From Serendipita indica DSM 11827 (taxonomy: Eukaryota; Basidiomycota; Agaricomycetes; Sebacinales; Serendipitaceae), in assembly GCA_910890315.1 (NCBI GenBank), contig CAJVGD010000005.1, forward strand, positions 248,001 through 312,000: a DNA stretch of 64,000 nucleotides, in the 5' to 3' direction. Under the pieces are notes generated by a model. That model saw only the letters and a list, made by a program, of their open reading frames with translations, was not told the origin of the DNA and searched no databases. Positions 1-64,000 of the stretch are shown piece by piece (the first letter of the stretch is position 1; each line of letters starts with the position of its first letter). Position numbers and translations under genes: made by a program.

Positions 1-322
1 TCAACCTTGCTCCCGACCGCTGCCAGAAATCTTGGGCGCCGAGCAACAGAGACGATAACGAGTGCTCAAAATTAGCAAGATTTCATAGTCACAGAGTGAA
101 AAGACTCTCCATTATCATTTCGCCGGATCGACCTAGCTCCGGCACAGAGCAAGAACCGTCATCTTATAATTTTCCAAGAAGACACACTCTATTTTTATTC
201 ATAACTATACTCGGGATGCTTTCTCGAGTAACGAAAACATCTTATACGGCGCGACGTCAGTATACTCGGCCAAGCGTATGATGTCTTATTCATAGTCGAT
301 AGTTTGCCGCACATATGCATCA
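1..322. other. Upstream region, no gene recognised
   Basis: No reading frame here resembles a known protein. The region lies just upstream of the peptidase gene and probably holds its promoter and 5' leader, or the end of a gene lying outside the window. Confidence 0.4.
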
Positions 323-2305
323 ATGTACCCACATGAGTTCGCTCAACCACATCCAACCTCTCATCCACATATGTTCAGTTCCTCTGAGGAGATAACGCCA
401 GGTAAGAAGCAGACAAACAAGTAATGATGAATGCTCATCATTTCAAGGAATCACAAAGGAAGAGTATCATCAACGGCGGAAACGACTTATAGATTCAATT
501 CCTGATTCAAGTCTCGTCATTCTTCGCGCAGCCAGTGTCAAGTACATGTCAAAGAATATCTTGTTCGTACACCCTAGGCTTGGAACGCAACGTCTAACTA
601 TTATTTTAGCTACCGCTTTCGCCAGGCCTCCGACTTCTGGTATCTCACCGGATTCGAAGAGCCCGATGCAACAGTCGTCTTGCGTGCGCTCCACATTCAT
701 GTCTGCGACAGATTCTGACTCTTTTCCTGCAGAAAAGGATAAATCCTCTCGGGGTTACCGCATGACGTTCTTCTGCGCAGAAAAACTCCGAAAAAGGAAC
801 TTTGGGAAGGACCTGTCGCCGGTTTGAACGGAGCAAAGAATTTCTTTGACGCTGACAAGGTATATTATTCGATTACTGAAAAAAGCAGACAGGATTGAGA
901 TCATGACAGGCATACACAATCGACAAACTACCCTCCAAACTAGCGCCAATGGTGTCTGCTTCGAACTATATCTATGCTGATCTTACATCACTTTCTCGCT
1001 ACAAACGATTACCTCCTACCAACGTGCGGTCGTGGTTCAACCCAGGCACAAATCTCTATCCACAGTCGAATACTCAGGGTAACGACGTAGATAGCATACT
1101 ACACGCCAACGGAGTCGAGAAATGCAGGGATCTGGGTAAGCATGTAGCAAAATTCCGATTGGTTAAAAGCCCGGCGGAGCAACGTCTCATGAAAGGTGCT
1201 GCACTGAGAAGCGCAAGAGCCCATGCAATGGTGTGTTGTCTCTGTCAAAATCGTTTGAAATCTTACTCCTTCTCTAGACGATGCAATTTGCGCGCCCAGG
1301 TCTTTCCGAGGCGGATCTAGAGGCTCACTTTCAATATATCTGCGCGGTATCCTTTGACGCAAAGGATGGGCTTGGGACGAACGGATGTCAGCGTCCCGCC
1401 TATGTACCCGTCGTAGCTTCTGGGTGGGTTCATATCTTGCATGGAGACGAAAATCAATGAGGATGTTGCAGGCGCAACGCGCTTACTATCCACCATACCA
1501 CAAATAACCAAGCCATCCAAAATGGTGAACTTGTACTCATTGACGCTGGTGGAGAATGGAAGTCAGTGATCCGGGAAGCGTCGTGGCATGTGGTTGACCC
1601 TTTTTAGTGGATATGCATCGGACATTACGCGCACGTTTCCTGTATCAGGAACGTTTACGCCAGCGCAAAGGGCCCTCTACCAGGCTGTTCTCAACGTCCA
1701 GAAACAATGCGTCTCGCTCCTCTGCACCGGTTCAACTGCACCTTCTGCATCAGATGCTTTATCTGGTATGTTTCCCTCGCAACTCGGATTCCTACGAAGC
1801 TAAGAGTCACGCAGGAGGGCAAGAGGCTAGGGTATCATTATCGGCGCTCCACCGGCTCTCCATCCGACTACTCACTGAAGAGCTAGTAAAGATTGGATTC
1901 AGCTTTAGCAGCTTTGGTCGCGAAGTTGAAGATATCCTGTACCCTCATCTTGTCGGTCACGGTGTGGGTATTGACTTGCACGAGTCGACGGGCATGAGTA
2001 GCGAAGAGTACGCATCCGACTACCATTCGACTTTGTTCTGATGCATAGACAGGCTTCTCGCTGGACAGGTCGTGACGGTCGAACCTGGCGTATATGTCCC
2101 AGCCGACAACCGCTTCCCTCGCGAGTTTCACAATATCGGCATTCGCATCGAGGACGAAGTCTTGATTCAAAAGGATCATGGGGTCGTCCTCTCTGTTGAC
2201 GCTCCAAAGGAAGTGAGTGAACCCTCCGAACAAAGCGCACGCACTCAACAAAACCAGATTGTTGACGTGGAAGCAACTTGTCAAGGGCTCGTGCATATCA
2301 AGTGA
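323..2305 (+). CDS. ICP55: X-Pro aminopeptidase, mitochondrial ICP55 / XPNPEP3 type (M24B)
   Basis: This is a metallo-aminopeptidase of the M24B (pita-bread) family. Yeast ICP55 trims one residue from imported mitochondrial proteins after the processing peptidase has cut. Exons read by eye: 323-401, 448-562, from 610, and further short exons to 2305. Family blocks in order are FRQASDFWYLTGFEEPDA (about 612-665), a block near 1150-1230 containing LRLVKSPAE-like FRLVKSPAEQ, LIDAGGEW plus YASDITRTFPVSG (metal-ligand aspartates, 1530-1650), HLVGHGVGIDLHES (1950-1990) and TVEPGVYVP followed by IRIEDEV (2070-2160). The last two carry the remaining metal ligands. I chose the ATG at 323 because it is in frame with the conserved N-terminal stretch, but a targeting presequence is not obvious and an upstream exon may be missing. 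The run of five A at 781-785 leaves the frame one base short of the conserved block TPKKELWEGPVAG, so the gene carries a frameshift or an assembly error. It is convergent with the next gene. Confidence 0.88.
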
Positions 2306-2682
2306 CGCTCGTCTCGAAAAGGCCATTTCTGTAAAGTACCTTGTGAATAGCTACGAAAAGACATGGTAGAGAAAAGACATGACAGCGACAGAAAACACAA
2401 AAAATCTTTTGGCTGGACAAAAAGCCATGTACACGATTCCCAATTTGTCAGAGGCGAAAACGGAGTTTTGGAATGACAAGTCCGCAGAGAATCTTCGACA
2501 ACGATACTCTAGATAGATGCTAGTATATAGGCAGGTAAATATGGAGAAAGGCGGGGGAGGGGCGCCTCGCGTGCACTCGCACGGAGCCCATGCACCAAGG
2601 AAAAGGATTCGTGCTCTACAAAGGCTCTTTGTAGAAAAAGAGTGATACCATGATGGGAAAAGAGGGAAAAGGGGGGGATACA

Positions 2683-5600
2683 TCACATGCCCCTCGACGG
2701 CTTTCTCGTCACTCTCGACCGCTTATTTGGCGGCCCATCAGGATTGGTATCAATCGTATTCTTGCGCTTCGTCGACGCTTTTTCCTTTTCAGCCGCCGAC
2801 GCCTTTGTAGGCGACCCAGGCGCGGTACCACCTTTTTTACCCGACGGTGGCTTGGAGCTAATCGTCGGGCTGACAGAGGCCCCCGCAGCTGCACCTGCAG
2901 CCGTACTCGCTCCTGCGCCCGCCGCAGTCGGTTTTTGGTTCGGTGTTGAGTGGGTGCTATTGCTCATGGCATTATTGCTCGTTGATGCCGACGCCAGGTC
3001 CATGTACGGATCCTCCTTTTTCGGAAAGTGACCAAAGCCGATTGTCGGATCCGAGGCGGAGACATAACCCTCACTCCCTTCAGGCAACGGTACCGAATAG
3101 GCCATTGTGTGCATAAACGAATGGTGATCCATCATGACACTCTGCGCCAATTCTCGCATAGCGTCTATATGGGATCCAATCAGGAGATATATTCATTGAG
3201 GATAGAGAAGAGACGCACGACTTGGCGGAATGTGAAAGTTGCCTTCGTGTTGTATAATAGGCACAAGAGCATGCATACCCTCTGCGAATTCAACCATTCG
3301 CATTGCCATACTAGGTAAACCATGCGAATTTGGCGGCTCTTCCGGAATCTTGCACTCCGCCGGTGGCGCGTCGGCTCTCGCCGTCTTCGGGTCGTAGCCA
3401 TACGCTTGCTGTCGCAATAGGTCGATGTCGATGTACTTGGAGCTATACGCCGAGTCAAAGATCATTTCTTCAATCTTGACCATGTACGGTATCGGTGCAC
3501 GTCCTGCCTCCAACTCGGGCGAGGAATCGTCTGGTGGACGTTGAGGCAGCATCGGAACAGTTTTGCACTTTGCGCGAAGCTGCCCGACAAGTTCTATAAT
3601 ATACCCATTCGAGTAGTGCATTGGCCACCGAGCAGTTTGACAAGTGACATAATTGTCCTGAGTCTCAGCCGGTCCGTCGAGGTTGAGCGACATTCGGTAA
3701 ATCTCCGATTGGGACAAGGTTGTAAAGAAACGAATCAATAACCCGTATGGAAGTCTCACTGAAAAAGGAAACGTCAGCAAAGACAGAAACTGTACAGCGA
3801 ACAAACCAGACCAAACGCGTTTGTGCTGGGCTTGCTGGGATCTTGGACTCGTATTCGAAGGCTAGCATCTTCCGTAAAGTGATCCGCGAGCAGCCTGGGC
3901 CAATACGACTCGTCACGCTGGTAAAATGATGAGTTTCAGAGGCGCATTGATTCCACCAGAGACATACGCCAGGAATTGACCGTGGATCCTTGTTGCTATT
4001 GATCGCCTTGCTAAACTGTAGTAAACGCATTGTGCCAAACTGAAGACGGCTGAAGACGAATTAGTACAGCCCTACCACCTTGGCTGAAGGCTCACAGATT
4101 TGGCGATCCTCCATGTATGCTCTGAAAGTTCATCTCGGTAATAGTCGACACCTCTGGAGGTAACATTTGGATATTCGTAGGGGAGGATGACGCTCGACAC
4201 CATCCATAGCCTCATTAGCGCTATGAGGTGCCGTAGACTGCGGTCGGATATTCGGTGTCGACGTAGCCGAAGACCTTGCAGCCGTCGTTGGTTGAGGTGG
4301 TGGTGGTTGTCCTCCTACGCCCGATGAACCCTGTGGATAACCCGCCCCGCCCGTATGCTGAGGTGTAAGCGGAGGAGGACCTCCTAGCGAACCTCCGGTA
4401 TGTTGTGAGATGAGCGGTTGCGCATCCCCCGTCAGCTGAGGCTGAAGCGGAGTCGGCTGGCCAAGGTGTCCCGGGACCATTCGTGGTCCCGGTTGCATTT
4501 GGGGTTGCATAGAGACTGGACCAGATGCACCAGGATGTGGAGGTAAACTCGTGTATCGCACACCGTCCATCGGTCCTTGAGCACCGGGGCCCATTGTCGG
4601 TTGGGGGTTCATCTGCTGGTCTCCTACAGCCTGCGCAGGCGTAGTTCTGAAATAGGCCGGGTTGACACCTCCTGGTGGAGGGGGTCCTGTCATGGACATG
4701 CTAGGCATCGACGCGACACGGTGTAATGCTTGTGGAGATGGCTGAACGGAGTTCTGCAGGTCGACATGTTGCATTCGAGGAGTCTGGCTTTGTGGTGGTT
4801 GTGTCGCTGTCCCAGGTCGGCCCGTTGGGGTAGGTGCTCGGGCCACTGCAAACCAATTAACATTGTTTCATTCACAAGTCAATTTACTTACTTCGTGAGC
4901 CAGGTGTGCCTGCACTGGCGGGTGTCGCCACAGTACTGGCATTTCCAGCATGTGGACTCGCATTTCGAGGACTCGAGGCGGTCATTGGACCTGCTAGGGA
5001 GCCTTGGTATAACGTATGTTAATCGCATGTAGGGTAGTGGATAGGAATAGACATACCCGGTTGCTTTCGTGGCGATTGCTGGATCATGACGGGTTGTCCT
5101 TGCGGGGGCATCCCACCGGGTGGTGGACCATAGCCTGGAGGAAGCATGACGGGCTGACCAGCCATGGAATGAGGGCCAGGAGGACCGCCCATGGTCATTA
5201 CAGATGTTCCAGGCTGCATTGATTGTGGACCGCGAAATGCTCTCATTCCTGGTGGCATAGAGGCCATTGGGATGCCCATTGGATATGAGCCTGGCTGGGG
5301 GGGTCTCTGCATTCCTGGCATTGGTCCTGGCATTCCCCGGCCCATTGCCTGCGGGTGCGGCGCATAGCGGACTTGGGGACCACCTGGGGGCTGCGCACCA
5401 GCATTCATCGGAGGTGGTACACCTTGCATATGTTGTAACTGACCAGGACCGGCGACCATGGGCCGTGCGACGCCTGGTCCAGCTTGGTAGTAGAGTGGTT
5501 GTGCGCTTGGGGGACCTGGGAGACCACCGGGGCCTGGTACAAGTCTTGTCATGACACCTTGTGGCATTGGCTGGGGGACATAACCGCCGCCATAGGCCAT

Positions 5601-5717
5601 CTGCGAAGGTTGTGGTGGACCTCCAGGAGCGGTGGGCTGAACCATGCCGCCGTTGACTGGGAGCAGCTGGTTTGGATTTCCAAGTCCCTGTGCAGTTGCT
5701 TGTCTCCCATTCATCAT
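2683..5717 (-). CDS. LIM-binding-domain transcriptional co-regulator (LDB/SEUSS/Mfg1/PtaB-like)
   Basis: This is a nuclear adaptor. In yeasts and Aspergillus, relatives (Mfg1, PtaB) work with Flo8/SomA-type factors in filamentation and adhesion. The first third (5717-4130) is Pro/Gln/Gly/Met-rich low complexity. The central LIM-binding domain starts about 4030 with MRLLQFSKAIN and continues through YWPRLLADHFTEDASLRI, LPYGLLIRFFTTLSQSEIYR and MHYSNGYIIELVGQL, then PYMVKIEEMIFDSAYSSKYI at about 3490-3440. The C-terminal tail (3159-2683) is Ser/Ala/Lys-rich and ends in a basic stretch (RVTRKPSRGM), likely nuclear-localising. Introns are seen near 5056-5010, 4890-4850, 4095-4040, 3950-3910, 3790-3745 and 3190-3160. 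The tandem ATG at 5717/5714 is the only sensible start. Near 4190 the best continuation (NIQMLPPEVSTITEMNF, then a gtgagc donor) is out of frame with the upstream Pro-rich exon, so there is a missed splice or a single-base error. Family assignment rests on the domain blocks and their order. Confidence 0.82.
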
Positions 5718-6126
5718 TGTTTTTTCGACTCTTCAGCCGTCGTCCAGCGTTGCGCGTGGTCCAACCTCTTTCCTCTGCTCGTTTTTCTCAAAAGGGGCAC
5801 GTGCTGGTCACTCTACGCTGTTTTTTGGAAACAATCAGCGTCTCTGCAGGTGCTCTCCAACGCTGCCCTTGCCCGCCGTGCTCAACTCGTCGTTGACACG
5901 ATTCAGTCAGCTGCTCGCCGCGGTGTTGTTGACTGGGCCTTGCAGATTAATGGTTCGTCTGGAAAAGGTACAATGGCTCAGCGCAGACACTGGAGCCCTT
6001 CCAGGTGCCCGGAGCAACGATACGGTCGAGATCAACCTTTGGTTATATATGCATATTATTATCAGTGCATAGCTCACAATCACTCTTCCTATCCGTTATC
6101 TATACATACAATCGTCCATGCGATTA
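5718..6126. other. Intergenic, likely promoter of the LIM-binding gene
   Basis: No coding frame of its own is supported. The region is pyrimidine-rich just upstream of the minus-strand ATG at 5717, as in many basidiomycete promoters. Long plus-strand frames that run through it are antisense shadows of the Pro-rich exon. Confidence 0.4.
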
Positions 6127-8014
6127 TCACCGCTTTGTGCTCAGTGGCATCGGCGACGGCATCGTCTCAATGCCTGCAATTCGCCTCGCGAGCGCCTCCA
6201 ATTCATCCACCTCTTCCTCTTCCACAATCGTATCCCCAGTCGGGTTTGCATGGAAGCCCAATCCACCCCCCGGTCGATTTATCCACGCCGCCGACGACCG
6301 GCCTTCTCTCCTCAACACCATGACACGCTCAAACAGCCGTTCTAGCGTCTCCTGGTCCAACGGTATCATCCCCCTCCGAGCTTCGCTCACCAGTTCGGAA
6401 ACGGTCAAATACGATGGTGGGGGCGGACTCCATGCAGGCAACACCTCTTGCTCTGTTGCAACCACAGAAGGCGTCGTCGCCACAGAGGAGGTGACATGTG
6501 TGCTCCGCGACGAATGAGTTCCCGTCGGTCTCGACTCGTACGCGGGAGATGGTGTCGTTGGATTCTCCACCCTCGGCAGCCCAATCGTTCGAAGGGCGAC
6601 GGTCGGAGGATCGACCGACTCTGCAACTGGAGGCTGCATGAAGTTGATATCTTCCTGAGATATAGCCACGCTACTATCTATCGGTGACCGCAGAGGCATT
6701 TCGTCAATCCCGCCGGAGAGCACTGGATTGTGTACGTTAACCCCCTTTGCAAAATTAGAACAGCCCATCGTACCTCCTTTTCGATCCACGTTTCTTGATT
6801 TCTTTCGCTTCTTTTGCCGTTTCCATCGCCAGAATATCAATCCGCTTAGGCCAAACAGCGTGAACAGCGCCCCTATTACGATAACGGTTATATAGAGACC
6901 CCAGGATTTGCCCTTGACGGATGGCGTCGAGTATCTTATTACGTTAGTTTTAGACTTTTAGGGCAATGCGCTTACAAAATGTAATCGAGATCAAACGTCC
7001 CACCAGCAAGCGTGATATTCATTGTGCTCCCTGGCGTGACGGACATTTGACCAGATGACCAGAGTATGGCCTGCACCAAGCTATCGTTGAGATACGACCT
7101 CCGAATTCCGTAATTGTTGAGATAGGTAATCTGGTTGTTTGAAGGAAACGTAATATTCAACGTCGCGCCTTCCCTCGAAAGAGTTCCAAACAGCCTGTGC
7201 AGAATAAGATGCCAGTCTACGCACCCCAGTTTCACTCACCAGAGAGTCGACACGTCTTGCGTAAACGTCAAAGAGACACTTGCGCCAACAACATTTGTAG
7301 ACGCCAAAGTTTGACCATATGCAAACGAAGCATTCCTCGACAGTTTCCAGTCTCCCGTAGAGTAGTTGAGAGCGGTATTGTCCATGATATGCCGATCCAA
7401 CGGTGCCACCGTCGCAGAGATACCGTACATATTCGGGGCTATGTAGGTATCACCAGAAGTGCCAATTCTAGATTATAATCATTAAATTTGACATTCGTCG
7501 TGAATGAATCCCGTACGTGAGGCCACCAAACCCAAATACGTCGCTCGCATTCGTGTTGGTATAGGAGAAGTGGATTTGATGGTCTTCATCTGAACCCTGA
7601 ACAAAATATTCGGCCAATCCAGGCTTGAAACTTGACTCTCTCGTATTGCCGGTCCGGTATACGTCGGATAGATTCACGTATTGGTTCCCATTAAACCAGA
7701 GGCCCATATCACCTTCATAAGGCGGCGAAAAGTGAATACTAAAGTTGAAACCTATATGCACACCGAGAGATACATAAGCAGGCCGCCAATATTCAAAAGT
7801 TCCAGTTTGGGCACGCACCACGAAAGAGAAAATAAAACGAGCCGCTGTTCGTAGCGGTCATAATCGTCGGATCAGACGTCGCATTTTTCCATTCTTGATC
7901 GTATTGAAATAGCGAGCTCGTCGCGGGGATAAAGACGCTGGCGGCGAGCGTCGTCTGGACCAGCAAAATCGCCCATATCACCGAAATCCAAGCAAAAACC
8001 GGTCGACCGACCAT
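6127..8014 (-). CDS. Single-pass membrane protein, transmembrane cluster family, PPSY tail (member 1)
   Basis: The start is ATG 8014, followed by a signal sequence (FAWISVIWAILLV...TLAAS). Exon 1 ends in the family's FYFLFRG block, the common first intron site. The first ectodomain (about 7815-7480) contains FSIHFSPP, MGLWFNGNQY and the DEDHQIHFSY block. The second (about 7470-6970) contains DNTALNYSTGDW, VGASVSLTF and the membrane-proximal GGTFDLDYIL block. A single hydrophobic helix (near 6900-6830) is followed by a basic stop-transfer WRWKRQKKRKKSR. The tail contains LPAWSPPPPSYLTVSEL with a PPxY motif, the helix LERLFERVMVLRREG and the family end motif ELEALARRIAGIE. The ectodomain lobes resemble the beta-sandwich repeats common in Agaricomycete membrane proteins of unknown function. 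It is a presumed surface protein; no ligand or enzymatic residues can be named. Confidence 0.75.
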
Positions 8015-8231
8015 CCAGGCATGTAGTGGTCGGGAAAAAGAGTCGAGGGCAACGCGGCACAAGGGTTTCGAGGGTTCATTTGGCTAAAGTCCGTTGCCTT
8101 CTGCGCTGAGAATCGTATCCTGATGTCAATATAGCCTTTCTATAATTACAGAATAAGCATTTAGGACGTTGGAGGATGGACGCTCGTGGCGGTAGCAACA
8201 AAGTGGCAATAACCGTCAAAGTGGCTTGTCA

Positions 8232-9851
8232 TCAAACGAGGTGAGTACAATCTACTATCATAATTCGACCATCTTCGCCTCCCAAAATATGCTTCCAACC
8301 GTACCCAGCTTGGGCCGAAAAGACAAAGTCGTGGGATAAGGGATACAAAAGATCCTCTTTGGTGTCGAACTCCACCGAGAAGACCATGTTATTTAAAGAG
8401 TGCAAATTTGCATAACACCGTCGTTCAGGCCGACGGTTGAGCCAGCGGACATCTGGAGGAGTCGTGCATTGCTGACCACTGGGTATCTCCCATACATGAT
8501 CACTCCAGTACACGTACTGACCAGCTTCATCCGTGGACATGAATGCCAAGGGTGATTTTAAATTCATGGGCAGTGTCCCCTCACACAGGAGCCGTGCCGG
8601 CGAGGAGTCTGGAGCCTCCAAATCGAGATCATATACCCGCATAGCAAAGTTGTAAAGCTCTCCCAGAACGATCCACCATGGATGACCAGGGACGCCGTCC
8701 AGAACGTGAATCCCAATGGCCTTGATTTCGGGAATCTTTCGTTGAACGTGGACTCGAGTATGCCGGTTCCACATATGGATCGCGTATGGCTCCTCGAGAG
8801 CTAGGATAATGCTATCGTTGGCAGAGGATATTTGGACTTTGCGCAGCTTGCCCTCGCAGAGCTGAACTGGGTCCAGCACCAGTTCACCCATCGTCACGTC
8901 CCATATGCACAACCGTCCGTCCTCAGAGACACTGGCTGATCTTTCCATCGTTTGAAAACGCGATCGATGTGACTGGTAGGACGTGCCCAGGGCCAGCTAC
9001 GGGCTGAGGCGAAGGATGCGGATCCTGGATGAGGATCGTCCCCTTTGAATGCCCAGACACTATTCTTTTGCCATCTGGGGTGAACAAAACGACCGAAACA
9101 GATCCCTCTCGTCCTATCAGCGGGCTTTCGTGGATCAATCCAGCTTCTCGATCCCAGACATAGAGAAGCGAATTGCCAAACACCACGGTCGCATCGTCTG
9201 GGGAGATGCAGATTGCAGACGCCGGGGATATTGGTTGAGATTTAGATACAAGCTCTCCAGCCTCCCAGTTCCAAACATAAATAGCGTCTGCGGCAGAAAC
9301 CAGAGTGCTTGACATTGTGGAGAATGCCATGCATGTAATATTAGTGTTGAGGGCATGGCAAAGAATCCGTGTTGGGTTATCAGAACTCTCGAAAGGGATT
9401 CGCCATATATGAATAGCCTTGTCTTGAACAACGGCGAGATTGTTAGAGTCGGGAGTATATTGAAAGCCTCCTTGCCTCAATGGATGCTGAAGTATCAGCG
9501 TCGAGCCAGCTCCGGGCCCAGTCTCGATATCAAGGCAACGGATGACCGACGGCAAGCCCTCCTTGTAAATAGCAAGCTTGAGCCCACATGGGGAAATGAG
9601 CATAGAGGTGAGATCCATGATCTCATATGTCCAACCGAGATATTGATACGTTCTCAGATCCCAGAGGAGTACAGCATTGAAGGTGTCTGCGATGTCTACC
9701 TCTATCACTGAAATGAGAGTTTTGCCATCCGATGAGCAACCTATCCCAAAGACTTGCCTATGCTCTGGATCTGGGTATGTATTGATGATCTCCGGGTCTG
9801 TTATTCCCGGTATATGAATCTTCCCAAGTGTGTCCTTCTTCAGCCTAGTTA
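8232..9851 (-). pseudogene. NACHT-WD40 STAND gene, 3' segment (WD repeats), cut off by the KDZ transposon
   Basis: These are degenerate WD40 repeats, for example AVLLWDLRTYQYLGW, AIHIWRIPFE, AIYVWNWEAGELV, LLYVWDREAGLIHESPL, VSGHSKGTILIQD and RLCIWDVTMGELV. The segment joins the NACHT segment at 22950-25704 on the far side of the transposon. The deduced junction is in frame if one TA dinucleotide is counted once (ATG GTA ACT AGG). Near 8945 the frame changes by one base in the middle of a WD repeat (FSNDGK then ASVSEDGRLCIWD), a second lesion or an assembly error. WD40 arrays of such proteins act as the sensor end of fungal STAND (HET-like) proteins. The gene cannot give its full product in this allele. 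The minus-strand frame starting at 10014 is the transposon end read through and is not a gene start. Confidence 0.8.
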
Positions 9852-11700
9852 GCCGTCGATAAGTAAATTTGCTTATTTGCGCTAGGAAAAAAACTGCAAA
9901 TTTACGCTCATAGAGGTGTCTGTCACGAGCGCTTGATGGATTAAACGTTTTGAATATAAAGGCTAATAATATATGTGAAATCGTTTTCACCTCAAGCACG
10001 GATGAAGAACCCACAATAGATGGTGACTGAGGCTGAATCCGTCGCGTAATTCACCATGATGGAGAAACCGCAAACTGGATACTGGGTTTCGGATTTCTCT
10101 GTATTTCACACGCACCCTGTCCGTCAGTCTCGCCTTCCCCATCTTGGTACTACTTCCTAGGCAGGCTTAGCGGGGACTTTCAGCGCTCGACCAGAGTTAA
10201 GGATTTTGTCCATACTTCGTGATGAGCTCTGTCATGAAATTTAGGCGCTTAGCGCATCTATCATCACTAGAAGACGTGAAATTTACCGTCTGCTACAACT
10301 CTGTATTGATATGGGAACCTCTGTCATTTAGAATTTAGGTGCCTAGCCCGTCAATTTCATCCGGCGGCATAGACTCTATTGTCTATCATTCCGGGATTGC
10401 CGTGTGGGATGCTTCATCACGAAGAATTCAGGTGCTCGGCTCATCTGTCATCGTTCAGAGACCAGAATTCACCGTCCGTCATACTCAACAATGTTGTGCG
10501 GTGATGCTCTGTCACCAAGAATTTAGCCTTTGGACCATCCGTCATCACAAAATAACGTAGAATATGCTATCCTGTCATACTCAGTGTCGCTGTGTGAGAA
10601 TCTCTGTCATGATAAACTGAGCCATCTCGCTCGTCTGTCATGGTTCGGAGACCCGGTTTGCCGTCTGTCATACTTGGTACTGTCGTGCCGCAGCACTCTA
10701 TTATGAAGAGTTTTGGCCCATCAGTTATCGCGAAATGATGTAGAATCTACCATCCCATCATATTTGGTATCGCCTATGTTAGAGTCTCCGTCATGATAAA
10801 TTTGGGCATCTCGCTCATCTGCCATGGTTCGGAGACCCAGAATTCGCTATCTGTCATACTCAGTATTGTTGTACGGCAATGCTCTGTCACAAATAATTTA
10901 GGCTTTTGGCCCATCTGTCATTACAAAACGACATAGAATATATTATCCCATCATACTCAGTGCCGCTGTCTCTGTCATGATAAATTTTGGGCATCTCGCT
11001 CATCTGTCATGGTTTGGAGACCCAGATTCGCCGTCTGTCATACTCGGTACTGTCGAGCGGCAACACTGTATCATGAAGAATTAGGGTTTTTGGCACATCT
11101 GTTATCGCGAAATGATGTAGAATCCATCATCTCGTCATTCTCAGTGCCGCTTTCTCCGTCATGATAAATTTGGGCATCTTGCTCATCTGTCATGGTTCGG
11201 AGACCCACGATTCGCCGTCTGTTATTCTCAGTCCTGTCGTGCGGCAACACTCTGTCACGAAGAATTTAGGCTTTTAGCCCTCTGTCATCACGAAACGACA
11301 TAGAATCTATCATCCCATCATATTCAGTGCCGCTTTCTGTCATGATAGATTTGGGCATCTCGCTCATCTGTCATGGTTCGGAGACCCAGAATTTGCCGTC
11401 AATCATACTCGGTACTGTCGAGCGGCAACACTGTATCATGAAGAATTAGGGTTTTTGGCGCATCTTTTATCGCGAAATGATGTAGAATCCATCATCCCGT
11501 CGTACTCAGTGCCGCTTTCTCCGTCATGATAAATTTGGGCATCTCGCTCATCTGTCATAGTTCGGACGCCCACAATTCGCCGTCTATCATTCTCAATCCT
11601 GTCGTGCGGTAACACTCTGTCACGAAGAATTTAGGCTTCTAGCCCTCTGTCATCGCAAAACGTTGTAGAACCTACCATCTGTCATGCTATGTGGGACCTC
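9852..11700 (+). repeat. Left terminal inverted repeat of the KDZ element
   Basis: The outer ~600 bp (9852-10450) is unique sequence and the rest is a tandem array. The outer ~1.44 kb mirrors 21510-22949 closely. The inner edge (about 11640-11700, ending CCATCTGTCATGCTATGTGG) also matches the inner edge of the right arm. The left arm is therefore longer only because it has two extra array units. Confidence 0.88.
10430..11640 (+). repeat. Tandem ~185-bp subterminal repeats, 7 units
   Basis: The landmark TGGTTCGGAGACCC (with small variants) recurs at 10451, 10641, 10825, 11010, 11193, 11374 and 11558, spaced 181-190 bp. Each unit also contains several copies of the short word CTGTCAT and of GTCATGATAAATTTGGGCAT. 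Arrays of subterminal words are typical transposase-binding regions, so that role is inferred. Confidence 0.88.
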
Positions 11701-12968
11701 TGTCGCAAAGAATTTAGGCTCCCAGTTTGTCTGTCATCTGCAAACAAGACATAATTCACGAGCTTTCATTTCAAGCTCCGTTATATGAAACCCTCTGTCA
11801 TTACAAATTCAGGTATTTCTCCCGTTGGCTATTACTTAGCAATGCGAATCACCTCAGACGAACAATCACCGTCACATAAGATTCATATCAAGATTTCCGT
11901 ACAGCAATATGATCAGTAAGAGCCATTATATGAGTTCTAGATAAATTACGCTTATTCCCATGCTCGGAACACACACTCTTTCTACAGTCAAGTAGAATAT
12001 GATGTATTGTAAGAATCTGAATATATGAGGAATATCATTTACAGTCCTAGTGGGGACCAACCGACAAAGTTGAGGGATATTACTTATTCCTTCCTAAGTC
12101 TCAAATCATATCTTGTATTCAATCCAATCCTTCCTTTATATATACCTCATGTTAGACATGCTCTTATGCTTTTACTCTCAAGGCATGCAACAGGAGAAAC
12201 CATGGCAGCCATAGCCCTCCAGCTCAAATTATAATGAATGCTCAAGAAAGCACAATAATCAAGTCATTAACCCGTCAAACAGTTAAAATGCTAGGTATTG
12301 CGCAATTTCCGCTTTCCATTGGTAGCTACGTTGGCTGTAAGGATAGGGGCCTATCCATAGAGAACGTGTCACCGCACAATCTCTGACGTCTTTCTATCTA
12401 GTCTATTTGAATGAATCCGGAGCAGCCTTATGAAATTTGACCCATGTCGGTGACTTGCATACTCAGGACGCTCCGCATTCTTTGCAAAAATCGGGCATCT
12501 AATGCCAGGGTTTCATATTAGGACTCAGGGCCGCGCTCAGGTCTCGAACACACAAGCTTGCGGAGTCACCAATTCCGGTGGCTGACCTTGTACATCATGG
12601 ACAATCTACAAAGATTTACTGTTTGTGAGCGAAACGTGGCGGAGCAAGTTACATAAGGGTGATAATTTTGCTTTCTCGGGTCTTAAGAGGTACAAGATAC
12701 ATTGACACATGGCATGAGGAGTGTGTCGAACAATCACGGAGGTTATGAATCCTCAGCCGTTGCTAAAATATTTAAGGAGAACAATCGGTGATAGACAGTC
12801 TCCCTTTCCAGAATGTCTGCTTTCGATCCAAGCTACCATGCTGCCCACGTCAGCGTCCAATGTCCTTAGCTGGTCCAAATGCATACTTTGAACCATACAA
12901 CGGCGCAACTAGTGTCTCCAATCAGGTCATAATAAGGCGTTAGATGGGCTAATCTAACATGTTCATAG
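11701..12968. other. Non-coding part of the KDZ element
   Basis: No protein-like frame is seen. The region is AT-richer than its surroundings and has no obvious repeat. It may be the leader of the accessory gene that starts at 12969 or decayed cargo. Confidence 0.4.
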
Positions 12969-15197
12969 ATGTTCCAAGCAGGTGATCACCAAGCGGTCCA
13001 TGCTCAGGCCCACGGCGTCGGTGGGTTTCCAACTTGGAGCCCACCTTTATATTCCACGCAATCATATATTCCACTCGAAGGGCCTCTCCTCACAATGGCA
13101 TCTGGGCAACAAAACAATACGGTTCCCTCGTCCTCCTTGGATCCTGCTTCTCGCACCTCGTTGCCAGCTCCACAACATCAGCATGACCCGACGGCTTTGT
13201 CTGACACCTCTCTGATCCGGGCTTCAGCAATACCGTCAAATATCCCAACTCCCTCATCCGCATCGCATCCTGTGGGCAGCACGGCTCAACCACCTCAACC
13301 GGGTCAGGCCAGCACAACATCCACCTCTTCTGAAGCGGTTCCCAATGCGCTTAACACTTCTCCGGAATCAAGCACTGTCGCGCAGTACCTCGCCGATTTA
13401 CAAAGGTCTGCGGACTCTCTCATTCCCGTACGGCCGGATGTCACTCGAAACAAGAATAAGTTCGCACCAAATAAGCGCAATCCCGAGAAGTTCTGGACCA
13501 ACTTCTTTTCAGCGACAATTCCCGTAAATTGCGCACGTGGTGACCAGGCCTGAGTCAAAGCAAGCTGCAAAGGATCTCATCATGCACCGTCTGGCAACAA
13601 AAACGTGTTTTGACCTGGACAAAGACCAAGCGCTGGTGTGGGAGGAGTTCGTGGACTTCTTCAACCAATGCGAGCAGAATTTCGAGTTAATTCCTCTTAA
13701 GTACGTACATAATTACACTAAGTCTGTAAAAGCGGAACTAACTGTGTACTTAGTGCCCGGAAGGAGCTTGTCGCAGCAAGCTTTACGTCAATTATTGGAG
13801 ATGCGTATGCTGCTTTCAAGTTCCCTGCATTGTCAGTTGTGGTTATTCCTGGTGACCCTAACAATGCACCCGAACAAGGATGTGAGTTTGCCTTAGATGT
13901 CAGCCCTGTCATTGATTCCCAGTAGATTCAACATTGCGCCTCCAGAGAACAAACTATCCCCTTTAGCATGGCTTGCACATGAGCGCCCCAACGTCGCTGC
14001 AGGGTTTCGGGCAGGAATGCAAGCCTATGCGCACTACTTCTTTGACAGTATAGGTATGGAACACTTACATAATCGGACATTGGATCACTTTCAGCTCAAC
14101 ATTGGACAGCCCCTGATCACTCGACCACCCTGGCCTTGCCAACCGCACAAGCCGAGACAACCTCTGAGTCGACCGCAGACCAAAGCGACAATCAGAACAA
14201 GAATAAACGTCGGCTAAAGTCACCAGATATATACAAAGTTCCACTTCTGGGCGAGCGTGATGGAATACGGCTCTGGGCACTTGATGATAATGTCTATGCA
14301 TGACGGTCGTAGTGTCCTATCTGCTGCAATTCAGGACCGCTACTGTAAGTTCAATTGACTTTCTTTATATTATCTGGCTAACATCTTGACAGTGCGTGCA
14401 GGACATGATGAATCGAAATGGGGTTGGAAGTATATCATGGCAAATATGGACAATCTGTGCTATCCAGATGTCATACCCGTCGTAACGGCAGAAAATAAGC
14501 CCACCACCCGAGCTACGCTTCCTGGCGATGTCAACTGGAACAAAGATCACCTCAATGCGTGGATTGGACTCATACAGTCTCATCAAAAGGACAATCAGCT
14601 GGGCAAGGGCATGCTTTTCAAACCTACTCCGAAGGCAAAGGCAATTGCTGCGTTCTCTCCAGGTATGTCTCAACTGGGTCGGAAAACAAGCTTAAATTGA
14701 TAGTTTTGTACAGAGTTGCTCCCTTCAGAGGACTCAAGAACCGTCACAAATGCCAGGCTAGTGCTCACTAACAGTCCAGATGAGAACGATTCGGTCCCTG
14801 CCTTTGGTGGTACCCAAAACGTCAACATTGGGCAGTTAGGTATGAAAAATAAACTATAACCTTGATACAGGACCAGTCTGACAATGCTGCGTCTACAGGG
14901 GTCAGTAATGCTCAAACGCACTCACTGGCACCAGTGCCAGGGTTGCCATCAGCAGCTTCACCTCTGACAATTGAACCTGATCAAAGGCCATTGCCAGCAC
15001 CAGCAACCACGCCCGCAGCTGCAAACGTCATGGTTGACAAGCCCAGGACCGAGGTACCTTATGAGCAGCTCACCCCCGCCCAAAAACGCAAAAGAACACG
15101 TGCACTCAATCTTGCAAAACAAGCGGCTCAGACCGAGGTAAGTGCAGCACCTGAGGTGACATTGCGGCCTCGGAAGCGAGCCAAGAGGGGTGACTAG
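12969..15197 (+). CDS. Unrecognised accessory gene of the KDZ element (family copy 1)
   Basis: A Ser/Pro/Thr/Gln-rich N-terminal stretch (12969-13430) is followed by a globular region with blocks RNKNKFAPNKRNPEKFW, LIMHRLATKTCFDL with WEEFVDFF, DAYAAFKFPALSVVVIPGDP and SRFNIAPPENKLSPLAWL. Next comes DHLNAWIGLIQSHQKDNQLG, then GMLFKPTPKAKAIAAFSPG (14570-14660). The C-terminus is Lys/Arg-rich (LTPAQKRKRTRALNLAKQAA, then RPRKRAKRGD), which looks like a nuclear or nucleic-acid-binding tail. Introns are clear at 13699-13751, 14345-14392 and 14662-14713. Frames change without a good intron near 13540 and 13893, so this copy may be decayed. The same blocks in the same order occur at 61714-63998 on the other strand. 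I do not recognise the family. Its place in the transposon suggests a mobilisation or passenger role, but that is inference. Confidence 0.65.
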
Positions 15198-15384
15198 GTC
15201 GCTACCAATTCACTCATGATGATATGCTTTGTCTTATTGTGAATAAATTACCCTCTCTTGCTATTTGACATGTTCTAAGCGATCTATATTGTGGATAAAA
15301 CAGACATGAGCCAGTATCAGCAGTCTCTATCTCAGCAAACGAACTTCAGTCCCTCAGTACCCTCTTACTAATGGAAACCGTGAA

Positions 15385-17040
15385 TGCTTGCTGAGGCCTA
15401 AAGGATTAACGGAGGACTGAAGAAGGAGGAGGCGAGCAGGGAAAGGACACTAACAGATGTCAAACTTATAACGGCAAGGAAGTAACTGAGGTTTGGACCC
15501 TGTTACTTCGTCATGTATATTTTAGTAGATTATTGGGGTTTATATACGTGTAGAGAGCCCCAGACGAAACGCAGAAGGATGGGAACGGACAGTAAGATAA
15601 GAGCAAGAGATGAGACAGAGCAGAGCTGCTGCACTTGGGAGTGTAAGAGACTAATGAGATTGTAAGAGACTAGCTAAGTAATCCCAAGAGTCCCTGCTTG
15701 GCTCGTGCCACAAGGCGTGAGGGCGTTACACTAAGACCACACCAGGTAAAGGCATGAACCTCCCTCAACTTCAGAACCAGGAACTTTGCTTCTTCTTTGT
15801 TGATAAACCCAAGATTGGGTATGAAATACCAACAAAAAAGCGTCATTTTCCAACCCGGAGTCCACATCAACAGAATTTCAATCTGAATAAACCCGGATGA
15901 TGCATGAACCGGGTCACAAAATGGACCTAAAATGTCGATAATTAGCTATGGGAGCGTCTTCAGACCGTCTGAGTGTTGACAAAGGCTACAAACCCTCGGG
16001 TGGCTAGGAGCAGTTTGAACATTGAAGCAGCGCAGAATGATGGCATTGGCAAACGCAAAGTCGCATGTTTGGAAATGTTTGAGATTGCCCAATTTGGCCA
16101 CAGATGATCATGGCTCCACCACCTGAAGGTTGCGAAGGAGTGAAGGAAGCACGCTTGAGAAGCACAAAAGGTGAATCATGGATGAGAATACGTTCAAGAT
16201 GAGCAATATTGTCGACAAGAGTCCATTCACTGATATCAAGAGGGACGGTTATACAACAGAAGGCGAATGAACATATGCGGCCTCTTCTTTGTCAACGAGT
16301 CAACCACGTGAAATTAGATACAATCAGGGAGCCAAGTAACAGGGTGATAGGCTTGTGCATGAAGAGGACACACTGACGAGCATGACGCCGACAGCACGAA
16401 ATTCAGTGCCCACATGAAGATGTTAGCGATGACACTTACATCTTTCTGGTGAGCGGAGTCCCAAGCAGAGTCACATTATGTCCTATTCGCATCTATTCAG
16501 ATTGTTTCCTCAATGTGAGGGTGCTTAATTAAGGGAATCTGAGGCGTAAACTGGACGAGGGGATTGGATACAAGAGAATGTTACATGGAAAACAGGGCAC
16601 TTTATTCGTTTTGGGAACCGTCTAAGAGTCATTCCAGGGCTTTTGGTTGCGCAGTGACATAAATGAACCGTTGCTAAACAATACTCTAACGCCCTCGCGC
16701 CTGGTGGCACGAGCCCAGTGGGAGCTCTCGGGATTAGTTAGCTAGTCTCTGACTCTCTTACTAGTCTCTTACACTCTCAAAGCGGCGCAGCAGCTCCGCT
16801 CTGTCTCATCTCCAGCTCCTACTCTTCGTTCCCATCCTTCCGCGTTTCGTCTGGCGCTCTCGCGCGTATATAACCCTCCATAATCTACCTATGCCGTACA
16901 TAAAGAAGTACCAGAGTCCGAATTCCAGCTGTTTCCTCACCGTTCTAAGTTCAACCCCCGTTAGCGTCTTGCTTCCCCGCTCGCCTCCATTTTCTTCTTC
17001 CAGTCTTCCGTTACTCCTCTACGCCTCAAGAAGCTTTCTT
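15385..17040. mobile_element. LTR-retrotransposon fossil, probably gypsy-type: two LTR-like copies in opposite orientation
   Basis: A ~330-350 bp sequence at about 15385-15735 returns as its reverse complement at about 16685-17040. Each contains a TATA-like tatata stretch, and each begins on its own strand near CTAACGCCCTC/GTAACGCCCTC. Directly beside the left copy (about 15740-15870, minus strand) is a short piece resembling the start of gypsy-type pol (GFINKEEAKFLVLKLREVHA). This is broken debris nested in the KDZ element and therefore younger than the element's assembly. The middle (15870-16680) has no clear coding content. An alternative is the inverted ends of a small non-autonomous DNA element. 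Confidence 0.5.
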
Positions 17041-17148
17041 GGTTTTCAATACGAGGCGAGCTGAGAGGAACTTATTCTGGTGGGTTTCGCATTATAAAAT
17101 CTAGCGATAATTCCAATAAACTAAGTATTCGACATAAAGTCAGTTCAT

Positions 17149-20100
17149 TTAGACCTGAATGACCGTGATTTCGTCAGCCAAACGGCGGTAAATACTGGAC
17201 ATGGCATATGCATGTGCCCTCTCGCCCTGTTTCTCTGAGTTTAAAGCCCTTTGAAGCCACTCTTCACATCTAAATTCGAAAGTTTTGTGAGTGTATGTAA
17301 TCTCGGCATGAGTGAGCTCAAGCTCTTCACTCCATCGGTCGTGACTTGCTTTGGCCTCCAGATATCGTACGCGAAGCACTATACATAAAGTGAGCTCTAA
17401 GGAAGAATCTAAGTGGGGTTTGAATACTTTCGTCAAGCCAGTTATCATCATTTGCGTGCGTCCCCACCGCAGTCCGACGCCAGATCCACGAGATGTTGAC
17501 ATTGAAGCCACGCCCAAGTTCTTGAGTGTATCGGAACACGTTAGCAGCAGATACATCTGCTGGTAGGAGTGGTTTAAGCTCAGGATTCCGAGCACCACCT
17601 AGAACTTCCAGCGCAGCAAAGGTAGCACGATACCGGCCCGTATTAAAGTTAATGTCTCGACGAACGCGCTCTATCAGTGATCTGGAGCGTAAGTTCGCGT
17701 CATATCCGTGCTGATGGCGATCCCTGTCACGTAAAAGTGCGATCTCCTCTGCAAGTCCAGTGCGGAGAGCGCGTAAATAGTCAAACGCTTGCGCTTCTCG
17801 TAGCTCCTTCTCAACCTGTCGAGGAATTGCAAGTTGTTCGTTCGGAGGGAGCGTTGAAGGGATGGGAAGCTTCCATTGCTCAGGGAGCGCGGGATCATCC
17901 TCCTCATCTTCCTCGTCATGTATATCTAGCGGAGTACGCGCTTTCCAGTCGTTGATCCTGTCGGCTAATGCGACACGTTTCTGGTTGAGCTCAATGCGCT
18001 GCCGCTCTGTTGTGATCGATTGTGAATGTATCTCTAGCCTCTTCCTGTCGACATTCAGTATCGAAAGAGCATATAATTACCTAACGTACTGATATTCCTC
18101 CAAATCGAGGCCGTCATTCACCCAAAAAGCCAGTGCTGGATAACCATCTGCATTCTCGAGGGCCAGGGGTGGTAGCAGAGCATCAAAACGTGTAAGTTTC
18201 TGAATTATTTCAGCACGGGTGGGAGCTGAAGACGGTTAGACTTGCACATTAGATTGCAAAACAGGCACAAACCTTGGTCTGCTAGTGTCTGATATATAGA
18301 TCGACCTTCCTGGTCTATATTGTAATGATCTTCAAGCTCAGACCATTCCTTCGAGATATTTAGTCCAAACGTCAGGAAAACCTGAGAACGTACTGCAGCC
18401 CTTGCCTCTCCAATACTCGCCCGCAGATCGGCAAGCAATGTTTGGTGCTGAATTAGCATTTCCCGGGTATTTTGTAACCTCTTTGAGAGTGTAGCACCTA
18501 GCCGTGCTCAATTGGCTAGACTTGGCACACTAACACCGTGACCTGCTCACCCATTTTACATGTCTTCCGCCAGTTCCAATAGTTCAAGTGGAAATTGAGG
18601 GTATCCATTCTTCCTCCAGGCGTCATGCGAGATGTGCTTCCTGATAAGTGATTAAGGGCACTCCACAGTCTTTCGATGGCTTCCCCATCTGTACGCCCGA
18701 CCTTCTTGCAGTAGTTGAGTGAATATCGATAACGGCATTCTTCCTTGTGAGCTGGAAGGTGAAATTTGGGCACCAGGAAGATGATTCGAAGATGTGGTGG
18801 GAGGCGTAAGAAGGCGGCAAGGTTGTTGAAGCGAGTCTGGAAGTTCCGACGATACTGACATGCAATATCGTAGGTTAATACCAGGTCCTTGATACCACTC
18901 ATCCTGTGGATGATCTGGGAAATTGCAAAGTCTGAATTAAAATACCTATACGACTTATTAGGAATCATCATTGCGAACAATAATTGCCTGACCGTTCCCC
19001 TTTTTGGAGGTCGACGAAGGATTGAGGAATTGCACTCATGTCGGCATACACCGCCAGCAAGGCCAGTAACCTCAAGTCTATTGAATCGACTTCGAGATGA
19101 GTTGACAGTAGCCCGGTAATTTGAACAGTCCGATGGCTAAACAAATGATGTAAGAGTCTCAATTGCTACTGGGAACAACTTACCTCTTGTCGAGAGCCAT
19201 TTCCAGATGCAAGATAGTCACTATATTGAACCGGATTTGCAAAGAAACCGCCGTCCGACCACAGCACTCTGTCAAGTGGACTGCGACTGTCATGCTTGAG
19301 CAAAGTCAGCCGAAAATTGGCGTCAAAGTGTACGTAACGTCGGACGAGCCAGCTGATATAACTTGTCGTGAGTGAGAAGCCTTGGAGGTTCGTGATTTCA
19401 CATACTGTCTATCATTTGGCATGGTTTCAGCCCAATTCTCCAAAATATTTACTCCCGGTTGAGGGCATGCAGGACATTCCAGACATCTGATCAAGGGGTA
19501 GACTGTGTTCTGACTTGTTTCATAGGAGCCACTATCTCGCTGTGCAACTAGATAACTCCACTGCCGTGAGATGCGCCGGAATTCTCGAACGCGGTCCTGG
19601 TAAGGTTGTCAGTCATGAATATTATATGACACGAGGGCAACACACTGGTATATTACTCAACCCTTCAAGGTCTGTCAGGCGATAAAGAGACTCGAGATAA
19701 GAGTTGGCACTTCCTTTGCTCTCTAAATTGAGGATACGGAAGTGTTCAAGAAGGTCGAAAGTGAAGGCCGTTTTGGGGTTCTGAATCGAAGCGGAGAACA
19801 TCCTCGACTTGAACAGCTGCAAGTCTGGTGTGGTTGAGGAGTCGCAACCACAGAGGGAAACTGAGAGAGCGTGGAAACCATCAATGTGGAGCACCAACAG
19901 CTTTCGAGCTCCTGCTGGCATTGGGCATGGGTAGCCATGATGACCAAGCTGCACGACGAGGCCAAGGTCTGAGAGCGATGATCCTTGCAAATGTGTTCCA
20001 TTCCATCGCTTAATCTTGTGAAAAGGTGTTTGAAGATGTGATATGACGATACATTGTGAACAGCGAGGTGTTGTAAAGCAATTGGTACACATGAAGAGTC

Positions 20101-20497
20101 CCTTTTCCCCGGAGTTGCATGCGCATGGGATAGGACCATATGGAAGCGACTCAAGCTCAAGGAGGGCAGAGAGGTACAACCCCGAGCAATTAATCCATTC
20201 ATCCAGAAAGTCGTGTTGGGTCTGCAAGTTCAACTTGAGCAAGCATGGATCAGAGATGAAACATACCTTGCTTCTCCTGGTTGCTTGGAGAGGTTCGAAT
20301 GGCTGTAACTTGGCACTCTCCTGGGGGATTACTGGCTCCCATGGTATGTAGTCATCAGACGGAGCTGGATCCCAACTCGTCACGTAATTTTCTGTATTTC
20401 GTTTCCTTTTCTTGGGTTGGCGAACTTGCACATTGCTGATAGAGACGCTAGCAGAAGTAGATATCTGTTCAACTGCAGGGCGTATCCGCTTTCCCAT
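17149..20497 (-). CDS. KDZ transposase with CxC2 cysteine-cluster domain
   Basis: Starts at ATG 20497. The N-terminal third (20497-19600) carries the CxC2 cluster: CACNSGEKGLFMCTNC, then RCSQCIVISHLQTPFHKIKRW and LGLVVQLGHHGYPCP. CLECPACPQPGVN follows at about 19465-19505. The core contains HFDANFRLTLL (first acidic catalytic region, about 19300), the landmark YDIACQYRRNFQTRFN, then FLVPKFHLPAHKEECRYR, and GRTDGEAIERLWSALN with MTPGGRMD (18900-18590). A long helical C-terminal part rich in Glu/Arg ends at 17149. Introns have ordinary GT-AG ends (e.g. 19645-19597). It catalyses cut-and-paste movement of the surrounding element through its mirrored ends. One oddity is that the conserved VDLQKGER block at about 19010 lies in a different frame from the sequence on both sides, so this copy may be impaired or mis-sequenced. 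Family assignment is firm. Confidence 0.9.
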
Positions 20498-20607
20498 TCT
20501 TGTGTCGATGTTGGGTCCAAAATATTTGTGTTGTTGTTTCTCCCTCAGCGTGAAAGCCTGTACATCAGTACAAATTGGTGGCCATCAACCGTGACAGAGA
20601 TAACTTC

Positions 20608-21409
20608 TCAAATGTGCCGCAATATTTCATTGATTAGAAGAGGTGCATTTCCCTGTATTAGCTAGTCTATTAAAGTGAATCTAGCACATTTCCTACATCC
20701 CTGCGGTCTGCCGCATCCCAATCTTTTAGTGCGTCCCATTTGGGCTCCATGATGGGGTCGGGTTCACATTGATACTCCTTCAATGCAAAGTGATTCCCTT
20801 CAGAGACGTTGAACTCGCTGAGGGCAGTGGATCCTGCTTGATATTGTGCCCGTGCATGTTCCTTAAGCATTGTATTTACTTGACCATCAAGGTTGAAGCG
20901 TCGAGCTGAAAGGATAAGTGCAACTTTATCCTCGAAACTTGAGTTTTCCATCTGTTCTACCCATGTCTCTGGCTCCCCAAGGTACTTGTAATTGGTAACA
21001 TGACGTCGAATGCATCTCATCCTCCCCTGAGCTGCTGTCTCCATGCAATACATGCGTGCAGTCTCTATGGCATCTCTCCAAATTCGATGCTCAACAGCCT
21101 GAAGTGATGCCTTGAGCCTCTGTGCCGCCTCATCCGGGACATCGACATAGAGGCTGTGAAAATGGGCATAAACGAGCTCCCATTTGTGTCCAGCCAATAC
21201 AAGTTTCCAGAACGCATAGATCTCTGTATGAGCAGCCAAGAATTTGATGAGCGAAAATTATTGCTTCAAGCGTCCACCAAACCTTTATTATGAGTATTGT
21301 TGAGATATGAGAAGAATTTGCTATCGTTAAAGATCCGAAAGCCATTCCACATGACCGAGGTACTGTCAGACTGAGGATTTTGCTCATTGGAGGAACTCCG
21401 CATGTCCAT
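20608..21409 (-). CDS. Unrecognised small gene of the KDZ element
   Basis: A protein of about 230 residues is read from ATG 21409 (MDMRSSSNEQNPQSDS), with an intron near 21296-21232 and the main exon 21231-20712. A short last exon, NAPLLINEILRHI, stops at 20608. The body is charged and probably helical (DVPDEAAQRLKASLQAVEHR, then ETARMYCMETAAQGRMRCIR). No known motif was recognised. It lies between the transposase start (20497) and the right terminal repeat, on the same strand as the transposase. It could be transposon-encoded (DNA binding or regulation) or captured host sequence. Confidence 0.55.
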
Positions 21410-21474
21410 AGTTGTTGAGGAAGAGGGGAAGTGGTGACATTGACCGAAGCTTCCACATGATATCAATGAGGATG

Positions 21475-22949
21475 ACAGACCATAGGTTCCGCGACGTTTT
21501 GCGACGACAGAGGACTAAAAGCCTAAATTCTTCGTGACAGAGTGTTGCCGCACGACAGGACTGAGAATAACAGACGGCGAATCGTGGGTCTCCGAACCAT
21601 GACAGATGAGCAAGATGCCCAAATTTATCATGACGGAGAAAGCGGCACTGAGAATGACGAGATGATGGATTCTACATCATTTCGCGATAACAGATGTGCC
21701 AAAAACCCTAATTCTTCATGATACAGTGTTGCCGCTCGACAGTACCGAGTATGACAGACGGCGAATTCTGGGTCTCCAAACCATGACAGATGAGCGAGAT
21801 GCCCAAAATTTATCATGACAGAGACAGCAGCACTGAGTATGATGGGATAATATATTCTATGTCGTTTTGTAATGACAGATGGGCCAAAAGCCTAAATTAT
21901 TTGTGACAGAGCATTGCCGTACAACAATACTGAGTATGACAGATAGCGAATTCTGGGTCTCCGAACCATGGCAGATGAGCGAGATGCCCAAATTTATCAT
22001 GACGGAGACTCTAACATAGGCGATACCAAATATGATGGGATGGTAGATTCTACATCATTTCGCGATAACTGATGGGCCAAAACTCTTCATAATAGAGTGC
22101 TGCGGCACGACAGTACCAAGTATGACAGACGGCAAATTCCGGGTCTCCGAACCATGACAGACGAGCGAGATGGCTCAGTTTATCATGACAGAGATTCTCA
22201 CACAGCGACACTGAGTATGACAGGATAGCATATTCTACGTTATTTTGTGATGACGGATGGTCCAAAGGCTAAATTCTTGGTGACAGAGCATCACCGCACA
22301 ACATTGTTGAGTATGACGGACGGTGAATTCTGGGTCTCTGAACGATGACAGATGAGCCGAGCACCTGAATTCTTCGTGACGAAGCATCCCACACGGCAAT
22401 CCCGGAATGATAGACAATAGAGTCTATGCCGCCGGATGAAATTGACGGGCTAGGCACCTAAATTCTAAATGACAGAGGTTCCCATATCAATACAGAGTTG
22501 TAGCAGACGGTAAATTTCACGTCTTCTAGTGATGATAGATGCGCTAAGCGCCTAAATTTCATGACAGAGCTCATCACGAAGTATGGACAAAATCCCTTAA
22601 CTCTGGTCGAGCGCTGAAAGTCCCCGCTAAGCCTGCCTAGGAAGTAGTACCAAGATGGGGAAGGCGTTGAGACTGACGGACAGGGGTGCGTGTGAAATAC
22701 AGAGAAATCCGAAACCCAGTATCCAGTTTGCGGTTTCTCCATCATGGTGAATTACGCGACGGATTCAGCCTCAGTCACCATCTATTGTGGGTTCTTCATC
22801 CGTGCTTGAGGTGAAAATGATTTCACATATATTATTAGCCTTTATATTCAAAACGTTTAATCCATCAAGCGCTCGTGACAGACACCTCTATGAGCGTAAA
22901 TTTGCAGTTTTTTTCCTAGCGCAAATAAGCAAATTTACTTATCGACGGC
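21475..22949 (-). repeat. Right terminal inverted repeat of the KDZ element, 5 tandem units
   Basis: This is the reverse complement of the left arm. The same landmark (as CCGAACCATGACAGATGAG) is found near 21592, 21775, 21961, 22147 and 22338, giving five ~185-bp units against seven on the left. The outer ~600 bp up to 22949 is the mirrored unique end. Confidence 0.88.
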
Positions 22950-25704
22950 TACCATAGGTGCCTTCTTGGTCATCGTTCCGAGGAGGCCACCAGTGCTAAT
23001 ATCCCAAACGTAGATGTTCCCGTCGTTGGCGCAAGATACAAGTCTCGTCCCGTCGTGACCGAATAAGATATTCGAGACTCTTCCCTTGTGCATCCGAAGT
23101 CGCTTGTATGATCCACTCGGTGGAGCAGTATCGAGGACAACTCTGGGCAATGTCGCCGCCTTTGGTTTTTGGTATTGTTCGCAAATGAAGCCACTATCGG
23201 CGACAAATGCGAGACACGACCGGTGAATCTCCTCGGTAGAGTGGACCAAAACAGATTGATTTCGTATTATGAAGCTGTGTATCTCCTGGCACCGTTGCAG
23301 ATCGACCTGACGCTTCAGACGGGTCAGAAAATTGATAGAACAAGACCTTTGACTGCCTTACCAGAGATGTACGTTTCATTTTGAGATTCCGTTCGATGGC
23401 ACTATGCAGCTCCGTGAGGGCTTTAAGGATCCAAGGAATGTTGGAGACGGTAATAGCAACTTCGATCCACTCTAGTAACTTCTCCTCGAACAGATGACGC
23501 ATGTCGTCGAGGACATGCTGCAGGTGGAGAAACTCCATTGAGTGGAAGATCCAAAATGACGCCGCATACGCGATACCATTCAATATATCGGATCGCTGCT
23601 GTGGATCTACGTCCCAATCTCTGGCGATACCTTGTCTGAGGTTCTGTAGAAGCAAGCGAAGGCAGCCTGCTCCCAGCCTGGCGTGAAGGGTCCTAGAACT
23701 GACTGCGTAATGTTGCGAACGTTTCCTATCAAGAAGGAACTCGCGAAAGGTCGGGTGAAGGAAGTATACAGTTCCATCTTGAGAACTGACGCGGAGGACA
23801 CTTGCAAGTCGACTGACAATCTGCTCGACTGGTGTGGTTTGGTTCGCTTCCGGCAAGAGAACCACGAGCTGGTGCACCGAGATGGGAACTGGTGCGATGA
23901 TGATGGCACCGAGAACTAGTCTGACGTTGGAGAGAGTCGTCGCTCTCTCGTCTTGTAAAGCTCGATTCAGGACCTCGAGATACAAAGTATCCAGGGAGCT
24001 TCGAGCGCTCGGTGCGAGTATTGCATCGAGATGTCCCAGACGATCCAAACTTTTCTCGAGCGACGCACAAGCTGTCGCAGCAAAGATGAAGAGACCTTCC
24101 GAGCGTCGGATGAGCTGCCCCTCGTGCTCAGAGGTGAGCTGCACGCCACGACGATTGATCTTGGCTACCCGCTCATGAATAAACTTGCTGATATCCTCCA
24201 TATATACGTGTCCCCCCGACCGCATATCGCCAAACTTGATTCCACAATCCTCTTCCAAGGCGGCCTTGATGTCCTCCTCGAGACGCGTCGTGATGAAGAG
24301 TTTGAAGTTGGGTAGCTTGGTCGAATCCTTGCCGAATGTGTCGATCAGGCACGAGAGAAGATACTCTCTCGTCGATGTTTGGCATTCGTCGAGCGCATCA
24401 ATGACAACGATGCCCTCTTGCTTCAAGGTCGAGAGTGGTGTGACAACAAGACGGTCCCACTGCTCAGCGACGGAGAAAGTGGCGATGGTATGCAAATGAT
24501 TAATGACATCTCCCAAATTCTCTTTGAGCTCTGGATATTCAAGCCATAGGACCCTTGCAACATGTAGGCAGAGATCACTGGCGGTGGAGGTGGCAGCGTT
24601 TCCCTTCGAGAAAAAGAACCGCACAACAGCTAGTCTATTCTCGTTCCACTGGGTGGCCAGTTCGTTTGCTAGTGTGGATTTGCCTACGCCTGCGTTATCT
24701 CCGAGACAATAGATGCGATAACCAGTCTCCTTGCTTTGCCGCCATGTATGGACCTCGTCGATGACAGCCACTCGAGTACCAGGGAGACAGCGTCGATGTT
24801 GAACGCCATGAGGTGAAACCGTATCTCTCTCTGAGAGCCGTTAATTAGATATTGTTGTTAGTCTCCACGTACGCAGAAGGGATTCAAGTTTGACGTCGAT
24901 ATGACTCAGAGTGTTGTTCACTTCTTGGGATTTAAATGCTGTGAAGAGCGAAAGAGCAAGCTGAAAAACTCGTCAGTATTGGTCTTCTATTATCTAGCAC
25001 ACTCACCGTGACCTCGTTCATTGCATCGTCCAACCGGATGGCAAAGGCATTGATGCTCTCCACGTCGAGTTCCGCTGTCATAGTCTTCTTGAAAAGGGTC
25101 CTGATCTTCACCTTTTCGTTCTTTGATGTAATAGAACCTACACGCTCCTCGTCTGATACTGCGGTGAGGATATCATACAATTCCCTTTAATACACAGTTT
25201 AGGCGACTACTTGGGGTAAATTGGGAGGTACGTACCCGCAGTACAGCCGTATAGGGACAAAAAGCGGCGACTCCACCTCTTCCGATTCCCCTTCGTCGAA
25301 CTGAGCCAGTTGTCGCTCAAAGGTATCCAGATGGTGCTTCGCTCGCATGCCGACATCTGTCCATGCTAACTGATTCCGCTTGATCGTCTTATTGATTGAA
25401 GTTTGTGTCAAGCTACAACACAATTTGTTCAATCGAGTTGACGCACCTTGGCTCTTTCGAGAAGTGTTAGAAGGCCGCTGCAAATGGCTTTGAGAGGTGA
25501 CAATAAATCACTCCCTTCACTTGCGTCTTTTATAATCTTCAGAGACGTAATTGCTCCTTCGATCCGGACGAGCCAGTCTTGCGCCGAATCGCCCGCAGAT
25601 GTGTCGTCTCCACTTAGATTGCTCGTTCGAGGCGATATGATCCCGTCTTTCACAAAATGTGAATATTTTCTCTTTTCCTTCTTGCCGAATATACGCATGG
25701 ACAT
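22950..25704 (-). pseudogene. NACHT-WD40 STAND gene, 5' segment (N-terminal helical domain, NACHT, first WD repeats), interrupted
   Basis: ATG 25704 opens a helical N-terminal domain (25704-24930, several introns) of a type often found before NACHT in Agaricomycetes. From about 24830 the NACHT domain reads CLPGTRVAVIDEVHTWRQ, Walker A GDNAGVGKSTLANEL (about 24690) and Walker B GIVVIDALDEC (about 24400), followed by the NACHT-type FITTRLEEDI and LFIFAATACASLEK blocks. After a winged-helix and helical stretch, the first WD unit (GHDGTRLVSCANDGNIYVWD, about 23060-22990) begins and is cut at 22950 by the KDZ transposon. Relatives are STAND NTPases in fungal self/non-self recognition and cell death (HET-E class). 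The rest of the WD array lies at 8232-9851. Walker residues look intact, so decay followed rather than preceded the insertion. Confidence 0.85.
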
Positions 25705-25826
25705 CCTATTTGAGAATGTGGTCGAAACACAAGTGACGCCCGTCTGTTTGCCACTCCGGAAAGTTGTAACGAGGATTATATTTATGCAAAAGGTGTATCT
25801 AAATAAAAATATAGATACTCACAAAT

Positions 25827-27557
25827 CTATCTGTCCACCGGTGGGATGCCTGCTAGCCTTCGAGCCAAAATCTCCCTCTGATCTAGCTTCTCTCCAGAAC
25901 CAGGATCGAGTCGAAGAGAGCCACGGCTAACCTGTACTCGCAGCTCTCTAGCACGTTCAAAAACCTGGGCCAAGTCCTCATGCGAGAGTTCTACAACCGC
26001 TGGTCCTCCCTCGAAATCTAGGTGAGACGTAGGAGCTTGACTTGCCACGAGATCCTCGAACGGATTATTGAGTCGAAGCTGGATAGGCGTTCCTAGTCCT
26101 CCTGGCAAGTTCGCATCTCGATTGTTGTCTCCAAACGGTGACCGACTACTTGATGGCTCCTGGCTTGCCGATGTCGCCAAGGACTCGGAGCTATGCCGCA
26201 GATTCCATGCAGGGGTAGGTTGCAGCGGCTCCTTGGCATCTCGCGGGATTCTCTCTAACTTGTCAATATCCTCCAAACGGAAGGAGTGTCTAAGCGGTGC
26301 TTCAGACTCCTTGACTTCCGTTCCAATTCGTCTCCGTGTTGGTTTCCGCTTCTTCTTCCTGTATAGGAAGTAGAGTAGTAATCCAAGGAGAAGAAGTCCA
26401 ACGAATGGTACAATGATCCATGCAGTTAAAAGGCTTCGATTTGGGTATGGAGAGCTTGAGTCCGGTCGTGAAGTTGGGGGGTCCAGAATGGCACCTTGAA
26501 CACTATTTGGAAACTTTGAGGATTTCAGATATGGGAGAGGCAAAAGGGTTTACCGAATATAATCTATGCTCATCACGCCTGATAGGAGAGTAAACTTGTA
26601 AGTTCGAGCAAGAGACCAAGGGAGACTGGTTTCGTTAAACCAGGGTGCTCGATACAGTGGATAAGGTCGCCCGTTTCGAGATATATAGTGTTCGTATGAT
26701 CGTATGCTTGTCGTGTTGCTAATGTATTCGGTAACGGTGACGTTGAGATGAGCGTCGTATACTCCTATATCACCGCAGATCCTGACTAGGTGTCAGGCCT
26801 ACCACCGACCAAAAGTTCGATCACAAACCAAATGGCCGATCCCGCAAAAGTGACTTGAAACCAAGAACCACTTTCATACGTAGTAGAGTGGGTGCCACCC
26901 CAACCCAACACCCCAGACGTCCTATGGTCCCAACCCACATCTGAAGAATAGAGCAATTGTGGCGATGCATCATCTATAATGTCTCCGAGAGGGAGTTGTG
27001 TTGCTGTCACTCCATAGAACGCAGGTCTTGGATCCGGTTGGGAGGCATCGACGCTGCCAAACCCAGTCAAAGACAGCCAAAGTTACAAATTCACGTACCT
27101 GAGCTCTACTTGAATAGGTTTCTGTGGCGAGGTTGGCACGCTGAGGAAGAGTTGGTGGTCGTCGAGTGGCAAATCCAGTTGGGCGACGACATAGTCCGAG
27201 GAAGAGCTTGTCGAATCAATATACCATGGAAGTTCAAATGAGATCCCATCCAAGGCAGAATCAAAACTACCCAAAGTTGTAATTTGGGCAGAGGCACGAA
27301 TTTGAAGAAATGTGGCTGAAAATATGTCATTTGACTTCTTTTGACGATGGCCAAAGTGCATGAATACCTCTAAACAAGAGACAGAGTATCATATGTCCGT
27401 CTGTCATTGGCCCTTTGATTCCATTCGCTGTCCCATGCCGCCAATAGCGGTCGACTAGGAAGATTTCTGTTGGATAATCCAGTGCCGTCGTGTTCCTCGG
27501 CATTTCCCTCGCTGCCAGGGAGGAGACATGCCGGTCAACCGCAGGGAAAGAAAGCAT
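25827..27557 (-). CDS. Single-pass membrane protein, transmembrane cluster family (member 2)
   Basis: The first exon runs from about 27557 (MLSFPAVDRHVSSL) to the family block ILCLLFRG at the first intron. Ectodomain 1 (about 27350-27090) contains DDHQLFLSVP and PIQVELRYV. Ectodomain 2 (27060-26800) contains IIDDASPQLLYSSDVGWDH and GSWFQVTFAGSAIW. The next exon (26770-26560) holds GVYDAHLNVTVTEY and the juxtamembrane LLSGVMSIDYIR. The membrane helix WIIVPFVGLLLLGLLLYFLY (about 26430-26370) is followed by RKKKRKPTRRR. The tail has VVELSHEDLAQVFERARELR and ends REILARRLAGIPPVDR. There is no obvious cleavable signal peptide. It starts 123 bp from the NACHT gene's ATG at 25704 and is transcribed in the same direction. 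Function unknown; a surface receptor or adhesion role is inferred from architecture only. Confidence 0.75.
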
Positions 27558-27755
27558 CTGGACCCACACGTCTCCGCGCAAGGGTTTGGTATATATAGCT
27601 TTGAAACTGAATAGAAGGATTCAGAGAAGCGCCAACATAAATTTCCGAATATAGTTTCCCTAGTAAAAGAGAATTGCAACCGACATCAACTTATATTGAG
27701 ACGTGGTTACGTTCATCACTAATCAACATGCCTATCCTAGAAATACAATATATGT

Positions 27756-29553
27756 TTATCGTTTAATTATTCGAGGCGCAGTCTCAATCCCTGCTATCCG
27801 CTGAGCTAGAGCTTCGAGATCCTCGTCTAAATCGTCGTGACGAACATTCTCTCCTCTCCTCAGCTCGGCGACGCGTTCGAAAAGTCGCTCGAGAAGATCT
27901 TGGGACAATGGCATCATCCCCCTCGCAGCACGGTGATCCGTCACCATTGCTGAGACGGTCTGATATGAAGGGGGTGGTGGACTCCATGCCGGAGGAAGTT
28001 CGTTGACTTGGGAGCTGGACGCATGTTCTTGCACCGTGTCCTGTATCGAACCATGTGGGTCCAAGGATGGCACAGTATGAGAGATCTCTACTGCAGGCTG
28101 AAGCTCTACTTGAGAGAGCGAACGTCGATGAAGAGAAGGTACCGGTGGTGGTGCTTGCCATGACCTTTCCTCCAATAAGGGACTTTGGTGAGGTTGCGAG
28201 TGTCCTTGCCTCGGGACATCGTCCAGTACGATCTCATCGTCATTTGACACAGAAACTATCGCCGGTCAGATGTAATCGGATATCACACTGCCAACATACC
28301 AAGCTTGCTAGCGGCTTCATCATTGACCTTGAGCTTGTGCCTTTTCCAGATGCGATACCCTACAAATGAAAGGACTAGCGCCAGACAGAGAGATAACAAG
28401 GAGGTCAGTATCACGATTCCGGGTGCCATGCCCTTGTTCGGGGGTGAAGATGGGGCCGAGGACGGGTATTGGACACTAAGATCTCAACGTTAGTTGAGCA
28501 CTCGCTTGCCTGGAGCGTGACATGCCCGATAAAGTCGATGGCAAAGGTTCCTTGTGCCAAAGTAATGTTCAAAACCCGAATGGCAGGGGTATCTCCCCGG
28601 CCTGTCCAGACTTGAGCGCGAACGATACTTCTGTTCAAACCACCGTAATTGAGGTTGGCATTCCAGAGAAAGCTTATCGGCGATGGGTCGTCTGGTGACC
28701 CGCTACTATAGCTGATGTTTACCATTGTACTTTCGACGGGAGCTGTTCCATAGACGCTGTCGATGATCTTAATAAAACCTCGAGTATCTGGGTGTACGCA
28801 CATTATAGATGAATATATCTCTGGCGGAGTAAATGACACGCTCGCCCCGACAGATGTGGTTGTCTTGAGTGTCTTGTTGTGCGAGAACCACGACTCGTCG
28901 TCAGTCATCCAATCGCCATTGTAGCTCAAGGAAGAAGAGTCTACAATGTTCACGTCAGGATATAGCGTGGACGCCATACCGAACGCGCTGGGGGTTATAT
29001 GGCCGTCACTGCTGTGGACTCTGACCAAAGAATTGAGTTTGGTTGGTGGACCTTGTGCAAAACAATAACTTACTCGAACCCAGCAAGGATACAAGGGTCA
29101 ATAACGTCGCTATTCGACGTCGTCAGGTAGATTTGATGATTGGCAGTGGTCAACGTGACAGGATACTCTTTGAGCGAAGAATTCCAAGACGACACACCGG
29201 CAATATCAGCCGATGATATCAAGTCTATCGGAATTTTCCCATCAATCCACATGAAAAGAGACCTTTGAGCAGCAGATGTTGGCGGCGAATAATGAATCGA
29301 AAAGTTGGAACCTGTTGACTGGTAAAAATTACTGCAAAAAAAAGGGAACAAAAGCCGAACCATAGTACATGAAGTAGAGACTGCCGTTCACTGCTACCTG
29401 ATATCCAGGGTTTCCGGTCATGTTCGACCACCCTGGGTCGTATAATATCATGTCACTATTCGCCGGAATACGGACATCTTCATCTCCGACAACAGAAGTT
29501 GCCCAAAGGAGAAGTAAACCGATAGAATTTGCGAGAAAGTACCATCCACGCAT
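27756..29553 (-). CDS. Single-pass membrane protein, transmembrane cluster family, PPSY tail (member 3)
   Basis: ATG 29553 begins a clear signal sequence (MRGWYFLANSIGLLLLWATS). Exon 1 includes DMILYDPGWSNMTGNPGYQV and ends at LYFMYYG. Ectodomain 1 (about 29340-29080) has FSIHYSPP, LFMWIDGKIP and the family block NHQIYLTTSNS. Ectodomain 2 (29000-28480) has NIVDSSSLSYNGDWM, VGASVSFTPPE and the juxtamembrane GTFAIDFIGHV. A membrane helix lies near 28430-28350 (IVILTSLLSLCLALVLSFV). The tail exon (28250-27756) contains LPPAWSPPPPSYQTV with a PPxY motif, LERLFERVAELRRG and DLEALAQRIAGIE. Closest in layout to the genes at 6127-8014 and 29662-31471. Confidence 0.77.
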
Positions 29554-29661
29554 ATGGTGGCAGGGTCGAGGGGCCAAGAAAGCAAGCTGTGTAAATAATC
29601 ATATAAGCCTATACGCGGCGGCTAATAACAAAGTGCAATATATAATTCTACGCAGTATCTA

Positions 29662-31471
29662 TCATCTCTTGATGGTCGGTTGCATGGCGTTGATGTCGGC
29701 AACTCTCCGCGCCAAAGCCTCTAGCTCCTCGTCCATCTCCTCTGGCACCGCGCTAAGACCACTGGCGCCGCGTGAAGTATTACGTTCCCCACGCAACTCC
29801 ACTACCCGCTCAAAGAGTCGCTCCAGGGATTCAGGAGTCAAGGGCATGAGCCCTCTCGCCGCGCGGTCCTCTACGAGCAATTCAGAAACGGTTCGGTATG
29901 ATGGAGGAGGAGGACTCCAGGCGGGCAGCGACTCAGTGGCTGGGATTGGAGATGAATGAGTGTTGTTTACTGGGAGAGGAATCGATGTTCGCGACGGCCC
30001 GAGAGGTGAAATGGAAAGAGTATTTGCTTGTACCGAGGGCAAGCCCTGGTCCTCGTTTGAAGGATTTGGGAGTATTTGGATATGGGGTGGACGCTGCTGG
30101 CCATCGTCCTCTTCTGGAGACGACCCAGGTATTTGTCCAGCAGACGGCATCTCATGTAAAGAAATCCCCTCATTATTTGGAGAGGATACTGAGAATGGAT
30201 TAGATTGGCCAATACCTTTTGAACGAAGACGAACCAAGCTGCATTTTGGATTCCATATTCTTTTTGGCTCTACGTTTCTGCCTCCAGGAGCTCCACTGAT
30301 AGAATATAGACCATCCACATAACATGACGGCCGCGATGACCCCACATATAATAAGAGGATTAACAGCTTTGGATCCACCACCGTAGATTGGGTCGACAAC
30401 GGTGCCAGTTTTACGAACTCTAGTGCAACTGAGCTGGTGACCGGGTATGCACTATTTTACGTACGCAAGAAAGTCGACGTTTAGAGTCCCCTTCAGCAGT
30501 GTGATACTGAGCTTGGACCCGTCATTTTGCTGAGATTCCCGCTCTTCCCACAGAGAGCCTTGGATGATCAAATCCTTCAGGGAACCGTCGCCAAGGAGCC
30601 GAGTATAGTTCATGGTCCTTCCACTCTTTGGTATCAGGGTGACGTTGACCGTTGGATTATCCGTGGATTGCATTCCGAACAGACTGACACTTAGTTCTCA
30701 GGTTGGTCCGAGCATAGTACTTACACGATTTGTGAAATATTTCCGTAGTACTGAAACTCTAAGCTCGCTCCTGTAGTATTTGTCGTTGTAAGAGTCGAGT
30801 TGTGTGAAAAGGGCGAGTCGGTATCACGCCTCCAGTCGCCTCTGAAATCAAGACTGGTGTCATCGATTATTTCGGCGGACGAAATAAAATCTGCGTTTGG
30901 ACCATAAGAGCGTGGGCGAACGTCTTGACTATCTCCGCTTGTCTGTACGCTAGAAGCTTCTCTGTCAGCCTGATCCGATAGGGGCCAGAAGAAACATACG
31001 TGATGCCGGCAAACGTCAGGTTACTGCCTCCAGAAACAGAATTCACGACTCCAATTATATGAATTTGATGCGCTCCTTCGACGACATTGACCGGGACCGC
31101 TGTGAATTTGGGATTAAACGGCGACGTGCCGCCAATGTTTGCATAGTCCTTGAGATCTATACCCCTAGTACCGTCTATCCACATGAAAGAAGTACCAAAA
31201 TCGGCAGGGATATAATGAATTGTAAAATTGGACCCTGTTAAACCGTCAGCAACGAGCCCTGCCAGCACATTGTCATCATGTTCACACCAGTATACAAGAA
31301 GAAGAGTGAGCTATTTCCAGTTGTCATGGTGCCTGGATATGTTGTGTTCTCTTGCCATCCATGGTCGTAGAGAATTAGCGGATCAGTTGCATTGATGAAA
31401 ATATCGGTTCCAGCAATGACCAATCGGAACAGAAATACGAATAAAAAAAGAATCAAGGGCAAAGGGTCCAT
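29662..31471 (-). CDS. Single-pass membrane protein, transmembrane cluster family, PPSY tail (member 4)
   Basis: ATG 31471 starts a signal sequence (MDPLPLILFLFVFLFRLVIA). Exon 1 reads DPLILYDHGWQENTTYPGTM and ends FFLYTG. Ectodomain 1 (31260-30960) has FTIHYIPADFG, FMWIDGTRGID and AHQIHIIG. Ectodomain 2 spans about 30900-30460 and ends KGTLNVDFLAYVK. The membrane helix near 30350-30300 is followed by a Lys/Arg-rich turn. The tail (30260-29662) has ESLPAWSPPPPSYRTVSEL with a PPxY motif, LERLFERVVELRGE and ELEALARRVADINA. The final motif therefore departs from the usual AGI at its last residues (ADI). It is tandem with the gene at 27756-29553, about 110 bp downstream, pointing to local duplication. 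Confidence 0.75.
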
Positions 31472-32149
31472 GCGGACATAGAGGTCGGCTTCAAGGGTGG
31501 GTGGGAACAAACACTTGGCTCGACCTGGGCTAAGCGCAGCTGAGCAGTGTGGAATAACCCCGACTGATCTGGCAATTAGTGGTCTCGAATCAAACTGTTA
31601 TTATCACTAAAAGCCGCGTTCCACCATACGTGCAGCCTCAATCTCGGCAACAGTCTCAGCTGTATATCTGGTCGACCAACACTCAGGCAGGTCAACGATC
31701 AGATCAACCCTATCGCACAAATGCATTGTTGTATGCGATGCTATTACTGTACAAGAAACGAGGCATAAGAAATGTTTCAGGGCTGTACCGGTAAAGCCCA
31801 AGTCTTTAATACAATGTGTGGAATCTCATGACGACCGTCCCTTCCGGGGTAAGTGTGAGTCCTTTATATCCGTTTGATTGCCATAAATCGGACTATCTGA
31901 TCTATTCCAGGCACTGGACTCGGATGTGATTACCTCGATGAGGCTGAATCCGAGGGTTCGGACATAACCCAATTAATAAAGGGAGGTTGGACCGCTTCCA
32001 GAGGGTCACAGAGATGGATATTGAACCTTCCGACGCGCGGAATCGCGGAGATACGTTGCCTTAGAAGCTTATGCCACCATAAGACCATATATTAGGCCAA
32101 AAGCCGAGACCTATTCACGCCCCAGTTGGATTTTCCCATATCCTTGCTC
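31472..32149. other. Divergent intergenic region
   Basis: This lies between the minus-strand gene starting at 31471 and the plus-strand gene starting at 32150, so it presumably holds both promoters. No convincing coding frame or repeat was seen. Confidence 0.4.
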
Positions 32150-33456
32150 ATGCGCACACATCCATTGTCAGCCTTCCTCTCTTTTGCGCTGCTGGCAATT
32201 GGGGCTGCTGCAAGGGACGCTCTCTTCGGTACAGACGATGCGCGCATCTTATATGACAAGTCGTGGGTAGATTCTGCCGAAAATTCAAAGCTCAAGACAT
32301 CAGTTAATGGCTCTATCTACCTCTTATACGGAGGTTCGCCCCAGCTTGTTGAAGAGTGCGATTTTGTTGACAGTGTATTGTCAGCTATGGGACAGACTTG
32401 ACGATTCATTATGCGCCCCCAAAGAATGGAAGTATGCACCTCTGGGTCGACGGGAGGGAGTGTTTTGACTTGAAGCTTGCTGCAACTACGGCGCCGCAAT
32501 CGTCTATTGACTCTAGTCTCAAGGAGGCCACCTTCAAACTCTATTTAGCAGATCATCAGATCCATATTTCTGGATCCTCTAGCTCTACTTCAGATCCGAT
32601 GGTGTTTGGGGGGCTGAAGTGAGTCTCATATATATCTAGAGACTGGCGATTGACTGCCCTGCCCAGTATTAACCTAGATGGGCCGGATTCAATTTTTACG
32701 AATTGGGGAGTCCCGCGTCACCAAAATGTAGAGATCATCGACAATACGGCCTTCAACTATAGCTCTGGATGGGAAGTGGCTGCAGAGGCGCCATTCTCCT
32801 ACGAATCGACGTTGATGCGAACCAGAACCAAGGGTGCATGGGTGTCATATACTTTCCAGAAGCCCTATCTTCAATTTTGGTTCGCCATTTCGTTGGATTA
32901 ACTATCGCTAACATCAACTCCGCCAGGACCTATGGAACCCGTGGGGAACACTCTGTTGTCCAAGCGATATACCCATATCATTCTGGACAAGTCCAATCTG
33001 GCGTCAGCTCTCTCTACTTCCCAGTCAACGAGACGCTCGTCCAGACATTGATTTCTTCCAACCGCGACTGGGGTACGCCTGGCACGTTTGTAAACTTTAC
33101 TCTCGAGGAAGGAACGATGGCTGTCGACTTTATCGCGTACGTCACTTGCTCTGGCAATTCATTAGTCTCACCCTGTCAACAGTGTGATCTATGGCGAACC
33201 CCCGAAGCCTAACAATACGGTCAAGATCGCAGTCCCTGTTGTGATTCTCGGAGTGGCAGTGTTGGTTGCTGTCGCATACTTCGTCGTTCGATCTCGCAAG
33301 CGCAAGGCGACGGAAGAGGAGAAGAGGAAGAATGAGCCGTACTTCTTTGAAGGCCTGGAGAAGCCCAAGGGGAGCCAAGCCTTGAGTGAGGGCGGGTTGG
33401 CTAGTTTTTCAACTAGTATTACCTCTCATAGCGAGGGGTGTTGCTTTGGACTATAA
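32150..33456 (+). CDS. Single-pass membrane protein, transmembrane cluster family, short tail (member 5)
   Basis: ATG 32150 opens a signal sequence (LSAFLSFALLAIGAAA). Exon 1 has ARILYDKSWVDSAENSKLKT and the block IYLLYGG at the first intron. Exon 2 has LTIHYAPPKNGSMHLWVDG and LADHQIHISGSSSS. Ectodomain 2 (from 32660) has IIDNTAFNYSSGWEVAAEAP and KGAWVSYTFQKPY, and the next exon ends EGTMAVDFIA. The membrane helix (IAVPVVILGVAVLVAVAYFV, 33225-33285) is followed by RSRKRKATEEEKRKNEPYFF. Unlike most relatives, the tail is short and lacks the LARRIAG end motif. From 32731 onward the gene is almost identical to 34901-35554. One extra G near 33370 changes the last residues relative to that copy (tail extended to a stop at 33454). 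Confidence 0.76.
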
Positions 33457-34321
33457 AGGACGTTTGCTTTGATGGCTGTGGTCGCGTTAGCAGCTCGGGA
33501 GATCATATGGGGCTACTACCAATCTGAAGTGTTTCTACACCTAGTTGGCTAACCCGTAGACACCTCGGCATGGTATACCCAATCGGTATGTGCCAAGCTC
33601 CGAGTTAGTGGTGGGTTGGGAACAAATCGACTTTTGCTGAGAGCTGATCCTTCAAATACAGATTTAAATCTGTCTGGAAATGGTATCAGGCTAGACTGGA
33701 AGTTTTAGTTTGCCATACCGCACAGAGTCGAATGCGGCAGGTGGCTCCTGTCACCTTCGAGCTGACTATCGACGAGCGGTCAATGAATCGAATCGAATCA
33801 ACTGCACAATTGCACCCTTTTTCATGCCACTGTTACTATACCATCTAAACTCTTGGAGATAACGCCGCTCCATTGATTCCAAGTGAATATTAAAAACAAT
33901 ATGGAGCTAAACGCTGACATCGATAATAGCCGTCCGCGTGTTTGTAGACGCGCGTTCTTCTTGTTATCATAAGTGGGCGGTCTAATGAATTCCATGCTCT
34001 AGGCTCTGGCGGGATCTTCTTGACCGGTTCACACGCCATATTACCAGTTACCTACACCTTTCAGCGACTCAAATGGACATAAATCACGCCGTCGGTAATG
34101 CGAGGAGAACCCAGCGCCGCTCTCTGTAGCGAAAACGGAGTGATTCTGGCTAAAGATGGCGACGTTGACGGCGCGGGCTGCCGGATATCCATCGGAGATA
34201 TCATATCATTCCATAGGTTGCCTTTGAAGGCGCTTTGTACATGCGGCATTTCCTCATTATTCACTGGGCTTAAGGCCGAGTCTCGTTGGCGCCCAGGTTG
34301 GACTCTCCCATCTCCCGAGGT
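33457..34321. other. Duplicated intergenic region, copy 1
   Basis: No coding frame is supported. The sequence is repeated almost base for base at 35555-36490. It contains the 3' end of one gene and the promoter of the next. Confidence 0.5.
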
Positions 34322-35554
34322 ATGCTCATACGCTCGTTATCACTCTTCCTATCCTTGGGATTGCTGGGGATTGGAGCTGCCGCACAAGGCGTTCTCCTGG
34401 GTGCAGACGACTCGCGCATCTTGTATGACAAGTCATGGACGGCCTCTACTGTAAACTCGAAGCTTAAAAACTCCATTAATGGCTCCATCTACTTCTTCTA
34501 TGGAGGTTCGTCTCGCTTGACAAAAGGCATGATTGCTCGCTGACCTTGTGTGGGTACAGGTACAGACTTGACGGTCCACTATGCGCCTCCAAAGGACGGC
34601 AACATGCACCTTTGGCTCGACGGAACCCAGTACCTCGACTTGAAACTTGCGGCGACTACCGCGCCACAGTCGTCTGTAGACCCCAGTCTCAAGGCGACCA
34701 TCTTCAGACTCCCCTTGGGTAGCCATCAGATTCACATTGCAGGATCTTCGAGCTCTAAATCGGATCCTATCGTTTTTGGAGGACTGAAGTGAGTCAAATA
34801 AGCACGTCGGGGCAGCTTGTTGACTGGGTTGCCTAGTGCGAACCTGGAGGACGGTGCGGCAGAGAGCATGAACTTTGGCGTTCCATCTGGCCACAATATA
34901 GAGATCATCGACAATACGGCCTTCAACTATAGCTCTGGATGGGAAGTGGCTGCAGAGGCGCCATTCTCCTACGAATCGACGTTGATGCGAACCAGAACCA
35001 AGGGTGCATGGGTGTCATATACTTTCCAGAAGCCCTATCTTCAATTTTGGTTCGCCATTTCGTTGGATTAACTATCGCTAACATCAACTCCGCCAGGACC
35101 TATGGAACCCGTGGGGAACACTCTGTTGTCCAAGCGATATACCCATATCATTCTGGACAAGTCCAATCTGGCGTCAGCTCTCTCTACTTCCCAGTCAACG
35201 ATACGCTCGTCCAGACATTGATTTCTTCCAACCGCGACTGGGGTACGCCTGGCACGTTTGTAAACTTTACTCTCGAGGAAGGAACGATGGCTGTCGACTT
35301 TATCGCGTACGTCACTTGCTCTGGCAATTCATTAGTCTCACCCTGTCAACAGTGTGATCTATGGCGAACCCCCGAAGCCTAACAATACGGTCAAGATCGC
35401 AGTCCCTGTTGTGATTCTCGGAGTGGCAGTGTTGGTTGCTGTCGCATACTTCGTCGTTCGATCTCGCAAGCGCAAGGCGACGGAAGAGGAGAAGAGGAAG
35501 AATGAGCCGTACTTCTTTGAAGGCCTGGAGAAGCCCAAGGGAGCCAAGCCTTGA
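34322..35554 (+). CDS. Single-pass membrane protein, transmembrane cluster family, short tail, chimeric (member 6)
   Basis: ATG 34322 gives a signal sequence (LSLFLSLGLLGIGAAA). Exon 1 has SRILYDKSWTASTVNSKLKN and IYFFYGG. Exon 2 has LTVHYAPPKDGNMHLWLDG and SHQIHIAGSSSS. Ectodomain 2 has EIIDNTAFNYSSGWEVAAEA. The membrane helix at about 35395-35455 is identical to that of the preceding gene, and the tail ends EGLEKPKGAKP. The 5' half (to about 34900) is identical to the next gene (36491 on), while the 3' half is identical to the preceding gene. This is what an unequal crossover between two neighbours would produce. The product is complete and should be a hybrid with the ectodomain 1 of one parent and the rest of the other. 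Confidence 0.78.
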
Positions 35555-36490
35555 GTGAGGGCGGGTTGGCTAGTTTTTCAACTAGTATTACCTCTCATAG
35601 CGAGGGGTGTTGCTTTGGACTATAAAGGACGTTTGCTTTGATGGCTGTGGTCGCGTTAGCAGCTCGGGAGATCATATGGGGCTACTACCAATCTGAAGTG
35701 TTTCTACACCTAGTTGGCTAACCCGTAGACACCTCGGCATGGTATACCCAATCGGTATGTGCCAAGCTCCGAGTTAGTGGTGGGTTGGGAACAAATCGAC
35801 TTTTGCTGAGAGCTGATCCTTCAAATACAGATTTAAATCTGTCTGGAAATGGTATCAGGCTAGACTGGAAGTTTTAGTTTGCCATACCGCACAGAGTCGA
35901 ATGCGGCAGGTGGCTCCTGTCACCTTCGAGCTGACTATCGACGAGCGGTCAATGAATCGAATCGAATCAACTGCACAATTGCACCCTTTTTCATGCCACT
36001 GTTACTATACCATCTAAACTCTTGGAGATAACGCCGCTCCATTGATTCCAAGTGAATATTAAAAACAATATGGAGCTAAACGCTGACATCGATAATAGCC
36101 GTCCGCGTGTTTGTAGACGCGCGTTCTTCTTGTTATCATAAGTGGGCGGTCTAATGAATTCCATGCTCTAGGCTCTGGCGGGATCTTCTTGACCGGTTCA
36201 CACGCCATATTACCAGTTACCTACACCTTTCAGCGACTCAAATGGACATAAATCACGCCGTCGGTAATGCGAGGAGAACCCAGCGCCGCTCTCTGTAGCG
36301 AAAACGGAGTGATTCTGGCTAAAGATGGCGACGTTGACGGCGCGGGCTGCCGGATATCCATCGGAGATATCATATCATTCCATAGGTTGCCTTTGAAGGC
36401 GCTTTGTACATGCGGCATTTCCTCATTATTCACTGGGCTTAAGGCCGAGTCTCGTTGGCGCCCAGGTTGGACTCTCCCATCTCCCGAGGT
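35555..36490. other. Duplicated intergenic region, copy 2
   Basis: Near-identical to 33457-34321. No coding frame is supported. It carries the promoter of the gene starting at 36491. Confidence 0.5.
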
Positions 36491-37721
36491 ATGCTCATAC
36501 GCTCGTTATCACTCTTCCTATCCTTGGGATTGCTGGGGATTGGAGCTGCCGCACAAGGCGTTCTCCTGGGTGCAGACGACTCGCGCATCTTGTATGACAA
36601 GTCATGGACGGCCTCTACTGTAAACTCGAAGCTTAAAAACTCCATTAATGGCTCCATCTACTTCTTCTATGGAGGTTCGTCTCGCTTGACAAAAGGCATG
36701 ATTGCTCGCTGACCTTGTGTGGGTACAGGTACAGACTTGACGGTCCACTATGCGCCTCCAAAGGACGGCAACATGCACCTTTGGCTCGACGGAACCCAGT
36801 ACCTCGACTTGAAACTTGCGGCGACTACCGCGCCACAGTCGTCTGTAGACCCCAGTCTCAAGGCGACCATCTTCAGACTCCCCTTGGGTAGCCATCAGAT
36901 TCACATTGCAGGATCTTCGAGCTCTAAATCGGATCCTATCGTTTTTGGAGGACTGAAGTGAGTCAAATAAGCACGTCGGGGCAGCTTGTTGACTGGGTTG
37001 CCTAGTGCGAACCTGGAGGACGGTGCGGCAGAGAGCATGAACTTTGGCGTTCCATCTGGCCACAATATAGAGATCATCGACAATACGGCCTTCAACTATA
37101 GCTCTGGATGGGAAGTGGCCGCAGAGGCGCCATTTTCCCATAACTCGACGCTAATGCGAACCAGAACCAAGGGCGCATGGGTGTCATATACTTTCCAGAA
37201 GCCTTATCGTCAATTTGTGTTAGCAGCTTTCTCGACTTTCGAGCAGTCGCTGATGTTTACTTCTCCAGGACCTACGGGACGCATGGCGAACACTCTGTTG
37301 TCCAAGCGGTATACCCATATCATTCTGGACAAGTCCAATCTAGCGTCGGCTCTCTCTACTCCCCAGTCAACGATACGCTCGTCCAGACCGTGATTTCTTC
37401 CAACCGCGACTGGGGTACACCGGGCACGTCTGTGAACTTTACTCTCGAAGAAGGAACGATGGCCATCGATTTCATTGCGTGAGTCTCTTGCCATCTCAAA
37501 CTGGGTAATCTCATCGGATTGATAGCGTAATGTACGACGAGCCTTCGAAACCTGCCAACAATACCGCTAAGATCGTGGCTCCCATCGTTGTCGTCGGAAT
37601 GGTATTGTTGGCGACAGTCATATACTTCTTCGTCCGTCGATCCCGTAATCTCCAAGCCGCGGAAAAGAGGGAGAGCACTCAGACTCCATACTTCTTCCAA
37701 GGCTTGTCGAAGTCTCGCTGA
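36491..37721 (+). CDS. Single-pass membrane protein, transmembrane cluster family, short tail (member 7)
   Basis: ATG 36491 opens the same signal sequence as the gene at 34322. Exons 1 and 2 and the start of ectodomain 2 are identical to that gene up to about 37118. The sequence then diverges: FSHNSTLMRTRTKGAWVSYT, then EGTMAIDFIA, then a distinct membrane helix (IVAPIVVVGMVLLATVIYFF, 37570-37630). The tail RRSRNLQAAEKRESTQTPYF ends FQGLSKSR at 37721. The short tail has no LARRIAG motif but shares the aromatic PYFF.GL ending with its two neighbours. With the gene at 32150 it is one of the two likely parents of the chimera between them. Confidence 0.77.
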
Positions 37722-39432
37722 GAGGGGAGAAGGTTGGTTCGGCTTTTAAATACCATCGCAGCGACTCGCGCTAGCTCTAGACTTTATTGAATAGTCACTC
37801 CTTTGCTCAGGATAACGGATGGATATTCTGACTGTGCCTCTTTCACTTTCATTTTGATCGCTTTACGCTCGCCAAACTCGAGTTCGGGTGCGGAGAATAT
37901 TATCACGCACAACCAGTGGAACACAAAGTACTAATGATCAATTATCCCATCTATATTCTTCTTTAGGCGGATAAAAGTTCAATTCATACATTACTAGTAT
38001 TCTGAGACGAATTTCCCATGATTTCTGAAACTAAACCTTCCCTTGAATGGCTTCTGTTTATGAAAATAGCAAACAGTGACAGCGGCGTCAACTATCAGAC
38101 CACACAACAGAAAGTCTGGAGTCTATTATTAGCCTAGGAGGGCATTAGAGATAGTGAGCTCTATAGATTCCCTGGGAATGTCCTAGGTCGCTTATATTCT
38201 GTCCAACACCTTGGCCCTACTCGGCTTAGCGAAGCGTATAGAGCAGATGCGCTTCCGAGATGCCAACTGTTACGAGTTGCGCAGCGGCTCGTCTGATATT
38301 TTAGGATCCCTGGTGGAATGACACCCTTTACGAAAGTTATTCCGGCAAGTTTCAGTAGGTTGCACGGATAATCGAGCGATGGATGAACAGATTCAAAAGC
38401 AACGAAATTTACACGCCGAAATTGTCAATTACTTAGTGTATCTCGTACTTTATTCACTATATTTCGGTACGGTGGCGAGAGCACCCTGGGCCAACCGCGA
38501 CGTATCGTCGTCGGCTACCGACAAATGGGCGGTCGGTGGCGCTCGAGCTTCTCGACGTAGCGCAGATAAATGACTCAATAAATCATTGCTTTTGAAAAGA
38601 ATATCCTCGCATTCAACAACACCAAAGCCCTCTTGCGCACGTCCAGGCAGTCTAATTACGGCGGAGGCGAGAATATATTCATAACATGTCTATCGTCTAT
38701 CCATTTGCATCTGCTCTCCCGATTATACGGTTCCATCATGGATTATTTAGGTCAAAGGTGATGTATTCTAGTCGAGAATCGACTGTGGACAGTGCGAGCA
38801 GTTCGGCGGAATTTTGTTGCCAGGTGTAAGTGCTGATAGATTTTGGGTATAACAGTGCTAACATCCCTAGGTACTCATCAAATAAACGTCAAGTCACCAA
38901 TAATGAAAATTTGGGAATGTTCAATTTAATGTTTGATGTCGATGATACACAAGCGAGCGGATCGTGAAACAGTTTGCCATTGTCTAGACTGGCCATCGAA
39001 TTCGAGAACTTGGGGTCAAAGAAATAGGCATCCAGTGTGTTCAATTTCACTTCTAGAGCCTTGGAGGAATTTATTTAGATATTTATGAAGCCTTATCTCT
39101 GAGATCCAGAGAAGAATCCAAGAATAGACCTCGCCATGAAGACCGCAGGTGAATGCATGGAGTGGAGACACTGAGGTATAGTATATTATCAAGCAGTGGA
39201 TTTACGCTCTCTGTATGCCAGCACTCTACTTCGATTGTCTAAACTAATGAGAGAGAAGTCAGTCGACAGCCTCCATTCTGCGCTCACAGAGCATAGAATG
39301 ATAAGAGAATCTACCTGCAGACCCAGAGATAGGCAAGGTGTGGCGAACAAACAAAACGTATATTTTAGACCCGACGACGATCTTCTCCAGTCGATCCAAA
39401 GCGATTACAGCCGCAAATACTCTACGCCAAGA
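37722..39432. other. Intergenic, nothing recognised
   Basis: About 1.7 kb with no convincing coding frame, repeat or RNA gene. Short frames near 38380 and 39200 do not look like proteins. Confidence 0.4.
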
Positions 39433-40728
39433 ATGTCTCACACATTCACAAAAACCTCGGTCCCATTTGGACCACTTTTCACTCTAAACGCACTCACGCG
39501 AGCGGCGATCGTGCGCGGTCAGCCGTCCCTCGCCAATTTCAGCGTCTCGATCGGCAACGCCACGTTCACTGGGCTCCACGCACCAGTATTGACTACTCAA
39601 GACGCTGATTCGGTGCTTGTCACCGTGTTCCCAACCCCAGGTCAGTCGATGTTAGCTGTGCGCGCGCGGAACGCGTTAAAAATATCCATTAAATCCCACA
39701 GCTATATTTTCTGCTTTCGACGTCCAAGGTGGTCAATCAAGCGCCCCTGTAATCACTCCTTCCATGTCCATGGGTCAGTCGCTCACGTTCGAGGAACGCC
39801 GTCTGATCCCACTCTGTAGAACATGATGCCGTGCATTCCACTGTTCATTCGGTACTCACCCCAAGTGTGCAGGTCACCACGACGTCTTCGGGAGCCCTTA
39901 TGACGATCTGCACCCAATTCTGCTCGACCACAGTATCGATCGCCACCGTCGCTGAAGCGACCTATCTCATACAGACGGAAACTAGCAAACCGTTGTCAGT
40001 TGCGATCGTCACTCCTGTGATTCCTTTATCCAATTCTTCGTCCTCTTCATACGGCCACACCATTACCGTACAACATCCGGAGGTACCATCCTCATTCATG
40101 GTGTTTTCAAGTAAATCCTCCCCTCCTGTCTCACTCGCGACAACGGCCACGGTTGATGAGTCTTCTGTTGACTCTAGCATCCAGAATAGCAGCTCCAAGA
40201 AGGGTTTCATCTCTGCTCTCGTGGTCATATTCGCACTGCTCGGAATCGGAACAGTTCTGTGTTGTCGTAAAGTGCTCAACCGGAGAAGGCAGCGTCGCCT
40301 CCGGGCAGAGGCTGCGGCAGCTCTCGCCGCAGCGGGGTGGAATGACGACGATGAGTCGACGCTCTATCGGCGCCACAGCGCCAGCGACTTTGTATTACCG
40401 CGACCGTTGGCTTCGGCTCCGCCATCGCCAGACTCGACGCTCACGGACTGGGACTCGTTGATCGACCCAGATTTCTTTTCTCCCCATGCTGTCGAACTGT
40501 CGCAGCTTGAACCGGTTGTGACCAGGAACACGCACGTGGTCGACACTCGCCGTTCGCCACCTTCGCCGTTTGGGCCAAGCTTCAAGACGGCACCGGCTGA
40601 TGCTAGTTGCCCAGCCTGTGAGTATAGTAGGGTACTCTTGATTTTGCTGACTTGGTGCGATAGACCACTTGCCAACGGGCTATGGAACTTACTCGCCGGC
40701 GCCGGTCCCAAAGGCGCACCTTGCTTAA
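39433..40728 (+). CDS. Ser/Thr-rich single-pass membrane protein
   Basis: Three introns were read. The first follows VFPTPG (about 39640-39702). The second runs from about 39775 to 39818 and joins SMSM to EHDAVHSTVHSVLTPSVQ. The third (40618-40663) joins SCPA to YHLPTGYGTYSPAPVPK. The extracellular part is rich in Ser, Thr and Val (TTTSSGALMTICTQFCSTTV) and probably O-glycosylated. The membrane helix is GFISALVVIFALLGIGTVLC (about 40205-40265), followed by RRRQRRLRAEAAAALAAAGW. The tail contains DSTLTDWDSLIDPDFFSPH. No cleavable signal is obvious at ATG 39433, so an upstream exon may be missing. It does not belong to the two-lobe family around it. A cell-wall sensor-like build is possible but unproven. 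Confidence 0.65.
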
Positions 40729-41236
40729 TTCCTGGACACTCTCGTGTCCATGGGTTGCGACAGAGGCAGTCGTATCGCTGCCCATTGCACCCTTCATCCA
40801 GATTTCAGTGTTCATCTCGTTCACCTCCTTGTAGTCCTGTATACGTGTTCTTCTTCGTTGTTCCGGTCATTCTTTCACCGTATGAAACGGCGAAAGTGTA
40901 GTCTTATAGAGGTTAAATGAATAGAGTTGTAACCGTTGTCAAAGATATTGGATACAAGCGCTAGCAGTCTGTATAAACGAAGACGCGTGAAAGTAGCGAC
41001 TGGGACAAGGAATCCACGCAGACAATGCGTCAAAGTGGCCAATAGTTGTCACTCTCAAGAGTTCTTCGCGTCCTCTGTGCCTGTCATCAGATCATTCCGT
41101 CATGTCGGTGATAGGGTGAGGCGAGCGACACCTCTAGGTTTCACTGCCTAATTGTCATTCAGTCTATACCTAAAGGTCACAATGTTCAGAATAGACTGGT
41201 TCGCATATATAATCGCCAGACAAACCTTGTAGTTGC
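40729..41236. other. Convergent intergenic region
   Basis: Between two convergent genes. No coding frame or repeat is supported; it probably holds both 3' ends. Confidence 0.4.
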
Positions 41237-42925
41237 TCATGTCATTCCGGCCAATTGGCGTGCGAGCATCTCTATTCGGTCGGAGGAATATGTTGGATCG
41301 ATAGATTCCCCGTCGATGCGAAGAGCCTGTATTTCTTTTGCTCGTTGGTGCGCTCGCTCAAGATCCTTCTGCGAGAGCTGGTACAGGTCCAACTCCCTCG
41401 TGTCTTCGTCTCCGTTCTCCTCGTTCAGGTATGTCGACGGCTCAGACGGATAGTCTATGGTAGAGTGGTCCATCTCAACGCGATGGCGATCGTCAAAAGG
41501 CGACTCTTCAGATACGGGTCTGGAAGATGTATCGGAACCTGTGAACGTTGTCCACCCGGAGTAACCGCCTTGTTGAAGCATCTTGACATATTGAGATTCT
41601 ACTACTACAGTGCTCATTGTTGGAGCGTGGAAGGACCGTATAGTCCCAGCGCGAGAGCCAAGTTCTTCCCCAATGTGTCGAGTTTGCGCTTTCGGGGACC
41701 GTTTGCGTCGGAGAAGAACATAGAGGAGGACTCCCAACATCAAGCTGCCGATTATGAGCGGAATAATGATCCTTAGTTTTGTCGACGCGTCGATGCGTGG
41801 TACTGAACTGTCGCCGACCACGTCGAGGAAAGTTGCGTCCATCCCGCTGAGACTGTTAAAGACTTGAGTTTCAAGCATTATTCGAAACTAATCACGAACC
41901 GGATATAGTCGAGAGCCAGTCGCCCTGTGAGAAGAGTGACCCGACATCTATAGGTACGTTTGGACGAGAGTCCGGTTTCTGAAAAGATAGGCGACTGCAC
42001 GAGGGGGATATATCTCCGAACGTCTCCGTTTGATAGATGCTCGTTTGACCGCACTATCTGTCCCGACTCGTCGGTGATGGTCACATTGAGTCGAGCGTCA
42101 TACAGCCCAGTTTCTCCAAAGAACCTAAGAAAGATATGAAATCATCTCAGGGAGCAGACGAATGCCTACCAAATGGTCTCTGCAGAGAATTTGACTTCAA
42201 CCCAGCTGCCCTTTGAGGTAGTGACCGAATTGGTAGAGTTCCAGGAGAGTTGATCGACTGTATTCGCATGAATCCAGCCAGATGAATAATATAGAAAGGC
42301 AGAAGAGTCGTCGGCATTGGCGGTGGCGTTGGCGAGCTCAGAGGCGTCCATGCCGAACGACGCCGCATGCCAATCAGAAGAGTTGCTTCTATAGCAAGAG
42401 GACATAAGAAATTATATACTGAATGCGATATAACATACCCAAATTCGATAAGCACCGGCCGTTCTGGAGTAGCCTCTGCTCGAAAAGTGAACTGGTGGTC
42501 TGCTGTATCTGAGATTGGATAGAAATCGAGTATAAATCTCGCTTGCAAGGGATCTAGAGGTGTTATGGTGGTAGAATTGGAGGTCTGTGCGCTAAATTGA
42601 TTGATAAGGTAGCCGTCAAGCCACCAGCGTATGCTTGTAACATTATAGTAAGAAGTAGTAATGTAGAGAGATGAACCTGAGCGGCAGCATCAGCGCGCAT
42701 TTTCTGATGTAGCTTTTGTTTGCACAAACCGCGGAAGAGAATGCACGCCCAGGCCGTCGAAGTCGCAACTAGGCCATTAACGCCAGTTTCCGTCGAAGAA
42801 ACGTTACTCCATGATCCTCCTTTCAAGTAGCTATTCGCATATGGCCTTATAGGTGTCGTGGACGTCGCATTATTCGTGGGGTCGACGGAGTTGATGCGGA
42901 CGATGGGAACGGACGAGGTCGACAT
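41237..42925 (-). CDS. Single-pass membrane protein, transmembrane cluster family (member 8)
   Basis: ATG 42925 begins MSTSSVPIVRINSVDPTNNA, the second N-terminal type of the family, with no visible signal peptide. Exon 1 ends ACILFRG at the usual intron. Ectodomain 1 (about 42670-42440) has IRWWLDGYLI, DHQFTFRAEATPERPVLIEF. Ectodomain 2 (42395-42170) has FLYYSSGWIHANT and KGSWVEVKFSAETIW. The following exon has GLYDARLNVTITDE and RLALDYIRF. The membrane helix is IIIPLIIGSLMLGVLLYVLL (41790-41730), followed by RRKRSPK. The tail carries LDLYQLSQKDLERAHQRAKE and ends RIEMLARQLAGMT. The order of lobes, introns and motifs matches the genes at 43074, 49683 and 52076. Confidence 0.78.
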
Positions 42926-43073
42926 TGGTCAGCGCTAATGTAGAGCTCACTAAGGCTTTATGACCAGAATTGAAGGAAAATCACTCTCGGACATAAGGCT
43001 AATAATTGTCCGCGCATCGGATAGACAACGCTGACTCAGGGCTATCTTGTAGCGAAATCATTTATTTCTGTTT

Positions 43074-44767
43074 CAGACACCAGCTATCCTCCGAGCGAGC
43101 TGTTCAGGAATCCGTCTTCTCTTCTGGCTGCCCGCCACTGGACAGCTTACCAAGGTTGGCTAGGTTTTCAAGCTCCTTGACACGTTGTATTACGCGGGCC
43201 AGGTCATCCATAGACAACTGGAGACCTTCCGAGCCACTGGATTCTATCGCCACTCGTCGCCCGTTCACTCCAAAGGAGGATATACTACTGCGCAGTGGTT
43301 CAGAAGAGTGCATAGTCTGACTCTCCAGAGTCAAGTGACTAGACTGGAGCGAATCGTCTATTTCCGAATGTATGCCTGTGGACGAGCGCTGTGTCGAGCG
43401 AGACGGACCACTAAACCTCGCCCATTCCACGTGATCGTCTTCGGTCCGCTTTCTGTGAAGCCTTCCACTCACAGCCGTATTTGTGCTTGCTGCATAGAAG
43501 GATCGAATGGTCGGTGCATCTGGCCCAATATTTCGACCCACAAGCTGTTCCTTTCGAGGTCGCCGCCGTTTGAGGAAAAGAAGGGATAGAACGCCTAGCA
43601 TGAACGCGCCAATTGCGCCAAGGGTAGCTATGAGAATCAGGTTCATTCGTGGATGTTGGCGTTGAGCGGGAACATCAACAACCGTGCCTTGAAATCTAAT
43701 TTTGCTTCAACAACCTATCTGCTTGAGAGTTTAGCAGCCGCTTACCGCACAAAATCCAATGCGATAGATCCAGAAATAACAGTAATACGATACGTTCTCG
43801 CGAGGTTTGTTGGTATATTGGTCTCATTAAAGAGCGGAGCCTGCACAAGGGGCACTTTCATGCCAGCATCTCCCTTGATGAAATGCTCTTTTGACCAGGC
43901 GCGTTTTTGGTCTCCAGTATACTCTGTGATGGATACGTTTAAATGCACGCCGTCTATGCCTATGTAACCAAAGAACCTCCACACGGTGAGAGGGATATAA
44001 AACTAAAGATATATCCACATACCATATGTCTGTCCCGGCAAATGTCGTCTCTACCCATGCCCCAGCTTCATTGGTTTTCGAAGACGTCTCGTTCCAACAG
44101 AGAAGATCCCAGAAGCTCCCTGTGGAATGAGACCACCCAGAGGAATAGATGAGTGATGGAGAAGTATTGTCTATGGCGTTATCAGCCTGAACGTCCTTTG
44201 CGCTCATGCCAAACGTCGCGGGTATAGTATCTTGCGCATTATTATCGACCCTTTACGAGTCAGGTTTTCTAACCATGGTGCGATAATAGACTCACCCTGG
44301 TTCGATTTGCAACGGTCGGTCTTTCGTAGCGGGAATGTATGCCACTAACTGGTGATCGGTAGATTGGTTTGCTGCAGAACTTTGAATCTTGATCAGATAT
44401 CGTGCTGTGAGTGTGCTCCCTGCCGAATCTCCTGAAGGGACGCTACTCGTCGTCAAGTTAAAGTCGTGGCCATCCATCCAAAAGGACCATTCAGTGGGGA
44501 GTGATTGTGCTCGATAGGACAACCCTAGGCTGAGCTTTGAGCCTATGTATCAACTTAGCGTCTCGATTCATCACATGGGTCAAACGTACCCCGAAAGAAG
44601 ACGTAGAGCCATGCAGAGGTACTTAATGTAGGTCCGGAGAGCTCACTAGACAATCTTGTCGAATTGTATCCGTCCCCTGAGACATGGAAATTGTCCGTCC
44701 CAGATCTGAGGGGAGTGGTATTGGTATCACCTTGCACGAGGTTGAAGAGAACAATCGAACTCGACAT
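43074..44767 (-). CDS. Single-pass membrane protein, transmembrane cluster family (member 9), tail end out of frame
   Basis: ATG 44767 (MSSSIVLFNLVQGDTNTTPL) opens an exon ending WLYVFFRG. Ectodomain 1 (about 44540-44300) contains FWMDGHDFNL and DHQLVAYIPATKDRPLQIEP. Ectodomain 2 (44250-44035) has AIDNTSPSLIYSSGWSHS and GAWVETTFAGTDIWY. Then come GIDGVHLNVSITEYTGD and SIALDFVR. The helix LIATLGAIGAFMLGVLSLLF (43640-43580) precedes KRRRPRKEQ. The tail has QLSMDDLARVIQRVKELENL. The open frame stops at 43104, but the conserved family ending PEQLARRIAGV followed by a stop lies just beyond in another frame (43076-43110). One base is missing or extra near 43120, by mutation or sequencing error. Confidence 0.76.
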
Positions 44768-45408
44768 GATAGTCGAGAGATTTGAGCACTCTTTGCAGTC
44801 GGACATGTCTTTATAATCTGCGGCTGTGGGAAGACGATTAGGGCGGAAAAGGACCGCATCGCACACACAAGGCGGATATGGAGAGGGTAACCTAGCCAAT
44901 TATTTAAACGATGTATAAAGGGTTCCACACATGTCATCAAGTTTTTGCGCCCAAGGCTGTATCATCTATCCACTCGGACTTGTCACCACCTAGGTGGGGA
45001 CTGAAGGTGGAGAACGAGCACGATGCGATTTTAAGTGATGATAAAGTCTTCTCAGCCGGATCCGATCGTCGGAGAGCTGATGGCAAATGTCTCGAGGTGG
45101 CCTTTTTCAACATAATCTGGGCTTTTGAATGGGAACGAAGCGTCTTGGAACATCTACGTGGGGGTAGATATGATAAAGACCGGAGATTGTATAAGACGTC
45201 ACGATGAATTGCATGTTGAATATTGACAAGTGCAAGTCGAGTTCAGGTCGAAGCCGACGAACCGCTTACGTCCTTGAACGGATGAAAAGCACAAAAAGAC
45301 AGTGTATAAGATTGAGGAAGAGCACAAAAAAAAACTCTAACAGGCGAATATCGCCATGATTAAGACACGCCGAACAAGCTAGGGGTGAAAACCGCATAAA
45401 ATGTCCAT
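44768..45408. other. Intergenic region
   Basis: No gene is recognised. It includes the upstream region of the minus-strand gene starting at 44767 and the 3' flank of the WSC gene, with a run of A near 45330. Confidence 0.4.
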
Positions 45409-47569
45409 TTAAGGGGCAGTGGTGTATTGCGGATCATCGACGCGGGTGATAAAGGTAGTAGTGACGGTGATAGGAGTAGGAACAGTGGCCACAAACGTCG
45501 TCACCTGAGTGTCGTACGCAGTAGTCGTGTATGGAGTATATCCGACCGACGTTGTCGTGTACTCGGTCACGACCGTCGTAGAACCTGGAACAGGTTCAAT
45601 GTCGACCGAAGACGACGTGTACGAGCCAACGTTGACGGAAGACGTCGCGACAGGGACGAAACCGGTAGTCTCCGATGTAAAGGGTGCGTAGTACGTTGAC
45701 GTAGAGGTGACAGCCGCGACATTGCTCGAGACGGCTGGGAACGTATTGATGGCAAGGGATGTTGTTGGGAACGCCTGAATGGCCGAAGAGGTTGTAGTAA
45801 AGATCTTGATGTCGCTACCGGTGAGCGTGATGGGTCTGACAGAGGGAACACTTGTCGTAAACGGCAGCGGAGAGCCAGTTGTTGTAGTGTACGTTTTCGC
45901 AAGGGTGGTGAGGATGATGACGGGCTGAATAACCGTAGTCAATGGGTCCACAAAGCTCGTCGTTCCGGTATAGATAGAGAGAGTGAAGCTTGTGCGACCG
46001 ACGGTAAGAGGGACCGTTCTCGTCCCTGTGCTGGGTGCGAATAGTGTCGTCGAAGCAGTGACAGGGAAGAGCGTCGTTGTAGAGCCAGTGAGTGGGACGG
46101 GCACTGTCGTCGAGCCAGTAAGCGGGATTGCCTGTGTCGTAGATCCAACAAAGGCACTACAACCGTCGTGCTACCGACGACTGGAGTCGCGATTGTGCTC
46201 GTGAGCGTCACGCCACCAATCACGGTGGTTGTAGTCGTATATGGGATGACTGCCGTCGTGGTGATGGTCAACGGCGCGACAAGCGTGGTCGTGTACGTCG
46301 CTGGAACGACAACGTCTGTCGTCTTTGTAATCGTCTCGGCATACGAACCCGTTCCCTCTACCACGGTGGCGATTGTGGTTGCGGTTGTAAACGTGCCAAC
46401 GACGGCAGTGGTGGTGGTGAAATCGGTGACGACCGTGGTCTGAGGGTGGAACTGGTAGACGTCGATGCCATTGGGACCACCACAGCGCTCTTGGTGGTTA
46501 CCTGAAAACAGAATTTATCAGTGAGCTGTCCTGGCCGGGCTGCAAGGTCCTACTCACCGACACAGGCCATGTTGCATCGGCCATCTGTAGCCTCATCCCA
46601 GGGCTTCCAATTTCCGCACCAGCACTCGCTTCCATACTCGAGCCCAGCGAAAACGTATCCAAGAGCACTGCAAGCATCGATACAAATCTCAATCGTCTGG
46701 TCATAGTCGTGCTCGGGGGCGGCGCGCTGTGGAAGGACTCGACTGTGGATAGAGTCCTTGTAGCAACCAGAGAATGACCATCCATTGTACGAGTCGATGG
46801 GCTGAGGAGCGTTTGCAGAGCTGCTCGAGTGGTACACACTCAGGCCATTACCACCGCCGCAGAGCTGGCTGGGATTTCCGGAGCACGCCATATCGCAACG
46901 ACCATCATTCGCAACTTGATTCGGCTGTGCGCTTCCGCAATAGCACTCGCCGGCGTACTCGAGGCCAGCGTATTGGTATCCGCTGTCGGAGCAAGCGTCG
47001 AGACACTTTTCGATGGTCATTGGACCCGAGACGGATCTGCCATTGGGAAGAGCTCTGTTCCATATTGAGTCGACGTAGCAATTGTCATATGTCCACGTCT
47101 TGTAAGTTGCGAGGTTGGACGGAGGGGAAGGAAGAGATCCGCTGTACTCGTAGACTGTAAGGCCGAGACCACCACCGCAGATCTCACTCGAGTCGGCTGT
47201 AAATTGGCGGTCAGACCTTTAGCGGGTTCCACACAAATTAAAGGAGGGAGGAGGGGGGGGTCACTCACCCTGGCAAGGCATGTCGCAACGACCATCTGTA
47301 GCAGGTGTAGGTGGAAGAGTAGGACCGCAGAAACACTCCTGGCTCCACTCGAGCCCTGCAAAGGCGTATCCGCTAGAGTGACAAGCATCCAGACATTTCT
47401 CGACGGTCATCCCGCCCGAGATTTGCTCCATGTGTGGGAGAACTCGAGCAGCGACAATGTCTTGGTAACAACCGACAGAGTTCCAACCATTGTACGAAGG
47501 AACGACGGAAGCTGCGCGGACGGATTGGGTCAAAAGGAGGGGGATTAAAGGAAGGGCAATGGCCAACAT
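45409..47569 (-). CDS. Secreted protein with three WSC domains and a Thr/Val-rich tail
   Basis: ATG 47569 gives a clean signal peptide (MLAIALPLIPLLLTQSVRA). Three WSC carbohydrate-binding domains follow. The first is GWNSVGCYQDI with CLDACHSSGYAFAGLEW and ECFCG (about 47480-47270); the second is in about 47130-46850 (YVDSIWNRALP, CYCGSA, GGGNGLSVY); the third is in 46790-46480 (GCYKDSIHSRVLP, ECWCGNW). Each keeps the eight-cysteine pattern in outline. The rest is Thr/Val/Pro-rich, probably O-glycosylated, and ends QYTTAP with no hydrophobic anchor. It is thus secreted or wall-bound rather than a WSC stress sensor. Introns lie near 47270-47200 and 46560-46495. Near 46160 the Thr-rich region changes frame by one base (STTVVV, then FVGSTTQAIPLTGSTT). 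WSC domains bind glucans; wall association is inferred. Confidence 0.83.
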
Positions 47570-48000
47570 GTTAGATGTGGCCAGCTAGAGAGCGACTCGA
47601 GACGGAGGAAGAGGATGAGGTAGAGACCAAGAGAGTAATCCTGAACAAAAAAAAAGGGAGCCGCGCATCGACACGAGCTGCCAAAAGTGTCAAACCACGC
47701 AGCAATAAATCTGCCGCGTCGTCGGCCCGTCCCTACAGCCGAAATTCACAGAGAGCTCTAAAATTTCCATCTATTTTATTGGAAAATGCACCCAAGTTGA
47801 CGAGACGGACCCCATTGGGGAAGCTGAAACCCTTCAACGTAAGATAACTGGAGAACGATGAGCATGGGGGAGGAAGGCGCGGATCGGCAGTTGTGCCTGG
47901 CCTGACATCGCTTGGCTACGACTAATGCATGGGAAAAAGGGGTCAAAAATTGTAAGCGATCAAGCCACAATCCCACCCCCTCCTGTCAACAAATTCAAAA
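47570..48000. other. Intergenic, WSC gene promoter side
   Basis: No coding frame is supported. It includes an A-rich run near 47645 upstream of the WSC gene. Confidence 0.4.
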
Positions 48001-49060
48001 CTAGATTTGTCGAACCCTTATGCCTGCCAAACCTCGGGCCAACGTTTCAAGTCTATCCGCCCTGTCTCCTTCATCAAATTCTGGCGTTTTGCCTATGTCT
48101 ACCAGATTCCTGAGCTCCTTTACACGCTGGAATATGAGCACTAGCTCCTCGTGGGACAGTTGCACATCTTCCAGTGCTATTCCCTGTCCCTGTCTGCTCT
48201 CTTGTCTCTGTCAAAACTTTGGAAGACAGATTAACAGTCCCCCGTTCGTAGGAAGCACTAAACGGGTCAGACGACGACTCTGCGGCAGAGTCCGGTCTCG
48301 ATGTCCTCTCAGAGTCTGAACCAAATGTCGTCCAGTTGAGGGCTCCTGTACGCTTCTCATCCCTCCATTTCTCGTCTGGGACTGTGCTCTGGGTATGAAA
48401 GGAGCTGACCACGGGCGCTTTTTCCATATTCTTGCCTACATACCCGTCTCTTCGTCGCTTCCGCCAAACAGACAGAAGAACATATACAAGAATTCCAAGA
48501 AACACCGTGCCGAGCACGATGGGAGCCGCAATCCATGCTTGTCTATCGCTAGACGTAGACCCGGATATCACGGAATCACGACCGGGTATGTCGACAAAAG
48601 TCCCCTGAATACTATTGAGTCTTGTCAGTAATTGAGACGCATTCCGGAAATACCCATCTACCGGACATAGTCCAACGTGAGGTCGCCAGAGAGCAGAGTG
48701 ATCCGATAGGTACATGCAAGAGTCCACGGGAGGTCGGTGCCATTAAAAATAAGAGATTGGAAAATGTGCCACTCCCTCTTAGGATCCGCGACCAAAGAAT
48801 GCTCCATCCATCGCACCATTTCGCCCGATCCAGAGTACTCAGTCACGGTAATGTTCAAACGAGCATCATATACCCCCGTTGAACCAAAGAACCTAGGGAT
48901 TGGTGAGTGTGAGCAATGGGTCCGAGAGTGTGTACGCACCAGATGCCTGCCCCGGAGAACGTGGTCTCCACCCAGCTACCACCACTTCTGATCTGCGAGT
49001 TTGTACCCTTCCAGTAGGAAGGGAGGAGATGTCCAAGTTGTGGCAGCACGGGTCTCAACC
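48001..49060 (-). pseudogene. Truncated transmembrane cluster family gene (member 10)
   Basis: Only the 3' half of a family gene remains. There is a piece of ectodomain 2 (GGSWVETTFSGAGIW, about 48995-48950) and the next exon (GVYDARLNITVTEYSGS, LTLDYVR). Then come the membrane helix AAPIVLGTVFLGILVYVLL (48530-48475) and the tail start. Exon 1, ectodomain 1 and the front of ectodomain 2 are gone. At about 49030 the sequence jumps into what, by comparison with 51430-51560, is the upstream region of such a gene. The tail is also shifted near 48195, where two bases are lacking compared with the gene at 49683; beyond that the family end (RLETLARGLAGI) is readable in another frame. It is the sister of the intact gene at 49683-51391. 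Confidence 0.8.
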
Positions 49061-49682
49061 GACGGATAAATTATCACGGATATAATTGCCAAGGCTCGAC
49101 GATGTGAAGCCTATCTCCGGCTACCTCCGTCTTTATTGTGAGAGGCCGACCAATTCATTCCATCCCATTATGCGAACTCTTCAGTCAGCCCGATCAGCAA
49201 CCATACCCTAGAATGACTTTCTCAGGTAAGAAACTGTATTTGAGTAAAGAAAATCACTCACTTCGACGGTCGGTCATCGCCTGTGCTTTAGTCCCGATGT
49301 ATATAATCAAGGCACGACGACTGTAATTCCTCTCTTCTCTCACTTCTTCCTGGCTTTAAACTTGTTTCTTATTGTGACTGGGTGACTCTTCAAGCACGCC
49401 GAACAGCGGACAGAGGAAATGTGGGCAATACCGTTTGACCTGGAGGTGCTCGCATCAGGTCCTGACTTGATCGGCATTCATTGTCAGTATCGAATCATTA
49501 GGTCTAAAAGATAGGACCTGAATGTCTATTGAAAGATGATAGAGTGTGCTTGCACTGAGGGGAATGCGGATTCGAAGCGTTATGATCACTGGTGGGTATA
49601 TACCGAGTGACATTGGCGCATTTATGTTGATATTAGATTAATAGAATACAGTCTACAGAGTCCACGTCCGTCCTTTTCGCCT

Positions 49683-51391
49683 TTACACGCCTGCCAAATT
49701 TCGTGCCAACATTTCAAGTCTATCCACCCCATCTCTATCATCAAATTCCGGTGCCTTTCCGATCTCTGCCAGATTCATGAGCTCTTTTGCGCGCTGGAAT
49801 ATCAGCGCAAGGTCCTGGTGAGACAACTGCATATCCTCCAGTGCAATCGCCTCTTGCGCATGTCCTTGTCTGCTCTCGCTTGTCTCCGTCAAAACTTCGG
49901 AAGACAGATTAGCAGCCTCCCGTTCGTAGAAAACACTAGACGGGTCAGACGAATGGAAAGCAGACAATTCCGTGACAGACTCGAGTCTCAATGACACATG
50001 AGAATCTGAGCCAAATTTCATCCAGTCGAAATGACCATGTGTGCACTTCTCATCCCTCCTCACCTCCTCGGGGACCGTGCTCTGGGTATGAAAGGAGCTG
50101 ACCACGGGCGCTTCGTCCACATCCTTGCCCACATATCCGTCTCTTCGTCGCTTCCGCCAAACATACAGAAGAACGTATACCAGAATTCCAAGAAAGGCTG
50201 TGCCGAGGATGATAGGTGCCGCAACCCATGCCTGTCTATTGCTAGAGTTTGACTCCGAAGTGACGAAATCACGACCGGGTATGTCGACAAACGTTCCCTG
50301 AACACTATTGGCTCCTCTCAGTAATTTATACTTGTCCCGGAAACTGTCTGTACCGGATATAGTCCAACGTGAGCTGACCAGAAAGCAGAGTGATCCGATA
50401 GGTACGTGCAAGAGTCCATGAAAGACTTGTATCGTTGAAGATGAGAGATTGGAGAAGCGGCCATTTCCTCTGTTGGCCTCCGACCAGAGAGTGCTCCATC
50501 CACCGCACCGTTTCGCCTGATCCAGAGTACTCGGTTACAGTGATGTTGAGATGAGTATCGTATAGGCCCGTATCACCAAAGAACCTAAAGAGTATGAGTG
50601 TGAGCAATGGGGTCGAAAGTGGACGCACCAGATGCCCGCTCCGGAGAACGTGGTTTCCACCCAGCTACCACCACTTATGGTAGTCGAGATTGAGCCCTTC
50701 CAGTACAATTTGTTCATGTCATTCAACGGAACGTGACTCCACTCAGAGGAATACGTCAGCTGAGGAGACGTGTCGTCCGCTACATTTCCTAGAGGAACGT
50801 CGACTGCGCTCATACCATACATGGAGGGGTGGGGAATCGGTAGGTCATTATTCGTTCTCGATACTATCCTTAGATTGGCGTATGTAGCAAACACAGTCAC
50901 ATACCCGAATTCAATCTGGACCGGCTGTTCTGCCGTCGCGTCGACGCTGAACACGAGTTGATGATCGTCAAAGTGACTCTGTGAGACTGGTCCAGCTTCT
51001 AGTAGCAATTTGACCCTTAAAACACCCGATGGATCGACTACGACCCCCGTCTGTTGTCGCAAGTGGAGAGGAATTGGATAACCGTCTAGCCACCATTGCA
51101 TCGACGTGTCTGCGTAAAAAGAGGCAGCGATGGACAAGAATGAACCTATATCTCACGGATAAGTATCTAGCCGCGTGTAGGGGTCTAGCTTTTCGAACCG
51201 CGAAAGAGAATGCAAGCCGTTGCGCTAGATTCGGTCGTCGGCCCAGAGATGCCAGTATGAAGTTGAGGGTTTTTGTTCCATATGCCTGATAGAAGAAAAT
51301 CATCCGACTCTGGATCCATTGGTGTCGTGTTGGTCACGTTATTATTAGGATCGACGCCGATGGTACCCCAGTAGACAGTGAGGTTGGACAT
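49683..51391 (-). CDS. Single-pass membrane protein, transmembrane cluster family (member 11)
   Basis: ATG 51391 reads MSNLTVYWGTIGVDPNNNVT, the signal-less N-terminal type, and exon 1 ends ATACILFRG. Ectodomain 1 (51140-50905) has MQWWLDGYPIPLHLRQQTG and DDHQLVFSVDATAEQPVQIE. Ectodomain 2 (50850-50640) has VADDTSPQLTYSSEWSHVPL and GGSWVETTFSGAGIW. Next are GLYDTHLNITVTEYSGS and GQLTLDYIR. The helix AAPIILGTAFLGILVYVLLY (50225-50165) is followed by VWRKRRRDGYVGK. The tail has LEDMQLSHQDLALIFQRAKE and ends RLEMLARNLAGV. It is intact and shares all intron positions with the neighbours at 41237, 43074 and 52076. The role is unknown; it is presumably displayed on the cell surface. Confidence 0.8.
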
Positions 51392-52075
51392 CTCTGATGA
51401 CCGCTTTTCTTGATTTTAATTCGGCGTCGGGAAGGGAGGACCAAGGCGATTTATGTTCAAGTTGAGGCAGCGCGGGTCTCAACCGGATAACTTGTCACGG
51501 AGATAAACTTCATGGCTTGAGGATGTTTCAATAAGTGTGGAACCTATCTCCGGCTACCTCCGCCCTTGCTGTGAGAAGCCGATCAATTCATTCGATCCCG
51601 TGCAAACTCTTCACTCAGCCCGATCAGCAACGATACCCTAGAATGACTTTCTCAGGTAAGAAACTCAGTTTGAGTAATGGAAACCACTCACTCCGATGGT
51701 CGGTCGTCATCTGCGCTTTGGCAATCTGGCTTCTCGTAGTCACACTGTGTATAAGCAAGGTACAACGGCTGCAATTACTCTCCCCTCCCACCCTTTACTG
51801 GTTTCTTTTTACTGCCACTGACCGACTCTTCAAGAACCACGCCGAACAGCGGGGGAAATGGGGGCAACGTGCATAGTTCATTCTCAGCATCGAAATCAAC
51901 ACAACTACCAGGAATAAGCAATGGGGCTCGAATGTCTATTGAAAGATGATAGAGTGTGCTCGCGCTGAGGGGAATGTATCCGAGGCGTTATGGGTATGTA
52001 TCGAGTGGCTTTGATACATGTTGATATTCAATTAGTACAGTATAGTATACAGAGTCATATCTGTCCTATTCTCCT

Positions 52076-53793
52076 CTACACACCTGCCAAGCTTCGCGCC
52101 AGGCGCTCCAGTGGGCCGTCTGATTCGTTCGATGCGGGGAGTTTTCCGAGACTGGACATGGACTTCAACTCCTTTGCTCGTTGAAAGACACGTGCCAAGT
52201 CTTCATGAGATAGCTGCAGTGCCTGCCCCTCGGTCGTGGTTGTGGTCGTTGCGTCCTCAAGGATCCTTGCACTACTTTGGGGTGAGTCAGAAGTGCGTGG
52301 ATATGTCTCCTCCGAGGCTTGCCCTCTCGAGATGAAAGCGCTATTCTCTGTGGAGGAATAGGTCGGGGTGTGCATAGACCCTTGCGTCTGTGAGTCGATA
52401 CCATCAAAGGTCACCCAGAGTGAATGTTCGGACTGCTGTGCTCTCTTCTTGTTTTGCAGGTCACAGGGAGCGGTGAGCGGGTGCCCTGCATAGAACGATT
52501 CTCTGGTCGGGGCTCGTGGGCCAACCTCCTTTCCAACTAAATTGTTTCGCCGCCTTCTTCGAATTCTGAAGAATAAATAGACCAGTATGCTCAGTAAAAC
52601 TACACCGAGAGCACAGGACCCGCCAACGATGAAGGGTGTCAGGTTACGAGTCGAGCTACGAAAGACAGAATCGATTTGCGGGGGATCAATGGCATTCCCT
52701 TGGAGTCTAAACAACATGAGCGCACACTAAGCCTAATAGTTTTATCGCCGTACCGAATGTAATCCAGGGCGATGAACCCAGAGATGAGTGTAATACGGTA
52801 TGTCCTGGCCATTGTCCAAGCCAAATTGGTCTCGTTAAAGAGGGGAGCTTGAAACAACTGTCTCTCTGCACTTCTATCCCTCTGGATGACATGTTCGCTG
52901 TGTCGAGTATGGATTCCAGATGCCGTGTATTCTGTCATGGCAATGTCGAGGTGCACATCCCACAGACCCGTACTACCAAAGAACCTAGATGCGCCATATG
53001 TATCAGAGATATTCGCCAATCTCCGTGGACCTACCAGATACCCGTTCCAGCAAAGGTGATCTCAACCCAAGAACCCTTGTTCACCGTTGAAGTTGACGTT
53101 TGATTCCAAGCGAGTGCCTCTGAAAACACAGGAGGCGTTTGAGACCACCCAGGAGAGTATCTGAGCATCGGAGACTGGTCGTCTATGACATTGCCAACCG
53201 GTACATCGAGTGCACTTTGGCCAAACGTCGAGGGGTTGGCATCAATATCATTGTCAGTGCTTCATAAGGTCAGCATGCAGAGTGACATTCTCTCAAGAAA
53301 GACGTACCCCACTTCGATTTGGATAGGTCGGTCAGGAGCCGCCTCGCCAAAGTATCCGAGAAGCTGGTGATCGACAAGTTCTTGTGAGGTCGAGTTGAGC
53401 TCTATCAAGAGCTTGACGTGGGACGCCTCGGTCGCAGAAAGGCTGTTGGCCAAGGTGATATAGTTGACTCCGAGGTTATAGCCATCCATCCAGAAGCGAA
53501 ATGAGCCGTTGAAAGCATTCGGGGCGAAATGGAGGCCGAGGGACAGCTTTGTTCCTATTGTTAATCTCAACTCCAATGAAGCGTGATAATGCAAATATCG
53601 TACCTTTGAATAGAACGCAAAGCCATGTTTTAGATGTCATCGTTGGTCCAGAGAGGCCAGTATCCCTATTGACCATATCCCAAGTTCCTATCGACAGGAT
53701 AAAGTTGTCTGAGCCTGGCCTGAGGGGTGTTGTGTTTGTCGCATTGTTCGCTGGGTCTAGTATGCGGAACGCGTCGCGATAGATTTCTGACAT
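52076..53793 (-). CDS. Single-pass membrane protein, transmembrane cluster family (member 12)
   Basis: ATG 53793 reads MSEIYRDAFRILDPANNATN, with exon 1 ending WLCVLFKG. Ectodomain 1 (53555-53310) has FRFWMDGYNLGVNY and DHQLLGYFGEAAPDRPIQIE. Ectodomain 2 (53270-53030) has VIDDQSPMLRYSPGWSQTPP and GSWVEITFAGTGIW. The next exon has GLWDVHLDIAMTEYTAS and IALDYIR. The helix PFIVGGSCALGVVLLSILVY (52640-52580) precedes RIRRRRRNN. The tail carries LQLSHEDLARVFQRAKELKS and ends PLERLARSLAGV. It is the head-to-tail neighbour of the gene ending at 49683, with intergenic sequence of the same kind. Confidence 0.8.
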
Positions 53794-54551
53794 ATGGGGG
53801 AGGAAGATGGTGTCTTGTACTATAAGGGACCTTTTATGTCTCTGTCGTTACGGTGGAAACGAGCGGCCGGAAAGGATCCGGGAGGAAGATCATGTGTTTG
53901 ATGATAAATGCCTCTTCTTGATTGATATTGAAGGGACGGTACATCGACATTCTAAGCGTTTCAAGCATTCACAGTCGCGCCATACAAGGACATCAAGTTC
54001 GCGGAATGCACATTACAAGCACTAATAATGCATCCAGAGCGGGATTTTTGCCCAGCTTTTGGTACTTCTAGAGATCTTTTTGTCCTTTGGTCATGGTGGG
54101 ATCCAAGGGTTTGAGATACCTGATCTCCACCTCGATACCACCGCAAAGGAGAGTCGTACCTCGTCTTTGGGACAGTATTTTGGCTCTTGTGTGACAAGAT
54201 CAGAGGGAACAATGCAAAGAATAAACCCATTCCGCAAAGTAACCGACGCACCATCAACATTCCACACTCGGAATTCCTAAGGATCGATGCAACGTTCTGC
54301 AAAAGTCGACATGCAAAGTAAAGCAGCGTTGCACCCGCCTCACGCGGCGTCGCCGCGCAACAAGCCGAGTCTCGACAACGCCCGTTGATCGCAAACTCTC
54401 GCCAACTGCCCAGTATATCAACAGCACGTCTGATCTATCCGTCTCGTCTGTTGGACTTTCTGCCAGTTTTCGTTCGTCCAGCCCGGGAGCGCCAGACGCT
54501 TCACGCCTTTCTCCCTTACATTGCCTTTTACTTCTTCGTCTCTAATCTACC
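53794..54551. other. Divergent intergenic region
   Basis: It lies between the minus-strand gene at 53793 and the plus-strand gene at 54552. No reading frame here looks like a protein. It presumably holds two promoters. Confidence 0.4.
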
Positions 54552-55854
54552 ATGGGAGCATTCTCCTTTATTCGGCTTGCTCTGCTCGGTACGTTCTTCT
54601 GACTCACCAATCCCTGGCTTACGAGTGATAGGCTTTGTCTGGGCACTTTCAATCGCCGTTCTTGGGATTGCTGCCAACGATATTGCGTTATCTGTTGGTT
54701 CTTTATGGTCATTTCCAAGTATTGCCCTTGCTGCGTCAATCGTCACGCATGCTATTGCTACTCCAATGTTTGTTCCTAACCCGTCCTTTGGACATAAGCT
54801 AACCCGACGCAGGATTATAATTTCGATGGCTAGAACAGGTGCAGCGGCCTCGCGCGTCATCGTCGAACTAGCTTGGGTCGGAGTGCTCTGGCTCGTGTGG
54901 CTGCTAGTTGCCGTGGTCACAACCTCGACGCCAGTTTTCACTCTGTCTTGTGGTGAATACAAGCAATGTATGTTCCTCTAAGGCTGCTTCCGTCATATCT
55001 CTGATATCATGCTAGTCTTTGGCGATGAAGCTGCATCTGAATGCATACAATTCACGCTGCTCCAAGTTTTCGCATGGCTTAATTCAGCAGTTCTTCTTTC
55101 TTACGCCCTACTTGTGTTCACCCTCGCTCTTGTTCAGAATATGCGGACCAAGCCCACAGACAAGAAGACGAATGCGTTCTACCTTGACGCATCTCTCCTC
55201 TCATTCCGGCCCAAAGATGTACAGACCACGAGGAAGGGATCAAACTACGCCACTGAAAAGGCAGATTTGACGCTTCCTATGCCTGTCGCACTCACCGCCT
55301 TGAGCGACGACGAAAGCAAGAAGGGTAGCCCGCCTTCAAACCCGCATGCCTTTTGGACGGAGCGACTTTCACGCACATCATCTATCAGCTCCGAAAGGCG
55401 CTACCCGAGCGGGGTTATGACGGGTTCATTCCCATCTTTAAACCTTTCATCCCAACAAGTCCAGCCGCCACGAGCGTCTCGGGCGTCCTCCCAGCGAACA
55501 TCCCCCCAACATCACCGAGCTACCAGCTCCTCGCAGGTTTACCAATCACAGGCATCCCCACTAGCCAATTCGCTCCAAGCGTCTACACTAGGGTACCCAG
55601 CGGACAAGAGGAAAGGTGAAGAAGGGACAAGTGGACACTATCGAAGTACGTCGCGTGGAAGTGTAAGCTCCATGAAGACGACGACGAGCGGCGGCTCGGG
55701 CCACCATCGACCAGCGCATGTGCCCTCGCCTTTGCGAAAGCCCGTTCCTTTCCCAACGCCTGATCGAGCCTCCGTCTCCACGAGGACATCGATCGTGTTG
55801 ACGAGCGAGGAACGCAAATACGGACGCCAACCATTCGAACAACAACGATACTAA
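54552..55854 (+). CDS. MARVEL-like four-helix membrane protein with long polar tail
   Basis: ATG 54552 gives a short first exon (MGAFSFIRLALLG), then an intron to about 54632. Helices follow: VWALSIAVLGIAANDIALSV, then LWSFPSIALAASIVTHAIA, then VIVELAWVGVLWLVWLLVAV. After an intron at about 54968-55013, DEAASECIQFTLLQVFAWLN leads into LLSYALLVFTLALV. Four helices with a cysteine-bearing loop before the last match fungal MARVEL-domain proteins. The cytoplasmic tail of about 230 residues is Ser/Pro/Gln-rich (SRTSSISSERRYPSGVM, HHRPAHVPSPLRKPVPFP). MARVEL proteins act in membrane apposition and eisosome-like domains; the exact role here is unknown. It is convergent with the WW-domain gene. Confidence 0.68.
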
Positions 55855-55971
55855 TTGAATGATGAGGCAGAGAAAACGGACTCTTACAGACATGGACACT
55901 CAAGGACAATGAAATGTACATCTTCATATAATCAATTTGGTTCCACGCGCATAGATTACGTCGTTCGTCCA

Positions 55972-57758
55972 CTATTTCTTTCCAAAACCAAATTTGCCCG
56001 CGAGCGAACCAAGTTGGTTGAGGTTGCTCGGTAGGCCTCCAAACCCGCCACTTCCATGTCCACCACTACCTGGTCCGTGTGCTCCATGTTGCTGTCCATA
56101 TCCTTGTTGACCTGGGTATCCAGGTTGTTGGCCATATCCCTGCTGAGGTTGTTGGCCTGGATATCCAGCCGGTGCACCCGCTGGCGATCCGTAGCCATGC
56201 TGTCCAGGTGCGCCTGCCGGGGGTGGCGCTCCATAAGGTTGAGATTGTCCAGGTGGAGCGCCGTACGCTTGATGTGGTTGCTGCCCAGGAGCACCAGGAG
56301 GCGCGCCGTGACCGCCAGCACCACCACCAGGCGGGTGACTGGTTTTATACTTGTTGATTTCACCGCCAATCTTGTTCGCAAAGCTGTCCATTTGGGCACG
56401 TCCCTTGGCACCAAAGAGTCCGCCAACCATCTTGCCTGCGCTGCCGCCGAGGAGGCCTTCTAGTCCTTTGCCTCCTCCACTTCCCGCTGCACCGTGATTA
56501 CCATAGGAAGGGTCATTGTTGTACCCGCCAGCAGCAGGGGCTCCTGGTGTCGAAGTTGGCGCACCGTAGGAAGATTGCTGGTGCTGGGGGGTGGGAGGCG
56601 CTGGTCCTGCTGGATGTTCCCAAACGGTACGAGGGGGGTGTTCTGCCGTATTGACATAGTACCATGTGTTGTAATTCTTGTCAAACTGGGTGATCCATCC
56701 AGGCGGAAGAGGTCGCTTGTCAGGGTTCTCTGATCCCGCTGGCGTTGCAGGCCCTGTCGTGGATCCAGGTGCAGCGACATGACCTCCTGTACCAGCCGTC
56801 GAAGCACCGTGGTCTGGCACGGGAGGGGAAGCCGCACCAGGTTTGTCTGCAGGATGCTCCCAGCTCGAGGGCCCGTCAGATTTAGTTGTATCGATGTAAT
56901 ACCATGCCTTGTAGTTTTCGTCATACTTGGAGATCCAACCTGTCGGTAGTGGCCGTTTATCTGGATTCTCTCCGTATCCTCCAGGCACCCCCGTGGAGGC
57001 TACACCTCCGGCCGTGTTATTTGTTGGCGCTGTCGCATGAACATCTCCAGCTCCGTGTGTTGAAGGAGGAGGGGATTGTGCTGTATGTGCCGTCGACGCC
57101 GTTGCGGGGCTCTGAGGATTCGTCGGTGGGATTCCTCCTGCCGCCGTCTCCGCTGGATGCGTCCAGGTGACAGTGCTTCCAGGATCAGCGTGCTTGGTGT
57201 TTACATAGAAGAATGTCTTGTGATCGGGATTGTACTGCTGGATCCATCCGTCGGGAAGTGGGCGCGTGTCGGGGTTTGTTGGCTCTCCAGCTGCTGCTCC
57301 TCCCGTTGGTGTAGCCGTTGCTGGAGCAGGTTGATTGATATCTAAGGGGTGGGTCCATCCGGGCTGTGGATTGACCTCTTTGGTGTTCACATAGTACCTA
57401 GGACGCAGCGTGTGAATTCAGTGATCCCATCAGACATTTGGCCGCGTCGGAATTTGACCGCAACAGGCGATCTTATTGTCCACAGGAGCATTGAAGATTC
57501 TGCTAGACTGCCTTGGCAGTCTTCATATCCCATCTCCATCTCCTGAGGAGCAAAGACGCAGTAATGACGACTCGCGACGCAGCGCGTAGACGTTGTAGTA
57601 GACGATTCAGAACCGAATAAACATACCAAGCATTCCATCTAGTCGCTCATGAAATCAGCAAATCACCCGTGGATGGCGTAATGGACCACTCACTGTGGCG
57701 AAAACTCTGAGACCCAGCCGTCGGGAAGTGGACGCGAGTCTGGATTCTGTTGCGACAT
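55972..57758 (-). CDS. Protein with four WW domains and Gly/Pro/Gln-rich tail
   Basis: ATG 57758 starts SRPLPDGWVSEFSPQ, the first half of WW1, which is completed across two introns (about 57695-57640 and 57620-57400) by WNAWYYVNTKEVNPQPGWTH. WW2 (RPLPDGWIQQYNPDHKTFFY), WW3 (RPLPTGWISKYDENYKAWYY) and WW4 (RPLPPGWITQFDKNYNTWYY) follow within one exon ending at 55972. Each keeps the two signature tryptophans (the second as WTHP or WEHP) and an aromatic pair. After WW4 come GKGLEGLLGGSAGKMVGGLF and repeats built on PGQQ, GYG and APPG, then LNQLGSLAGKFGFGKK at the end. There is no membrane helix. WW domains bind proline motifs such as PPxY; three membrane proteins of this window carry PPSY in their tails. 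Confidence 0.85.
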
Positions 57759-58040
57759 GCTGTTTGTAGTAATTCTAGTTCAACGTCCAAGGTGGTCGAG
57801 GTCAAGTTTGGATTCGCGGCTGTGCCCTGCTTTGCGCAGCTTGGACGCAACCATGACCGACTAGTCTACGAAATATACTTCAAGTCGCACCCCCAGATAG
57901 ACGTATTATTCGAATACACTACACGGTAACTCTTGTTCGTGGACGACCTGTGCCACATCGAGCTCATAATGCGAATCTCTAGTTATTTAGGTCAACCTCC
58001 CGTATCGCATTTTCAATCTCTTTGTAAAAAACGAGCGACA

Positions 58041-59754
58041 ATGCTCTTCATCCTCACTCTTGTGTCACTACTCCTCTCCTCAGTGGCAGCGGAAACACTC
58101 ATAGCGACGGCTCAAAGCGCGCTGGACACATTTATTCAAAAGGATAGCCACTGGAATACGGAAATCACGGGAATAAGTACGACAAATGGATCATTTCTGG
58201 TGTTCTATCGAGGTTCGCATCTTCTCTTCTCCTCCGGTGACGCTCACTGGTTTCCAGGATCCTCTCTTTCACTCGGCTATCACTTCCAAGCCGATTCATC
58301 GATCGACCACAGAGCATGGTTGGATGGAGTGCCCGTCAATCGTCCCATGAACATTACGAATATAAGCGCTTCGACATCCAACGGTACAACCTTCATCTCT
58401 GGATCCGAAATGGATCACCAATTACGTATTGATGTATCCTCGGACTCGGCAATCACTCTGGACTCGCTCAAGTAAGTTCCCAGGTCTCAGGATTGTTGTA
58501 CTTACTTTTGAGTAGTATCACATACGCATCAACAAATCCTTTATCTACACTATATGGTAACCGGGCGACACAGGTGCCACGCGACGCAGGCATCCTAGAC
58601 GATCAGGATTCGCGTATTCTACGCTCCAATGGATGGCAAAACCGCACGGCCGACTCTTTTGCGTGGAATAATACGCTTTCAACTACGAGTACTCCCGGTT
58701 CATGGATAGCAATGGCGATGGTCGGCAAAGGTGCCTCTTTCTGGTGAGCAGATCACGTCATCCCTTGCGTTCCTGGAAGATACCTAACTGCTTACAGGAT
58801 TTATGGCATGATGGAAACAACCACGTCGTTTATCAAGGTCGAAGTTTACAGCTATCATCGCTCTGACCCAATCAACGTGACGGAGATTGTGCGCGTTGGT
58901 GGTGATGACAGTGGAAACGCCCTGGGAACGTCCCTCTACCAGGTTCCTTTGTACAAGCTCGACGGCTTCAGCATTGATACCTACTATCTCGTCAAGCTTA
59001 CGCTCTTGGAGGGAACATTCTCCTTGGATTATATCAGGTATGCTCAATTTTATCACCCTTTGCGAGCTATTCTAAGATGTGACACAGATCTGGGACAAAC
59101 TTCCAAACATTTACGTCGCTCCAGACATACGAGGATCTGCCAGAGAGTGTCACTCCCGAAACAGTCATCATCCTCGTCAGTGTTCTTGTCCCATTGTTCT
59201 CTATCTTCGCCGCTATCGGCCTATTCCTGATATGGCGCCGACGATATCGACGACAGAATCACCCATCAATTGGTAAGAAAAGCGCAAATTTCGTTGGACG
59301 ATCAGTCAAACGGCGGTACACCATCCATCCCTACGAGACTACTGGACCTGGAACAAGGATGAATGCGGGCACCAAGATGTCGCGAATACATAACACGTCT
59401 TCCGGTGTGGAACGTCAGACGGGTACTCCAACGGCAGAAACAAGGTCAACGCGCAGCACAGAATCACCAGTCGGCGTTGGAACGACATTACTTCTCAGCA
59501 ACACTCTTTCGTCTTTGACAGATCGTCCTCTGGTATCTAGTGCCGACGATGGAGAGGGGGCCGAAGACGAAGATCAACCGATTGCGATGACACACGAAGA
59601 GCTTGCTCTCGTTTTTGCGCGTGCCACCGAGTTGCGTACTTTGCAAGACCGCGTTGCCGAGTACGGACACGACGAAGATAGGCAAAGGCTCGAGGAAAGA
59701 AAAGAACAGGAGAATTTAGAGACACTTGCGAGACAGTTGGCTGGGTTGGAATGA
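58041..59754 (+). CDS. Single-pass membrane protein, transmembrane cluster family (outlying member)
   Basis: ATG 58041 opens a signal sequence (MLFILTLVSLLLSSVAAETL) and exon 1 ends FLVFYRG. Ectodomain 1 (58260-58470) has HRAWLDGVPVNRP and MDHQLRIDVSS. Ectodomain 2 (58520-58745) has ILDDQDSRILRSNGWQNRTA and PGSWIAMAMVGKGASFW. Next come IKVEVYSYHRSDPINVTE and GTFSLDYIR. The helix (VSVLVPLFSIFAAIGLFLIW, about 59180-59232) is followed by RRRYRRQ. The tail carries EELALVFARATELRTLQD and ends LETLARQLAGLE. It combines the signal peptide of the PPSY group with the LARxLAG tail of the others, and so links the two subfamilies. It is the rightmost family member in the window. Confidence 0.78.
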
Positions 59755-59890
59755 GGACAAACTAATGAGAATGCAGTACTGTAGGATTATAAACTATATA
59801 TTTCACTGTAAACTATCGTCTATCTAGAGTCGTATTGGGCATACAAATGATTCCGGGTGTTCTAACGAGGACCGATGATTTGTGCCGATC

Positions 59891-60493
59891 CTAGATCCTC
59901 AATCGCGGCGAACCCTGTCGCAAACCCTGCGGCGCCTCCATTGGTACAGCTTTGGCAATCCCTATGGCCACGAAGTTGGCATAGATCGTGGCGTACTGTG
60001 GAATCCATGTCAAAACATAGCCCAGGTGAGGAACGCTCCAAACAAAGGCAGCCTCGCCTCGGTATCTGCCCGCCAGGGGATTGAAGTGACTGGTCTTCCA
60101 GTGGCGATCAGGTGGCAGCCGCAATGCAACCTCTCTAGTTTCAATATTGCCAAAATACGCAAAGATCCGTACGTCGGCGTCGAACCTATCCGCAACCTTT
60201 TGGCCCGTTGTGGTATGCTCCTGGAGGCTGAGCTTCGCATCGTTTGAAGGGCGACGAGGAGCTTCGTGTACTCGGTGGTCATACAACTGGAAGCCTGGGT
60301 CTCGAAGAACGGCCCGAAAAATGGAACCAAGCCAGCGCCCCGACCGACTGTCTTCAAAGGGCTCCTCGTCAGCGCTGTGGACGTTTGTCGCATCGCCGAA
60401 GAAATCAACGATGCAAAAGCTTTGAAGAGAATGCATACTGAGCCAGTAGCCCTTCGGCGTCGTGCCACAGTTTTGGATCCACAAAGTCATCAT
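59891..60493 (-). CDS. Hypothetical open frame, not recognised
   Basis: A 200-residue minus-strand open frame contains plausible segments such as DVRIFAYFGNIETREVALRL and VLTWIPQYATIYANFVAIGI, but no known motif. Overlapping plus-strand frames look about equally protein-like, so strand and reality are uncertain. It could be a fragment of a gene or a transposon passenger. No start context favours it. Confidence 0.25.
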   Translation of the reverse strand: MMTLWIQNCGTTPKGYWLSMHSLQSFCIVDFFGDATNVHSADEEPFEDSRSGRWLGSIFRAVLRDPGFQLYDHRVHEAPRRPSNDAKLSLQEHTTTGQKVADRFDADVRIFAYFGNIETREVALRLPPDRHWKTSHFNPLAGRYRGEAAFVWSVPHLGYVLTWIPQYATIYANFVAIGIAKAVPMEAPQGLRQGSPRLRI

Positions 60494-61713
60494 CTCAATG
60501 AAGGGACTACTATTGTAAGCTTATTGCATGTCAAACGTTCTCGTTGGTGACTGGCTATGCACAGATGGAACTACTCGCAGCTAACGACACGGGACCTTGA
60601 TCGGCGACTGCTCAAGCTTAATGGGAGTTCTGGTAGCTTGGGGGGAGTCGCGCTTTCGTTTGGCCGGTCACTCGGCTGCATGCGCTTTTGTCGCGGTGTC
60701 ACCGTATCTTCAGGGTTCCTGGCATGGATTAGGTAGATTGTCTGGCTACAAGGTTCGCACGTAGTGTTCCTGGCCAAATTGCATTCAGACCCCCCTTTGC
60801 TGTCCTCTCATGAGCAACAAGTCCAGCCCTTCCAATAAAACTTGTGGCCGAGATATGCTTTCTCCCATGAGAAATGGGAAGGTGGATGTACCGTCTGCCA
60901 TCCAGCGCCTCCCGACGGGGTGGTGATAATCTTTTGTAACACCGGTATCATACTGGCCTTTTTGGGCCACTGACCTGGAGCACATCCGGTGAGCACGCTA
61001 ACGTGTCTGATTTGTGTTAACGGAGGGTGTACTATGAATATCCCACATATCAAAGCCATACTTGATCATCAGGGCTCCGAGTTACAAACCCGCACAATCC
61101 CAATCTTGGTAACCCACCTCAGCTACGAGTGCGTCGCTCATCTCGGTTGGCTATACTTGTAAGCGTATCTGAGGGTCATATATATGTAGGTGGTTAGGAT
61201 ACATGCGGGGTTTTGGTGATACGCGCGCTATCCGTTTGTGTGGGGGAGCGTAGGCGATCGGCAGGCACGGGCGGGCGGGAAATGGGATGGGTGGGCAGGA
61301 ATACAATGAACTAGCAACAAAGTTGTGAAGTAAGAGGAAGAGCACGCCGGGGTCGCCGATCAACGCCACGCTGAAGCACCCGGGGATAGTGTTGTCGGGC
61401 GAATAGTCCTTTGTTCCGAACGGAATTGCGCGCGTCCGTGAACGGTCCCGTTGGGTATGATGGGAGTGAATGAGGTTGTATGCGGGGCGGGTGGGACGGT
61501 CAAGGCGTTGGGATTAAACACGGGAAATGTGGATGAAGCGGCGGGAGACAGGCTAGTGGGCTTATGTGGCTTACCGAGCACCTTCACCTCCTCGTTCCCT
61601 CCTTCTCGTAGCCCTTAGAGGATCTACGACCCTCAGCCCATTAATATCCCCATCGTATCTCTTAGAGGTGATAATAGAGTTATGTATATCATTTATACTA
61701 GATATAGAGTGAT
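60494..61713. other. Gene-poor stretch
   Basis: No frame with recognisable protein character was seen. Nothing resembling the ~185-bp KDZ repeats or the KDZ ends occurs here. Confidence 0.4.
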
Positions 61714-63998
61714 TCAAACAATACTACGACTGCCTTTCCTTGTGCCCCTGACACCTACAGCCCTTCGGTGTGCCTCTTGGGGTAGGCGTTGTTGAGGCTG
61801 CAGGCTTTTTTGCCTATTACGCAGTGTACGAGCTGAACTGGAAGGTTTGTTCACAAGAGTGCTGTTGACATTTGTGAGGTTGTCGTCGTGGCCTCCTACA
61901 CCGGTGTGGATAACTTGCTGTCCCAAGACGTGTGAAACATTTTGCAGAGACTGGTCTGGAAAGGTAGTCGGCACGCCAATTTCCAACAGACGCGGGTTCT
62001 GGGTTATGTTAACAGACTGTGAAGGTATGTCGCTTGGACAAGTGGCATTACCTATTCTATATCAGTGTGCTGATCGCGTCTCCATACCATGACGTACTGC
62101 CAGTTCCCACAGAATCGCCTGCACGTCCACGGCTTGGGGGACCAAGATCAAGATCATCTTTGCAAGATTAGAACTTGCTTCTCCAAATAGTAGAATGACC
62201 AACCATTGTGGGAATTTACTACGTTTTGGATTAGAATCTGATTTGCACCGGGCAAAGTAACTCACCGGCATCTTGAGAGCTTTGGAGAGGGTGTGGAATA
62301 GAATCTAAAGCAGTGGGCCATAAGAATAGGAAAGAAACCAAACGAGTTACGGTACCTTGTGCAAATGTGACTATGGCTTTGGCCTTTGGTGTCGGTTTGA
62401 AGATTAGCCCTTTCTCCCAAGGAATTTTGTTGGCCTGGTGCTCCGCGAAGAAGCTCAACCAATGTTCCAGATGTGCCTTTGTCACGGCCTTCGGTGTGAA
62501 GGGAAGAGGAATGGGTACCTCACATCCACTGTCGTTAGTCTTGGGAAAGTAGTCAATCCACGCAATGTCGGCCAACTTGCTCTCCAGCAAGGTCCAGGGA
62601 ATAGGAGCGTCAATGTTATGAGCTCGGCCAACACGAACTAGGCACTAAGTTAGGTTGTTGGATGTGCCAATGTGCGCGTACCAAGGCGATTAGCAGTCAA
62701 GAATCAGACAAGGGTCTTGTTCTTGTGGTGGTTCTCAAAACCCCCATTATTGATCTCTTCAACCAAGTAGATACCATCACGTATGTCATATATAGTTAGT
62801 ACCACATCTCCATGAGCCACCTTGTATGGAAGTTTGTCACCCTCCTGTGGTAAGTTGACAGCTATTTTCCTGATCTTCACCTGACGGTGGTCCTTCGATG
62901 CATTTGCTCTCCGCTTGCCTGCCTGACTTGACTCAATATCAAGGGCGGAATTACGGGTAGCATTTGATGATGACAGTTCATTGGGTTCGTCGATATTCTG
63001 CACTAGGGAATCATTAGTTTTTGCACATACAACAAAAGATGACAAACATCCTTCACCATGTTCCAACCAGAGATAATTTGCATACTTTTGAGGCAATGCC
63101 TGGATAGGCCGAGATTTTGGTTCGAACTTCGCCTGCCAATCTGGTAGTGAGAGTGCCTTCCTCGGTTTGATATCAAATCTACGGCCAATTAGATAACCAA
63201 GCCAGATAAGAGAGTGTTCGACATACATCTTTGCCTCTGGCGGTGCTCCTTGAGGGCCTGGAACAAAGACGGTGCAAAATGCTGGCCAGCCAAAGGCGTC
63301 GTAAGTGTCTTCCATTAACGAGGAGAAATGGGCCTCGACCAGAGCGCGCTGGTGCCTATAATGATGTCGTAAGGATCACTTTTCGAACTATGAAACAACC
63401 TTACACAAAGGTCATTAGTTTCAAATGTTGTTAACATGAAGTGTATATATCCACAAAACCTTCCCATACGTTCATATCATCGTCTTCCAGAGGGATAGGA
63501 ATTGCTGTCGGCATGGCCAGGCGGCGAGCGACAAGTTCACGCATCTCGTCTGTAACTTGATCATTGTTGCCAATGACAGCACGGATTCTCTGCGGATTCT
63601 GTGCAGATGTTGCATATTTCCACAATTTACTGGCATTTGACACTGGCGGTGTATAACGATTCTTGCGACGTGATAAATTGATGCGGTATCCTGTACGCAA
63701 GTGATGAACAGAGTCCATGTCCACATTATCATCGCTCTCCGAGGCGTCTACAGGTGCTTGCTTGTGTGGTTTCCTGATTGCAGGTTGCTGTCGAACCACC
63801 TGTAAAGCCTCGATATGTGTCAGCATTGAGTCCCAGCATATTACCATTTACCTGTTCATTGCCATCTGTGTCTTCCTCGCTCTCACAATCAGACATGGGC
63901 CGGTCCGACTCAAAGTTGTTACCAATAACCCTGTGTTGGTCTTGCTGGCTGTTGATACCGACTAGAGCATTTTCAGCATGATAAAAATTCCATATACG
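61714..63998 (-). CDS. Unrecognised gene, second copy of the KDZ-associated accessory family
   Basis: Blocks on the minus strand mirror those at 12969-15197 in the same order: RKNRYTPPVSNASKLWKY (about 63665), EMRELVARRLAMPT with WEGFVDIY (63540-63440), DTYDAFGWPAFCTVFVPGPQ (63315-63240), RRFDIKPRKALSLPDWQAKF (63185-63120), HLEHWLSFFAEHQANKIPWE, then GLIFKPTPKAKAIVTFAQG (62470-62350). An acidic upstream exon (DCESEEDTDGNEQ, about 63850-63900) shows the gene begins at or beyond the window edge. Short introns lie at 63848-63800, 62355-62310 and about 62263-62225. The 3' end is uncertain: a stop at 62062 or a further exon to 61714. No mirrored KDZ ends are seen nearby, and this copy reads more cleanly than the other. 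Function unknown. Confidence 0.6.
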
Positions 63999-64000
63999 CG

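Follow-up and report, generated by a model that had tools for sequence, protein, structure and literature searches.

A probable Kyakuja-like KDZ transposon in the coding sequence of a NACHT-WD40 gene of Serendipita indica, with 11-bp asymmetric tips, a 7-bp target-site duplication and an apparently flipped interior

The window, by which we mean the whole stretch of 64,000 nucleotides of Serendipita indica DNA that was analysed, contains a gene with a NACHT-type NTPase followed by WD40 repeats, i.e. the fungal NACHT-WD40 (STAND/NLR-like) architecture, split in two by a long mobile element (Table 1). An earlier interpretation made from the letters of the DNA (hereafter the sequence-only reading) had described a KDZ transposon of about 13.1 kb within a NACHT-WD40 gene, and Pfam searches bear out both identifications. 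Inside the element we found the KDZ transposase domain (PF18758: E-value 2.8e-43, 148.6 bits against a cut-off of 26.6) and the CxC2 domain (PF18803: E-value 4.4e-31, 107.7 bits against a cut-off of 27). The host gene exhibits NPHP3_N (E-value 5.7e-21), NACHT (5.9e-10) and WD40 (7.7e-07) upstream of the insertion and WD40 (7.3e-12) downstream of it. We assign the element, judging from its predicted proteins, to the KDZ superfamily. The self/non-self role that the sequence-only reading attributed to the host gene is one that its domain architecture alone would suggest.

The element carries inverted repeats of 1.4 kb, whose alignment with each other (positions 12–1446) comprises 1420 matches, 3 substitutions and 6 gap events, and which contain subterminal repeats spaced about 184 bp apart, likely to be binding sites of the transposase. 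Besides the transposase gene we found a 195-aa open frame and, on the opposite strand, an accessory gene; Pfam searches with the former and with the tested pieces of the latter identified no family above its cut-off. The nested unit between the two genes may be a small non-autonomous transposon. A relative of the accessory gene, itself matching also the KDZ element of another contig (C36), is present at 62231–63847 of the window. The stretch from 62231 to 64000 and on to C5:313327 (window coordinate 65327) is a remnant of a third KDZ lineage, consisting of this accessory-gene relative and the conserved CACCTATGG tip, the latter just outside the window.

Table 1. Coordinates (in the window) of the inserted element, its parts and the two halves of the interrupted gene
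Feature	Position	Strand	Basis and remarks
Whole element	9841–22960	− (strand of the transposase and of the interrupted host gene)	11-bp tips as in the C29 copy; 7-bp direct repeats directly outside in both copies
Left 7-bp repeat CCTTCTT (predicted target-site duplication)	9834–9840		Perfect direct repeat abutting the element
Right 7-bp repeat CCTTCTT (predicted target-site duplication)	22961–22967		Perfect direct repeat abutting the element
Left asymmetric tip CAGCCTAGTTA	9841–9851		Common to the C29 copy; final two bases are the first-read TA
Right asymmetric tip TACCATAGGTG (CACCTATGGTA read inward)	22950–22960		Common to the C29 copy; CACCTATGG recurs at KDZ-element ends on C36, C11 and C19 and at C5:313314
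Left long inverted repeat, with subterminal repeats	9852–11277		Self-comparison; inner boundary approximate
Right long inverted repeat	21515–22949		Self-comparison
KDZ transposase gene, several exons	17149–20584	−	Pfam PF18803 (CxC2 within 19622–20584) and PF18758 (KDZ core within 18516–19136); open frames; blocks conserved in the C36 element
195-aa open frame preceding the transposase, either a gene of its own or the first exons	20670–21257	−	149 aligned aa are 38% identical to the C36 element
Second (accessory) gene, frame-broken as assembled in the window copy	12969–15197	+ (opposite to transposase)	Open frames; also in the C29 copy
Nested unit between the two genes, inverted arms of ~360 bp, 78% identical	15369–17051		C19 carries related sequence close to a KDZ end
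Upstream half of host gene, encoding NPHP3_N/NACHT and the first WD40 repeat; preceding exons would lie past 24840	22968–24840	−	Pfam
Downstream half of host gene, containing WD40 repeats and an additional frame change near 8940	8232–9833	−	Pfam, open frames

The genome assembly that we searched (24.7 Mb in 55 contigs) contains one further full copy of the element at a different place (contig C29, positions 53502–66995, 13,494 bp). The sequence-only reading had correctly noted mirrored ends, of which one begins with GCCGTCGATAAG at 9852 and the other finishes with its complement at 22949, with TA adjoining each; it had taken these positions as the ends to the base and the TA as the duplicated target. 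Outside these GCCGTC ends, the window and C29 copies continue identically for 11 bases on each side (CACCTATGGTA and TAACTAGGCTG, respectively). Directly beyond, each copy is flanked on both sides by a perfect 7-bp repeat of its own: AAGAAGG on the gene strand in the window (CCTTCTT on the forward strand) and AACGCTT in C29. On the basis of the shared tips and the flanking repeats, the full element comprises 13,120 bp and its actual ends lie 11 bases outside the first-read ones on both sides. The TA thus falls inside the element, next to tips that are common to unrelated insertion sites. The search for further copies, proposed in the sequence-only reading, has therefore returned one full copy whose ends differ from those initially read, the kind of observation that the reading itself had named as speaking against its boundaries.

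We scanned outward offsets of 0–30 bases on each side (31 × 31 = 961 pairs) in both the window and the C29 copy, and the pair 11/11 is the sole one with a 7-bp repeat in both; at the first-read ends only TA is common to the flanks of the two copies. Pairs of 7-mers drawn at random from the host flanks were equal in only 2 of 20,000 draws. Because of this unique offset and the rarity of random matches, we conclude that the shared 11 bases belong to the transposon and that the 7-bp repeats are target-site duplications, found in both (2/2) full copies of this family. Taken alone, the ends and the 7-bp duplication appear to us very nearly certain. Both full copies have CA..TG termini (CACC..GGCTG on the gene strand). 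Within the outermost 11 bp the two ends agree at 6 positions and differ at 5, and the long inverted repeats start right inside.

The corrected empty junction, VWDISTGGLLGTMTKK-DTLGKIHIPG, is open in frame. So is the join proposed in the sequence-only reading, in which the element was left out and TA counted once: it reads through as described, but it is not the true junction. It is 27 bp longer than the corrected one, i.e. by nine codons, hence it is in frame by coincidence, and since both junctions are open, the argument from the reading frame cannot tell them apart. The predicted empty site with a single TA has 0 occurrences in the assembly when as many as 3 mismatches are allowed, and searches for the corrected junction and for that of the C29 copy, carried out with the same tolerance, likewise identified no empty allele there.

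The tip pattern CACCTATGGYAGYC occurs at 6 places in the genome (2 for the reversed control), each beside other KDZ-element sequence, and the flanks outside these places differ from place to place, where read. The KDZ element of contig C36, the only other full-size element, possesses inverted repeats of a different sequence and ends in CACCTATGGCAGTC, as do the related ends on C11 and C19; its other tip is, by our reading only, CAGCAGGT. It has no matching 7-bp flanking repeat (GTCGAGG vs ACAGCTA), which we take as the result of a later rearrangement. Contig C36 also contains a 1.4-kb direct duplication, 99% identical (35909–37345 and 50993–52426), of which one copy directly adjoins the KDZ element at its right end and the other terminates ~375 bp left of its left end; this duplication may explain why the target duplication is absent there. 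The sixth place of the tip pattern, C5:313314, is located 1.3 kb past the window, beside the above-mentioned relative of the accessory gene. For the tips on C11, C19 and at C5:313314 we found no partner ends against which a 7-bp repeat could be compared. A match to the inverted-repeat end at C11:194262 (3 mismatches) was dropped as a chance similarity, as the surrounding stretch contains no element end. An exact TACCATAGGTG is present on C13, within a KDZ-transposase-like stretch, and the fetched stretches of the KDZ fragments on C13 and C38 revealed no end-marking inverted repeats or tips.

The genome contains at least 150 matches to NPHP3_N (150 of 258 candidates scored), a model that is not specific to fungal NLR genes, given that in a control it matched in 9 of 14 well-known genomes and exceeded the cut-off in 5. 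The downstream WD40 part used as a query gave at least 420 matches (128 of 732 candidates scored); among the matches listed, none apart from the host gene itself begins before residue 143, and they are thus unable to show an empty site. The upstream half of the host gene has, by our reading, a probable intron near 23361–23307. Around the NACHT-WD40 gene there are related open frames on the reverse strand (6127–6957, 25827–26549, 27756–28265 and 29662–30456), which share a C-terminal stretch, in some cases contain a membrane-like segment, and are arranged like a tandem family; for two of them Pfam returned no family above the cut-off. Among the titles listed when we searched the literature for NLR genes together with insertions of KDZ elements or other transposons, none concerns a KDZ insertion into a fungal NLR gene.

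The window and C29 copies differ by 78 substitutions in 13,524 alignment columns (54 of the 78 are transitions, and about 10 fall at the exchanged tips), and this small number indicates that the insertion is recent. The two copies are not collinear. With the tips aligned directly, positions 600–12526 of the window copy match positions 12703–795 of the C29 copy, i.e. in the reverse direction. The two ends are distinguished by 5 tip positions, and at every one of these the left end of the window copy matches the left end of C29, and the right end the right end. For bases 1447–2000 it is the left-with-right pairing of the window and C29 copies that agrees (546/548 and 551/554), versus 220/492 and 232/534 in the same-side pairings. 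The accessory gene adjoins the CACCTATGG tip in the C29 and C36 copies as well as in those of C11 and C5:313, of which only the accessory side is seen; in the window copy it is the transposase gene, not the accessory gene, that adjoins this tip. The window copy is thus the 1 of 5 orientation-readable copies that would have the turned interior (the C19 end gives no orientation). Homologous recombination between the 1.4-kb inverted repeats would be the simplest and best explanation of this arrangement. We lean towards the more general view that there are two flip isomers of KDZ elements with long inverted repeats, with the tips fixed and the whole coding interior turned, both of them perhaps mobile, and that the window copy represents the rarer isomer. 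Among the papers listed in our search of the literature on flip-flop or isomers and terminal inverted repeats, none described an interior flip for KDZ elements in its title or abstract opening.

The flip was read from the assembly rather than from individual reads, and the inverted interior of the window copy could instead be a misassembly through the near-identical inverted repeats, with the ends and the target duplication just as described above. Two copies this similar, each with long inverted repeats, are hard to assemble, and the small gaps between them (49 in total, 23 of which lie within runs of at least 3 equal bases) swap copies at mid-element: above 16,900, C29 has 20 of them and the window copy 3; below 15,700, C29 has 4 and the window copy 22. 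This switch suggests uneven polishing, such as would arise if only one of the copies had been polished in each half, which would account for the gaps without any misjoin; moreover, repeats of 1.4 kb would be short compared to the long reads that an assembly of so few contigs suggests. On balance we consider a misassembly unlikely. Since the small gaps change sides, the assembly offers no basis for judging whether the genes are intact, and the same pattern makes an assembly indel plausible in the host gene, where, in the stretch 8900–9000, the reading frame shifts near 8940 within a single WD40 motif that leaves no space for an intron. This frame change is either such an error or an older lesion. 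In the latter case the element would have landed in a NACHT-WD40 pseudogene rather than in a working gene, and the insertion would have caused no loss of function, a scenario compatible with the one we prefer. The abundance of NPHP3_N matches, which may render single losses cheap, points in the same direction, but in both halves the remaining frames stay open over long distances, and we regard a host gene broken beforehand as a distinct, if lesser, possibility. The "recent loss by insertion" postulated in the sequence-only reading is accordingly upheld as to its recency and weakened as to the loss.

The boundaries of the sequence-only reading, 9852–22949 with TA duplications, could be retained only if the 22-base surroundings were a preferred target hit in both places. 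The inverted repeats are indeed perfect up to and including the TA, the TA-once join is in frame, and the surroundings are common to both copies. This model, however, offers no account of the perfect 7-bp repeats that flank the shared 11 bases in both copies; CACCTATGG is found at the ends of diverged KDZ copies with different inverted repeats and without TA at that position (CACCTATGGCAGTC); and the supposed element-free target has no occurrence in the genome at up to 3 mismatches. We have thus rejected a target-site specificity of ~22 bp, on account of the 7-bp repeats and of the tip at diverged copies, and find the TA model, already contradicted, hardly credible.

The interpretation that we consider probable is that a recently moved Kyakuja-like KDZ DNA transposon resides in the NACHT-WD40 coding sequence, with 7 bp of target duplicated and the interior flipped between the inverted repeats. 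Its ends are formed by the short asymmetric tips, CACCTATGGTA and CAGCCTAGTTA, behind which lie the long inverted repeats with their subterminal repeats. The transposase would cut at the tips and join them to target cuts staggered 7 bp apart, and the interior would have been turned around by homologous recombination between the inverted repeats, before or after the insertion.

With this analysis the true ends and the target duplication of a fungal KDZ element are fixed, and the case shows that one can be misled by a perfect inverted-repeat boundary as well as by a junction that keeps the reading frame. If annotators cut such elements off at the long inverted repeats, they would discard the 11-bp tips, and these are probably required for cutting. 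The flipped interior, if real, offers a simple test case for whether the tips or the subterminal repeats direct transposition, and flip isomers, if they exist, would mean that tip identity is uncoupled from gene order.

We call the element Kyakuja-like because of its CA..TG termini and 7-bp duplications, both of which PMC12730594 reports for Kyakuja. Kyakuja-1_LB and Kyakuja-2_LB of Laccaria bicolor resemble the window element in their KDZ transposase, 7-bp target duplications and CA..TG termini, whereas they are described as having no TIRs, in contrast to the long inverted repeats that start 11 bp inside the ends of the window element; they also encode a TET/JBP dioxygenase (PMC12730594). Our search for TET/JBP gave no match in the genome, which is weak evidence, as the control also matched nowhere. 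KDZ1, KDZ2 and KDZ3 of Cryptococcus neoformans are mobile KDZ elements of about 9–11 kb which, like the window element, combine a KDZ core with a cysteine cluster, carry TIRs and insert into a gene; they differ in TIRs of 139–241 bp, in target duplications of 8 bp (KDZ1) or 4–8 bp (KDZ2 and KDZ3), and in having CxC1 rather than CxC2 (PMC12810828). Zisupton, and Dileera as represented by Zisupton-1_PGr, belong to the same transposase superfamily, but PMC12730594 gives 8-bp target duplications for them, one base longer than those that flank both full copies of the element described here.
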